Below are positions 1 to 64,000 of a stretch of 64,000 nucleotides of DNA, one piece after another. Each line of letters opens with the position of its first letter. Position 1 is the stretch's first letter. The stretch is from Hemileia vastatrix (taxonomy: Eukaryota; Basidiomycota; Pucciniomycetes; Pucciniales; Zaghouaniaceae), in the NCBI GenBank assembly GCA_030280995.1, contig JASXTE010000002.1, positions 32,006,683 to 32,070,682 of the forward strand. Reading direction: 5' to 3'. The position numbers and the translations under genes were made by a program. The notes beneath the pieces are model-generated. The model made no database searches and was not told the origin of the DNA. It saw only the letters and a list, made by a program, of their open reading frames with translations.

Positions 1-303
1 AATTAAATTAATTATTTGTTTCAATTAAATTAATTACTGAAAGTATTTAAAACAATTAATTAATTTCTCTTTATAACTGACTTAAATGGATTACATAAAT
101 CTTGGCGTTAAAATAATTCTAGTTGTTTTAATTAAAACCTTTACATATTATTATAATACTTTTTTAGGATATTTTTTCTCAAAATTCTCATGGCCTCATA
201 CTTATTTATTTATTCATTTAATTAAATACTTGTTTGGAGCTTTAAGACAGTAAAACTATTAACTTATTCACAGGTTTAATTTGTTGTTTCATTTATCCCC
301 TCA
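1..303. other. AT-rich flank, no gene seen
   Basis: The stretch is dominated by A/T with TAATTAATT-like runs and holds no reading frame, terminal repeat or RNA gene that I can support. It ends at the solo LTR. Confidence 0.6.
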
Positions 304-307
304 ACGT

Positions 308-1402
308 TGTGGTCTTCCAACATTGGCAGGGGCCTTTGTTGTGTGATTTGGCGCTGTTTGTGCATGTCTTAATTGACATCTGTTAAGGAATTGGGTATTT
401 TTCTGGTTTTATTCCGTGGATATTGGGTCTGCAGGTATGTGGGTACTATCATTGGATAGCGCTGGTTTTTCCCTATATTTTATGTCTTGAGGACACTTTT
501 TTATATTCTAAGTTTTAAGGGGTCCTTTCCTCATTTTTCATTTATAAAAGATTGCTGTTTAATTTTGTTTTTTCGTGTTTTAGGTCTAACCTTAAGTCTT
601 AGGGTTAAGTGCTTAGTACCATTGGATAGAGCTAATTTTTCTCTATATTTCATGTCTCAATGTTGTTATAGTGAAATTCTGTGTTTTAAAGGTTTTAGTA
701 GTTGTAGCTAATTTTTCTAAGTAGATTAGTGGTTTTTATTGGTTTTCTGGCTTCAGGGAGGCCAGGCCGCTTCAGGCGGCATCTCCGACGTCTGGTGGCC
801 CGCCCGCCTCTGTTTTAGGAGGTTGGAGAGCGCTTCTGGAGGGTTTTTTATGCAATTTGGCGGGTACAGGCGCCAGATTGGTGGGTGCGCATGGGCTCTT
901 AGATAGTGGTCTGTGTGTAAATAGTTAATAAGACAGTTTGGGGCAACCTTAATCATCATACAACCATCCGGAGGTGATATCATTGTTCCTCACTCAGTTT
1001 TCACTGCTTTCTGGCCACAATTAAATGTGTTTGTGGCAAGTGAGTTCTTCATTTAACTTAACTTTGGCAACTGTTTTCTCTGCTATAGTCTTGCAAGCTA
1101 TACCAAGTATTATTGCTGTCTCTGGTGTAAATTTTCAGCCTACATCAAGTATCTTTGCTGTCTCTGGTGTGGACTTTGTTCTACATTTCAGTTCTTTGGT
1201 CTTGTAGTCTATCTGGGGACTACTTTCTTGGCTCATCAAGCAGTCAAGTGTGTTTAAAAGGGGGATTTAGCGAAACAGGAACCAACTTACTTTAGCAAGT
1301 AAATATCACTCTATTTTTCTAAAGGGACAGGGGATTTTCTCTCTGGTTTTTCTCCAACTCCCTTGGTCAAGACCTTTAGCTAGTACTATAGGATTGTCTA
1401 CA
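308..1402 (+). repeat. Solo LTR (about 1.1 kb)
   Basis: The segment begins TGTGGTC and ends GTCTACA, giving TG...CA ends. It aligns along its whole length with the reverse complement of 39639-40719, which is followed by a primer-binding site and gag and is therefore a genuine 5' LTR. Shared landmarks include the start TGTGGTCTTC, the block around CATCCGGAGGTGATATCATT, and the end GGATTGTCTACA. ACGT flanks both sides (304-307 and 1403-1406; AACGT if one terminal A is shared), as expected for a target duplication. No internal element sequence follows, so this is a solo LTR left by LTR-LTR recombination. Short ORFs inside it are not believed to be genes. Confidence 0.8.
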
Positions 1403-1406
1403 ACGT

Positions 1407-1878
1407 GTAGGTTTTAATCAAATTCTTTTGGTCTTTTTGTTTCACATACTATTACTTTTGTATATACATTGGAAGCGCCTCAGAAGTATCCTTGCCTATA
1501 AAAGGATCTGGTAATTTCTCTTTGCGTATTTTCACTTATTTTACACTCATAATTTATTATATTTTAAATATAATAGAAATTATTATTATTTTTTTTAGTG
1601 CTTCAGTCCTAATCTAATTTTTAAATAATACTAAGGTTTACATAAGTCTATTAATAAAAATAATTGATTTCCACGCATTGAGATATAACTTATTAGAAAT
1701 ATTAGATATACTTTAAATCTACTGTAGTGTCATTACTTATAAAGTGTTGTTGTCTTCCTCTTCATAAACACAATTACATTCACTTTTCATTTACTATTAC
1801 AAAATTCTTCTTTATTTTGATCTTCCACCTCTTCTTTGGTACTTTTTTTCCTCCATCTTCTAGATGACCCGCAGAAAA
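1407..1878. other. AT-rich stretch, possible remnant of element 2 5' LTR
   Basis: This lies directly upstream of the leader of element 2, so it should contain the end of that element's 5' LTR. I could not align it with the 3' LTR that starts at 17060, and no gene is visible. Confidence 0.3.
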
Positions 1879-2299
1879 TTGGGGGCCTTTCCAAATGACA
1901 ACAACGATACACCCTTTTGAAAAAAACGACACTGCGCATGGACCACCTAAGCAAAAAAGCAAAATTTTTCTGGGCCTGTGTTTCAAACTTGGGTTCAAAC
2001 CTACAGGTTTATAATATATTAAATAATATATACTTTTGAAGTAATTTCTCAATCACAATAGTAAGTTAACCTTTGCACCTCTCACTTATATTATTAAATT
2101 TTTATTTCAATAACAGTGATTGTGGCTTAATTGCTGACCACTGAGTGTAAGTGTTCAAAAAAATTTATTTTTATTTTTCCTAGTTGACCATAATAGAGTT
2201 ATATCTCTTAGTACTAGAAGATCATATAAAATATTTTAAATAAATTATTAATTTAATTTTATTAAAAAATTTTTTTGATTTAAATTGGTTGACCATAAT
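1879..2299 (+). mobile_element. 5' leader fragment of Ty3/gypsy element 2, upstream of the nested insertion
   Basis: Sequence from TTGGGGGCCTTTCC (1879) onward resembles the sense leader of element 1, which begins GTTGGGAACCTTTCC (10002 leftwards), so this is a primer-binding-site-like start. Further on, TTTCCTAGTTGACC near 2180 matches the sense leader of element 1 near 9640. The leader is cut at ATAAT (2295-2299) by element 1 and resumes at 10795. The assignment rests on similarity between the two elements; the LTR upstream is not recognisable. Confidence 0.6.
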
Positions 2300-3091
2300 T
2301 GTCAAGGGGTCTTTCAAGTCTTGAAGGTTTTTTCAAGGAGTTCCAATGGTGGTAACAACCGGATTTATGGGCTCAAAAATAATGTACGTATTTTCTTAAT
2401 CTTTTGATTTAATTACCCAAATAATATGAGGTGGTTTCAGATATTAGTATAATTTATATTTTAGAATTACATAGATTTAAATACTAATGTTATAAAACAT
2501 AGTAATAAAAGTTCTAATTTATATATTGTTAATTGGTAAAATAAGTAAGTAATGGAATGAATAAAAAACAACCAAAAGAGAGGCCTTATATAGGCAAAGG
2601 AGGGACAAAGCACAGTAATGAAATTCTAAAAACAGTAGTATGAGAGAGAGAGAAAAAGAATATTCAAGAAGGAGTATTTTTAAATAATAACGTTTTTCCA
2701 AAAAGAAGGCGTCAAAAAGAAATATTTACAGAGTATGTCAGAAATACATTAATTGATTTTAATATTTACTGTAAAAGTCAATTCTAAATAAGAAATTTGA
2801 ATTTTATATATATATATTTTTTTATTTGAATATTAAAATTTTATTTTAATTTAAAATATATTTTTTAATATAAATTTTTATTTCTTCCAACCTGTCAATG
2901 AGCACGGTGTTAGAGAATAAAAATATAAGGAACATTTTTACATTTAATTTTACCATTCTGTAATTAGTTAATTTATTATAGATAATTTTAATGTAAATAA
3001 TTTATAATTAAATAATTAAAATAATAAGGCTTGGCTTCATCCTGTAAATAATTAATTATTTTACTGGGTAAGTCTAGTAGCCTGGCTGACA
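2300..3091 (-). repeat. 3' LTR of element 1
   Basis: On the plus strand it runs from TGTCAAGGGGTC to GGCTGACA, so in element sense it is TGTCAGCC...CCCCTTGACA with TG...CA ends. It has the same length as its partner at 10003-10794. A TATATAGGCAAAGG stretch near 2590 and a GAGAGAGA run near 2645 are shared by both copies. Confidence 0.9.
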
Positions 3092-3103
3092 CTCCCTCAC
3101 TCT
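3092..3103 (-). other. Polypurine tract of element 1
   Basis: AGAGTGAGGGAG on the minus strand abuts the 3' LTR start TGTCAGCC. The identical tract precedes the 3' LTR of element 2 at 17048-17059, which supports its role as the plus-strand primer site. Confidence 0.8.
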
Positions 3104-3124
3104 AAAAAAAACAATAAAAAAATG

Positions 3125-3312
3125 CTATGATTTTTTCTTTTTATATTTCTTTAACAGAGTAAGAATATTAGATATCTCCTTCCCAAGTATCCAATAATCA
3201 TATTCAGAAGATTTATTCTTGAATCTTAAAAATTATTCTGTACCTTTTTCAGCAGTAACTATTCTGTCATTTAGAATCTTATCAATATCTGCTGTCTCAG
3301 TGATTTCATTAG
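3125..3312 (-). pseudogene. Chromodomain-like C-terminal tail of element 1 pol
   Basis: The minus-strand translation gives a tail with a DIDKILNDRIV start, an aromatic-rich middle and a lysine-rich end. It aligns with the intact-frame tail of element 2 (16866-17027). The spacing of hydrophobic and aromatic residues fits a degenerate chromodomain fused behind integrase, as in chromoviruses, where it targets integration to modified chromatin. One stop interrupts it. The domain call is inference from pattern, and the aromatic cage cannot be verified by eye. Confidence 0.5.
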
Positions 3313-3364
3313 GGGTCTTTTTTGGTCTCCCCCTCCTTTTGGGAAATAAATCACTATTGGATGT

Positions 3365-4520
3365 CTAAGGTTTCAAAAGAGATATTGAAAAAACAGGATA
3401 TTTTCTGTCATATTGAGAATACAAAATAACTTCAACTGCGTTATGACCAACCATTATTCTTACAAGAAATGGACCAAAAAGTAACACTTTCAATTTGTTA
3501 TTACCTTGTAAATTGAAGTGGACTGTAGAAATAAACACCTCATCACCCCTTTTTAAAAGTGTATTCTTAATGGTATTTGTCCTATCTTTTCTTCTCATAT
3601 TCAAATGATTTTTTTATACATTTTTTAGCATATCTTCTAAAAAGTTGTTGCATTTGAAGAAAAGATTTTAAACCAGGATGTAAGTCCAATTTAGGTATTT
3701 TATTGTTGAGAATTTGGGCAGGAGTATTTGGAACATATCCAAGCCAGAGCTCAAAAGGCTTTCTTTGAGTAACAGATTGAACAGTGCTATTATAAGAAAA
3801 TTCCAAACCAGACAGTAAGGTTACCCAATTATGAGTGAATCTGTCATTGTCTTTATACTCAAAGCCAAAGGCACAGTACCTTCTTATCATGTCCTCTAGA
3901 GTATGAATCATTCTTTCAGCTAATCCATCAGTCTGAGGGTGATGGGCAGTAGATAGTTTCAGATCACAACCAAAAACATCCATCAGAGACATCCAAAATT
4001 CAGAAGTAAATTTAGGGTCTCTGTCAGAGATTATGGATTTAGGAAAACCAGCAGTATTAAACATATGATACCACCATAAGAAAGCTATTTCCTTAGTGGA
4101 AACATCCTTGTGAGTAGGGATAAATTTACACATTTTGGTGAATCTGTCCACAATAACCAAACAAGAGTTATAACTGTCTTTTCCAGCAATAGGTAATGCT
4201 GTTACAAAATCCATGTTTATTATCTGTCATGGTGCATCAGGAGGTTCAATATGTTGCTTTAATCCAGCTCTCTTCCCAGGCAATCTTTTTGATTTTTGGC
4301 AAGAATCACAAGATTCAACATATAATTTGGTGTCTTCAGACATATTAACCCACAAAGCAGTGTTTTTAATTCTGATCATTGTTTTTCAAGGTCGAAATGT
4401 CCAGCTAATATGTCATCATGACAAATTTTCAAGATGATTTCTTTCATAGAAGGAGGAATAAAAATGACATTACTCAAATTTCTTCTATAATATAGATATC
4501 CTTCATCAATTGAAAATTTA
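3365..4520 (-). pseudogene. Integrase of element 1, frameshifted
   Basis: The retroviral-type integrase joins cDNA to chromosomal DNA. Upstream parts retain an HHCC zinc-binding pattern (CHDDILAGHF, then SCDSCQKSK) in a damaged frame. The core frame 3582-4214 has MDFVTALP with the first catalytic Asp, SDRDPKF with the second, and HPQTDGLAERMIHTLED around the third acidic position. The last part (3365-3604) holds the barrel-like segment with a PISLLKP motif typical of Ty3/gypsy. Indels separate the pieces. The neighbours are RNase H upstream and the chromodomain-like tail downstream. Confidence 0.85.
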
Positions 4521-4670
4521 CCTTTTTCTAATGCTTTCTGGTACTTTGGTGGAAGGGTTTTAATTAATGCTTGTATTGAAGCATTCTTTGGATCATTTAA
4601 TATGGTGCATATCTTTTTAAGTCAGTGTCCTAATCATATGAATGCAGAATAAGCTGTAATTACTCTTCCT

Positions 4671-6139
4671 CTATACAACCACATATATCCCATGAATATA
4701 AATAATTTCATCCTCACGATGATAAGCAGGATTAGAGTCATCATTTGGTAAAGGTAACCTTGACAACATATCCACATATGAGTGAACAAAACCAGCCCTA
4801 TGAATAATTTTCATTCCCTCTCTGTATTCCTGAACAGCTAACTTGGATCTGAACATATGTCTGTTAGGTGTTTTCAAGTTTAAAAGGGATTTAACTGCAC
4901 TGCAGTCAGTGACAAGTATAAATTTCAGGTCATCTATTTAATAATGTAGCTTTTCTAAAGCCCACACTACAGCTAAACATTTAAGCTGAATGGCACCATA
5001 TTTCAATTCACTATTTCTCAAGGGTCTTGAAATATAATAAATTACTACTTTTGATACTTCATCATTCATCACTTGATTTTGATGGAGGGCAGCACCAAGA
5101 CTAAAAAAACTGGCATCAGTGTACAAAACAAATGGTTTATTAAAGTCAGGTAAAGTAAGAATTGGTGCTGACATCAAACAGTGTTTCATAGTGTCAAAAG
5201 ATCTCTGTCTTTCACTATTTAGACAAAAGCAACATCCTTTCTAGTCAGTTGGGTAAGGGGTAAAGCTATGACTTGGTAATTTTTAATATACTGTCTATAG
5301 TATCCACACATTCCCAAAAAAATCTGGAGCTCTCTAACCATGGTAGGAGCCTTCACCTGCTGTATGGATGCCACTTTATTTTGGTCAACACATATCTGTA
5401 ACCCTGAAACAACATGACCCAGCACTTTTAAGGAATGAAAACCAAATTTACATTTCTTCAAAGCAAGTCTCATATTTATTTCATCCATTTTGAGGAACAC
5501 TTTACATAGATGGTTAAGATGGTCCTAAAATATTTTTGAGAATATAATGATATCATCAATATAAACCATCAGCCACCCTTCAATTATCTCTTGATGGAAT
5601 GTGTTATCCATAACTTTTTGAAAAACTGAAGGGGCATTTTTAGGGCCAAATGGCATCCTAACATACTTATAAATACCCATATGAGTAGCAATCATCAGAA
5701 GATTCTATGAATTCTTCTCAACAGGTACCTGGTGTTATCCCTTGTTACCATCCAAGCAGCTTATATATTTAGAACCTTGTATAGTAGCATGTATAGAGCT
5801 AATTCTAGGTAAAGGGTAGATATAATCAACAGTATAAGTATTTAATGCTCTGTAATCACCACATAACCTGGATTTATCTTTCTCATAAGAAATTAGGACA
5901 GGTGAGATAACACAATATTTAGATGTTTCAACTACCTTTTCAATAATATTAATTTTCAAAAGGGTAGAGATATTATCCTCAATATCTTTTCTCTTTGTGG
6001 GAGAAGAAGGGTAAGGCTTCTTCTTCAAACTAGGTGGTTTTTCAGTTAATGGACAAGATAATGAGAGTTTCATTTCTTTCTTAACTAATCCTTGTTCATG
6101 TGACCCATCAGCAAAGGCCATAGGAAAATATTTTATCAA
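4671..6139 (-). pseudogene. Reverse transcriptase and RNase H of element 1, broken
   Basis: This would copy element RNA into cDNA. The first frame (5735-6139) has the fingers region with PVLISYEKDKSRLCGDYRALN and a LDGNKG motif. The catalytic box reads MVYIDDII on the minus strand near 5560, so the YxDD site is still present although the frame around it is damaged. 5219-5500 carries the thumb/connection (LGMCGYYRQYI, LTRKD). 4938-5189 carries RNase H with YTDAS, and 4671-4877 the tether with LSRLPLP. At least four frame breaks are visible. Element 2 lacks the YIDD block, so this copy is the only source of it within the pair. Confidence 0.85.
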
Positions 6140-6238
6140 TTTAATGATGGAATCTTTTTCCTCACCAGAAATTTGTTCTCAAAAAGAAGCATTGTCAATT
6201 TTAGACATAAGAGCATGCATTTCCTTTGTTGAACTTCA

Positions 6239-6965
6239 CTAATATTGAATCACAGAATTACATGTGTTCGATTCTGGTTTTAACAATTTTTTGGGGGAGG
6301 AGATCATAAATTTTCTCTTCTGATTTATCCCCATTGTGAAGCATTGGTTTGAAGGATATAATTTTATGCCACATTTGGTTAAAATGTCATTTCTTATAAT
6401 AAAACAACTTATTAAGTTATCATTTTTCATGACAAAAAAATCACAAATAGCACTTACAAAACCATGGTTATATTTAAAAAACAATGTGGCTTTGTATTTA
6501 CCAATGGGGGCAAAACAGAGCCATAACCTCTCCATTTTTCAGAAATGATAGGCATCAGTTTTAATTTATAGTCTTGATCCACTGAAGCTAGTGCCTTTTC
6601 AGATACTACACTTCCTCCAACTCCAGAATCCAGAATAACTTCAATGCTGGTTCCATTGATCAAGACTGGTGCTTTGAGAGGGGCAATAACAATTGAGCTA
6701 TCCTCAAAGTTCCTTATAATCTCAGCATCCTCAACTGTAGATAAATCATTATTATCAATATCAATAGTATTTAAATAATGAATATCATCTTCCAGCATCA
6801 AGATTTCTTGTTGAGATTCATATGAAATATTGCTGGCACAATCACTTGAAGTATCATCCAGTGCTATTGTGTCATCAGCCTGCTCCTCAGTTTGTTCAAC
6901 AAGATTTATCCTCTTGTCACAAACATGGCCCTTCTTCCAAGGCTTTTTACACTTGAAGAAAGTGT
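6239..6965 (-). pseudogene. Zinc-knuckle and aspartic protease region of element 1
   Basis: The protease frame (6454-6801) contains VILDSGVGGSVVSEKA, the D-S/T-G active-site loop of retropepsins, with Val where Ala is usual. Just upstream (about 6915-6960) lies the nucleocapsid-like motif FFKCKKPWKKGHVC. In element 2 the same place reads CFKCNTPWQKGHIC, so the first zinc-binding Cys is Phe here. A second frame (6239-6535) continues the protease C-terminal part. The knuckle would bind element RNA and the protease would cut the polyprotein. Both are damaged here. Confidence 0.75.
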
Positions 6966-7079
6966 TTGTTGCATAATTTTTTGATGCAAAAGGGGCAGAA
7001 TGTTTACCAACCTTTTCCCGAGGTTTCTGTTGGTAAGTGGAGGGTTTCTCTAAAGGGATCCTAGGAACGAAACTTCTGG

Positions 7080-9157
7080 CATCATACTTGTTGTTTAGAA
7101 GGATCTCATTTCAAGTATTAATGAAAGAAGAAGGTTCTCAGGAGAACTCAGTCCTAGCCACTATCAAGTCTCTCAAAGACATTGTTAATCTATAAAAGAT
7201 CCTGTCCTTCCATAGCTCAAACTCCATATTTTGGTCCATTGCCCTCAAGATTTTACAAGTTTCATTAAGAGCACAATAGGTTTATCAGTAGAAGAGCTAT
7301 ATCTAGTTTCCTCATACTTCCTTTGTTGAGCCATCCTAAACTTGGAGCCACCAAATTGTGCTTTAATCAATTTTTCCTAATATTTCCATGAGTAGTCATT
7401 CCTATCTAGGAGAACAGATTCATATCACATTATGGATACATTAATAAACAAAGAAATTAACTTAGACAAAACTTCCTCATCTGGGAGTTTGTAAGAATTT
7501 TTTAAATTATCAATTCTGCAAAAAAATTTCTTCCATTCAGAAAAAGAATCACCATCAAATGTTGGGTGCTGGTCAATTTTTGGACAATTCTTTTGATTTG
7601 GAGGAGCCTCCTTAGTATTAGCTTGTTTCTGAGTAAGAAGAAGCTGTAACTTCTCCAATTGTGCTGTAATCTCATTGTTTAATCCTTCTGTTGAAGATCC
7701 TGGTGCATGATCAATTTTTGATTGAAACTCAGTGGTATCAACAGGCATTTCTGAATCTAATTTTACTTGAGATGAACTAGCAACAGATAAACTTGGATCA
7801 TCCTGTACCATATGTTCCTTCAAAAAAGTTTCAGAATATTTTTTATCATTAAACAATGAATTTAATTTTTCTTCAATAGTTGTTTGTCTGGTTTTCACTC
7901 TTGGAAGACTAGATAAACTCTCATTGATTGTTGCAAAAGATAACTGTGTTTTATTTTGAAAAGATGAATAAAGATCACTTGATCTTTTCAGGTTCATCTT
8001 ATCTAACTCTAGCTCCTGGAAACAGGCAGACACAGTATCTTGTAGTTTAGACAAATCATTTTTGATATTTTGTCATAAAGCAACTTTCTTTTCATGAGTT
8101 TCTTTGTAACGAAACAAATCATCAGAAACTCTCTGTAACTCACTCCTTAATGCTTGATAACCTTTTTCAGTTAAGAAACTATTATATTTCTGAGTTAATT
8201 TCATGTTGTTCTTGATATGATTTTGTTTAGCAATAATATCACTCAAATATTCATCATTAATGTTTGCTACATCTGGAGTGTTTCTTTATAAAGAGACAGA
8301 GTAACTTTCCAGATTTTCATATAACTCAGGCTCAAGTGTTTCATCAATAATAGCCATATCAGGATTTATCATTGAAGTAGCAATTAAAACTAAGGGATTA
8401 GATACATTAGAATATTGAGCAATTTGTCTACTGTTCCCAGCCTCTACTGGTCTCACAGTCTCATCTCCTCTTCCATAATTACCTGAAGGAACTGAATAAG
8501 TTACAATAAATGCTACTTGAGATTCAATAGAGGGGCTTACCATGGCTTGGTAAAGACTTGGATGTGGTTTTTCTTTCTCCTACTTCCTCCTTGATAGGGA
8601 TGAGGATGTGTTGGATTGAACTGATTTTTTCTTGAATGACTTGCCTGAGGTATTGGTGCTGTTTCTGTTGGGATAGATAATACCACTGGGTGTTCAGCCA
8701 ATCCCACTGCCACTTTGAGACTTCCACCTTTTCTTGTTTCTGGGGGGCCAGTTAAGGAAGGGCTTTTGGAGGAGGAGTATTCTTCTTCTCTTGAAGAAAA
8801 GACTCTATGTTTCTTACCTTGTCTTCTAGACAGTCTATTCTTGACCTCAGATTGAGGTTTTCTGTCCTCAACCCCTTGATGTGAGTGGAGAGATTTTTTA
8901 CCTGCTGGTTTAAGGGCATCTTTTTTATCTTGAAGCCTTTGGGAAGCTCTTCTCGGGGGTTTATAAAAGGCTTTTGTTCTTGGGAGTTTGTCTCTACCAG
9001 AATCTCCACTTCCTCCATTTCCACATCCTGATTGATTCAATGATTTATTGATTTGAGCTAATTTAGTAGTTAAAGGAGAACTCACAGAAGTAGCCTCATC
9101 ATAATCAAAAAGATCCAGTTCATCTTCACATGCAGCAGAAAAACCTTGGTCAGTCAT
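7080..9157 (-). pseudogene. Gag region of element 1, split by frameshifts
   Basis: The sense frame opens with MTDQGFSAACEDELDLFDYD at 9157, then passes basic, Ser/Pro-rich sequence (8537-8900), a short frame 8286-8543, and a coiled-coil-like stretch followed by the capsid-like start WKKFFCRIDNLKNSYKLPD (7425-7600). This last block aligns with element 2 (WQHFVQRIDNLKNSYKLPD near 12800), identifying both as gag. Gag would form the virus-like particle. Several frame breaks make it non-functional. Overlapping short ORFs in other frames are shadows. Confidence 0.75.
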
Positions 9158-9982
9158 TGTTTTAAATCTAACCTGAAATAAGGGAAGGAAACAATAAGAT
9201 GAATTAGTTTTATTTTTGCTTTTTAAAAGAAAAATAATTATAAAAAGAATATAAAATTCTTCAGGACAAAAAGCAAATGAAAATAATAATCAGTTATTTA
9301 TTAATTCAAAATAATCTTATAACCAGGATTTAAAAGAAATCAACAGAAGAAATAAAAATAAATTTTAATTTAAGAAATTAATTTACGGTAATTATCAGGA
9401 TTTAAATCAACTGAAAGATATTTAATTACAAGGAATCAATGTCAGCTGAAATAATTTAATATAGTTTATTTTTTATTAATTATTAAAATTTTATTGTCAG
9501 GACAATTTGTCAACTGGGTCAAAAAAAGAAATTTTTTAATTTATCAGGACAAGGTCAACTGAAAATAATAATTAATTTTTAAAAAAAATTCTTTACTTCT
9601 AGGACTAAGAACACAATTGCTCTATCTTTGTCAACTAGGAAAATAAATATAAAAAAAATAAATTTAAATTTACCAGACACCTCTCCCTGTAAAATGAGCA
9701 AATTAATGCTGCTTACAGAGTGCTGAGTAAAAGTAAATATGTAGATTATGAAGAGTGAAAAGTGACCCAAGAATAGTAATCAATGATTACCACAAAATAT
9801 ATAACTATAGTTAATATATAAGCCTAAGTTTTGGAGCACGGTTTGATTCCCGTTTGCAGAAAAAAAAATAACTCACGTGATATATGACGTTCGTCGTTTT
9901 CGTTGTCCACTTGTCATTATAGGTACCTCGATGGAGATGGTCCCACGGTCTCCGGTCATCAAGATAACAATGCGCGGTCAAA
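9158..9982 (-). other. 5' leader of element 1
   Basis: This is the AT-rich region between the primer site and gag, with several CAACTG/CAGTTGAC repeats in sense. No gene is seen. Parts align with the leader fragment of element 2 (1879-2299). Confidence 0.6.
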
Positions 9983-10002
9983 GATTTGGAAAGGTTCCCA
10001 AC
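9983..10002 (-). other. Candidate primer-binding site of element 1
   Basis: Immediately after the 5' LTR the sense strand reads GTTGGGAACCTTTCC. The same motif in altered form (TTGGGGGCCTTTCC) marks the leader start of element 2. Which tRNA or self-primer it pairs with is not determined. Confidence 0.5.
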
Positions 10003-10794
10003 TGTCAAGGGGTCTTTCAAGTCTAGAACGTTTTTTCAAGGAGGTCCAATGGTGGTTACAATGGGATTTATGGGCTCAAATATAATGTATGTATTTTCTT
10101 AATCTTTTGATTAAATTACCCAAATAATAAGAGGTGGTTTCAGATAATAGTATAATTTATATATTAGAATTACATAGATGTAAATACTTATGTTATAAAA
10201 TATAGTAATAAAAGTTCTAATTTATATATTGTTAATTGGTAAAATAAGTAAGTAATGGAATGAATGAAAAAAACCAAAAGAGAGGCCTTATATAGGCAAA
10301 GGAAGGACAAAGCACGGCAATGAAATTCTAAAAACAGTAGTATGAGAGAGAGAGAGAAAAAGAATATTACAGAAGGAGTATTTTCAAATAATAAAGTTGT
10401 TCTAAAAAGAAGGCGTCAAAAAGAAATATTTACAGAGTTTGTCAGAAATACATTAATTTATTTAATATTTACTTTAGAAGTCAATTCTAAATAAGATATT
10501 TGAATTTTATATATATATTTATTTTCATTTGAATATTAAAATTTTATTTTAATTTAAAATCTATTTTTTAATATAAATTTTTACTTCTTCCAACCTGTCA
10601 ATGAGCACAGTGTTAGAGAATAAAAATATAATGGACATTTTTATATTTAATTTTACCGTTCTGTAATTAGTTAATTTATTATAGGTAATTTTAATGAAAC
10701 TAATTTATAATTAAATAATTAAAATTATAAGGCGTGGCTTCATCCAGTAAATAATTAATTATTTTACTGGGTAAGTCTAGTAGCCTGGCTGACA
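10003..10794 (-). repeat. 5' LTR of element 1
   Basis: It matches the LTR at 2300-3091 throughout, with the same ends and the same 792-bp length. It is followed on the right by the ATAAT target duplication. Confidence 0.9.
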
Positions 10795-11068
10795 ATAATA
10801 GTACTCAGTACTTAGTCCCAATATTACCAAGATATTTTTTTTGGTATCAATTATCTTGATTGAATTATTAAAACTATTGTTGGTTTAGTCCCTTAATAAT
10901 AATTGAAATTCTTAATAATACCAATTGTAATTACATATTTTTGTAATACATTTTTTATTGTTAATTATTTAATTTAATTTTTTTTTCAATAAATATTTTT
11001 TTAAAATTTTTTTATTAAAATATAAATTTGAATAATTAAATAACATTTGAATTTTTATTCATAGTTCT

Positions 11069-13137
11069 ATGACCAGTAGTTTGGCAAACAGCATGGATAA
11101 CCTTCATGTGGATGAAATGGATGTGAATGTAGATAATGAATCTGTAGGTTCTTCAAAATTAACTTACAAGAGTTCTTTAGTTACCAAAAATTCCTCATAC
11201 CCTTCAGGACATAGAAATGTCAGGAGAAGTGGCAAACCCTCTAACCAAAATACTCTGAAAGAAGTAAATCCTCAGATCAATCAGTAAAATCCTCTAAAAG
11301 GTATAAAAATAAAAATGATCCCTCTGAAGCAACAAATAAACATTCTTTCCAGCCATATAAAAGAACTGAAAGTAGAAAGCATGAAGTACAAGGTAAGAGT
11401 AGACACACTCTGGAAACAGATTCAGGAGCTCACAAATCAAAAGCAGGTTCAACCTCCTCCTTTCCCAACCTCTCAACCTCAGCCTCAGCCTCAGGCCCTT
11501 CAGGCAACCAGCTCTTTCACTCAATATCAAAACACTCTACAAGTGGAACAGTGGAAATTTGATCACCTGATGAACCATTACCAACAGAATGTTCAGCAGC
11601 CAGTAGCTCAAAACCCTGGCCCATCCAAGACACAAACCTACCATCAACCTCCTCAGGCCCATCCTTATCAGGGTGGCAGAAGAAAGAAGGCACAGGGGAA
11701 ACTTCCTCCCTTGCCATGGGAAGTAATCTGTTTGATAAAAATGTTGGTATGTATAATAACAAATCTTCTCCCACACATATTCTTTTGGATAATAGTGAAA
11801 GAACAGTTAAACCCTTAAAGAGAAAACTTCCTTTAATAAGTATCCCTAATGATGTACTAAGTAAATTATCATTTGATGAACCTTTACATTTAACCTCTAC
11901 TTCTTTAATTAATCCTTCTTTTGAAATTAAAAATGATTCTGTTTCCCCTGACATTGATACCTTGCTTTAGATGACCTCTGAGGATATATTAAAAGATGCA
12001 CTTTACTTAAATGTTTTAAAAGACAAAAATTTAAGAGATTTATTAGTACATGAGAGTTTTAGATTAAATAATTTGCACTTACATTGTAAAGTGAGCTCTT
12101 CTGTGCAAGATACAGCCTATTTTAAAATCAAAGAATCTTTGAATATTATTCTTAGACAACAAAAATAAAAAAGAGGTGATCATAGAGCTATCTCAGATAA
12201 AAATATGCATCTGCATAAAACTTTGAGTGAGTCAAAACCCCTTATTGAAGAGAATTATGCATTGAAAAGTGAAATTAAGTCTCTACACAATGAGTTGAAA
12301 AAGCTGAAAAATTATTTCCAAGCACTGAGTACTAAATACACAGTTTTTGAGGACAGAAATGTTTTATCCCTTGCAAAAATAAATGACCAGATTTCTGAAA
12401 TTCCAAGGATAAGAAATTCTGTGTCTGACCTACAGGAAAAAGTCTCAGCTTTAACTGCCAATCATTATGGTGTACATTAATATGCTGTCAATAAACTTCA
12501 TAGAAATAAAGGAATGGGGCCTGAACAAGCCAATTCTTTTCTTCCCCATATTTCAACTATTAAAAAAACTGACAATGTGTCTGTATAATTTTTTTTTACT
12601 AGAAAAAAATCTTTTAATGGTCATGAACCAGCTGTTTCTGTAAATAATGAAATTTCTGAACACCTGGCTAAACTTCAAAAATTATTATTGTTAAATAATT
12701 CAAACCAAAAGATGGACCATCCCAGTAGCCAGAATAATTGGCCCAAACTGGATCAATATCCCACTTTTGATGGTGACTCTTCATCTGACTGGCAACACTT
12801 TGTTCAGAGAATTGATAATCTGAAAAACTCTTATAAATTGCCAGATGAAGAAATTGTCTCTAAATTATTTTCTTTATTTTCCAATGTAGCTTTAATGTGG
12901 TATGAATCTGTTTTACTGGACAACCAACATTATATTTAGAAACAGTGGAAAACCTTGATTGAAAATCAATTTGGTGGTTCCAAATTCAGGCTTGCCCAAC
13001 AGAGATTATATGAGAATGCTAAATATGCGTCCTCCTCTCCTGAAAAACCTATTGTTTTACTTATGAAAATAACAAAAATTCTTAGAGCCATTGATCCTAA
13101 AATGGATTATGATATTTGGAGAGATAAAATTCTCTGA
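11069..13137 (+). pseudogene. Gag region of element 2, split by stops
   Basis: Pieces in several frames: an acidic N-terminus (11069-11287), a Pro/Gln-rich stretch with HPYQGGRRKKAQG (11315-11720) matching HPYQGGSRRKKN in element 1, coiled-coil-like segments (11971-12480), and the capsid-like block WPKLDQYPTFDGDSSSDW...IDNLKNSYKLPDEE (12712-12939). The capsid part continues at 12955-13137 after an in-frame stop. It would have been the particle-forming protein. Confidence 0.75.
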
Positions 13138-13187
13138 GAGATTTGATAGTGGCAAGGACTGAGCATGTAAGATAAAATTCTTCTTTT

Positions 13188-13990
13188 ATGTATATCTGTA
13201 ATGAAGTCCTACTAAATCATAGATATGAACCAAGTCATTATCCTGCTAAATCTTATAATGACCAACATAAGCCCTCCACAAAACTTCCAGACAAAACTGG
13301 TAGACCTTCTGCCCCAGTTTCTCCAAAGAAATATGCAACTAATACTTGTTTTAAATGTAACACACCATGGCAAAAAGGACATATTTGTGACAAGAAAACT
13401 CATCTTGTTGAACATAATGAGGAATCTGAAAATACTCAAGCTGATCTTGATGATTCCTCAAGTGACTGTGATAGCAATATCTCTTATGACCATGAGTCTT
13501 CTCAGGAAGTTCTGCTTTTAGAAAAAGATATCCAATATTTGGATCATTGCTCTGATACTTGTGATATTGACTTATCTTGTGTAGAAAATGCTGAATTAAT
13601 TAGAGATATTACTGACAGTTCTATTTTAATATCACCTTTGAGAGCACCTGTTATTATTGATGGTAAAAATGTTGAAGTTATTCTTGACTCTGGTGCTAAA
13701 GGAAGTGTAGTTTCTGAATGAGCACTGGCTTCTGTAGATAAGGATTATCAATGCAAATTATTACCTATAACATCTGAAAAATGGAAAGTTTATGGTTCTA
13801 TTTTATGTCCCATTGGAAAATACAGAACCACTGTATTCTTTAAATTTAATGGTGGTTTTGTCAGAGCTATTTGTGAATTTTTCGTGATGAAAAATGAAAA
13901 TTTAAGCAATTGGTTTATCATGGGAAATGATATTTTAACCATTTTTTCCATTAAATTGAATTCTGCAAACAATTGTTTTAGTTTGGGAAT
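13188..13990 (+). pseudogene. Zinc knuckle and protease of element 2
   Basis: A knuckle of the form CFKCNTPWQKGHIC lies near 13347-13390, a C-X2-C-X7-H-X2-C spacing of the GHxC type known from some gypsy elements. About 85 residues on, VILDSGAKGSVVSE (near 13680-13720) is the retropepsin active-site loop. The frame stops at 13721 and continues degenerately to about 13990. Confidence 0.75.
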
Positions 13991-14189
13991 GAATGGAAAA
14001 AAAATTTAAAATTTACTCTTCGAAAAATCATTCTACACCCTTATTGAAATCTTGTCATTCTTTGATACAATTTAAAGGTAGAAAAACAGAGTAAATGAAT
14101 GTATTATTGTCTGAAATTGAAACAGCTTCATTTGGTAATCAATTAACTGATAACCAAAATGATTCAATAGTAGCCTTAATTATATCTTT

Positions 14190-15308
14190 CCCATGGATTC
14201 TTCTCATGGTTCCCATGTGTTAGGATTGGTTAAAGATGAAATGAAAATTTCATTATCTTGAAATTTTGATGAAATACCTCCTAGCCTAAAGAAAAAACCT
14301 TATCCTGAATCTCCTACAAAGAGAAAAGATATAGAAGATAATATCTCAACTTTACTAAGTATGAATATTATTGAAAAAGTTGATGTTACACCCAAATATT
14401 GTGTCATCTCTCCAGTTTTAATTTCTTATGAGAAAGATAAAGCTAGACTTTGTGGAGATTATAGAGCTTTGAATACTTATACTGTGGATGATATTTACCC
14501 ATCACCCAGAATTAGCTCTATACATGCTACCTTACAAGGTGCTAAATTCATCAGCTGTCTGGATGGTAATAAAGGTTATCATCAAATACCTGTTGAACAG
14601 TCATCCCAAAATGTTTTGCTAATTTTAACCCATATGGGAATTTATAAATATGTTAGGATGCCTTTTGACCCTAAAAATATTTTATCCTTAAAAAAGTGTA
14701 AATTTGGATTTCAATCCTTTAACTTCCTGGGTCATGTTGTGTCTGGCTTACAGATCTGTGTAGACCAAGGAAAAATTTCTGCTATCCAAAATGTGTCAGC
14801 AAAAACTTTTGTAAAAGAAATACAAAGTTTCTTAGGAATGTGTGGCTACTATAGACAATATATAATAAATTATCAAGTCATAGCCTTACAACTTACCAAA
14901 CTAACAAGAAAAGATGTGGCTTCTATATGGAATGAGGATGCCCAAAAAGCTTTTGATACCTTAAAGAAGTGTTTAATGACACCACCAATCCTTTCCCTTC
15001 CATATTTTAATAAGCCTTTAGTTCTTTATACAGATTCAAGTTTTATTGGACTTGGAGCTGCTCTTCATCAAAAACAAGTTATGAATGAAAGAGATTCAGT
15101 AGTAGTAATTTGTTATATTTCAAGAACCTTAAGAAAAAATGAATTGAAATATGGTGCCACCCAATTAGAGTGCTTAGCAGTTGTATGGGCTTTAGAAAAG
15201 CTTCATTACTACTTAGATGATCAAAAATTTGAATTAGTTACTGATTGCAGTACTGTGAAGTCCCTCTTAAACTTGAAAACATTAAATAGACATATGTTTA
15301 GATGGTAA
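14190..15308 (+). pseudogene. Reverse transcriptase and RNase H of element 2, active site deleted
   Basis: Frame 14361-15308 runs from the fingers motifs (PVLISYEKDKARLCGDYRALN, LDGNKGYHQIP) to the MPF motif, then jumps directly to KKCKFGFQSFNFLGHVV. In element 1 about 60 residues including YIDD and the palm lie between these motifs. The frame is preserved across the jump, so this is an in-frame deletion. RNase H follows with YTDSS, and the frame ends at TLNRHMFRW. It cannot polymerise DNA. Confidence 0.85.
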
Positions 15309-15380
15309 CTAGCTGTTCAATAATACAGAGGTAGAAGGACTATTATTCACAGGGCTGGAATTGTTTATTCAAATGTTTAT

Positions 15381-16706
15381 ATGTTGTCCAGATTACCTCT
15401 TCCAAACAATGTATCCAATCCAGCATATGTACCTGGAGATGATACAGTGCATATACATGGTATATACATTGTGGATATGGAAGAGGAACTATTAAAATTA
15501 ATTTTGGATTCATATGAAAAAGATTCTGATTTAAATAAATTGGTTACAATATTTAATGATCCAAAGAATTCTTCTATCCAAGCATTGATAAAAACTCTTC
15601 CTCCAAAGTACCACAGTGATTTGAGTAAAGGAAAGTTTTCCATTGAAGATGGTTATATTTACTACAGGAGAAAACTGACCAATGTCATTTTTATTCCTAC
15701 TTCCATGAAAGAAACCATCTTAAAACTATGTCATGATGATATATTAGCAGGACATTTTGTTCTTGAAAAAACCATTATCACAATTAAAAACACCGCTTGG
15801 TGGGCTAATATGTCTGAAGACACTAAATTGTATGTTGAATCTTGTGATTCTTGTCAGAAATCTAAGAGACTGACAGGTAAGAGAGCAGGATTGTTACAAC
15901 ATATTGAAGCACCTGATGCTCTTTGGAAAATCATTAACATGGATTTTGTCACTGGTCTTCCTGTAGCAGGTAAAGACAATTATAACTCTTGTTGGGTAAA
16001 AGTGGATGGATTCACCAAAATGGGAAAATTTATTCCAACCCACAAAGATGTATCCACCAAATAATTAGCTTTCTTATGGGGGTCTTACATGTTTAATATT
16101 GTTTGATTTCCAAAAAACATTATCTCTGATAGAGATCCAAAATTTACATCTGAGTTTTGGACCTCTTTGATTGATATTTGTGGCTGTGAGTTGAAATTGT
16201 CTACAGCTCACCATCCTTAAACTGATGGTCTAGCTGAAAGAATTATTCAAACTCTGGAGGATATGAATAGAAGGTATTGTGCCTTTGGATTAGAATATAA
16301 AGACAATGACAGATTTACTCATGACTGGGTCACTCTATTGCCTGGACTTAAATTTGCATTTAATAGCACTGTTCATTCTGTCACTGAGAAAAAGCCTTTT
16401 GAGCTTTGGTTAAGTTATGTCCCAAACACTCCTGCTCAGTTTCTCAATAATAAATTACCTAAGTTGGAGCTACACCCTGGTGTATAATCATTTATGAAAA
16501 TGAAACAGTTATGCAGAAAATATTCTCAAAGCTGTATTGATAAAGCATTTGAATATGAAAATAATAGATGGGATAAATCCCATAAAGAATGCACATTTAA
16601 AAAGGGTGATGAAGTGTTGATATCTACTGTCTATTTAAAATTAAAAGGCAATTACAAATTAAAAGATCCTTTTATGGGACCATTTGTTGTTAAAAGAATG
16701 GTTTGA
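15381..16706 (+). pseudogene. Integrase of element 2, broken
   Basis: Frame 15381-16064 has the tether (MLSRLPLPNN), the HHCC zinc domain (CHDDILAGHF and SCDSCQKSKR) and MDFVTGLPVAGKDN with the first catalytic Asp. A stop at 16064 separates it from the region with the second Asp (about 16130). 16263-16487 and 16494-16706 continue through the C-terminal part, with FELWLSYVPNTPAQ and a KKGDEVLIST barrel motif. Confidence 0.85.
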
Positions 16707-16727
16707 GATAATGCAGTAGAAGTTGTA

Positions 16728-17027
16728 TTGTATTCTCATTATGATAGGAAACACCCTGTTTTCCCCATTTCCTTGCTTAAACCTTATACTTCCAACAGTG
16801 ACTTATTTCCAAAAAGAAGGGAAAGACCTAAGAAAAACCCTCAGGAAGTCACAGAAACTGCAGAAATTGATAATATTCTCAAAGATAGAATTATCACTTC
16901 TTTAAGGGGTATTGAATATTTATTGAGATATAAAAACAAGTCATCTAAACATGATGCATGGATACCTGGAAAAGAAGTTTCAAATCTTCCTACTATGTTA
17001 AAAAAGTATAGAAGGAAAAAATCTTAG
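16728..17027 (+). pseudogene. Chromodomain-like tail of element 2 pol
   Basis: The frame starts at the FPISLLKPY motif after integrase and ends with EIDNILKDRIITSLRG, IEYLLRYKNKSS, DAWIPGKEV and NLPTMLKKY. The order of a variable-ILD-like start, aromatic strand, W-P motif and final helix is that of a chromodomain. It lies immediately before the polypurine tract. The same tail exists in element 1, so it is a family feature. Confidence 0.6.
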
Positions 17028-17047
17028 CATTTTTTTATTGTTTTTTT

Positions 17048-17059
17048 AGAGTGAGGGAG
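17048..17059 (+). other. Polypurine tract of element 2
   Basis: AGAGTGAGGGAG immediately precedes TGTCAGC, the start of the 3' LTR. It is identical to the element 1 tract. Confidence 0.8.
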
Positions 17060-18202
17060 TGTCAGCTAGGCTATCTCAGGAGCCCAGTAATTTATATAAT
17101 AAATTACTGAAATCATGTAAGGGAATAACATTATGTAGTTACAATAAATTATTTTATTAAATAATAAAATTCTTAATATTTTTTGAATAAATAAAATAAT
17201 TACCACCACAGAAAAAATGGGGGGGTATTGCTAGCAATACCCCTTTCTTGAACTCTTTTGAGCCACAAATCTATGCCTAAATTATGCACACATCATCACC
17301 ATGTAGGAAATTTTTTGGCCTTACATTTAGTCAGAGATTTGTCACAAATTGAGCTCAAGATGAACCTACATTGATCACTGTTTTATCTTTCAAAATCCAA
17401 ATTTGATCATGAGTTGAACTCCCTTTGATCTCACTTTGATCTAACATAAGCTTTTGCATATCCAATATGTCAACTATTCACTTTCAAAAAAATTTGTAAT
17501 GAATTTCACATGGAATATTAGAACCAAAACCAGTAATTTTGAGTAAATGGCTCATCAAGATGATTAATCTACAATAAAATACCATCAAAATTCAATCTGA
17601 TTACTGAAAACTTTCGGTAAAATGACTAATAGATATTTAAATTGGAAAATAATATTCCATTTCTCAATTTCAAATTCAAAATATAAATCCTCATTTAAAA
17701 TGTGAATTTTTTAGATTCCTTGCCTTCCTATATTATGAGTAATATTTGAGGTATTGTACACCTTTGTAAATATGGTGTTGTGCTTCTAGAAATTATCTCT
17801 GTTTCAATTCAACTTTATTGAAGCTTGATTCCAGAATGATACATATTTTATAACTATTTTGAGAAAAAAGTCACTAGTAATGAATTTAGCCTTTTATCTG
17901 TCCTTTATTAAACCTTACTTAATCTTACTTAAATCCAAATTGACCCAAAAAAACCTTATTTGGGATATTTTTTAGCCCAGGATGATTCAAGATTGGAGCA
18001 AAATATTATTTTACATATCCAATATGCCTATTGATTAAATTTCTTCAAGCTTACTTAAAATTCACATTAACATTAACTTTCACAGGAAATATTAAACACA
18101 AAACTTGAAAATATAGTATTTAAAATTAAAATAAATATAATATAATATGCTTACAACAAAATTTTTTTTCTGGATTAATTGAAACAAAAAATTGTTCATT
18201 TG
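17060..18202 (+). repeat. Start of element 2 3' LTR, then unassigned AT-rich DNA
   Basis: It begins TGTCAGCTAGGC after the polypurine tract, like the LTR start of element 1 (TGTCAGCCAGGC). Similarity to element 1 LTRs fades after about 40 nt, and the LTR end cannot be placed. The stretch holds a long palindrome at 17222-17243 and no gene. Confidence 0.5.
17222..17243. repeat. Perfect 22-bp palindrome
   Basis: The arm GGGGTATTGCT (17222-17232) is followed at once by its exact complement. The same GGGGTATTGC core occurs in the tandem repeats of the Harbinger elements (for example near 36121). Confidence 0.8.
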
Positions 18203-19035
18203 TGTCACCGGACGACCTACACACGAGGTTGAGGATGTTCCTGTAAGTGAGATGAGGAGTTTAGAGACTTCTACAAAGTACAGAGGAATGATTCAAGGAA
18301 GTGATTCGAAGATGACTTGAAGGAAGAACTAATGCTTCCAGTTATGTTTGAGAAGGATTCTAATATAATTGAAAGGTAATATTAAAATTCTTAAGATCTT
18401 ACTAAGGGTTGGAAATTCAACAATCAAATATTTAGTATTTAGAAATGATTATTGAAAAAATAAAGAAAGATACAATAATAATGATTTAACTTAAAATATT
18501 TTACCACTATTAACTATAAATACGTTTTATAATTTAATTCTAAAGAATATTGAACCAAAAACCCAACCCCTTTTCTATCCTTTACTCCTCCTTGCATTGA
18601 CCTCATACCCATCCACTATTCCGCACACCACAGACCATTAAAATACATGTGTTACACCTGGACCCTCCTCACTAACATCTGTTACACCTGGAACCTCCTC
18701 ACGAGCATCTAATTAACCCCTTAATCCTCCAATAACCATTCCGTCTATGCTCACTACCCCTTAATAACCCACAGACATTTCATAAATCTTTTAATGTACT
18801 ATTATATTTACTATTGCTTTGTGCGTCGCTTATTGAGAAAAAGACTAAGACACACTATTGAGAGATTGACTAATTTAGATTTAGAGTTTAGGCTAGCACG
18901 GTTGAATAGCGAGTACACAAAGGAAAGTTGCAGTTGCTATGGAGAATTGCTTTCTGCGCTTTGAGTATGGATTTGAGCCTCTTATTATTGATTTAATGAG
19001 CTGATTTTGCCTCAAGTGTCATGTGGCGTGTGACA
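18203..19035 (-). repeat. 3' LTR of element 3
   Basis: Aligns with 25949-26367 plus 27089-27472. Shared blocks include GGACGACCTAC, CTCATACCCATCCACTATTC, the TTACACCTGGACCCTCCTCA-like region (present twice here near 18650-18715), and the terminal TGTCA(T/C)GTGGC. Confidence 0.85.
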
Positions 19036-19115
19036 GATGCCCGGGTATAAGAATTCGACCTCCGTTGAGCGTAAAACATACTTCCCTCCTTATTTTAATT
19101 ATTCTTTAATTTATT

Positions 19116-20109
19116 ATGACTGATTTCCCTACTCCAACTCCCACGCCTCCACACCCTAAAGTGGATGGGGGCATCATTACACGACAATATTCCAAGACTT
19201 GCACGGCCTGCGATTCAATGGAGTACTTTTGTGTAGAGAGCACAGAGACACAAGGTCCTCTTCAGAAGGGCAAATTTTGCCGATGGAGAAGGGTGGCATG
19301 TGATGACTTGTCGAAGAATGCCGACATTGAGAGTCGGTTCACTAAGACGAAATTTTGGGTGATTCCCAAGACAAAGGAAGTAGTCAAAGACATTTGGGAT
19401 GTATCAATTGGGGATGATCAATCGGTGGGAGAAAATGAGGAAGAAGCTGAAGCCAATGTAGCAACATGGGTGACTCGGGCTACAAGCAAGAAGCAAGTGG
19501 TCAAAGATGAAGTCGACGAGTTAGTTGAGGAGGAAGAGGAAGTCTCCATCTTGAGACCTACCACAAAGAAGCGATGGTTGGTCATCAAGGATGACGAAGA
19601 GGAGAAGGTAGTGGCGGTGGAGGTTACTTCAAGATTATTTTTAGAAGTAGACCCTATTTTTGAAGTAAGTCCATTTCCTGATATTTTAGAAATCTAGTGA
19701 CTGATGATCTCGTTTTTAAAATTCAGACGTCATCACAGAACTCCCTACAGCGGAAGCTTTGAATGCAGAAGCAACCATTGTGGAACCCACTTCTGTGCAA
19801 GAGGCGGTGTCAATCAAAGATAGATTACCGGTGGTTAACTCGAGGGAGGAGAATGAAGAAACCCTTGATCAGGTATGGTCGAAGAAGCCTCACCTGGTTC
19901 GACGAATGAGATTTATTGAAGACCTAAGCAGCAAAATTGATAAGATTGTCGATGCCGCCTCCTTTGACATGGCCGAGGAGCTATTGGAAATCAGAGAAGT
20001 GATTCCTGTAGGAGAGGGGGAAGTCTTTGAGAAATGTAGGAAGGGAATAAGTGAAATTTTGGAGAAGATGAAGGGATTGGTTTGGGAGAAAATAAAAGAG
20101 AGAATATAA
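19116..20109 (+). CDS. Antisense accessory ORF pair in element 3 (unknown function)
   Basis: On the strand opposite to gag-pol, between the 3' LTR and the chromodomain. The first ORF (19116-19697, 193 aa) begins MTDFPTPTPTPPHP, has a Cys cluster CTACDSMEYFC...GKFCRWRRVACD (about residues 31-70) that could bind metal, then a very acidic segment. GTAAGT at 19665 and TTCAG at 19726 outline a 62-nt intron. The second ORF (19759-20109, 116 aa, open upstream to about 19729) is acidic and helix-rich. The phases of the two ORFs do not join across that intron, so a frameshift or another splice site is needed. GC content and codon use are higher than in the surrounding DNA. I do not recognise the family; the spacing recalls small Cys-cluster proteins of basidiomycete elements. 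Confidence 0.5.
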
Positions 20110-21144
20110 AATGGAAGGAAAAAAGAAAAAAGAAAGAAAATAAAGTAGAAATAATTTGTATTTACTTATTTTTATTTTGTTATTTTATTTAAAAATTTTA
20201 ATATATATTTTTTTTATAAGATTTTGAGAGAAAAAAGATTTAAATAGAAGTTTGTTTTAAAATTTTGAAAGAAGAAGTTTAAATGAGAGAGGAAAATAAA
20301 GAATATTTGATTGAAGAAGTTTTAGTTTTAAAGTTTGAAAAGAAAAAGAATTAAGTAAGAAGAAGGAAAGAAATAATTGATTGAAATAATTTTGTTGTAT
20401 ATAAAATTTAATGAAAGAAAACAATTTTTTATTTATGAAAGTTTGTTAATTGAAGATTTGAGGAATTTAGTTATTTGAAAAAAGAAAAGAAAGAAAAGAA
20501 GAGAAGAAATAAATTTTTAAAAGAGTTTTGAAAGAAAAGAAGTAATTTGTTTGAAGGATTTAAAAGAGAGATTTAGAGGTTGAAGTGAGGTTAGAGAAGA
20601 TTTTTGATAGTTTGAGGAAAAGAAAATATTTAAAGAAAGAATGTATATAGAAAATTGAGAAGGAAAAAAAGAAAAGAAGTAAATTTAAAGAAAAAGATTT
20701 TAATTTAATTTGTTTTATTTTATTTTATTTAATTTTTATTTATTTTATTTTATTTTATTTTATTTTATTTTATTTTATTTTATTTTATTTTATTTTATTT
20801 TATTTTATTTTATTTTATTTTATTTTATTTTATTTTTATTTTATTTTTATTTTATTTTATTTTATTTTATTTTATTTTTTTATTTTATTTTATTTTATTT
20901 TATTTTATTTTATTTATTTTAATTTAATTTAATTTTTTATTTATTTATTTTAATTTGAATTTTGTTTCATTTTATTTTATTTTAATTTAATTTAATTTAT
21001 TTTTAAAAAAATTTTGAAAAGAAAAGAATAAAGAAGAAAACAAAATTAAAGATTTTTTAGAAGTAAAGATGTTTTAGATTTTAAAAAGAAGAAAAGAAAA
21101 GAGAATAAATAAATAAAAAGAGAAAGGAAAAATAAAAGAGAGTT
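20110..21144. repeat. Low-complexity stretch with (ATTTT)n microsatellite
   Basis: 20110-20700 is purine-rich on the plus strand (GAAAAGAAAG-like). 20705-20990 is almost purely TTTTA pentamers with a few length variants. 21000-21140 is again purine-rich. No gene; the ORF through the pentamers is an artefact. Confidence 0.9.
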
Positions 21145-22330
21145 TTAAGGTTTTGGTTTTAAAGGATATTTAAGATGAAAAGATTTTAGGAGTTCAGGGG
21201 CGTTAGAAACATTGATGGCTGGTTCCCAGGATGTTTTGTCTGAGTCATTGAGGAAGCCTTCCCATTCCACGAGGTATTGAAGTTTCCCCTTGTGCATTCT
21301 TGAATCAAGGATATGGCTTACTTCCCACTCTAGATGGTCTTCCACTTTGACCGGTTCTGGAAGAGGTTGGTTCTTGCCCGGGTATGTCTCTCGAGCCAGT
21401 TCCAGGAGAGATATGTGGGAAACAGGGTGAATAGCCTGCCATTTAGGAGGTATCTTGAGTCAAAATGCAGTTTTAGAGACTTCAGAGTCAATTTTGAATA
21501 ATCCCAAGCATTTTTCAGCCACTTTCTTTGATGGTCGAGTCTTTTGAATGTTTCGTGCGTCGAGCCATACTTTGTCGCCTGGTTTAAAAGAAGGAGCAGT
21601 TTGTCGATGTTTGTTGGCCTGTTCCTTGTACCTTCGAACTTCTAATTCCAAATTTGATTTAAGTTCTTTTTGGAGTCGTGATATGGTTCGAAGATAATCT
21701 TCCACAGGATGATTGGTTCCTACGTGAATTCAGTTGAATCAAGGATGTCTTCCATAGACAGTTTCGAAAGGAGATTGTTGTGTCGAAGATTGATTCAAGT
21801 TATTATAAGCAAATTCGGCCAATAGTAACCATGTGGTCCAATCGTCTTGTTGGTAACTGACATACATTCGAAGGTATTGTTTGAGGATTTGGCTGAACCT
21901 CTCTGTTTTCCCATCAGTTTCAAGATGATAGGCTGTGGAGAGGTTCCTCGCAATATTGAGTTGTCAACACAGTTGAGTCCAGAATGTGGATACAAACAAT
22001 GAGCCTCTATCTGAATTAATATCATTAGGTAAGCGGTGTTTGGAAAAAACATATTCTAGAAACAATTTGACATATCTTCTGCTGTAGCAGTAGTAGTGGT
22101 TTTGATAAAAATAGACATTTTTGAAAATCTATCTACTATTACTAATATAGCATCAAAATTATTAGAAAGAGGAAGTTGAGAAATAAAATCCATCGATAAA
22201 GATTCCCAAGGTTTAGAGGGAATAGGAAGTGGTTGAAGCAACCCATTCTTCTGGTGACGGGGAGACTTATTCCTATTACATTTGTAACAAGCTTTTATAT
22301 AGGCCTTGATTTCCCTAGTCATACCTGGCC
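21145..22330 (-). pseudogene. Integrase and chromodomain of element 3, frameshifted
   Basis: The 22056-22322 frame has the integrase zinc-domain end (CYKCNRNKSP) and MDFISQLPLS with the first catalytic Asp and VIVDRFSKM. The following catalytic region (21795-22052) lies in shifted frames. 21460-21705 holds the C-terminal linker with FKPGDKVWLDARNI. 21145-21345 is a good chromodomain: WEVSHILDSRMHKGKLQYL, VEWEGF and TSWEPA, the conserved aromatic positions. Chromodomains direct integrase to methylated histone tails. Confidence 0.9.
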
Positions 22331-22630
22331 AGAAAAAATTACTCGCTATTAACTGGTAGGTTTTATCAACCCCAAAATGACCAGCTAAGGAGAATCATGT
22401 TGACTGTTGAAAATCCATAATTTTATCTCATTGTTGTCGGGTATGACTACTCTACCTTCGAAGACTAATAGACCTGATTCAATACTAAATCTTTTGGCCC
22501 CTTGCTTCGAGTGTATTTTTTCTTTTAACCCTAAACAATAATCGTCCTTCGACTAAGCTTCGAGGATGTTGGATAGTGGATTTTGAAACGATTGAATTGT
22601 CATTGAATTAAGTTGATGAGTTGTTAACAT

Positions 22631-24690
22631 TTATTCGTGGAAGATTGATTTCACATTTGCTGGATTTTTGTCAGCAAATGTGTCCCCCCGCTGTGGGTAA
22701 ACGTTGTCCCGACGTGACAAGATATCTGGGACAATGCAGTTCTTACCTGGGCGATAGGAAATAGAAAAGGGAAATTCAGACAGAAATTCAGCCCACCTGG
22801 CTTGATGTCTGGTTAATACTTTGGAAGACATAAAGTATTTCAAAGCATTATGGTCTGTTAAAATTTGAAAAGGACTATCTAGGCTGAGAAGAAAAGAGCA
22901 CCATTTTTTAAGACAATGAATAATAGCTAAAAGCTCTTTGTCATGAATTTCATAATTTAATTCTGCTGCAATGAGTTTGCGTGACTCAAAAGCAACAGGA
23001 TGAAACATTTTTGTTTCCAGATTCAATTGAGAAATGACCCCTGCGATAGCATAATTGCTCGTATCTGTCTTGACTATTGTCGAAGAAGTAGGATCAAAGT
23101 GTCGAAGAATTGGAGCTGTGGTGAACGCCGTCTTCAATGCTTCGAATTCCTTTTGTGCTGTAGAAGTAAAAACAAAAGGAAAATCTTTTCTAAGAAGAGA
23201 AGTAAGATTGGAAATAGTTTTAGAGTAATCTTTAATAAATCTTCTATAGAAATTTGCAAAACCCAAAAATCCTTGGAGGGATTTAACAGATTTGGGCTCA
23301 GGCCATTCCAAGAACTTTTTACTTTTTTGTCGTGCATGACTAAACCATCAGTGGATAATGTAAAACCCAAAAAATCAATATATTTAAGATGGAATTCACA
23401 TTTATTATGCTTGGCGTAGAGTCCATGACCTCGAAGCTGATTTAAAACCTGTCGAACATGATGAATATGTTCATCCAGTGTCTTCAAGAAAATTAAAATA
23501 TCATCTAAATAGACGACAACAAATTGTTCGAAAACATCTTGAAATATTTCATTGACAAAAGTTTGAAAAGTAGATGGTGCGTTACACAATCCAAATGGCA
23601 TAACTAAATATTCAAAACTACCAAATCTAGTGCCCATTGCAGTCAGTGGTTCATGACCTTCCGCAATGCAAATAAGATTTTAAGCGCCTCTAAGATCAAT
23701 TTTAGAAAAGAAATTAGCACCATTAAAAAGGGTAAGAAGCAATGACATAGGAGGAACAGGATATGCATTATTCTTAGTGACTGTGTTGAGCTTTCTATAG
23801 TCAACACACAACCTAAGACTACCATCCTTCTTTTTTACAAAGAGGACAGGGGAGCCAGTTGGATATTTACTGACTTTGATGAAACCTTTGGCTACATTCT
23901 CTGCAATGTAGTCTCGAAGAACTTGAGATTCATCCTTCAACAAAGAATAGACAGGACCTGCCGGAGGTACTGGACCTATTAACTCTATCTGATGGTCGTA
24001 GGGTCGATGAGGTGGTAACTTATCGGCCTTGAGGATTGAAAAAACATCAAGGAAATCATGATAGATTTCTGGTAGAGTAGCTTTAATGGCTTCAAGGTCG
24101 ATTTGGTCGTCCTCATCATCTTTGAGAGAATCTGTTGTGGGAAGACCAGAATTGAGAGAGCATAATTTGATTACTTTGAGGCAATTTAAATCCACTTCTA
24201 GTGAAGTCATCGAGCTAGAAGAGTTAGCAAATTGCTCATTTAAAGAAAGATCAGATGCTTGCAAGTCATCTGGCAGAGATCTGTCCTCTAGCAGGAAATT
24301 GTCAGGCGGGTTGTTTAATTCCCTATTGACATGCATTGAAGAATCAGAAATATACTTAGTCCGTGGGGTGATCAATCCCCATGTCCAATCAATTTCAGGA
24401 TTCCAATGTGTTAAAAAGTCATGGCCAAGAATGGTATCGTCCATCCTTGGGGCGTCCAAGACTGTTATTTCCCACTCGAAGGGGGGAAAATTCGGAAAGT
24501 TGAAAACCCATAAAACTTTCTTACTGACCCAATATTTGGGTTCCTCTGATTTGACCAAGTAAATTTGAGTTCAATCGATATCTGTAAATGTCAGCTGTAA
24601 CTTCTCGGCAAAAGATAAACTGACAAAAGAAATTGAAGCTCCAGAGTCTATAAGACAACTGAAGGGGATATCCTCCTTAAAAAGAATGAA
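22631..24690 (-). pseudogene. Protease, reverse transcriptase and RNase H of element 3
   Basis: The protease loop LIDSGAS is readable near 24640, followed by a stop at about 24570. Frame 23680-24558 covers the linker and fingers ([20 protein letters not shown]) to KIDLRGA, where a stop replaces the Tyr usual in that motif. 23134-23637 carries FGLCNAPSTFQ and the catalytic VVVYLDDIL. 22631-23311 carries the connection and RNase H (KTDTSNYAIAGV, FHPVAFESRKL, LTDHNALKYF) ending with a PDILSRRDNVYPQRGD tether. One frameshift (near 23310) and at least two stops inactivate it. YLDD itself is intact. Confidence 0.9.
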
Positions 24691-24784
24691 TCTCAAGCGG
24701 TTTAAGGCAACTCCAGTCCTTAAGACATGGAGGTTCTGTGCACTGGGAGAGATAAGATAGTTTGCTTTGCACAGAAGTAAACTA

Positions 24785-25871
24785 TCTACTAGTTTCTTGG
24801 CTTAGAACTAGTACCTTCTCTTTCCTTCAATTTTACACAATCTTCCAGCTTGTGCTTACCCCCAAAATACATACATAACCCATTATCTGTTCGCCTCTTC
24901 CTCTCAGATTTTTTAAGTTCCCCTTTAGGATCCAGTACTTTACTGATATCGCCTGGGGTCGAGCTTTTTGGTCGAGGTTTGTCCTTTCCCTTAATAGGTT
25001 TAGATTGAGTCAAGGAGGATTGAGTTGTTCGTGGGTGTGAAGAAGGTCCCGATTTGAAATTTAAGACTTGAGATTTGTTGGCGTATCGACGATGATGAAG
25101 TTTTCCTTGGTAAATGCCGTCAAGTTCGAGGGTTTGATCCATTAAATCTGTTAAAGTAGTCATCTTCTGACTGTGAAGATTTAACTGATCCAGAATCCTC
25201 GAAGGAAGTCCTTTTTTGAAATGATACTTGAGGGAAGCATCATTCCAACCTATTCGAGTTTAAAGCGCTCTAAAGTTTGAGATATATTCAGAGGCTTTAC
25301 CATTATCACTCATGCGAAGAAAATCAAGTTCAATTTCTGCGTTGTCAGTTTCATTAGGGTCACCAAACAACGTGAAGAGTTGGTCTTTGAACTTTTCCCA
25401 GTTATTAATAAGTAAGTGGGTTTCTGTTGAAGAGAGCATGAGAAGATAAGGTTCAAACCATCTTGCTTCTTTTCCGGCCAGGAATGAAGAAGCATAAACA
25501 ACTTTCGATCGGTCGTTATTGAAGGTTCGAGGGTCATTATGGAACAGGAGCTTTCAGGTTTACAAGAAGGGTTGCAATCTGTCTGGATGTTCTCCATCGA
25601 ATTTATCAGGAGATTTCATAAAATGATTTTTGAATTTATATCCCTCTGAAGACAGTGCCTCTTGCATTGTATCCTCTCCTTCTTCATCATCACTAGAATC
25701 ATTGAAATCTTGTGGGATGTCTTCTACAGATTGGACTGAATTTTGCCATTCCCTAAGGTCGAGTGGCTCCAAGGAGTGAGTGCGGGAAACAGGCCTAACG
25801 GCTGTTGGCCTGCCTCTGGCGCAAGCTCTAGTAGTAGCGCCTGTAGGAGGAGTGCGTTGAACAGGTGCCAT
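24785..25871 (-). pseudogene. Gag of element 3, broken
   Basis: Starts MAPVQRTPPTGATTRACARG at 25871, with an Arg/Pro-rich N-terminus, an acidic linker and FDGEHPD at the start of the retrotransposon gag domain. Stops follow, and the gag domain continues in another frame to about 25190. The last part (24789-25163) is basic with the knuckle LCMYFGGKHKLEDC, in which the second Cys of CX2C is Phe. The protein would package element RNA; this copy cannot. Confidence 0.85.
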
Positions 25872-25948
25872 TTTAAGAATTTAGAGAAAACACCTGAAAA
25901 GGGACGTAGTAGTGCAAAGAATGAGAACTACGGAGAATTAAATTATAC

Positions 25949-27472
25949 TGTCACTGGACGACCTACGCCCAAGGTCAAAGATGTTCCTGAAAGTGAGATA
26001 AAAGGTTCAGATACTTCTTTGAAGCACAGAGGGATAGTTGGAGGAAGTGATTCGAAGATGACTCAAAGGAAGAACTACTGCTTCAAGTTATGTTCTAGAA
26101 GGATTCTAATATAATTGAACGGTAATATTAAAATTCTTAAGATCTCACGAAGGGTTGGAAACTCAACAATCAAAGATTTAGGATTTTGATATGATTATTG
26201 AGAAAATAAAGAAAGATACAATAATAATGTTTTTCACTTAGAGTTTTATCACTATTAACTATAAATACGTTTTATAATTTAATTCTAAGGAATGTTGAAC
26301 CAAAAACTCAGCCCTTTTTATATCCTTTACTCCTCCTCGCATTGACCTCATACCCATCCACTATTCCTGTCAGCCTAAATATCCTTAGGACTGAGTATTT
26401 ATTATGCTTAAAATAAGATAACCTTAAGTAAATTAAGCTTATATCTTAAAAATAAGGTTAAAATAATAATATATATTATTTTATTATATATATATATAAT
26501 TATTATTCTATTATATAACTTATAATAGTTTAAATAGCTTATCCATGGCCTAGAAATACTTATTAAGGTGTTAATGGAGTCATAATATACTTATCTTAAG
26601 TGATATGAAGTAATTATTGACATACATAAGCTTATATGTATACATAAATCTCATATTCAGTGAAATATGCAGTATATTATGTATATTTAGGTATATAAGT
26701 GGGTTTTAGCCCCTTAATAGCCTATAAACTTTGTTTTTCTGCTTATTTTAGGTCATATGAACAAAATCAGTGGACTCACAACGCCTACAGAAGCATAGAC
26801 ACCTATATCAGGCGCATACACCCAGTTTGGACAACTAAAATTACTTCCTTGGATGGTTATTCACGGATTTATGGGTTGGAAAGATATTTCTGGGTTAATT
26901 TTGATGCTTGGGGATGATATTGGGGGCTTGGACATTTTATTTGTTTCCTTTATATGCTTTTGGTTTCATTAAATCTCTTTTTGACTGTTTATTTTACCTG
27001 TTTCTTTATGGTATCCGCTTTTATCTAGTAGGACCATAAATAAACACTATTATATCATACTTATATACTAGACTATACTGAAAATTTGGCATACCACAAA
27101 CCATTTAAAATATATCCGCTACACCTGGACCCTCCTCACTAACATCCATTAACCCCTTAATCCTTCACTAACCATTCCGTCCATGCTCACTACCCGCTTA
27201 ATAACTCACAGACATTTCATAAACCTTTTAATGTACTATTATATTAACTATTGCGCTGTGCATCGCTTATTGGAAAAAAACTAAGACACACTATTGAGAG
27301 ATTGACTAATTTAGATTTAGAGTTTTAGGCTAGCGCAATTGAATAGCAAGTACACAGAGGAAAGTCGCAGTTGCTATGGAGAGTTTCTTTCTGCGCTTCG
27401 AGTATGGATTTGAACCCTTTAGTATTGATTTAATGAGCAACTTTTTACTCGAGTGTCACGTGGCACATGACA
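25949..27472 (-). repeat. 5' LTR of element 3, split by an insertion
   Basis: The parts 25949-26367 and 27089-27472 together align with 18203-19035. The inserted 0.7 kb is described separately. Confidence 0.85.
26368..27088. mobile_element. Insertion in element 3 LTR, LTR-like
   Basis: Relative to the sister LTR, about 720 nt are added between CCACTATTCC and GCATACCACAAACC. It starts TGTCAGCCTAAATATCC and contains AGGACTGAGTAT. A second sequence beginning TGTCAGCCTGTACATCCCC with AGGACTGAGTAT lies at 49683. This suggests solo LTRs of one family. No clear target duplication is visible, and no ATG ORF is convincing. Confidence 0.55.
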
Positions 27473-27907
27473 AGTGATAGCATTCATAGCTGAGTGAAGT
27501 TTCTTCCTAGTAGAGATGTGTTTTATTGATTTTGGTAGAGGTTTTAGGCAATGAGTGGGAAGTGGGAATGCAACACCAAATGAGCAGGTGGGGTGTGTAG
27601 ATAGAATTAAATGTTATGTGTTTGAAACCAAAATTAAGTATCATAGAGTGAAGAGACACATAAGGATAGAATTCACAATTATATGTCATGTGACTTGATT
27701 ACAAATTAATCATGGATGTGATGAGTTTGGGATCAGGAATTAGGAATGGAAATTGGTGTATAAGAGGGAGGATAATTCATTATTGTGAAATACTTATCCT
27801 TTAGCCCCAGGGCTAGTGGATAAGAATATTCCACAATTAATAATTTCTGATCCTGGAAAAAAAATTTCTGATCCCTAATTGAAGATCCCTGAACATTGAT
27901 ACCCCCT
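27473..27907 (-). mobile_element. Relic D: truncated 5' end of a Harbinger element
   Basis: Matches the reverse complement of the left end of element A (32013-32430) and the 46670-47098 end of B, from the start-codon region of the transposase to the terminal GATACCCCCT. It includes the hairpin-forming CTAGCCCCAGGGCTAG (near 27807). Cut off exactly at the element 3 LTR end. Confidence 0.8.
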
Positions 27908-29392
27908 AAAGGGTCATTAGATTTGGGAAATGTTAAAATATGTTTATGATTTGAATTTATCTTTTGTATGAGATCTAACCTTATGAATCATTATTTAGGT
28001 TTTAGAAAAAAATAAATGAGCAGTTTTAATTCTATATGCACTAGCCTTCAGGCTAGCTGATAAGAAAATTCTGCAATAAAAATTTAAGATCAAGGCAAGG
28101 TTGACAGTGTATCAAGTTATTTTTACATTCCCTATTAGGGGGTATTAATGAGCTGAAATTGGCTATTAAATTAATGGCAAAAAAAGTAAGAAATGCTCAA
28201 GTTATTTCCAACCATTTTTTTAAAAAAATAAATTGTTTATCTAGTGTGGGATGTATCAATGTTTGAGTTGAATCATGAAATTATTTTTTGTGTGAGACTA
28301 ACCATTTTAACTGAAATATGAAGTATTAGAATGAAATAAATGGATTAATTTTATTTTCTTATCCACTAGGTTGTGAGCTAGTCTATAAAATTTTTCTTCA
28401 ATATATATTATCTGATCAAAGTGAAAAGTAGAGCATATCCCTAATGAAAAAAGCAAGAAATTTGATACTTTCTATTATAAAAATCTTCAATTGTTGTAAC
28501 TAATAGATCTTCTAACATTTTTTCTCTTCATTTTTTCTTATGATATTTTTGTCTATATTTACTTGTTACTTTCCTCAATTTCAATTCAGTTTGTGAGCTG
28601 AGCCTAATGTCCTGTTGCCATTTTTTTACCTCTGAGATAGATTCATTATATTTTATAAAAGATTTAGAAGAAAATTTTTAATTCTTTCAATTTAAAAAAA
28701 AATGAATAATATTCTCAACCACTGGTGAAAATATTACATTGAAACTAGAAAAACTGAAAAGAAAGGATAAAATATAGTCCTTTTCTTGAAATATTTGGTT
28801 AAAAAAATTTTGACAAAAAATTGACATATTTTTAGTCCTTTTTTACTTCTGGCTGAATACACTAAAATTTTAAAGAAGATTAAATATAGAAGGCATCAAA
28901 TCACACCAATATTCCATTAAGCTAATTATAGAAAAGAAAGTGAATTGTGTCAATTATTATCAATCATTGTTTCAAAAAAACAGGTTACTTTTCATGTAAA
29001 ATATTACACTTTGAAGATAATCTGAAATTTTTTAAAGTGTGAAATTTTCTTCTATGGCCAAATTTTAAGGTATTGGAATGAAATGGATAGGGGTTCTCAA
29101 GCCTTACCAAATACAATAAATAAACATACCACTAAAAATGTACCAAGCCACCATCCATTAATGAAATACACCTAACCTGGACAGATGTTTTTCAACAGTG
29201 TATTTGTCCCAAAACAAGTCTTCTTTTGGGTCAAAAAAGTCATCCAAACATTTCCCTTCATCATCATGACTACTCAGATCAACTCTAAAAACTAGATTTT
29301 TTCACCTACTTATTAAGGTCTTATTCATATGAGTGAGGTATATTACTTACAAGAACTTAATTTATCCCTTAATAATACACTTACCCTTAAAA
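27908..29392. other. AT-rich DNA, no gene seen
   Basis: Contains an isolated AGGGGGTATTAATGAGC at about 28138 resembling a Harbinger terminus, and a GGCTAGCTGATAAG segment near 28050 resembling the Harbinger subterminal region, so it may include decayed non-autonomous copies. No ORF is credible. Confidence 0.5.
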
Positions 29393-29590
29393 GGGGGTAT
29401 CAAAGTTAGAAATCTTCCATTTTACAATACCTCTTTTATCAATAAAAGCAACCGTGATTATTTTTTAAAATAAGCCATATTGTGCCCCAAAAACACCTTT
29501 TTACTAAGGATTAATGTCAAGTTTGTGGCTCTCTTTTTGTGTTGTGAAATACCTTTTAAATAATTACACATTTCTAACTTTGATACCCTC
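29393..29590. mobile_element. Short MITE with Harbinger-like ends (198 bp)
   Basis: The left end GGGGGTATCAAAGTTAGAAA and the right end, read inverted, GAGGGTATCAAAGTTAGAAA agree at 19 of 20 positions. The first nine bases equal the Harbinger terminus GGGGGTATC. There is no coding capacity. Confidence 0.65.
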
Positions 29591-32012
29591 TAATATTTAT
29601 CCCCAGATCTCCAGCTTTATTTGTTTTGGTTCAGTTTCCAGCCTTAAAATTGCATAAAATTTCTAATATTCTGTATCACTATGATAACTCATCTTCTCTT
29701 CATCTCTCACCTAAATCCCTCCTTTTTGGTGCTGATACTTCTCCCTCCTCAGCTCTCAAGGCCAGAAACTTTCACATTTTTTTATTTAATTGCTGATTGA
29801 AATGTCTTTTTTTGTTTCTTTTCTTTGTTCTTTTTTTATCATCTTTTTTGTTTTAATTTACGATTGAAATTTTCTTTTTTTCATTATTTCTTGGTTCTCA
29901 ATATTTTTTATTTTGCTTTATTGACTTTTTGGAGGTTTTTTTTTGGTTATTTTTAGGTTTTTTCTTTTTTTTGGCCCTTTTTTTTGCTAAGTTGCTTCAG
30001 AATCATTCAGAAACAATTCAAAAATGTTTTCCAATAATTTTCCAGGTTTTTTGAGGTTTTTTTAAGCTTTTTTTTGCATGATTTGGAAAAACTTAGAAAC
30101 AATTCTGAAATTGTTTCCTAGGAATTCCCAGTGATTTTCATATGTTTTTTGGAATTTTTTGAAGACTGTTGAGTGCCTTTTTTTTGGATCTTTAAGGTAC
30201 TTTTCTTGGAAACTTTGTGGAATTTTTCAAAGAGATTTGAACTCTAACTTTTGGAAAATTTTATCACTTTTTGGGGAACCTTTACAGAATATTTTGGGGA
30301 ACTTTCTGCACTATCTCTTTCAGGTAGTTTGAGAAAAGCTTTTTTGCTATGTTTTATCCAATTTTTAATATTTTTTCATTCAGATTGTTTTTTTTTAATT
30401 TTTTAGATAAAAATGACTGAAAATATAAATATGGTCAACTGGATTAATAAGGTAAGAAGAGGAGGTAATGTAAAAAATGAAAAATTAGGTAGGTGACAAA
30501 AGTATGAGATCTAATATAGGTTTTTAAGTTTTATTTTTATTTCTTGAATTATAATTTAACAAGTCATAAAAGATATTCTACTTACTCAAATTGATGAGCC
30601 ATCAGGATGTGTTCCAGATAATAGTAATCATGAAGACATCTGTTTTCTTCATAAGATTCATTTATACACCCAATATGGGGGTCCAAGTTTTTAGCAAGTC
30701 CACAATCTTGAACCCTACTTCATATCTAATTGAGCACCCACTGAGTAAGTGATGAAACAATCATGAAAATAGGGTGAATATTTGCTGAAATCAATTTGAT
30801 AAAAATATGAAAATTCATTCAAGTGCTGGTGGACAACAGTTGAATGATTTTTGAAATCATATTTTTTTAATAAATAAAACAAAGAATAATGGTCCTCCTT
30901 GTTTAATTAGTGTCAAAGGGACATCTTGACCTTGTAAATATGTTATAGAGGGCACCAGTCACAAATGAAAATACTAATTCTACTTAAATATCAAATTTAA
31001 AATTAATGTATTAGTGATACAGCCAAAGTTCCTGAATAATGCACCTGTTACATTATATACATCATTTTTATATTTATTTTTCAATTACATATAGTTGAAG
31101 AGCATTTTCAATATATACTTTTTATAATGAGTAATATGTGTCATACACTTATTTATTTTGGAAGTTTCTAGATTAAAAACAATGATAACTCATTTGTTAA
31201 GAAAAAAGATATATTTCACCACTATTAAAACCTCAACCAAAAACAAACAGTAAATCTTGGATATATAATGCTTACAAAAATTCATTTCACAGGGAAATTT
31301 ATTCAAAAATTTTATAATTTACTTAATCCAACATTAAAATAAAAGATTACTCAAATATTTGATGAACTCCATTAAAAAGACATTGATAGGAACAAATTAT
31401 TATTTTTTATTGGATTAACAATTTTTTGGGGTTTTTTGCCTTTATTTGTACCCATAATATTTTGATCTAAAGTCTAAATTAAAAATTGCAAAAATAAATT
31501 TATACTGAAAATTATAATGACACTTATTATTTTATTTCTAATATGATAAAGAAGTATAAAGTTAGTGGTTGATATAATGCATGTAATCAAGTAATTCAAA
31601 GATTGAAATGGCATAATGTGATATGAAATTTTTTTAAGGAAAAAGTTCTTATTTTTATTTAAAACCATATAAACAACAATATCATCATTTTTATATATAT
31701 AAAACTTTTCAACTTGAGCTTTTAATACCAATTGGAATTTAAATTTTCTGTAAATTTTCATTATATCACCAGGAAAAAAATGTGGGAACAGGATTGCAGG
31801 TACCAATCCCTATCTTTTATTTGATCCAGTTTGTCAGTGTATCTAGTATTTAAGTATGATATAATAGTATTTATTTATGTTCCTACTACTTATTGATAAA
31901 TTATTTAGTGATTAAACCTCAGGGGAAGACTAATAAAATAGTTATAATCAAATAAAACCCACCATACTTGGATTTAAATGTGTGCTAGTGGTGGAAAATA
32001 GATGAATATAAT
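29591..32012. other. T-rich and AT-rich DNA with MITE fragments
   Basis: 29800-30400 is rich in T runs on the plus strand. Near 30669 a fragment (CCCAATATGGGGGTCCAAG, AGCAAGTCCACAATCTTGAA) is a diverged piece of the CACTA-like MITE at 34786. Near 31762-31820, ATCACCAGGAAAAAAATG and CAATCCCTATCTTT resemble an end of the MITE at 47463. No gene is supported. Confidence 0.5.
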
Positions 32013-32392
32013 AGGGGGTATCAATGTTCAGGAATCCACAATTAGGGATCATGAATTTTTTTTTCCGGGATCAGACATTATTAATTGCGCAAGATTCTTA
32101 TCCACTAGCCCCAGGGCTAGTGGATAAGGAATCCACGATAATGCATTATCCTGCCCTTTATACCCCAATTTCCATTCCTAATTCCTGATCCCAAACTCAT
32201 CACATCCATGATGGATTTGCAAGAAAGGCACATGACTCATAATTGATGATTCCATCCTTAAGTCTTTCTTCACTCTATGCTACTTAATTTTGGTGGCGAA
32301 CACTTAAGAATTTTTTCTATCTACACATTCCAACTGCACATTTGGCGGTGAATTCCCACATCCCTCATCACATAACCCTTCCACCGGCAACA

Positions 32393-33616
32393 ATGAAACA
32401 CCTCTCAACTAGGAAGCTACTTCACTCAACAATGAATGCTATTACTTTTCTTTTAGTTCTTTACTATAAATCTGACTCTGATTTGGAAGATGCTTTAGCT
32501 TATATGTGTTTTCTTTCAAAAAAGGGTTAAATCATCACCAGGGGGCCAAATCTTTATCATGATCCCCGATATGATCTGGCCTCCATTCTCAACATTCTTC
32601 ATTTAAACTTCACCCAACTTTTTAGAACTTCTCCCGACTCTTTCTTCAAACTTTATAAACTCATCTCGGATCATCCTATCTTTCATAACAATTCCCATAA
32701 CCAACAGTGTAATCCTGCCATCCAACTTGCTGTTGCACTATATCGCTTTGGCTCAAATGGAAACGGTGCTGCTGTAAGACTTTTGGATAATCTCTTTAAC
32801 ATAGGATATGGTACTGTGATATTATACACCAAGCGCTGTATGATTTCTATCCTTTCCCTCAAGTCTCAAACACTTTCTTGGCCGACTCCAGAACAGCGAC
32901 TTGGATCCTCTCAAGTAATGCATGATGAAGGTTTCCCTGGCTGTGTAGGATTTGTTGATGGCACAACTATACCTTTGAGTAAAAATCCTGCTCATGATGG
33001 CAACCATTATTTTGATTGCAAAAAAAGGTTTCTTCAAAATCTTCTCCAATTTCTCATCCTTCATAAACTAGCTTTTTATCATCTTTCTAGATACTGTATT
33101 GCCATTCAACTTGTATTCGATGTCAATAAAAAATTTATTGCTTTTCATAGTGGCTGCCCTGGCTCATGTCATGACTCTTCTGTCTTCCAAAGAATGAGGA
33201 TTTCTCAAACCCCTGACTCATACTTTGACCAATCTCAGTACCTCCTTGCAGACTCAGCATATGCAAGTGGGAAGTACATTATACCTGCTTTCCGTGGTGC
33301 AACCTTAGAAAATGACCCCAAAACTAAATTTAATTATCACCTTGCCCAATCAAGAGTACAAATTGAACATGCTATAGGTATTTTAAAGGGACAATTTTCT
33401 AGTCTTTGGGAGCTCAGAATCCAATTTCAAAAAAAATTGGAGATCAAAACTGCAAATCATTGGATCATGACTAACATTATACTCCACAAAATCCTAGCTG
33501 ATTTAAAGGATGAGTGGAATGATCTTATGAAGAAGAGGATCCTGAACCAGCACCGGCTCTTTCTTCCCTTGAATCACAAAACATTCATTCAACCGGCATA
33601 CGCTCTATCATTATGA
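32393..33616 (+). pseudogene. Harbinger (HARBI1-like) DDE transposase, one nonsense codon
   Basis: The transposase would cut and paste the element. From ATG 32393 one frame runs to TGA 33616, interrupted only by TAA at 32528-32530 (B has TAC, Tyr). Motifs: helix-rich N-terminus; FPGCVGFVDGTTIPL with the first catalytic Asp; DGNHYFDCKKR; GCPGSCHDSSVF; LLADSAYASGKYIIPAF with the second Asp; SRVQIEHAIGILKGQF with the Glu. This is the DDE_Tnp_4/HARBI1 nuclease order. A 63-nt GT-AG intron (33028-33090) is inferred because splicing restores the usual FD-KKRY run. Spliced length is about 386 aa, normal for the family. Confidence 0.85.
33028..33090 (+). other. Intron within the transposase, length divisible by three
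   Basis: GTTTCTTC...TTTCTAG. Removal joins KKR to YCIAIQLVFD, the expected family motif. Because it is 63 nt without a stop, retention does not break the frame. Confidence 0.7.
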
Positions 33617-34783
33617 CTATTACTCTCCAACATTTCTCTTCACCACCCTTTTAAATTATTTTTTTTACTCTCCAAATGTCCTCTTTGTGTACTTCATTCA
33701 CTTGTTTTGGTATTTTGGTTTTTTGCATATTCATTTTTTTTTGGAATTTATGGTGAAGATCTTTTTTTTGGATGGCTCATTGGTTTTCTTTCACCAGCTC
33801 AACATGAAATTGCATATTTTCTGAAATCACATATTTTTTCAGTGATTTTTTTTTCATTCATCCATCATATCCTTTTCCTATTCTCCTCCAACATCCCTCA
33901 AACAGTTTGGTTTCATTCATTTTGTCATCTCATCTCTCCGGGTAAGTCATTTTAGTCTTTTTTTTGATTTTTTGATTACTAATTATAATTTTTTTTGTTT
34001 TTTTCTGTTTATTTTATTTTTTTTATCTAATTTTTTTTTGTAAGTAGTTATTTTGGATTTCAATGGTATAATTAACCTTTTTTTTCTCTCCCTCTTTACT
34101 TTCTTTTTTAGCTCCATCACCCTACTCTTCATCCCTCATTGGCATGGTCATTATCCCCCCTTTCCCTTATTTCACTTTTTTTTGGCTCCATTTCATTGAA
34201 ACACATACATTGCACATTCTTTATGCATTTCACTTACTCCATATTCAATTTCCCCACAATTCCAACATCAATCTTTCTCACTCTATTTTTCCTACTTTTC
34301 AATCAAGGTAAGTTTCATCTCCTTTTTTTCATGCCTATATGATATCTCATTCCTGTTATGAAAACTTTATACTTAAATATATGTATGACTCTTATCTGGA
34401 TAACAGTGAACTTATTAAACTCATTTTGATCTCGTCTTCCTTACCACTTTTCAAGTTTTTGCAAATTTTTTAAAAACAGACTCAGAATTAGGGTTAGGTT
34501 TATTCAAATCTTATGTTCTTTTTACTAAAGATTCTTCTGAAAGCTACCTTACATTTCCTACAAACAGATTTGAATTTGATTCAGTGGTTGCTGAGATATT
34601 GACCGTTAAGGTTGAGCCTTTTTTTCCCAATTTAAATTATTATTTCATTTTTTATGTAACATATTAGGGTTAGGTTTATTTATCTCACATTTCCTTTAAC
34701 TGAAGATTCTATTTAAGCATATCTCTCATTTCCTAGAAACAGGTTTGAATTAGGTTCAGTGGTTGCTGAGATTTTGACCTTTG
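33617..34783 (+). other. Intergenic region of element A between transposase and oxygenase
   Basis: Pyrimidine-rich with long T runs. A 67-codon frame (34139-34342) is almost identical in B (45386-45589), but its leucine/phenylalanine-rich content reflects base composition. 34487-34783 holds an imperfect duplication: ATTAGGGTTAGGTTTATT, AACAGATTTGAATTTGATTC-like and GGTTGCTGAGAT blocks occur twice about 175 nt apart, and both copies are also in B. It may contain 5' exons or introns of the oxygenase. Confidence 0.5.
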
Positions 34784-34785
34784 AA

Positions 34786-35046
34786 CACCACACAATATGG
34801 GGGGCGGACTTGCTAGCGAGTCCGCAACCTTGGACCCAAACTCACCACAGGTTGAACACACATTGAGCTATTGATAAAGGAACCATACAATCAGGGATGA
34901 ACACCACTCAGCACAAGAGTTTTAGGTGGGTGTTCAAGTAGAGTTCAGTATGGGTTCAGTATGAGTTCAGTCTGAGTTCCATCTGAGTTCCATCTGAGTT
35001 CAGGTTGAGGACTTGCTATCAAGTCCACCCCCTATATTGCGTAGTG
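34786..35046. mobile_element. CACTA-like MITE (261 bp) with 3-bp target duplication
   Basis: Ends are CACCACACAATATGGGGGG and, inverted, CACTACGCAATATAGGGGG, each followed by a GGACTTGnTAGCnAGTCC inner palindrome. GAA flanks both sides (34783-34785 and 35047-35049). Element B has the uninterrupted site (GACCTTTGAAGTTGAGCC), which proves insertion. CACTA-type ends and a 3-bp duplication are hallmarks of En/Spm elements. 34941-35006 is six copies of an 11-bp unit (GAGTTCAGTAT variants). Confidence 0.85.
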
Positions 35047-35177
35047 GAAGTTGAGCCTTTTTTCCAAATTTCACTTGTCTTATTTCACATTTTTATATTG
35101 CATATTTAGAGGATAAGGATTCTGAAACTCTTATATGATTATTATCTAGGCATTTCAATTATATAGGCATATATTCA

Positions 35178-35795
35178 TTGCTCAAGAATATCACTAAAGC
35201 TCAAAAAGATGAAGATTTTTGCATATGGGACACTCTACCTTCCTTTAACTCTTTTCTTGCTCATTGACTCAAAAAGCTCTGTAATAAAGCATTTGAAAAA
35301 AATCATGAACTTGCAACCAAAGTTAGAATACCAAATTGGTGTGACTCCAAATGGGAAGATATCACCCACGAATATCTTTTATTTTTTAATGTTATTATCA
35401 CTTATTCTGGATTTCACAATAGGATTCATATTGATAGGAATGACACCGATTTTCTAACTTTTGGTATATTCTCATATATCAATCCAATAACTGGCCAACC
35501 AATACCATCTCCAGCTAAAAATAAAGTACATGGTTTATATTTTACAGACCACCGGTACATCATTGATTTTGTTTTGGAAAATGTTATCATTGAAACTATT
35601 TGGAATTCTTCTAAGGATAATCATCAAACTACCAAAGCTCCTCCTGGTTTGGAATCCTGTCAAGATTTCACACATTTTGGTTGCTCATTTCAAATCAGTC
35701 ATAACTTGATTCAAAGCATCAACAAGGCAAAGAAAGAAGTTAAAGTTAATCGATTTAAAAAAACTTTATCTAGATCCAAAAAGTATGGGGATTAG
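35178..35795 (+). pseudogene. TET/JBP-like 2OG-Fe(II) oxygenase relic of element A
   Basis: The same protein as the open frame in B (44196-44813). Readable here are FHNRIHIDRNDTDFLTFGIF with the HxD iron ligands, ITGQPIPSPAKN, DHRYIIDF, WNSSKDNHQTTKAPPG and GCSFQIS, ending KKYGD then TAG. A TGA in place of the FQ part of LAFQLNKL (near 35265) breaks the frame. It sits between transposase and the repeat block on the transposase strand. Confidence 0.65.
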
Positions 35796-35889
35796 AGTTG
35801 TCTTCGAAAATTTTATATTTTTTCATAAATTTTTAATAAATATTTTTTATATATCAATTTGCTCAAATAAAGTGATGAGCCAATGACCT

Positions 35890-36075
35890 TTGGTTGTATA
35901 ACAGGTAATCATGATAACATTTATTTGTTTTATGGGGTTCCTCTAGCCTATACCTGTGGAAAGTCCAAAACTTTTGTTTCTAGATTTGATCTGCATTTTA
36001 GCTTGAGGAATTGTCATTACTTTAAACTAGGGAAATTGATATATGTTTGATATTTATTTAATAATCTATGTAATT
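35890..36075 (+). other. Conserved short frame downstream of the oxygenase
   Basis: A frame with CITGNHDNIYLFYGVPLAYT and LHFSLRNCHYFKLGKL is open here and in B (43899-44102), differing by scattered amino-acid changes. It could be a 3' exon or just conserved element DNA. I do not recognise it. Confidence 0.3.
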
Positions 36076-36089
36076 ATATTTAATTTAGA

Positions 36090-36515
36090 TGACTTCCACC
36101 CCTTACTTCAATAAAATGCAGGGGGGGTATTGCCAAATTTTCAAATCTGACATTCAAAATTGAAGACTTGTAAAAATTTTGGTGATACCCACCCCTTGCT
36201 TCAATAAAATGTAGGGGGGGGTATTGCCAAATTTTCAAATTTAACATGTAAAATTTTTGACTTGTAAATATTTTGGTGAAAATTTTTTGGTGATAACCGT
36301 CCCTTACTTCAATAAAATACAGGGGGGGTATTGCCAAAATTTCTTATAAGACTTGTGAAATTCATAATTTGTAAGAATTTTGGGGATACCGGTAAAATGC
36401 AGGGGGTAGTAAAGCCAAATTTTCATATAAGAATTTCAAGATTAATGACATGAAATAATTTTGGTGATACCCACCCCTTACTTCAAAAAAATTCAGGGTT
36501 GGGTGATTGTCAAAT
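36090..36515. repeat. Five imperfect tandem repeats (about 80-110 bp) in element A
   Basis: Each unit has CACCCCTTACTTCAATAAAA, then GCAGGGGGGGTATTGCCAAA and TTTTCAAAT, then a variable AT-rich tail ending in TTTTGG(T/G)GATACC. Units start near 36095, 36187, 36298, 36385 and 36470. The block lies between the convergent gene ends, so it may act as a shared terminator or as transposase-binding sites. Confidence 0.8.
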
Positions 36516-36676
36516 TTTCAAAGGAGACATGAAAATTTTATTTAAAAAAAGAATATTTAACATTAAAATACAAAAATTCAAGTAATGATTGATAGAGTAA
36601 TGAAATACAGGAAATTATTGTAAATTTTATGTACAAATAAATATGAACAGTTGAATTGTGAGAGAAATAAAGCAAA

Positions 36677-38026
36677 CTAGTCATCAGAAAATTTCTTTAA
36701 ACATTCAATTTCCTCAACAGATTTATTAGCTTTAACACCTTCTATCAAGAAATCTTTCTTTTTGGAATTTTCTTAATGATCAAACTTATATTTCATCTGC
36801 TCTAATAGGTTTTGATGTCTGAGTGTTTTCTCCTCTTTTTTTGATTTTTCAATAATTAGAGTTAACTCAAACTTCTTCTCCTCCAAATCTTAGGCCCAAT
36901 CATCCTTCCGTAAAGAGAGCTCGTACTTCCTCTCTTCCAAATCTTGTAGCCTATCATCCCTCCTTAAAGAGAGCTCATATTTCTTCTTTTCAAAGCTTAG
37001 AGTCTCTTTAGCAATTTTCACTTTTTTTAGAGTGATAATAAAAATTAACATAAAGTAGAAGAAAAGCAGAGTAAAGTAATAAGAGGTATGGTATCACTTA
37101 CCAGCATCATGTTTCTCTAGAAATTGTTCCATAGAAAAAAAGGGGGTTTTTGATGAAGTATCACTTTTTTGTCTTCTTTGGGATTTGAAATTTAGACTAC
37201 TTGAAGCCCTACGCTTCTTTTTCAAGGTCATATTTTCCTCCTCATCATTGTCACTACCTTCAGACTCAGTTGATTGAGGATCCTGGGTTTGTTCGTCAGC
37301 CTTTTAAGAAATAAAAAAAAATAAGTAAATAAAAAAATAGAATTGATAAGATAAAAGAAAAAAGAAACAGACTTGAGTTAGTTTTTGTTGGGTTAAACTG
37401 CCAATAGGATCTACAGAAAAGCTATCTAGATATGTCTCATTCAAATGAGGGGAGGCTTTAGTGGAGGAAGAGGATGGGAAAAGATTTGCTTCAACATCAT
37501 GTTTGGAGATAGGATCTTCTCCATTCAATATGTTTACAGGATTAACATCGGCTTGCTCTCCATAAATTGCATCCATCTCTTTAAAGTAAGGAAATAAAGA
37601 TTCAAGTTTATTGTCCATGAATTTGATGCACTTAATTATATTGATGTTGGTAGCCCCAACATTAGTGGAAGATGAAAGAGCCTTTGCCTTCTTGTATTTG
37701 GCTTGGTAATGCTTGAAGCGTTCAGACATCTGTTTAGGCAAAATATCAATCCTTCCCTTGGTCTTATTCCGCAATTCATTTACCATTAGAAGATAGCCAT
37801 TAACTTTTAATGCTGGGGGCTGTCCGACTTTAGTCGCATACTCAGTACCAAAACAAGAATCATAGTTAGATTTAGTTTTCAGCTAGTTAATAAGAATGAG
37901 ATGATCATCTTTTTTTAATTGAACGGTCTTGGATTTCTTGGCTGAGCAGGGGAAAGAGGGAGTAATGGGATTTGAAGAACAACTGGGGGAAGGCTGTATT
38001 TGAGAAGATCTATGATGACGAGGCAT
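36677..38026 (-). pseudogene. Myb/SANT-like DNA-binding protein with coiled coil (ORF1-type), element A copy
   Basis: In PIF/Harbinger elements a Myb/SANT-like partner binds ends and helps the transposase. Start MPRHHRSSQIQPSPS at 38026. TAG (37883-37885) replaces the Trp after LIN. After it come ELRNKTKGR, LPKQMSERFKHYQAKYKKAK, then FPYFKEMDAIYGEQADVNPVN. An intron (37372-37301) leads to the acidic/basic linker and EQFLEK, and a second donor is at 37101. The acceptor (near 37029) has lost its CTAG. The coiled-coil exon has two CAA-to-TAA stops compared with B (near 36890 and 36773). Confidence 0.8.
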
Positions 38027-38337
38027 GTTGAGATATTTGAAGATGAAAAGGAGAAGAAATAAATAGATGAGATGGGGAGGGGTTTTGAACGGATAGAATG
38101 AATAGACAGGATGGAAGTGCACAGCAAGGTAGGGAGGCTGGCACATCCAGAAAGTTGTCCAAGATGTGGTTATGAAAAATTGAGAATAAAAATGTCAGAT
38201 AGAGGTGAACATTGACACGTAAAGTATCTAATAACCCAATTATTAGCAAAAATAATTGCGGAAGATAATTGGGGTATGCAGATTATTTTCTGCAATTAAA
38301 TTAATTGCTGTTCCCTGAACATTGATACCCCCTATTA

Positions 38338-39413
38338 AGTTCAGAGTTACTCTGAGAATCCAAAAGATGCTCCAGAATAAAGTCCATAATTTCAAATTTA
38401 ACATCCTCCTCCAAGAATTCATCTTCTGAACTCAATGGAGCACCCAGAAAATAATCTTCCTCTAAGAGAAATATATCCAACACAGACTCTTGCTGATCAT
38501 AAACTGATCTTAAAGAAACATCTTCATCCAAAAATCCATTATCTAAACATGAAGAAACCGTATCATCATGAACATCCAATTTTTCCTTCCCACAGAGCTC
38601 ATCCACCTTTGAAAAGATACACTGATCATCAAGTGTGTACATATCCAAAACATCAAATGAAGCACATTCTTGAGATCTATTGATGTCATCTGTTAAAGAA
38701 ATAAAAATTTCTGAAACATCACAAACATCATCTTCTCTCAAAGTGGGTGATTCCAAAATTTCCACTGTAGCTGAATTTTCTTCCAATTCTTCCTGAACCT
38801 TTCCATCCATTTAATTTTCATTTTCAGGTTCCACATCTTTTTAAACAATGGTTTCAAGATTCCCCAGAATAGCCTTCTTCAAAACACCTATAGCAGGAAG
38901 CCTACTTTCTCCATTTATAAGTGTCTTCATCAGCCCAGCCTTTAACAGAAATCCCTGAACCTCCTTTTTGACCTCCAGACTCATGTCACTCCAAAATAAA
39001 CTCTTGGCCTCCATTTCATGAGAGGACATACCATTATAAACTAGATAATCCATAACCTCTGCAAATTCCTCCATAACTTTACCATACTGATACAAAGAAG
39101 TTACATCACCATCCATTTCCCATTTTTTAGCAATGCCATAAAGATCATCCATTAAAAACACAGTGGGCCACCTTCAGATAATTTCCATCTTTAACTGTCC
39201 CCAATCCTTAATCCTATATCCCTCCATCCTAAGAACATCCTTCACAACCTCTCTATCATCAATGAAGAAGATCGCCTGCTTTACCCTATTCAAATCAGAA
39301 GCTCCATCCACATCAGGAGCAGCTTCAAAGATCTCCAAAAATAACCTTGCCTCCTCTACAAAGCAAATTTGCCCTTTCCATGACTTGATCCTGACCATCC
39401 TAACTATTTCCAA
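38338..39413 (-). pseudogene. Retrotransposon gag, truncated by element A
   Basis: Three pieces in one frame (39174-39413, 38841-39161, 38338-38810) separated by stops. The first two are helix-rich, with WKGQICFVEEARLFLEIFEA and FLMDDLYGIAKKWEMDGDV, in the style of a fungal gypsy capsid. The third is very acidic, with DLYT/DDQC-like repeats. The frame ends where the Harbinger terminus begins. Upstream are a primer-binding site and LTR in the same orientation. The family is uncertain; it may be related to elements 4 and 5. Confidence 0.65.
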
Positions 39414-39616
39414 TTACACCTCCCCAACCTTCCACCACAGATAGCCAAAGTCCCCACAATAGCTTTCAGAGACCTAGGAGGGACTAAATACAACTAGAGA
39501 GAAGACCCCCTAGACCAACCACAGGGAGATACAGCACAAAAAATCCAAAGTCCACAAAGAGTCCACAAAAGAAGAGAGCCCAACAGTACAGAGATTCTAA
39601 AATCTAGCAAATCCTC
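39414..39616 (-). other. Leader between primer site and gag
   Basis: Lies between the primer-binding site and the gag frame. No ATG-started gene. The gag start may be lost to a TAA just upstream of 39413. Confidence 0.5.
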
Positions 39617-39617
39617 A

Positions 39618-39634
39618 CCCCATGTTGGGGGCCA
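39618..39634 (-). other. tRNA primer-binding site
   Basis: Sense TGGCCCCCAACATGGGG, four bases after the LTR end, begins with the TGG that pairs with a tRNA CCA end and closely resembles the TGGCGCCCAACGTGGGG type common in Ty3/gypsy elements. Confidence 0.75.
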
Positions 39635-39638
39635 GAAA

Positions 39639-40719
39639 TGTAGACAATCCTATAGTACTATCTATAGGCCTTGGCCAAGGGAGTTGGAGTAAACCTGGAG
39701 AGAAAACCCCCTGTCCCTTTGAGAAATACCAGGTGAGATTTATTTCCTACAGAAAATTAGGGACTGTTACAATACCCCTTCCAACACACTTCTTGACTGC
39801 TTTACAAGTCAAGAGAGTAGCCAATAGCAGACCACTGAGAACCAAAGAACCAGAAACCTGATATGAAGAAAGATCCACACCAGAAAAACAAAACACTGTG
39901 CACTTGTTGCACAGAAAACAGCAATAATGCTTGATGCAGGCTGCAAAGCTACACCAGAGAAATTAGTTTCCAAAGTTGAGTTAAATGAAGAACTAACCTT
40001 GCAACAAACACAGCCATTTGTGGCCAAAAACAGTGAAAACTGAGTGAGAAACAATGATATCACCTCCGGATGTTTGTATGATAATTAAATTTTCCCCAAA
40101 CTGTCTTATTCAGTATGTACACACAGAAAACCATCTAAAAAATCCATGCATAGAAACAAATTCGGCGCTTTTGGCAGCCAAGTTGAATAAAAACCCTCTA
40201 GAAGCACTCCCCAGCCTTCTATAACCAAGGAGGGTGGGCCGCCTGATGCAGGAGGCCTTCCTAGAAGTGGCCAGACCTCCAAAAACCTCTAATAAAGCCC
40301 AAAATACTTAGAAAAATCCACCACAACTACTAAAACCCTTAAAACACAAAATTAAGCTATGACATCATTGGGACATTAAATATAGAGCCAAATTAGCTCT
40401 ACTTAATTCTACTAAGCACTTAAACCTTAGACTTAAGGTTAGCCTGTAAAACACAAAAAACAAAATTAAACAGCTATCTTTTAAAAATGAAAAATGAGTA
40501 AATGACCCCCTTAAAACTTAGAATATAAAAAATTTCACAAGACATGAAATATAGAGAAAAACTGGGGCTATTCAATGGTAGTACTCACATCCCCATAGTC
40601 TTAATATTCACTGGGTAAAACTAGAAAAACACCCAGTTATTCAACCAATGTTAATTAACACATACCAAAACAGTGCCAAACAGACCAACAAAGGCCTCTG
40701 CCAATGTTAGAAGACCACA
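39639..40719 (-). repeat. 5' LTR of the truncated retrotransposon
   Basis: Sense start TGTGGTCTTCTAACATTGG and end GGATTGTCTACA, followed by the primer-binding site. Same family as the solo LTR at 308-1402. 1081 bp. Confidence 0.85.
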
Positions 40720-40837
40720 AATTGTTCTTTGACTTGGTTCATAAAATTATTTCCAGATAGTATTTGGGATTCCTTTACTTGGTTGATTATCTTTTGAATT
40801 TATTTACTTAATTATATATGAAATAAAATGAAAATTT

Positions 40838-41600
40838 GGTAATCTTGACCCCCTTCCAGAGTAAATTGTAGTGGGGGTATCTCCAAATTTTCAAATAAGA
40901 TGTGTTAAATTTTTGACTTGAAACAACTTGGCATTAAAGATGAAGGAAAAAATTGAAAAAACTAGTGATCAGACATTTTATTCAGCAGTCAATTTCCTCA
41001 ACTGACTTATTAGCTTTAATGCAGTCTATCATGAAAACTTTCTAAAAAAAATTGTAATTAAATATGTGCAAAATGAAAAAACTAGACATCAAACATTTTC
41101 ATTAAGCATTAAATTTCATACCAAAACCAGTGGAAGGTGAAAGAGTCTTAGCCATCTTGTATTTGGTTCAATAGTGCTTGAAGTTTTCAGACATATTTTT
41201 ATGCAAAAGATAAATCCTTCGCTTTGTCTTATTTTGTAATTCATTTGCAATTAGAAGATATAGATTGACTTTTGATGCATAGTTGAATTCTCAGTACCAA
41301 AACAAAAATCATAATTAGTTTAAATTTTCAGCCAGTTGATAAGTATGAGATGATCAACTTTTTTTAGATGAATGGTATTTGATTTCTCAGCCAAGCAGGG
41401 AAAGAGGGAGTAATGGGATTTAAAGAACAACTGGGGGAAGGATGCCTTTAAGAAGATCAATGATGACAAGGCATGTTAAGATATTTGAAGATGAAAAGGA
41501 GAAGAAAAAACAGATGAGATGGGGAGGTTTTCTGAATGGATAGAATGAAAAGATAGGATAGGATTGAATAGCAAGGTAGGGAGGCTGGCAGATCCATAAT
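40838..41600 (-). mobile_element. Relic C (left part): decayed Harbinger copy
   Basis: Contains one degenerate repeat unit (CCCCTTCCAGAGTAAATTG, GTGGGGGTATCTCCAAATTTTC), parts of the Myb/SANT gene (rc of GAAAACTTCAAGCACTATTG and the LILINWLK region near 41320-41360) and its 5' end. It is interrupted at CCATAAT by element B and resumes at 47099. Confidence 0.75.
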
Positions 41601-41951
41601 AGGGGGTATCAATGTTGACCGATCCGCAATTAAATTAATTGCGGAAAATAATCTGCATACCCCAATTATCTTCCGCAATTATTTTTGCTAATAATTGGGT
41701 TATTAGACACTTTACGTGTCAATGTTCACCTCTTATCTGACATTTTTATCCTCAATATCTGATAACCACATCTTGGACAACTCTCTGGATATCCCAGCCT
41801 TCTACCTTGCTGCGCACTTCCATTCTCATCCCATCCTGTTCATTCTATCCGCTCAGAATTTCTCCCCATTTCATCTATATGATTCTTCTCCTTTTCATCT
41901 CGCTATCTCATCTGCTTGTTTCTGCTCCTTTTCATCTTCATTTATAATAAC

Positions 41952-43348
41952 ATGCCTCGTCATCCTAGATCTTCTCAAAGGCAGCCATCACCCAGTTGTT
42001 CTTCAATTCCCACTACTTCCTCTTTCCCCTGCTCAGCTGAGAAATCAAAGACCGTTCAATTAAAAAAAGATGAACATCTCATTCTTATTAACTAGCTGAA
42101 AACCAAATCTAACTATGATTCTTGTTTTGGTACTGAGTATGCCACTAAAGTAGGACGGCCCCCCACATCAAAAGTTAATGGCTATCTTCTAATGGCAAAT
42201 GAATTACGCAATAAGACCAAGGGAAGGATTGATCTTTTGCCTAAACAGATGTCTGAACGCTTCAAGCATTATCGAGCAAAATACAAGAAGGCAAAGGCTC
42301 TTTCATCTTCCACTGGTTTTGGGGTTACTGACATTGATATAACTAAGGGTATAAAATCCATAGTTAATAAACTTGATTCTTTATGTCCTTACTTTAAAGA
42401 GATGGATGCAATTTTTGGAGAGCGAGCCGATGTTAATCCTGTAAACATGTTGGATGGAGAAGATCCTATCTCCGAACATGATGTCGAAGCAAATCTTTTC
42501 CCATCCTCTTCCTCCACTCAAGCCTCCCCTCATTTGAATGAGACATATCTAAATAGCTTTTCTGTAGATCCTATAGGTGATTTAACCCAACCAAATCTAA
42601 CTCAGGTCTGTTTCTTTTATCTTATCAATTCTATTTTTTATTTACTTATCTTTTTCTTATTTCTTAAAAGGCTGATGAAAAAACCCAGGATCCTCAATCA
42701 ACTGAGTCTGAAGCTAGTGACAATGATGAGGAGGAAAATGCTACGTTGAACAAAAAGAGAAGGGCTTCAATTAGTCTAAATTTCCTCTACCAAAGAAGAC
42801 GAAAAAGTGGTACTTCATCACAAACACCTTTTTCTTCGATGGAACAGTTTTTAGAGAAACGTGATGCTGGTAAGTGATATCATACCTCTTATTACTTTAC
42901 TCTGCTTTTCTTCTACTTTATGTTAATTTTTATTCTCACTCTAGAACAAGTGGAAATTGCTAAAGAGACACTGAGCTTTGAAAAGAAGAAATACGAGCTC
43001 TCTTTAAGGAGGGATGACAGAGTACAAGATTTGGAAGAGAGGAAGTATGAGCTCTCCTTACGGAAGGATGATCAGATCCAAGATTTGGAGGAGAAGAAGT
43101 TTGAGCTCTCTTTACAGAAGGATGGTAGGGCCCAAGATTTGGAGGAGAAGAAGTTTGAGTTAACTCTTAGTATTGAAAAATCCAAAAATAAGGAAAAAAC
43201 ACTTGAGCATCAAAACTTAATGGAACAGATGAAGTATAAGCATGATCTCCAAGAAAGTTCTAAAAAGAAAGATTTCTTGATCGAATGCATTAAAGCAAAC
43301 AAATCTGTTGAAGAAATAGAAAGTTTAATGAAATTTTTTGTTGACTAG
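41952..43348 (+). CDS. Myb/SANT-like plus coiled-coil protein, element B copy (three exons, one in-frame TAG)
   Basis: Exons 41952-42605, 42671-42869 and 42945-43348 with GT-AG introns of 65 and 75 nt give one frame of 418 aa, interrupted only by TAG at 42093-42095, where relic C has TGG (Trp). Domains: basic Ser/Pro-rich N-terminus; Myb/SANT-like region (about residues 40-150) with LPKQMSERFKHYRAKYKKAK and CPYFKEMDAIFGERADVNPVN; acidic linker; SMEQFLEKRDAGEQ; then a coiled coil with three and a half 18-residue repeats (KKYELSLRRDDRVQDLEE type); ending VEEIESLMKFFVD. In Harbinger elements this partner binds DNA ends and recruits transposase. The TAG may make it a pseudogene or give a shorter product. 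Confidence 0.75.
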
Positions 43349-43488
43349 TTTCTTTTATTTCTTTCACACTTCATGTGTTCATATTTATTTGTACATAAAT
43401 TTTACAATTATTTTCTGTATTTCTTGAAATATCGTATTTTAATGTTAAATATTCTTTTTTTAAATAAAATTTTCAAGTCTCCTTTGAA

Positions 43489-43905
43489 AATTTGACAATC
43501 CCCCACCCCTGGATTTTTTTGAAGTAAGGGGTGGGTATCACAAAAATTCTTTCATGTCATGAATCTTGAAAGTTTTATATGAAAATTTGGCTTTACTACC
43601 CCCTGCATTTTACCGGTATCCTAAAAATTCTTACATGTCAAGAATTTCACAAGTCTTATAAAAAATTTTGGCACAACCCCCCATGGATTTTATTGAAGTA
43701 AGGGACGGGTATCACAAAAATATTTACAAGTCAAAAAACTTCTATACCTGTTTAAAAAAATTGGCAATACTCTCCCCTGCATTTTATTGAAGCAAGGGGT
43801 GGGTATCACCAAAATTTTTCTAAGTCATCAATTTCACATGTCAGATTTGAAAATTTGGCAATACCCCCCCTGCATTTTATTGAAGTAAGGGGTGGAAGTC
43901 ATCTA
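43489..43905. repeat. Tandem repeat block of element B
   Basis: Counterpart of 36090-36515 in A, read inverted. Five units with CCCCTGCATTTTATTGAAG and AAGGGGTGGGTATCACCAAA-type cores lie between the convergent gene ends. Confidence 0.8.
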
Positions 43906-44102
43906 AATTTAATATAATTACATAAATTATTAAATAAATATCTAATATATATCAATTTCCCTAGTTTAAAGTAATGACAATCCCTCAAGCCAAAATGCAG
44001 ACCAAGTCGAGAAACATAAGTTTGGGACTTTCTACAGGTATAGGAAAGAGGAACCCCATGAAACAAATAAATGTTATCATGATTACCTGTTATACAACAC
44101 AA
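43899..44102 (-). other. Conserved short frame downstream of the oxygenase, element B
   Basis: 67 codons with CITGNHDNIYLFHGVPLSYT and LHFGLRDCHYFKLGKL, matching the frame at 35890-36075 in A with mostly conservative changes. No recognised domain. Confidence 0.3.
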
Positions 44103-44195
44103 GGTCGATGGCTCATCACATTATTTGAGAAAATTGATATATAAAAAATATTTATTAAAAATTTATGAAAAAATATAAAATTTTCGATGACAACT

Positions 44196-44855
44196 CTAAT
44201 CCCCATACTTTTTGGATCTAGATAAAGTTTTTTTAAATTGAATAACTTTACCTTCTTTCTTTACCTTATTGATTCTTTGTATCAACTTATTACTGATTTG
44301 AAATGAGCAACTGAAATGAGTGAAATCTTGACAGGATTTCAAACCAGGAGGAGCTTTGGTCGTTTGATGATTATCCTTAGAAGAATTCCAAATAGTTTCG
44401 ATGATACCATTTCCCAAACCAAAATCAATGATGCACCGGTGGTCTGGAAAATATAAACCATGTCCTTTGATTTTAGCTGGAGATGGTATTGGGTGGCCAG
44501 TTATCAGATTGATATATGAGAATATTCCAAAAGTAAGAAAATTGGCATCATTCCTATCGATATGAATCCTATTGTGGAATCCAGAATGAGTGATAATAAC
44601 ATTAGAAAATAAAAGATATTCGTGGCTGATATCTTCCAATTTGGAGTCACACCAATTCGGTATTCCAACTTTGGTTGCAAGTTCATGATTTTTTTCAAAT
44701 GCTTTATTACAGAGCTTGTTGAGTTGAAAAGCAAGAAAAGAGTCAAAGGAAGGTAGAGTGTCCCATAAGCGAAAATCTTCATCTTTTTGAGCTTTAGTGA
44801 TATTCTTCACCAACGAATATATGCCTATATAATTGAAATGCCTAGATAATAATCA
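44196..44855 (-). CDS. TET/JBP-like 2OG-Fe(II) dioxygenase carried by a Harbinger transposon
   Basis: The open frame 44813-44196 (205 aa from a TTG; true start upstream) continues upstream through HFNYIGIYS to a probable acceptor (ATCTAG, near 44843). Motifs: KAQKDEDFRLWDTLPSFDSF; NKLCNKAFEKNHELA; then FHNRIHIDRNDANFLTFGIF with HxD (residues 84 and 86); ITGHPIPSPAKI; LYFPDHRCIIDF; IIETIWNSSKDNHQTT with the second His (149); FSCSFQISNKLI. This is the layout I know from fungal Tet-like 2OG-Fe(II) oxygenases (Tet_JBP superfamily), which oxidise 5-methylcytosine or related bases using 2-oxoglutarate and iron. Neighbours are the transposase remnant upstream and the repeat block downstream. The N-terminal exon is not resolved. 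Confidence 0.65.
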
Positions 44856-46085
44856 TATAAGAGTTTCAGAATCCTTATCCTCTAAATATGCAATATAAAA
44901 ATGTGAAATAAGACAAGTGAAATTTGGAAAAAAGGCTCAACTTCAAAGGTCAAAATCTCAGCAAACACTGAACCTAATTCAAACCTGTTTGTGGAAAATG
45001 AAAGATATGCTTTAGTAGAATCTTCAGTTAAAGGACATGCGATTTAAATAAACCTAACCCTAATTTGTTACATAAAAAAATGAAATAAAAATTTAAATTG
45101 GGAAAAAAAGGCTCAACTTTAACGGTCAATATCTCAGCAACCACTGAATCAAATTCAAATCTGTTTGCAGGAAATGAAAGGTAGCCTTCAGGAGAATCTT
45201 CAGTAAAAAGAAAATTAGATTTGAATAAACCTAACCCTAATTCCGAGTCTGATTTTTAAAATTTTACAAAAACTTGAAAAGTGGTAATGAAGATGAGATC
45301 AAAAGGAGTTTTATAAGTTCACTGTTATCCAGATAAGAATCATACATATATTTAAGTATGAAGTTTTCATAAAAGGAATGAGATATCATATAGGCATGAA
45401 AAAAAGGAGATGAAACTTACCTTGATTGAAAAGTAGGAAAAATAGAGTGAGAAAGATTGATGTTGGAATTGTGGGGAAATTGAATATGGAGTAAGTGAAA
45501 TGCATAAAGAATGTGCAATGTATGTGTTTCAATGAAATGGAGCCAAAAAAAAGTGAAATAAGGGAAAGGGGGGATAATGACAATGCCAAGGAGGGATGAA
45601 GAGTAGGGTGATGGAGCTAAAAAATAAAGTAAAGAGGGAGAGAAAAAAAAGGTTAATTATACCATTGAAATCCAAAATAACCACTTACAAAAAAAATTTA
45701 GATAAAAAAAATAAAATAAACAGAAAAAAACAAAAAAAATTATAATTAGTAATCAAAAAATCAAAAAAATGAATAAAATGACTTACCTGGAGAGATGAGA
45801 TGACAAAATGAATGAAACCAAATTGTTTGAGGGATGTTGGAGGAGAATAGGAAAAGGATATGAGGGATGAATGAAAAAAAAAATCACTGACAAAATATGC
45901 AATTTCAGAAAATATGCGATTTCATGTTGAGCTGGTGAAAGAAAACCAATGAGCCATCCAAAAAAAAGATATTCACTATAAATTCAAAAAAAAAAATGAA
46001 TATGCAACAAACCAAAATACAAAACCAAGTGATTAAAGTACACAAAGAGGACATTTGGAAAGTATGAAAACATAAAAATTAAAAA
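44856..46085 (-). other. Intergenic region of element B
   Basis: Matches 33617-35177 of A without the MITE. It retains the duplicated ATTAGGGTTAGGTTTATT-type blocks and the polypyrimidine stretches. No convincing gene. Confidence 0.6.
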
Positions 46086-46718
46086 TTAAAAGGGTGAAGA
46101 GAAATGTTGGAGAGTAATTGCAGGCTTTTGACTCAAAGGGATGGTTGTGCCATCAACAAAACCTACACAGCCAGGGAAACCTTCAGCTTGCATTACTTGA
46201 GAGGATTCAAGTCGCTGTTCTGGAGTTAGCCAAGCAAGAGTTTGAGACTTGAGGGAAAGGATAGCAATCATACAGCGCTTGGTGTATAATATCACAGTAC
46301 CATATCCTATGTTAAAGAGATTATCCAAACGTCTTACGGCAGCACCATTTCCATTTGAGCCAAAGCGACATAGAGCAACAGTAAGTTGGATGGCAGGATT
46401 ACGCTGTTTGTTATGAGAATTGTTATGGAAGATAGGATGATTGGAGATGAGTTTATAAAGTTTGAAGAAAGAATCGGGAGAAGTTCTAAAAAGTTGTGTG
46501 AAGTTTAAATGAGGAATGTTGAGAATGGAGGCCAGATCATATCGGGGATCATGATAAAGATTTGGCCCCCTGGTGATGATGTAACGCTTTTTGGAAAGAA
46601 AACACATATAAGCTAAAGCATCTTCCAAATCAGAGTCAGATTTATAGTAAAGAACTAAAAGAAAAGTAATAGCATTCATTGTTGAGTGAAGTAGCTTCCT
46701 AGTAGAGAGGTGTTTCAT
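46086..46718 (-). pseudogene. Harbinger transposase of element B, catalytic half deleted
   Basis: From ATG at 46718 the frame MKHLSTRKLLHSTMNAITF is open through EGFPGCVGFVDGTTIPLSQKPA, then jumps to ITLQHFSSPF. Compared with A, about 650 bp are missing between CCTGC and ATTACTCTCC, removing the second Asp and the Glu. Where A has a stop (32528), B has Tyr. B therefore needs transposase from another copy. Confidence 0.85.
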
Positions 46719-47098
46719 TGTTGCCGGTGGAAGGGTTATGTGATGAGGGAAGTGGGAATTCACCGCCAAATGTGCAGTTGGGGTGTGTAGATAGAAAAAA
46801 AACTTAAGTGTTTGCCACCAAAATTAAGTAGCATAGAGTGAGGAAATACTTAAGGATGGCATCAGCAATTATAAGTCATGTGACTTTCTTAAAAATCCAT
46901 CATGGATGAGATGAGTTTGGGATCAGGAATTAGGAATGGAAATTGGGGTATAAGAGGCGGGATAATGCATTATCGTGGATTTCTTATCCACTAGCCCTGG
47001 GGCTAGTGGATAAGAATCTTCTGCAATTAATAATGTCTGATCCCGGGAAAAAAAATTCCTGATCCCTAATTGCGGATCCCTGGACATTGATACCCCCT

Positions 47099-47283
47099 AA
47101 TGTTTTCCAAGATGTGGTTATAAAAAATTGAGGATGAAAACTTCAAATAGAGGTGAAAATTGACACATAAAAGTTTTAATAACCCAATTATTAGCAAAAA
47201 TAATTGCATAAGATAATTGTGGTATAATGATTTTTATCCATAAAAAATTTAATTGCAGATTGGTCAACATTGATACCCCCTCT
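47099..47283 (-). mobile_element. Relic C (right part) with Harbinger terminus
   Basis: Continues the sequence broken at 41600 (TTTTCCAAGATGTGGTTAT, AATAACCCAATTATTAGC) and ends TCAACATTGATACCCCCTC at 47283, the outer terminus of the older copy. Confidence 0.8.
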
Positions 47284-47462
47284 TTATTGCAAAACAAAGG
47301 ATAAAAAATAATTTAACGATTCATTTTTATCTTCCAATAATTTAATTATGGATTATTTTGCTTATATAACTCCTATTCAATTCAAATTATATAATACTCC
47401 ACTAAAAATTAAGTTTCTGAAAAATATATATTGTAGGTAGTCAACTAATTAGACTTCCAATA

Positions 47463-47687
47463 AACTAACACCACAAAAAAATCAAGTGGCACCTGCTAGA
47501 AGGTGCCTATCCCTAAATTCACTTTTAATTTTATAGTAAATTTGATTTGATTTTATGTAAGATAGTGTGATTATTTATAAGTGCACACTCTTTCCAGAAG
47601 AATAACAGCTGAGCTGAAATTGTGTTGAGTCAAAGATAGGGATTGGCACCTGCTATTATGAGGGCATATTTTTTTTCTGGTGTAGTG
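47463..47687. mobile_element. CACTA-like MITE, second type (about 225 bp)
   Basis: The right end read inverted is CACTACACCAGAAAAAAAA, then GCAGGTGCCAATCCCTA. The left end is AACTAACACCACAAAAAAA, then GAAGGTGCCTATCCCTA. The inverted agreement and CACTAC end suggest a small En/Spm-type element. Target duplication is not clear (ATA versus GTA). Confidence 0.55.
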
Positions 47688-48382
47688 GTATAGAGAAAAA
47701 TAAATTCTTCAATTATTCACCACTTTTTTCTTTTTTTGTTTTGATATTCAATATTCTATATGACGTTTGAAATATTCAATTTTGAATTAAATTTTCTATT
47801 TTTTTTGTAAAATCTCCAATCAAGACTAGCAGTGGGATTATTACAGAGAAAAAGATGCATAATTTAGTTTTTTGTGCTTATCAGTGTTAGATAAAGCTTA
47901 TTAGAGTCAGCCACTATTGAAATGGAAAATTTCCACAAATTTGGATTTGCTCAATTTTCAGAAACCATATTAGGAGATTTCAAACTTAGGAAATTCACAA
48001 TTTCAAATCTTAAATGATCTAAGTTCTAATTTCAATCAAATACTAAACCCAAAACTGCTGTACAAAATTGACATAAATAACTTATTTTACTCAAATAAGC
48101 ACTTTCTTAAAAAATGTAGCAGCTTTAAAATAAAAGTCTATTTCACCTATTAGCCAAAGTTATTTCATTCATACACAATACTTCAAAACGTATCAACTCA
48201 TTTTTTGTGACTCAAATAACTGTACATCTAATTTTATAATGTATAAGTCCTATGAATTTCTTTATCTCAAATAATAATCAAATTCATCATGCAGTAGATT
48301 TAATTTCTCTAAATCTCTTCCTTATTTTTAATTCTGACTCTTATATTGACAGAATTATTTTTCCACAAAAAATGGCTACAAT

Positions 48383-48490
48383 CACCACGCAATATGGGGG
48401 ATGGACTTGCTAGCAAGTCCGCAACCTTCAACCCTAATTCATATCTAAGTGAGCACAAATTGAGGTAGTGATGAGATAATAAATAACAAA
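48383..48490. mobile_element. Fragment of the CACTA-like MITE family of 34786
   Basis: Begins CACCACGCAATATGGGGGA with the perfect 18-bp palindrome GGACTTGCTAGCAAGTCC (48403-48420). Similarity fades after about 100 nt and no second end is seen. Confidence 0.6.
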
Positions 48491-49682
48491 GGCTGAACCT
48501 ACTTTTAGAATACATTGAAAAAGACTTTAATATTGATTGGAGAAGCAGCTGAACATTACTACAAAAAATCTTGATATCTGACTTGCAGGAAGTTTTTCAG
48601 AAATATTAAAATAAGGGTATCTCACAGCCTAAAAATGGCTGGAAAATGGTTAAGACTTTAAAAAATCATGGGTTTTTTTGTAGTTATTGATAAACAGTAA
48701 AAATCTCATATGAGCTGAATTAAAGTATGTTTTAAATAAATATGCTCATTTTTATACCTATCAATATAAAAGCAATCACCTAATATCATAAAATAATTTA
48801 AGGAAAAATACTTAGTGAACAGATATAGTTAATTGAATTTTATCAGTAAAATTTTCAAAAAAATAAATATTTATTCAATTTTTATGACGGCATATAATTA
48901 AATATCATCAAGCCATAAGATATATGTGTAAGGAACATTACTATTCTAAATGAATTCAACATAAATTTGGATGCAGGTATTATTTATGTAATTAATATAA
49001 ATAATTTATTTTTACAATTTAGTGAAAGAATTCTTAGAAATATTATTTCAAAAAACAACTCAATTATATCTTCAACATATTGAAGTGATAAAGGAGAAAT
49101 TTTAATGATAATAAAACAAATGGCCAATGAATAGTGCACTATTTTAGCGGTTGTTTTTGTTTCAGGGTGTTAAATGCTCCTTGTCATTTAATATTATATA
49201 TATATATATGTATATACACACATTTTTTATTTAGTTTAACAACCCACCTTCCTTCTCATTCTCTACTCTCTCATAGATCTTATTCTTCTCACTTCTGACA
49301 TCTCCTTTCTCCCTTACCCTTTATTATCTTATCCCATGTTCTATCCCCTCTTTATCGCTTGTACTTTTCCTCTAAACCCCTTTTTATCCTCTCTCAATCA
49401 AAACAACTATTTTTTCTCCCCTTATCACCCCTTTTTCTCAATAGAAAGTGATTGGGGTGAGATAGAAGTTAAAATGGGTGGTGTGGAAAGTGAAAAAGAT
49501 ATATTTTGGTGAAGAGAAAAAGGGGTGGTATTCATAGAAGCAGAAGTGGAATTAGGAGATAAAGGGGTAGGGTGGGTTAGAGAGGGTAGTAAGTGGGGTG
49601 GGTGAGATGGGTAAATTTTTCAATAAAGAACAATGATGTGAGACAGAGATAGATGATAAAGGGGTAAGCTTTAGTAATAAGG

Positions 49683-49960
49683 GTAGAAAGAGGAGTTTTG
49701 TCAGCCTGTACATCCCCAGGACTGAGTATAAAGTACTTATAAGTTATATTAAACACATGAACAATACATGGGAACAATAAATAAGAGTACACAAACAGTA
49801 TACATAAGTAAAATTATGATAATACACAAAAAATGCCATTATAACACCTTATATACACACATATATCCATCTTTTATAAGTCTTATGTACTTAATATTTA
49901 GTTGGAGTATGTTAGGTTAACCTTAAAAACCTTAATTATAAGTCTACATAATTTCTAAGT
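49683..49960. repeat. LTR-like sequence related to the insertion at 26368
   Basis: Starts TGTCAGCCTGTACATCCCC and shares AGGACTGAGTAT and the following spacing with 26368. The end could not be placed. Confidence 0.4.
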
Positions 49961-51208
49961 ATACTTAAAGCTGTTATTTTCATTGTTTTATGCAAAAAAC
50001 AAGAAATGCACCTTATTTCACTTAAAAGTTAATTATATGAGCTATAAATTTAAGAATATTAAAAATGAGCTTTGACAGTTCAATTTTTCTCATTTATGAC
50101 TATTGATTTGGCTACTTAAATGTATAAAAATAACACTTTTCAAATTTGGTGTTTTTTATGCCAGAAATGGCTTCTGTGTACTGGCCACATACTGCCTGCA
50201 TTTTTCCCATGTGAATAGCTTCATTTTTAGCAAATTTAGATTTTTCACACTATAATTACCCCACATTCTACGCCCACTGTGGGGAAACATAATAGGCGAC
50301 AGGTGCTTATTTAGTGTCCTAGCTTAATTAATAATGCATTGACCCTCTTTATATGCACTAATTTCATTAATAACCTCACTCTTGGCACCTTATTTCACTA
50401 CCACGCTTAAATTTGCCTAAAATTAGTCAAGGATTTACCCGTGAAAGAACCTGCCAAGGACTGTATGTAGTTACCCCACATCACACGCCCTCTTTTGGGT
50501 TTCTAGGTGGTTTCTCAGTCAATTTTGGTCATTTTTGAATGGGAATTTCATGTAGTATAATGTCAGGATTAGCCCCATCATTTCTACAGTGAATCCCCCT
50601 TATTATAAAGATCTTTTTAACCTTAATTTTTAATCTTTAGTCTTTTATATTGATGTATAATACGCATATACTCTCTTTTTTACTTATTCTTTAATTTTCA
50701 TGGATTTTCCTTATTATTCCAGGATTTTGGCAGTAGTTACTCTTCTATTTATGTTATGGGTCACTATGGATTTTGATGGACGTGTCTATTAGTTGGACGG
50801 AGGCATCATTAACTGTGTATTGGACTGGTAAATCAAGGGATTCATTGGGGAACTCAATGTGTATAAAAGGAGGAGGTTTTGGGTCTTGTTTTCTAAATTC
50901 TTTATCATTAAAATTTAAACCATATAACCAAAACAATTACAATTCATATCAATTAGTACTTATAGAGTCTTTTGAATAGTATTTGAATAAATTAAAATCT
51001 ATTTTTCTACCAACTAAGTATATTGTAAGCCAAAATATAAAATTAGTGAGAATTATATTACTGAGACCTTTATTTTGAATTATATTTTTTTTTTATGTCC
51101 AATGGTAGGACAAATTATGGGGGTTTATTTTTGGGTTTTATGGAATCGGTGGATAAGCCCTTGGGGCAAAATTATGGATTATCTCCAGGGGATATCAAGA
51201 ATTTAATT
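49961..51208. other. Unassigned region upstream of element 4
   Basis: Includes two TTACCCCACAT motifs (near 50263 and 50471) echoing CAATTACCCCATAAT near 55962 after element 4, so part may be LTR of element 4. The gag and protease expected for this family are not present here. No gene. Confidence 0.4.
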
Positions 51209-51262
51209 CCTCCGAAATGAGGATAAACTACCTAAACTGGGCTGAAATTTTCTTTTATCGTT

Positions 51263-54200
51263 ATGTCTTCAATTTATTCAGGATTCAAATTATTATGGAT
51301 GCCCTCATTTTTTGGGGTAGCAGAGGCTGATCACTCTAATGTTGTAATCTCTCCTCAGGATGAGATCCCGGATTGCAATAGGTCAGCTCACTTGGAGATA
51401 ATTCAAGTGGATTCTCAATTATTTTCTGTTAATATTACTTTGGAGTGCAAATACGTTTTGGACTTTTCTATATGTTTATTGAATTTACCTGGTTTTTCTA
51501 TTAAATTTAAAAATGGTGAAAAAGGCAAAATGGGCCAAATTAGGTTGGATAAAAATTGGAAGGGTATGTTTTGTGACCTCCACCAAGAGGTTAAACTGCA
51601 ATTATCTCCTTCTATTTTGGGCCTCCAGCAAGAGGTTAAACTGCAATTATCTCCTTCTATTACGGACCTCCAGCAAGAGGGTAAACTGTGAAAATCTTAT
51701 CAAAATCCAATAAAAAATCTCAGTATAATTAAAACACTAAAAAATAATTTTTGTGAAAATTCATTTCCGGTTCTCCAGCAAGAGGTTAAACTGCCAACTT
51801 TCTTTATGGGTGATTTACTGTTGGATAAGGGAAGCAAAGGTGTTGGAAAATCTTTTTATAAATTAGACGAGGGAAAGGAGAAAAGGGTAAAATTTAAAAA
51901 TGAAATAAAATATTTTTCTAATTTTTCTTATTCCGATTCTGGCAATGAAGAAGATTCATTTGATGAAAGTTTTAATGGTGATACAAAAGAAAATGTTTTA
52001 CCTCAAGTTAATTTAGATGTGGACGCAGCCAAATATAAGAAAGTAGCAAATAAAGTTCGACCTATTAATGAACCGCTACCTGCTGAATTAAATCCACCTT
52101 TGAGAAGACCAAGGTTATCAAGAGATCCTTATGAAAGTCCCTTGGTAAAGAATCCGCCTGAATTTTCTGAGACGTCAAGAATCACTTTTGAGAGACTGGG
52201 TGTTGTTAATTTTGGACCTGATGGTTGGTTGTCTGGAGAAGAGAAGAAGTTGTTGTTGGATGTGATGGTCAAGCGAGAGAAGGCCATTGCTTTTGTAGAA
52301 GAGGAGAGGGGTGTGTTGAAGCATTCCTATGGGGAGCCTTACAAGATTCCTGTGGTATGTCATGAACCATGGCAGCAGAAACCGATTCCTATTCCAGCTG
52401 CATTGAAAGAAGCTTATATCGAAGTTGTCAGAGAACGGATACGCACTGGACTCTATGAGCAATCAACGTCAAGTTATTCTAGTCTGGTATTTTGTATCAA
52501 GAAACCGAATGGCAAGCTTAGAGTTGTTCATGATCTTAGGGAATTAAATAGGGTTACAATAAAGGATGCTGGGATACCGCCTAGTGCTGAGGAGTTTGTT
52601 GAAGCGTTTGCAGGGAGAGTGTGTTATGGTTTAGGAGATATTATGGGTGGATATGATGAGAGAGAGTTACATCCGGACTCAAGGGCTCTCACTACATTCG
52701 ATACGCCACTAGGACGTTTACAGTTAACAAGATTACCTCAAGGAGCAACAAATTTGGTTGCAGTTTATCAAGCTCAGATGGCTTGGATCCTTCAAGAAGA
52801 AATTCCACAATATGCTGGAATCTTTATAGATGATGGAGGAATTAAGGGACCAATAACCGACTATGATAACCAGGTGTTGGAAGAGAATCCCGGGATACGC
52901 AAATTCATTTAAGAGTTTGCAATTACTTTAGAAAGAATCTTGTTTCGAATTGAAGAGGCTGGTTTAACTATTTCAGGTTCAAAATTTTCATGTTGTGTGC
53001 CAGCCTTAGAAATATTAGGCCATGTGGTATGTAGAGAGGGTAGGATTATGTCCAAGAAGAAAGTTAACAAAATTCAGTCCTGGCCAAGACCCAAGAATAC
53101 GACCAAAGTTAGAGGGTTTTTAGGCGTTTGTGTATATGTTAGAATGTTTATCAAGGACTTTTCTTCATTGGCAGCTCCATTGAGACGGTTAACGAGAAAG
53201 GATGCAGACTGGGAGTGGGATGAAGAGTGTGAGAAGGCGTTTGTGAAGTTGAAGGAGGTTGTAGGGAAGGATTTAGTCCTGCACAAGTTGGATTATGGAA
53301 AAGAAGCTGGCAAAATTTATTTAGCAGTTGATTCAAGTCAGGTTGCAGCTGGGGCGGTTTTGTCTCAGATGGATAAAGCTGGTTACATCAGGCCAGTTAG
53401 GTATGAATCTGTAGTATTTACTGAGGTCGAATCAAGATATTCTCAACCAAAATTGGAATTATGTGGTGTGGCGAAAATACTGAAGAAACTTCAGCATATT
53501 TTGTGGGGGCAACATTTTGAGTTGCAAGTGGATGCGAAATCGTTAATCCAGATGATTAATTCCCCAAGTTTACCGAATGCACCCATGACGAGATGGGTAG
53601 CTTTTATTCAACATTTTTCGTTTGATTTAGTTCATAAGCCTGGCAAGACTTTTACTATGCCAGATGGTTTATCAAGGAGACCACCCACTGAAGAAGATTC
53701 AGACTCAGAAGAGTTCAATGAAGATATACCTATTATCAAAGCCAGCACTAAAGGAGCTGAAGACTTTCCATACCTCCCCCATGAGGTTAAACTGGCAGGA
53801 CTATTGTGTTTAGATTATGGTGTTGATGACCTCCACCAAGAGGATAAACTGGAAAATAGTTTTTATGTTAATAAAGGTGTTGGAAAAGGTGTAGATAAAT
53901 TCGGCAGAGAGGAGGTAGAAGAATATGTGGTGTATGTAGAGGAAGATGGATTGGTAGTGTGGGATAGTAGTAAATTAAGGAATGGTGTATATGTTGGAGA
54001 ATTAGAGAATTTAAATAAAAAGGTGGATAAAGAGAAAGAGGTATTTTCAAATACGGTTTACGAAGGATCCAAAGGTTCAGAAGAAAAACGACGACATAGC
54101 TCGATTAAAGATTTATTTAGGGGTCAACAATTATTGGCTCATTCATGTGCAGGAGATATTGGTGATAGAGAAGTCCCTATTGATGTTATATTAATCGATT

Positions 54201-55486
54201 TTCAAGATGAAGTCTGGGGTCAGACTGGTTTTTATTTTTTGTTAGTCAAATATTTGTTGACTTTAGAGAGGCCAGAAGATTGTGAAGACAATGAATGGGT
54301 GGCTATCAAGAGGAAGTCATCTACGTTTTACCTATCTGGTCGACGTTTAATGAGGAGAAGGTATCCAAATCCTCAAGTAGTTATAACTCAAGAGAAGGGG
54401 CAAGAATTAGTTTTGAAATCACTGCATGAAGATCTTGGGCATAGAGGCGTTGGAGAAACATTTAGAAGAATTTCTGATCGATTTTGGTGGCCTGGAATGA
54501 AGATGGCTGTTAAACAGTGGGTTCAGTCATGCGAAGAATGTCAAAGACGAAGTTATTTAAGGCCAAAAGAACCTGGACGCGCAACCGGTGAATGTACACT
54601 CTTTGGGAGAGTTAGTTTAGATGCCGTTCATATAAAAGAGGGACGGTATAAATATTTAATTGTGGCCAGAGATGATTTATCTGGTTGGGTAGAGGCAGCG
54701 CCTCTTATTAATTTAACTGCCAAAAATGTGGCAGAATTTTTTTTGAATAATTGGGTGTATCGATATGGAGTGATGAAATTGGTGACGGTAGATGGAGGTC
54801 CTGAATTTGGGACAGAGTTTAAAGAGGCCGTATTGAAAGTTGGATCAAAGGTTAGGGTAGCAACCCCATATTATCCTGAAGCTGAAGGCATGGTTGAAAG
54901 AGGGCATCAAGTTATTAAGGATGCTTTGGTTAAAATGTGTGGGACAAGTGCCGAAAAGTGGAGGCACTATTTACCTTTAGTTTTATTTGCTGATCGAATC
55001 ACTGCCAAAAAGACGACCGGATTTTCACCTTATGAACTTGTTTTTGGACAGAAAGCAGTTTCACCGGTTGATTTAGAAGCTGAATCATATCTTGGAGTTG
55101 ACTGGGACACGGTCAAAACTACTGAAGAATTATTGTGTGCAAGAATGATGCAGCTAGAAAAGAAAGAAGAATATTTAGAAAAGGCATATTCGCGGATGAT
55201 GAAGATCCGAAATCAATCAGTCAGATATTGGGATGAGCGGTTGGCACATCGATTAAGGAAACCTTTGAAGCCAGGAGATATGGTCCTGGTGTATAATAGC
55301 AGTTTGGAAAGTCAGTGGGGAAAGATGTTTGCAGATAGGTGGAATGGACCGTATAAAATCAAGGAGCAAGTTTCCGGCGGTTCATATGTGCTAGAAGAGT
55401 TGGATGGAGTAGTATTAAAGAAGAGGGTAGCAGCCGATCAAGTGAAACGGTTCTATCCTAGAGGCACCAGGAGTGCCGAAGTCTAA
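51263..55486 (+). CDS. Element 4 polyprotein: reverse transcriptase, RNase H, integrase (two in-frame stops)
   Basis: A single frame spans 4.2 kb, broken only by TGA at 51689-51691 and TAA at 52910-52912. The first 140 residues are a spacer with 15-residue repeats ending in LQQEVKL. The reverse transcriptase has PVVCHEPWQQKPIPIP, KKPNGKLRVVHDLRELN and the catalytic box FIDDGG (FxDD instead of YxDD). After the second stop come FRIEEAGLTISGSKF, RGFLGVCVYVRMFIKDF and LTRKDADW, then RNase H with AVDSSQVAAGAVLSQ and PDGLSRRP. Integrase follows: HEDLGHRG...SCEECQRRS zinc domain, SLDAVHIKEG (first Asp), TVDGGPEFG (second), YPEAEGMVERGHQVI (Glu). C-terminal barrel KPGDMVLVYN. No protease is seen upstream. 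The second stop sits where element 5 has Trp. Confidence 0.85.
51577..51793 (+). repeat. 45-bp coding repeats containing the stem-loop motif
   Basis: Motif copies at 51577, 51622 and 51667 are spaced 45 bp, with a fourth at 51772. The encoded unit is LxQEVKLQLSPSI. Each has CCTC (or TCTC), a 6-nt loop, GAGG and (T/G)TAAACTG. Confidence 0.85.
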
Positions 55487-55703
55487 CTCCGAAATGAGGA
55501 TAAACTACAATTTTAATGACTTTTATTAAATTTATACCTCCGCAATGAGGATAAACTATGACATTTATGAAATTATATGGATAACTCCGAAATGAGGATA
55601 AACTACAATTTTAATGACTTTTATTAAATATTATCCTCCACAATGAGGATAAACTATGATATCAACAATATTTTATGATGACCTCCGCAACAAGGATAAA
55701 CTA
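55486..55703 (+). repeat. Five 3'-UTR copies of the stem-loop motif
   Basis: Copies at 55486, 55537, 55584, 55635 and 55682, alternating CTCCGAAATGAGG-type and CCTCCGCAATGAGG-type, each followed by ATAAACTA. They begin within the last bases of the pol stop region and continue in non-coding DNA. Confidence 0.85.
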
Positions 55704-56736
55704 TCTTCTTTTTTTTATCAAAAATGCTTTACTATTGTTACACTGTATATGGGCGACGAAACTATGATGAAACTTAATGAAATTCAAGAAGACCTTCTTT
55801 GAAATTTTCAAAAAAAAACTTAAAATTCTTTAAATATGGGTGAAGATAGTGTTGGAAAATTTTTTAAAATTTATTGGAAGAAGTGTTCACAGGGGAACCT
55901 TCTTAATTTAATATTGGCAAGTGTGGGGGTAATTGATGGGCTGGCTGCTCTATACACAATTACCCCATAATGTTCGTTTCCAAAATTTTCCCTGTTTCTA
56001 GTTGAATCCTGGCTTTGTCTTTTAATTATAGGAAGTCCACTAAGACTATAAACTGGAACGAATCAAGAGACACCGCTCTCAACGCCGGATTCAAGATTCT
56101 TTTTATTTTATTTTGTTTTTGATTTTTTTATGTAGATTGTGATTTCTTTTCTTTAATTTATATTATGAATTATTGTAAAGGTGATGCTCACTGGTGGTCT
56201 CTAATCATTTTTATAAATTGGAGGGAGCCCACCCAGTGATCATCATTATAAAAATCATCTTCTAAAAACTTTCATTTATTTTCTTTTCTTTTCAATTTCT
56301 CAAATTGTGTAACCACATCAAGTTGCACTTGGATGTGGGTATGATGTCGAGGGTACGGCTCATCAAATGGCCGGGGGGCATCTTTTAAATTTTTATTTTG
56401 AAATTTTATTTATTACTTTTTTTAACTTTCTTTTCACATTTGTTTATCTATCTTTAAAAATTAAATTTTAACTTTTATTTCAAAACTATGTTTTCTAAAA
56501 TCTATTATTTTAAATTTAAAAAAAAATAAAATAAAATAAAATAAATAAAAATAAAAAATAAAAAAATAAAAAAAAATTAAAAAAAAATAATAATAATAAT
56601 TAATTAAATCAAAATTATTATATTTCTTAGTTTATTTTTCAGTCTTCATTCTTTTTAGTTAATTCATTTAGTTTAGCCAGGAAACAGGGTCTAGGGGAAC
56701 TCAATACCAATGGGATTTTACTTCAAGATATCTGTT
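55704..56736 (+). other. 3' region of element 4, probable LTR start
   Basis: A G-rich stretch (GTGTGGGGG, about 55920) precedes TGATGGGCTGGC. One perfect motif copy (AGTC, CACTAA, GACT, ATAAACTGG) lies at 56034-56056. 56515-56600 is an A/AAATA low-complexity run. No gene. Confidence 0.5.
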
Positions 56737-57468
56737 AGTCCTCCAAGACTTTAAACTGGCTACTGTTCAAGACGTTCTTTAAGGTTTTTTTATACGAATT
56801 TTGGAGCTTTTAGTCCTCCAAGACTTTAAACTGGCTACTGTTCAAGACGTTCTTTAAGGTTTTTTTTTATATACGTATTTTGGATCTGTTAGTCCTCCAA
56901 GACTTTAAACTGGCTAATTTTCAAGACTATCGTTAAAATTTTTTTATTGGATTTGTTAGGTCCACCAAGACCTTAAACTGGAGTGTTATCCAATGTTAGG
57001 TCCACCAAGACCCTAAACTGGACTATTATCAAGCTGTTGGGTCCACCATGACCTTAAACTGGATTTCTTATCGATCAAATGTTTGGTCCACCATGACTTT
57101 AAACTGGTAGTTCATTCATTGTTTTAGTCCACTATGACTTTAAACTGGAAAATTAATATCTGCAGGATAATTCAACATTCATTGGACCACTATGGCCTTA
57201 TACTGGATTACTTGTCGATCAAATGTTTGGTCCACTATGACATTAAACTGGATTATCAAATTTATTCAATCTTTGGTCAAGCCTAGGCCTTACTTAGGAA
57301 TATATCAAGATATTTATGCACTTAAACGATCTTCGGTCCACCAAGACCATAAACTGGCAATTGATTATATGTTTGGTCCACCAAGACTTTAAACTGGAAT
57401 GTCAATCTTGTTTGGATAACTCAATTAAATCTTTTAATTTATCACTGTCCACTAAGACTCTAAACTGG
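56737..57468 (+). repeat. Array of 13 stem-loop motifs (non-coding)
   Basis: Copies start at 56737, 56812, 56891, 56959, 56999, 57040, 57085, 57126, 57184, 57229, 57335, 57375 and 57446. Consensus: (A/G)GTC, loop CACCAA or CTCCAA or CACTAT, GAC(T/C), then TTAAACTGG. The first three lie in about 78-bp repeats (GCTACTGTTCAAGACG). Spacing is irregular, 40-106 bp. Another degenerate copy may lie near 57275. Confidence 0.85.
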
Positions 57469-59215
57469 TTATTCAATTATTTCTGGAATTGGGTGCTGAT
57501 AGCTTTAGGAGGTTAAAATTTTAGGTGGTGATGATGCTAATGAAAGCATAATGGTTAATTAGGTGAAATTTGTGGCGCTTTAACATGGTCTAAAGTTGAA
57601 ATTATTATTGGAAGCCTGGCAAAAGTATTTTATGGGTTTGCTGTATAGAAAAGTTTGAAAATTGTGATGAAGGAATCAGAAGTTAGGATGGTAGTTGGAT
57701 TTTAGGGAATGATTTTTTAGTGCCTCAGTGTTAGGCCATTTTTGGTGTGAAGCTTGGAGGACCTTATGGCGAGATTGGAATCATAGAATTCGGCTCAGTG
57801 GGGGGCCCTATGAGGTTGGAATCAGGAGTATTCGGCTCATAGGAAGATCCACTCTCTCAATTCTGTGACAAGAAGGAAGACTGGTTAATGGGAGTCTGAA
57901 GGGATTCAAACCTTGCTCTCGTAGTGGAATCATCACAAGATTTATATTATATTATTTTATGTTATATCAAGCCAGAGAAGGAGAAACAACTTTTTTATTA
58001 TAAAGAATTAAAAGAAGACCAGCTAAAACAAATTTATCAAATTATTTTATTAGAAAAGATAATTCTTTTGGAATTGTTCGACCATTTATGCAAAGTTTTA
58101 AGAATGGGGACATTCTCGATTGGAGGGAGGATGTGGTAGCCTAAAGTTTAGTATGGCACCTAAGTACGTAAATGGAGTTATTACGGCGTGCAAGATTGGC
58201 GTTATTATTTTTTATATAAGGGTTTTATTTAATTTATTGGAGTTTAAAATATGAAGAAATTGGTCACGAGCAAATGCCTACACAAATACAATTTATTTTA
58301 CGGAGAAAACTTATTTTTACGGTCTGAAAAATTTATAAGTATCAAGTCAAGTCACTCAAGAACCTTGGGAAATTTTCCCAGAATTTTTACTATTTTTCTT
58401 ATATTTTTAAATGAATTTTAAAGTTTTATAGAAATATTTACGTTTTCAAAAATTACTTAACTTTGATGAATTTTCACGGGGTAATTAGAGCTGCGCAGAC
58501 TACGAAAATTAGTTTGGTATGTAAAGGGGAAGTAGCTCTATTATGTGTAATTTTTCTAGATTTTTTATTATAGTTTTAAGGTTCTAATTGAGTCTGGAAG
58601 TCTGGACAGACTCCGTACGGGCTCCGGATTGACTCTGGAAGAGCTCTGGAGGGGAAAACTTAGGCACGTGACTAGGAATACTTAAGCGCTTCTCAAACTA
58701 GAAATTGAGAGGGGGGGACACATCATACAGCTTAATCATTAACTACCACGGTCTCATTTTTTATTACTCAACAAATTAAATAAATTTGTAATACCCTTAT
58801 AACTTTATATTTTATATATAACATTTTAGAAATACTACTCAACAATTTAAATCACACTTCATACAGGGTATCTTTAGAAAGGTCTTCATCGCTGGGACTT
58901 GATTATTGCTGTCTCATAAAAATTCAAATTATTATAAAAACATAAAAGTCAATCTTTTCAGATCTTTCACTGGTACACCTTAATTGTTGTTATCAGTATT
59001 TCTTTATCAACAGCCACTTTCTTTAAATCTCAATAAGCGTTAATTATTTTAGGGTTTCATTATTTTTATCAATCAGATCCAAGTAGACTGGTTAGCTTAT
59101 TGATTTAGAATTCCCATTTTGTTATTTTTATTGGAAGGACGGGGTTTTCAGCTAAATCCACATATCTCCTCCGGATTCTGCTTACAGCAAGGCGACTGTA
59201 AGAGTTTACCTTACC
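57469..59215. other. Unassigned region between elements 4 and 5
   Basis: Holds a direct repeat (GAGATTGGAATCATAGAATTCGG-like at about 57772 and GAGGTTGGAATCAGGAGTATTCGG-like at about 57813, each followed by CTCA). 58200-58900 is AT-rich. Short ORFs (for example 57924-58139) have no recognisable content. No gene is supported. Confidence 0.5.
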
Positions 59216-59807
59216 ATACCGCCTCAACCCAACCAGACAAATCATCCCTGGCAACAATCAATTATTCATACCTGCCCTCTTTAATATGGAAAGCATCCAG
59301 ACTGACTCTTCCAAACACATTTGTTTCTCCAGTAGTACGGACAACCTCTTTAGGTTTCAAGTGACTTCTTCTTTGAAATTCTTCACAAGATTGAACCCAA
59401 CCCTGTACAGCCAACTTCATACCTGGCCCCAAAAATCTATCTGCTACACTTCTATAAGTCTCTCCAAAGCCTCTATGACCAAGGTCTTCATGCAAAGACT
59501 TAAACAACAACTCTTGAACCTTATTGTGAGTCATCACTACTTGAGGATTTGGATGCCTCCTCCTCATCAACCTCCTTCCTGACACATAGAAGCCAGGACT
59601 CTTCTTCTTTATTTCTACCCAAGTATCATCATCATAAATTTCTGGGCTCTCAAAGGTTATCAGATATTCAACCATAATAAAATAAAACCCAGTCAGACCC
59701 CAGTTCTCATCTTCAAAATACAAAAAAACAACATCCAAGGGTACAACCTTTTCATCAAAATCTCTAGTGTACACATGAGCAACAGGACCAGCCCATCCAG
59801 GACACAA
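59216..59807 (-). pseudogene. Integrase N-terminal part of element 5, truncated
   Basis: Contains the pre-integrase region (DFDEKVVPLDVVFLYFED), SGRRLMRRRHPNPQV, the zinc domain HEDLGHRGFGET...SCEEFQRRS (the last Cys of element 4 is Phe here) and SLDAFHIKEG with the first catalytic Asp. A stop at 59262 and loss of similarity after ARDDLSGW (about 59216) remove the rest of the core. Confidence 0.85.
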
Positions 59808-59965
59808 ATCCCTGAATGTTGTTACATCCTTTTCCTTCCACTGAATTATAAGAGAATTCAGTTCAACGACAAAAACACCATTATTTAATTTTAAGCAATC
59901 CCAAACAACAGCCCTATCTTCATCAAAAAAAACATCCTGATCACCAGAATCAAGATCAGAACCAG

Positions 59966-60096
59966 CCAGTATAACATCTTGGTGGAGGAGAGAACAATCT
60001 TCCAGTTTATCCTAATGGGGGAGGAAAGAACAATCATCCAGTTTAGCCTCATGGGGGAGGAAAGAAAAATCATCCAATTTAGCCTCATGAGGTAGG
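59966..60096 (-). repeat. Four copies of the stem-loop motif in element 5
   Basis: On the minus strand at 59966-59988, 60002-60024, 60038-60060 and 60074-60096. The third has a perfect CCTC/GAGG stem with loop CCCCAT and CTAAACTGG. The others have one or more mismatches. They encode LPHEAKLDD repeats in frame 60012-60341. Confidence 0.8.
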
Positions 60097-60684
60097 AGAG
60101 AAAAATGTTCAGAAACCTTTGTGCTGGCCCAAACCACTGGGACATCTTCATCAAATTCTTCAGGGTCTGAATCTTCATCCATGAGTGGTCTCCTTGATAA
60201 TCCATCTGGCATTGTAAAAGTTATTCCAGGTTTGTGTACCAGGTAAAAAGAAAAATGCTGAATAAATGCCACCCACCTTGTCATTGGAGCATCTGGTAGA
60301 CTAGGTTTGTTGATAATTTGAACCAGAGATTTCACATCCACATGCAGCTCAAAATTCTACCCCCACAAAATAGTTTGCAGCTTCTTCAAAAAAGTTTCTA
60401 CACCACACAATTCCAACTTAGGTTGAGAAAATCTAGATTGAACCTCATTAAACACCATTCACTCATACCTTACTGGTTATGACCCTTCCAGAATTATCTT
60501 CCTGAGACAACACAGCACCAGCAGCAATATAACTTGAGTCCACTTCCAGATAAATTTTTCCAGCACCTACTCCATAATCCAACTTATGAAGAATAATATC
60601 TTCACCTACCACCTGTTTCAACTTCTGTAAGGGCTTTTCACACTCTTCAGACCATTCCCACCCTGCATCTTTCCTGTTCAACAT
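60012..60684 (-). pseudogene. RNase H and tether of element 5
   Basis: 60463-60684 holds the connection domain and LEVDSSYIAAGAVLSQ, matching AVDSSQVAAGAVLSQ of element 4. 60012-60341 holds MDVKSLVQIINKPSLPDAP, TRWVAFIQHFSF and PDGLSRRP, then an acidic stretch and the LPHEAKL repeats. The two are in different frames. Confidence 0.85.
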
Positions 60685-60784
60685 TCATAAAGGTGAATCC
60701 AGAAAAAAAATCTATAATATAAATTCTGAGGTACACACAAACCCCAAAAAATTTCCTGACTTCAGTAGTATTTTTAGGCCTTGG

Positions 60785-61935
60785 TCATGACTGAATTTTA
60801 TTGAATTTCTTTTTTTCCATTATCCTTTCTTCCTTACATACAACATGACCCATATTTTCCAGAGCAGGAACACAACAACAAAAATTTGACCCAGAAATGG
60901 TCAAACCAGCCTCTTCAATCCTAAAAAATACTCTCTCTAAAGTAATTGCATATTCCCAAACAAATCTCCTTATACCAGGGTTCTCCTTCAGCAACTCATT
61001 TCCATTATCAGTGGAGTGTCCTTTTATTCCACCATCATCAATAAAAAATAAGCATGAGTAGGAACCTCATCCTGTAAAGTCCAAGCCATTTGTGCTTGAT
61101 ATACTGCTACCAAATTAGGTGCTCCTTGAGGCAACCTAGTGAGCTGAAATCTTCCCAGACGAGTATCAAATGTTGTAAGTGGCTGTGAATTGCTGTGAAG
61201 TTCCCTTTCATCATAACCACTCATAATATCACCCAAACTATAAGACACCCTTTCAGCAAAAGCTTCCACAAAGTCTTCCACACTTAGTTGCATTCCCATA
61301 TCTTTTATTGGGACTCTATTCAACGCCCTAAGATCATGCACCACCCTCAGCTTCCCATTCTTCTTCTTTACACAGAACACCGGACTTGAGTAACTAGATG
61401 TTGATTTTTTGTATAAACCAGTCCTGACTCTATCCCAAAAAATCTCTATAAAATCATCCCTAATAGTAGCTGGAATTGGAATAGGTTTGATTTTCCAAGG
61501 TTCATGACAAACCACAGGAATTAAGTTATGTTCACCATAAGAGTATTTCAAAACAACCCTTTCCTCTTCAAAAAGTTCCACCAATTTCTCCCTGAGCACA
61601 ATAACATGCAACAAAAACTTCTTTTCCCCATCAGACAACCACCCATCAGGACCAAAATTAACAATTGTCAACCTTTCCACAGTCACCCAAGCTGTTTCCA
61701 AAAAATCAGAAGGATTCTTCACCAGAGGAATACAGTACAGATCTCTTGACCACGGAAGTCTCTTCAAAGGAGGATTCAAAAATACTGGAATAGGCTCATT
61801 GAAAGGCCTAATCTTATGCGCTACCTTCTTATACTTTTCAGCTCCGCCTTCAACTTGAGGGATCTTCAGGACGTCTTCACCGCGAGACCTGGAACAAAAA
61901 ACAAGGCTTTCCCCATTTCTCACATGTGTAGCCAA
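60785..61935 (-). pseudogene. Reverse transcriptase of element 5
   Basis: 61024-61935 carries VVCHEPWKIKPIPIP, KKKNGKLRVVHDLRALN, LGDIMSGYDERELH and FQLTRLPQGAPNLVAVYQ. The catalytic FIDDGG box follows in a shifted frame near 61035. 60785-60994 carries WEYAITLERVFFRIEEAGLTISG, including the Trp that is a stop in element 4. Confidence 0.85.
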
Positions 61936-62679
61936 ATTGGGGGGACTTAATTTTAGACCCCAATCTCACCACTCCAAAACTTTTCCACAATTCCAAATCT
62001 TCATTCTCACTTCCATCATGTAAATCTTCAAATATTGATTCATCTTCTGAATCACATCTTCTAAAATTGTGCAGTTTATGCTCATGCCGGAGGCTCAAAA
62101 ATTTATCTTGATGATCTTCTTTCTTCAAAAGCTTATGTAGTTTAACCTCATGATGGATGCCCAAAATTTGATCTTTCTGATCTTCACAAAAATAATTCTT
62201 TTCTTCTTTTTTGATTATCTTCATATTTTTTTCTTGATTTTCTTCAGTTATCTTAGAATTTTTCTTTTCTTTTCTTGAGTTTTCTTCCACCCTACAAAAA
62301 TAACCAGGGGTTTCCCCAATGCTCACATGCGTGGCCAAGGTAATGTTTTTGAAAGGTGTAGAAGAAACCCTAGTGGTGCACAATTAGGAGGACTTTCTTT
62401 TAGACGCCAATCTCACCACTCCACAGCTTTTCAGCATATCTTTCAATAAAGATATATAACCAATCTTTTTTTTGAACTTTAATTAAAAATAATTTAAAAT
62501 CTTGAGAGAGAACAGATACTTGACAAAAAACAAGAAGAATACTTGCAGAGAAGAGAAAAATTAAAAAGAGAAAGTTGAAAATCCACTTGGTATATCTCCA
62601 AGGGAGCTGACCTACTACAACCTGGGATTTCCTTATCTTGGGGAGAGGTAGTAGCACTAGGGAGATCAGCCCTCATCAC
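61877..62679 (-). pseudogene. Spacer between protease and reverse transcriptase of element 5
   Basis: Lysine/glutamate-rich frame 61877-62383 contains GIHHEVKLHKLL and LRHEHKLHNF, encoded by motif copies at 62138-62160 and 62071-62093. 62494-62679 contains SPQDKEIPGCSRSAPLEIYQVD, matching SPQDEIPDCNRSAHLEIIQVD of element 4. A sequence near 61910-61980 (CTTTCCCCATT, CACATG, CCAATCTCACCACTCCA) is repeated near 62305-62430. Confidence 0.65.
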
Positions 62680-63239
62680 TCTAAAAAAGACAGACTCTCA
62701 CTAGAGCCTGAGCCACACTCCAACAAACCAGAGGTGGAACCCACTTCTTTTCTTCTCCCACAACAATCCATGCACTGGCACATTGAAGACAAGCCAGGCC
62801 TGGTCTCCCAACCATAATCTCCTGTAGATGACAGCCTCATGTGAAGTCTTCTTTCATCTTCACTAGTCAACTCCAAACTGGTTCCTATATCAAACTGATA
62901 ACCAATTCTTGCCTGGAAATCCATCAAGAATGGTCCACCCAAAACAGCTTTTACATTAACTTTGGAAATGTAAAAATGAACCTTCCCTGAGGCTCCACAA
63001 ACATTCAGCTTCACAAATTTGGCTGTCCCAATTAAATCAGTGACATGGCCACCAATCCCTGATAAATTTCCACCAATTTCTGTCTTGATGGGGAGGCCCA
63101 GATTAGTAGCCTCAAACATTAAAATTAGGTTAATCTGAGAACCTGAATCAACCAATGCCCTGGCTTTCCTGCCATTCAGAGTGACATTGACATAACCCAG
63201 AGGTGCAGAAAAATAAGTCTCCAACCCCTCACCAAACAT
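62676..63239 (-). CDS. Aspartic protease region of element 5
   Basis: An open 187-aa frame. NVTLNGRKARALVDSGSQINLI is the retropepsin active-site loop (D-S-G-S). GLPIKTEIGGNLSGIGGHV and VKAVLGGPFLMDFQARIGYQ follow in the order of the Ty3-type protease (flap and ILG-like strand). It ends in a Cys/Gly/Ser-rich tail (CQCMDCCGRRK). It would mature the polyprotein. The only seemingly intact domain of element 5. Confidence 0.7.
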   Translation of the reverse strand: MFGEGLETYFSAPLGYVNVTLNGRKARALVDSGSQINLILMFEATNLGLPIKTEIGGNLSGIGGHVTDLIGTAKFVKLNVCGASGKVHFYISKVNVKAVLGGPFLMDFQARIGYQFDIGTSLELTSEDERRLHMRLSSTGDYGWETRPGLSSMCQCMDCCGRRKEVGSTSGLLECGSGSSESLSFLE

Positions 63240-63292
63240 CTCAGCAGAATCACAAATTTATTCCACCTCCCCAGAGGAAATCTTTCTCCTGG

Positions 63293-64000
63293 TCAATATT
63301 TTTTTTGTCTATGAGCCAACCCAGGACTGATAGCATAAAATTCCCCATAAGAAATGGAAACCTGACCCTGATTCATCCTTTCTAGAACAGAGTCCATAAC
63401 ATTAGATTGGCCAGAACCTACTGGCATCTCAAAGTGAGACATTGGCTTCACTACCTTGGTCCTAGAAGATTCTTGAGGGCCAGAACCACCAACATATTTA
63501 CCATCAACAGGAATCAAACCAGATCCCTCACCAGAACCTCTAACTCCAGCAGGCTTTGCTAATGAAGCCAAAGGGAGATCCTCCTCAGAGTCAGAATCAA
63601 AATTCATAGCCATTGGCTCACCATTCATGTCCAATTCACCAAAACTAGGGAGGCCCATATCAGCAATCCCCTTCTTCATCTTGTATAGCTCCTCTTTGCT
63701 GTACTTCTTCCTAACTGCACTCAGCTTAGGATCCACCTTTGAAGCCTTAGGCCTTGGTTAAGCCTGAGAACTGCTCTTAGGCCTTCCCACCTTTCCCACT
63801 TCTACACCATAAACACCAGCCAAGCATTCACCACTTGACTGTCCACCACAAGAATACAACTCCAATCCAGAAAAGGAAGTAGAGACAGAGACCTTATTAA
63901 CCTCCTTCCCTTTTCCCTTGACATCATCATCTTCCTTACCAGAAGACTTCTCCTGATCAGGAATCTCCTCAAACCTTGGCCTCCTCTGATTGAGACAACT
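63293..64000 (-). pseudogene. Gag C-terminal region of element 5, continues past the window
   Basis: Frame 63293-63736 has charged KYSKEELYKMKKGIADMGLP, an acidic DSDSEEDLP stretch and a Gly/Ser-rich segment ending LAHRQKKY. Upstream (63740-64000) another frame has an acidic-basic linker with SSSYSCGGQ-like sequence and a stop near 63760. No zinc knuckle is seen in this part. Confidence 0.5.

Follow-up and report, generated by a model that had tools for sequence, protein, structure and literature searches.

What is a gene for a TET/JBP-like dioxygenase doing inside a DNA transposon of a rust fungus, and does the transposon depend on it? The question arises from a window of 64,000 nucleotides of the coffee rust Hemileia vastatrix (the whole stretch of DNA analysed here, with a GC content of 33.4%), in which two related elements, referred to as A and B, occupy neighbouring positions together with the remains of two others, C and D (Table 1). 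The preliminary description of this DNA had placed a TET/JBP-like gene inside PIF/Harbinger elements in both A and B. That placement holds, and it is borne out by the PF20515 and DDE_Tnp_4 profiles, by the sequence motifs and by the TA-flanked ends. The elements are members of a high-copy, PHISTA-like PIF/Harbinger DNA transposon family of H. vastatrix with TA target duplication.

Table 1. Family elements in the window and the features found within them (position 1 is the first letter of the window).
Feature	Position	Strand	Remarks
Copy D, just the 5' end of an element	27469..27906	-	sequence match to the family
Copy A, 6,319 bp, older and decayed	32014..38332	+	exact ends, TA on both sides
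Transposase frame of A, downstream of in-frame stop (32528-32530)	32531..33616	+	DDE_Tnp_4, E=1.1e-21
TET-like gene of A	35139..35795	+	TGA at 35265-35267 interrupts the frame
Third gene of A, in-frame stop at 37883-37885	37304..38194	-	open reading frames
Decayed copy C, left part	40831..41599	+	right part 47100-47280; B sits inside C
Copy B, 5,496 bp	41602..47097	-	exact ends, TA on both sides
Third gene of B, downstream of in-frame stop (42093-42095)	42096..42749	+	Myb_DNA-bind_4, 16.9 bits (cut-off 27)
Further frame, with 54-bp repeats, in the third gene of B	42878..43348	+	coiled-coil-like by eye
Block of ~94-bp repeats in B, between the convergent TET and third genes	43441..43908
TET-like dioxygenase gene of B, main exon (open)	44196..44824	-	PF20515, E=4e-30
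Proposed first coding exon of the dioxygenase gene of B	45421..45505	-	ATG, then GTAAGT...AG intron of 596 bp; inferred gene model
Truncated transposase frame of B (245 codons between stops)	46086..46823	-	no Pfam match

The boundaries of the family are defined by ends common to A and B, GGGGGTATCAATG...CATTGATACCCCC. All ten elements that have both exact 13-base ends (A, B and eight elsewhere in the genome) are flanked by TA on both sides, and a 3-bp target match was found in none of the ten. Five further elements were fetched by their ends, and four of these have TA on both sides, the fifth (L075) having TT on the left. Within the window, B is inserted into the older copy C, because the flanks of C, joined minus one TA, align to the matching stretch of A; the right end of C is followed by TC, not TA. 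Relative to A, B has a 626-bp deletion in the transposase gene. Copy D passes directly from its 5' end into unrelated sequence, perhaps through a retroelement insertion.

In B, the dioxygenase gene is contained in a 218-codon open frame without an ATG (44196-44852, - strand). The frame is indeed open, as first described, at 218 codons and not the 205 originally given, and the motifs noted at that time, FHNRIHIDRNDANFLTFG (HxD) and NHQTT, are present. The GCSFQIS-like strand ascribed to both copies reads FGCSFQIS in A and FSCSFQIS in B. Joined through a GT...AG intron to an upstream exon, the gene would encode a protein of 237 amino acids from an ATG (45505-45421 joined to 44824-44196). At residue 181 the relatives have Gly. 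The profile search proposed in the preliminary description matched PF20515 (Pfam "Tet-like 2OG-Fe(II) oxygenase") in B with 105.8 bits (E=4e-30) and in the open piece of A with 68.3 bits (E=1.2e-18), against a cut-off of 27 and in both cases far beyond chance. Under a limit of E 10, a profile search with the two-row alignment returned 10 matches, of which the weakest has E=1e-24; all 10 come from other sources, those named being Puccinia triticina and P. sorghi, and all 10 carry PF20515. Each of the 12 aligned rows likewise matches PF20515, the iron triad HxD...H (H97, D99, H162) is invariant among them, and the catalytic residues are conserved to other rusts at about 40% identity. The assignment of the gene in A and B to the TET/JBP-like dioxygenases is thereby supported at the level of sequence. 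A single-sequence protein search with the TET protein gave no match at E 0.001, and no relative was found in the PDB by sequence, whether B or the 12-row alignment was the query. The two-sequence structure model was poor (pLDDT 33). A TET relative, CMD1, is among the 50 matches listed in each of the two structural comparisons; TET2, NgTET and CcTET were not seen among these 50, which excludes none of them. Support for a double-stranded beta-helix fold is weak.

The transposase of A has its nearest named proteins in P. coronata (52% identity) and P. striiformis. It is grouped with five P. coronata / P. striiformis rows in a tree (support 98/97), and six Austropuccinia rows adjoin this group (support 91/75); the rows of the tree are known by species and are not tied to the PHISTA families of PMC12730594. 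The in-frame stop in the third gene of B is replaced by Trp in all eight copies fetched, and in two uninterrupted copies Myb_DNA-bind_4 scores 18.2 and 18.3 bits without reaching the cut-off of 27. One copy elsewhere, L045, has a second transposase-like stretch, just 53% identical, that is possibly a nested or related Harbinger family.

The extent of the family was assessed in a genome of 747,610,610 bases (791 contigs). A 29-base word spanning the HxD motif has 1,177 exact matches (587 + 590), against none for a reversed-pattern control, and this count is a lower bound because the TET exon of L080, 97.9% identical, falls outside the listed word matches. The terminal 14-mer occurs 8,451 times (4,233 + 4,218; control 3 + 2). 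Because the active-site word is present 1,177 times, the TET gene is not one chance capture. The preliminary description had coupled such a capture in A and B with other copies that lack the gene, and copies of the latter kind do occur (L079 and L081). When the best 150 of 14,944 first-look candidates from a protein-similarity search with TET were scored, all 150 were at least 95% identical, and by hand count a stop is listed in 37 of them and none in 113.

The forms that make up this population were characterised in a sample of 16 TET copies on contig C2, the first eight in list order for each of two word variants. The transposase stretch missing in B is kept by 12 of the 16; the deletion of B itself is found in one (L047), and in three the stretch is missing otherwise. 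By tblastn, all three genes are free of stops over their matched stretches in a single copy of the 16, and 4 of the 15 alignable copies have neither a stop nor a net frameshift. Most of the sampled TET-bearing copies contain transposase sequence, the TET/JBP-like gene and, convergent to the latter, a third gene with a weak Myb/SANT resemblance. The junction left by the deletion in B has 131 exact matches in the genome (66 + 65; control 0); it is present in all 30 of the best TET loci and in 3 of 20 taken from the tail of the best 150. Among five B-class copies whose two ends are both exact, identity to B and to one another is 98.3-99.2%. B therefore represents a young subfamily of at least 131 copies, which has lost part of the transposase and kept the dioxygenase frame. 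This transposase-deleted form was also considered as the main amplified class and rejected, as it is a minority (1/16 and 3/20 in the samples, and 131 junctions against 1,177 TET words).

Copies of the family that lack TET are found in the same genome. L079 (6,093 bp) shares the family ends, is flanked by TA at both of them and has an open 454-codon transposase frame and a third gene with one stop, and the place of the TET region is taken by about 1.9 kb without a match to the TET profile. L081, of which the middle alone was fetched, is 98% identical there to L079 and is likewise without a TET match. Among the end matches listed for the first 10.3 Mb of contig C2, ten neighbouring +/- pairs lie 5-7.5 kb apart by hand count. 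Nine of these pairs are resolved, seven with TET (six by the word list and L080 by sequence) and two without (L079 and L081). Three short elements (434-448 bp) are made up largely of the family's two ends and are MITE-like. Since same-ended full-size and MITE-like copies exist without it, TET is an optional cargo of the family and is not needed in cis; a prediction would be that it perhaps acts in trans. TET-bearing copies, too, contain the opening ~350 bp of the TET-free L079 middle (2080-2430), at 98% identity in L052 and about 75% in L041, L044 and L046, a hint that forms of the family have exchanged sequence. The same L079 middle contains a 126-bp direct repeat (2440-2725), 100% identical, with a short inverted repeat inside.

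TET/JBP genes are reportedly carried by basidiomycete KDZ (Kyakuja, Dileera, Zisupton) DNA transposons, as Iyer et al. are said to have described in 2014. The transposase of such elements is of another class than that of the Hemileia family. Target duplications of 8 bp are given for Zisupton and for a cited Dileera family in passages of Kojima (2025; PMC12730594). The preliminary description knew of no Harbinger-linked TET gene, a view overtaken by that paper, which in December 2025 described TET-bearing Harbinger elements of rusts. In its available text, 15 TET+ Harbinger families with TA duplications are described, their hosts being five Puccinia species and Austropuccinia psidii, and the lineage is given the name PHISTA (PHIS transposons with TA TSDs); TET-minus relatives are noted as well, and rust transposons are stated to have taken up TET genes repeatedly. 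There, the transposon TET is proposed, without experimental test, as a means of escape from methylation.

The Hemileia family resembles the TET+ PHISTA elements of that text in its Harbinger-superfamily transposase, its TA duplication, its TET/JBP gene accompanied by a third protein and its Pucciniales host, as well as in having TET-minus relatives. It differs in host genus, as Hemileia is not mentioned in the available main text of PMC12730594. The third protein has a sub-threshold Myb/SANT match here, whereas the same source says that none of its third proteins has that domain. According to these passages, the Nuwa group of PIF/Harbinger, placed near PHISTA, has two genes, for a transposase and a Myb/SANT protein, and 3-bp target duplications without TET, in contrast to the 2-bp TA of the Hemileia family. 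For H. vastatrix race XXXIII, 2,954 Harbinger elements have been reported (PMC6472787), and the accessible part of that report makes no mention of a dioxygenase. A search of one open-licence literature collection found no paper on TET-bearing Harbinger elements of Hemileia, although others may exist. The kind of element is thus already known from other rusts; what is new beyond the PHISTA report is the host, the scale documented by the copy numbers, the transposase-deleted TET-bearing subfamily, and the coexistence of same-ended TET-plus and TET-minus full-size forms in one genome.

The pattern of mutation is what methylation of these elements would lead one to expect: C is changed at CpG, and most of all at TCG, at a much higher rate than elsewhere. 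Across nine B-class copies, C-to-T changes number 56/459 at TCG, 48/819 at other CpG and 83/15,786 at other C, the outlier row L031 supplying 40 of these 83. Between A and B, the corresponding values are 16/64, 19/146 and 179/3,813. The TCG bias agrees with the TCG hypermutation cited for Pucciniomycotina in passages of PMC12730594. TET-bearing copies are still hit at TCG, stops included, and are not spared; in 30 young loci, all three stops lie at codon 205, where TCGA has become TTGA.

Evidence for selection on the dioxygenase is slight. In the 30 young copies, TET has diverged by 0.44% and the flanks by 0.22-0.66% per 300 bp, with 1.6% in the last such interval. The changes observed in TET comprise 49 nonsynonymous, 34 synonymous and 3 stops, where the mutation spectrum predicts 56.7, 25.8 and 3.5, the loci having been chosen by protein similarity, which biases against nonsynonymous change. 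Among seven open copies, the median dN/dS of TET is 0.43 (10 non-independent pairs, 0.33-0.62), and it is 0.50 when broken copies are included (109 pairs); the third gene gives 0.41 for open copies (2 pairs) and 0.48 with broken ones. Between A and B, the value for TET is 0.44 (Fisher p 0.02, without CpG correction). From the mutation spectrum by itself, a value of about 0.55 is expected. Because both the dN/dS of TET and its change counts lie close to expectation, selection on the gene is weakly supported at best.

The explanation favoured here is that of a PHISTA-like family whose members share their products. Transposase from full-size copies would move every copy with these ends, MITE-like ones included. 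The dioxygenase, for which activity on 5-methylcytosine is inferred, would oxidise methylated cytosine on element DNA, and this oxidation would weaken methylation-based silencing. The enzyme would be a product shared across the family and not a cis requirement of each copy. Taken whole, this account has about an even chance of being correct. It is supported by the PF20515 matches, the invariant triad, the 1,177 words, the 131 junctions and the CpG/TCG excess, and by the same reading of the role of TET in passages of PMC12730594. It is weakened by the amplified TET-minus and MITE-like copies, the divergence of TET in step with its flanks, the dN/dS near 0.55, the TCG hits in TET-bearing copies, the small number of intact sampled copies (4/15) and the weak support for the fold.

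Several of these observations also fit a gene that is passive cargo, captured earlier and carried since because the transposase mobilises anything with these ends, with no present effect on transposition. The existence of TET-minus full-size and MITE-like copies, a TET divergence equal to that of the flanks in the young burst, and change classes not clearly different from expectation all accord with such a history. The uncorrected dN/dS between A and B, the conservation of catalytic residues to other rusts and the repeated uptake of TET by rust transposons described in passages of PMC12730594 argue against it, and it appears possible, though on balance improbable. The enzyme might alternatively act on a substrate other than 5mC (6mA, thymine or RNA) and have another role in the life of the element. 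According to the available text of PMC12730594, 6mA is a further substrate of CcTET, the product of CMD1 is a different one, and this type of TET may have other activities; CMD1 is, moreover, one TET relative among the structural matches listed. However, the bias of mutation towards CpG and TCG suggests that methylated cytosine is the mark these elements carry, and a different substrate seems quite unlikely. A fortuitous open frame, or a host gene that transposons have invaded, is scarcely credible: nothing was found in favour of either, and both are opposed by the PF20515 match at 4e-30, by the 1,177 word copies and by the position of TET in full-size copies, where exact ends flanked by TA enclose it.

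The coexistence of same-ended TET-plus full-size, TET-minus full-size, transposase-deleted TET-plus and MITE-like forms invites a further, rather doubtful reading. One genome would run the family both with and without an anti-methylation module, and the transposase-deleted TET-plus form would embody a division of labour, borrowing transposase and returning a shared demethylase. If this were true, the coffee rust would be a natural experiment on whether the TET of a transposon shields it and its kin from methylation and TCG hypermutation. Because same-ended TET-plus (more than 1,000 copies) and TET-minus elements are present in one chromosome-scale genome, the methylation and mutation of both are directly comparable.

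Some smaller features of the window may be added. The ~94-bp repeats between the convergent genes of copy A hold GGGGGTAT, the eight bases with which the end of the element begins, at 36123, 36217 and 36324, and these are perhaps internal transposase-binding sites. Between A and C lie open frames of 169 and 110 codons (38301-38810 and 38841-39173, both on the - strand), the first of which is acidic. In the rest of the window, the largest frames are retroelement pieces with reverse transcriptase, RNase H and integrase domains (14262-15308, 22631-23347, 51692-55486, 59262-60011 and 61024-61965).
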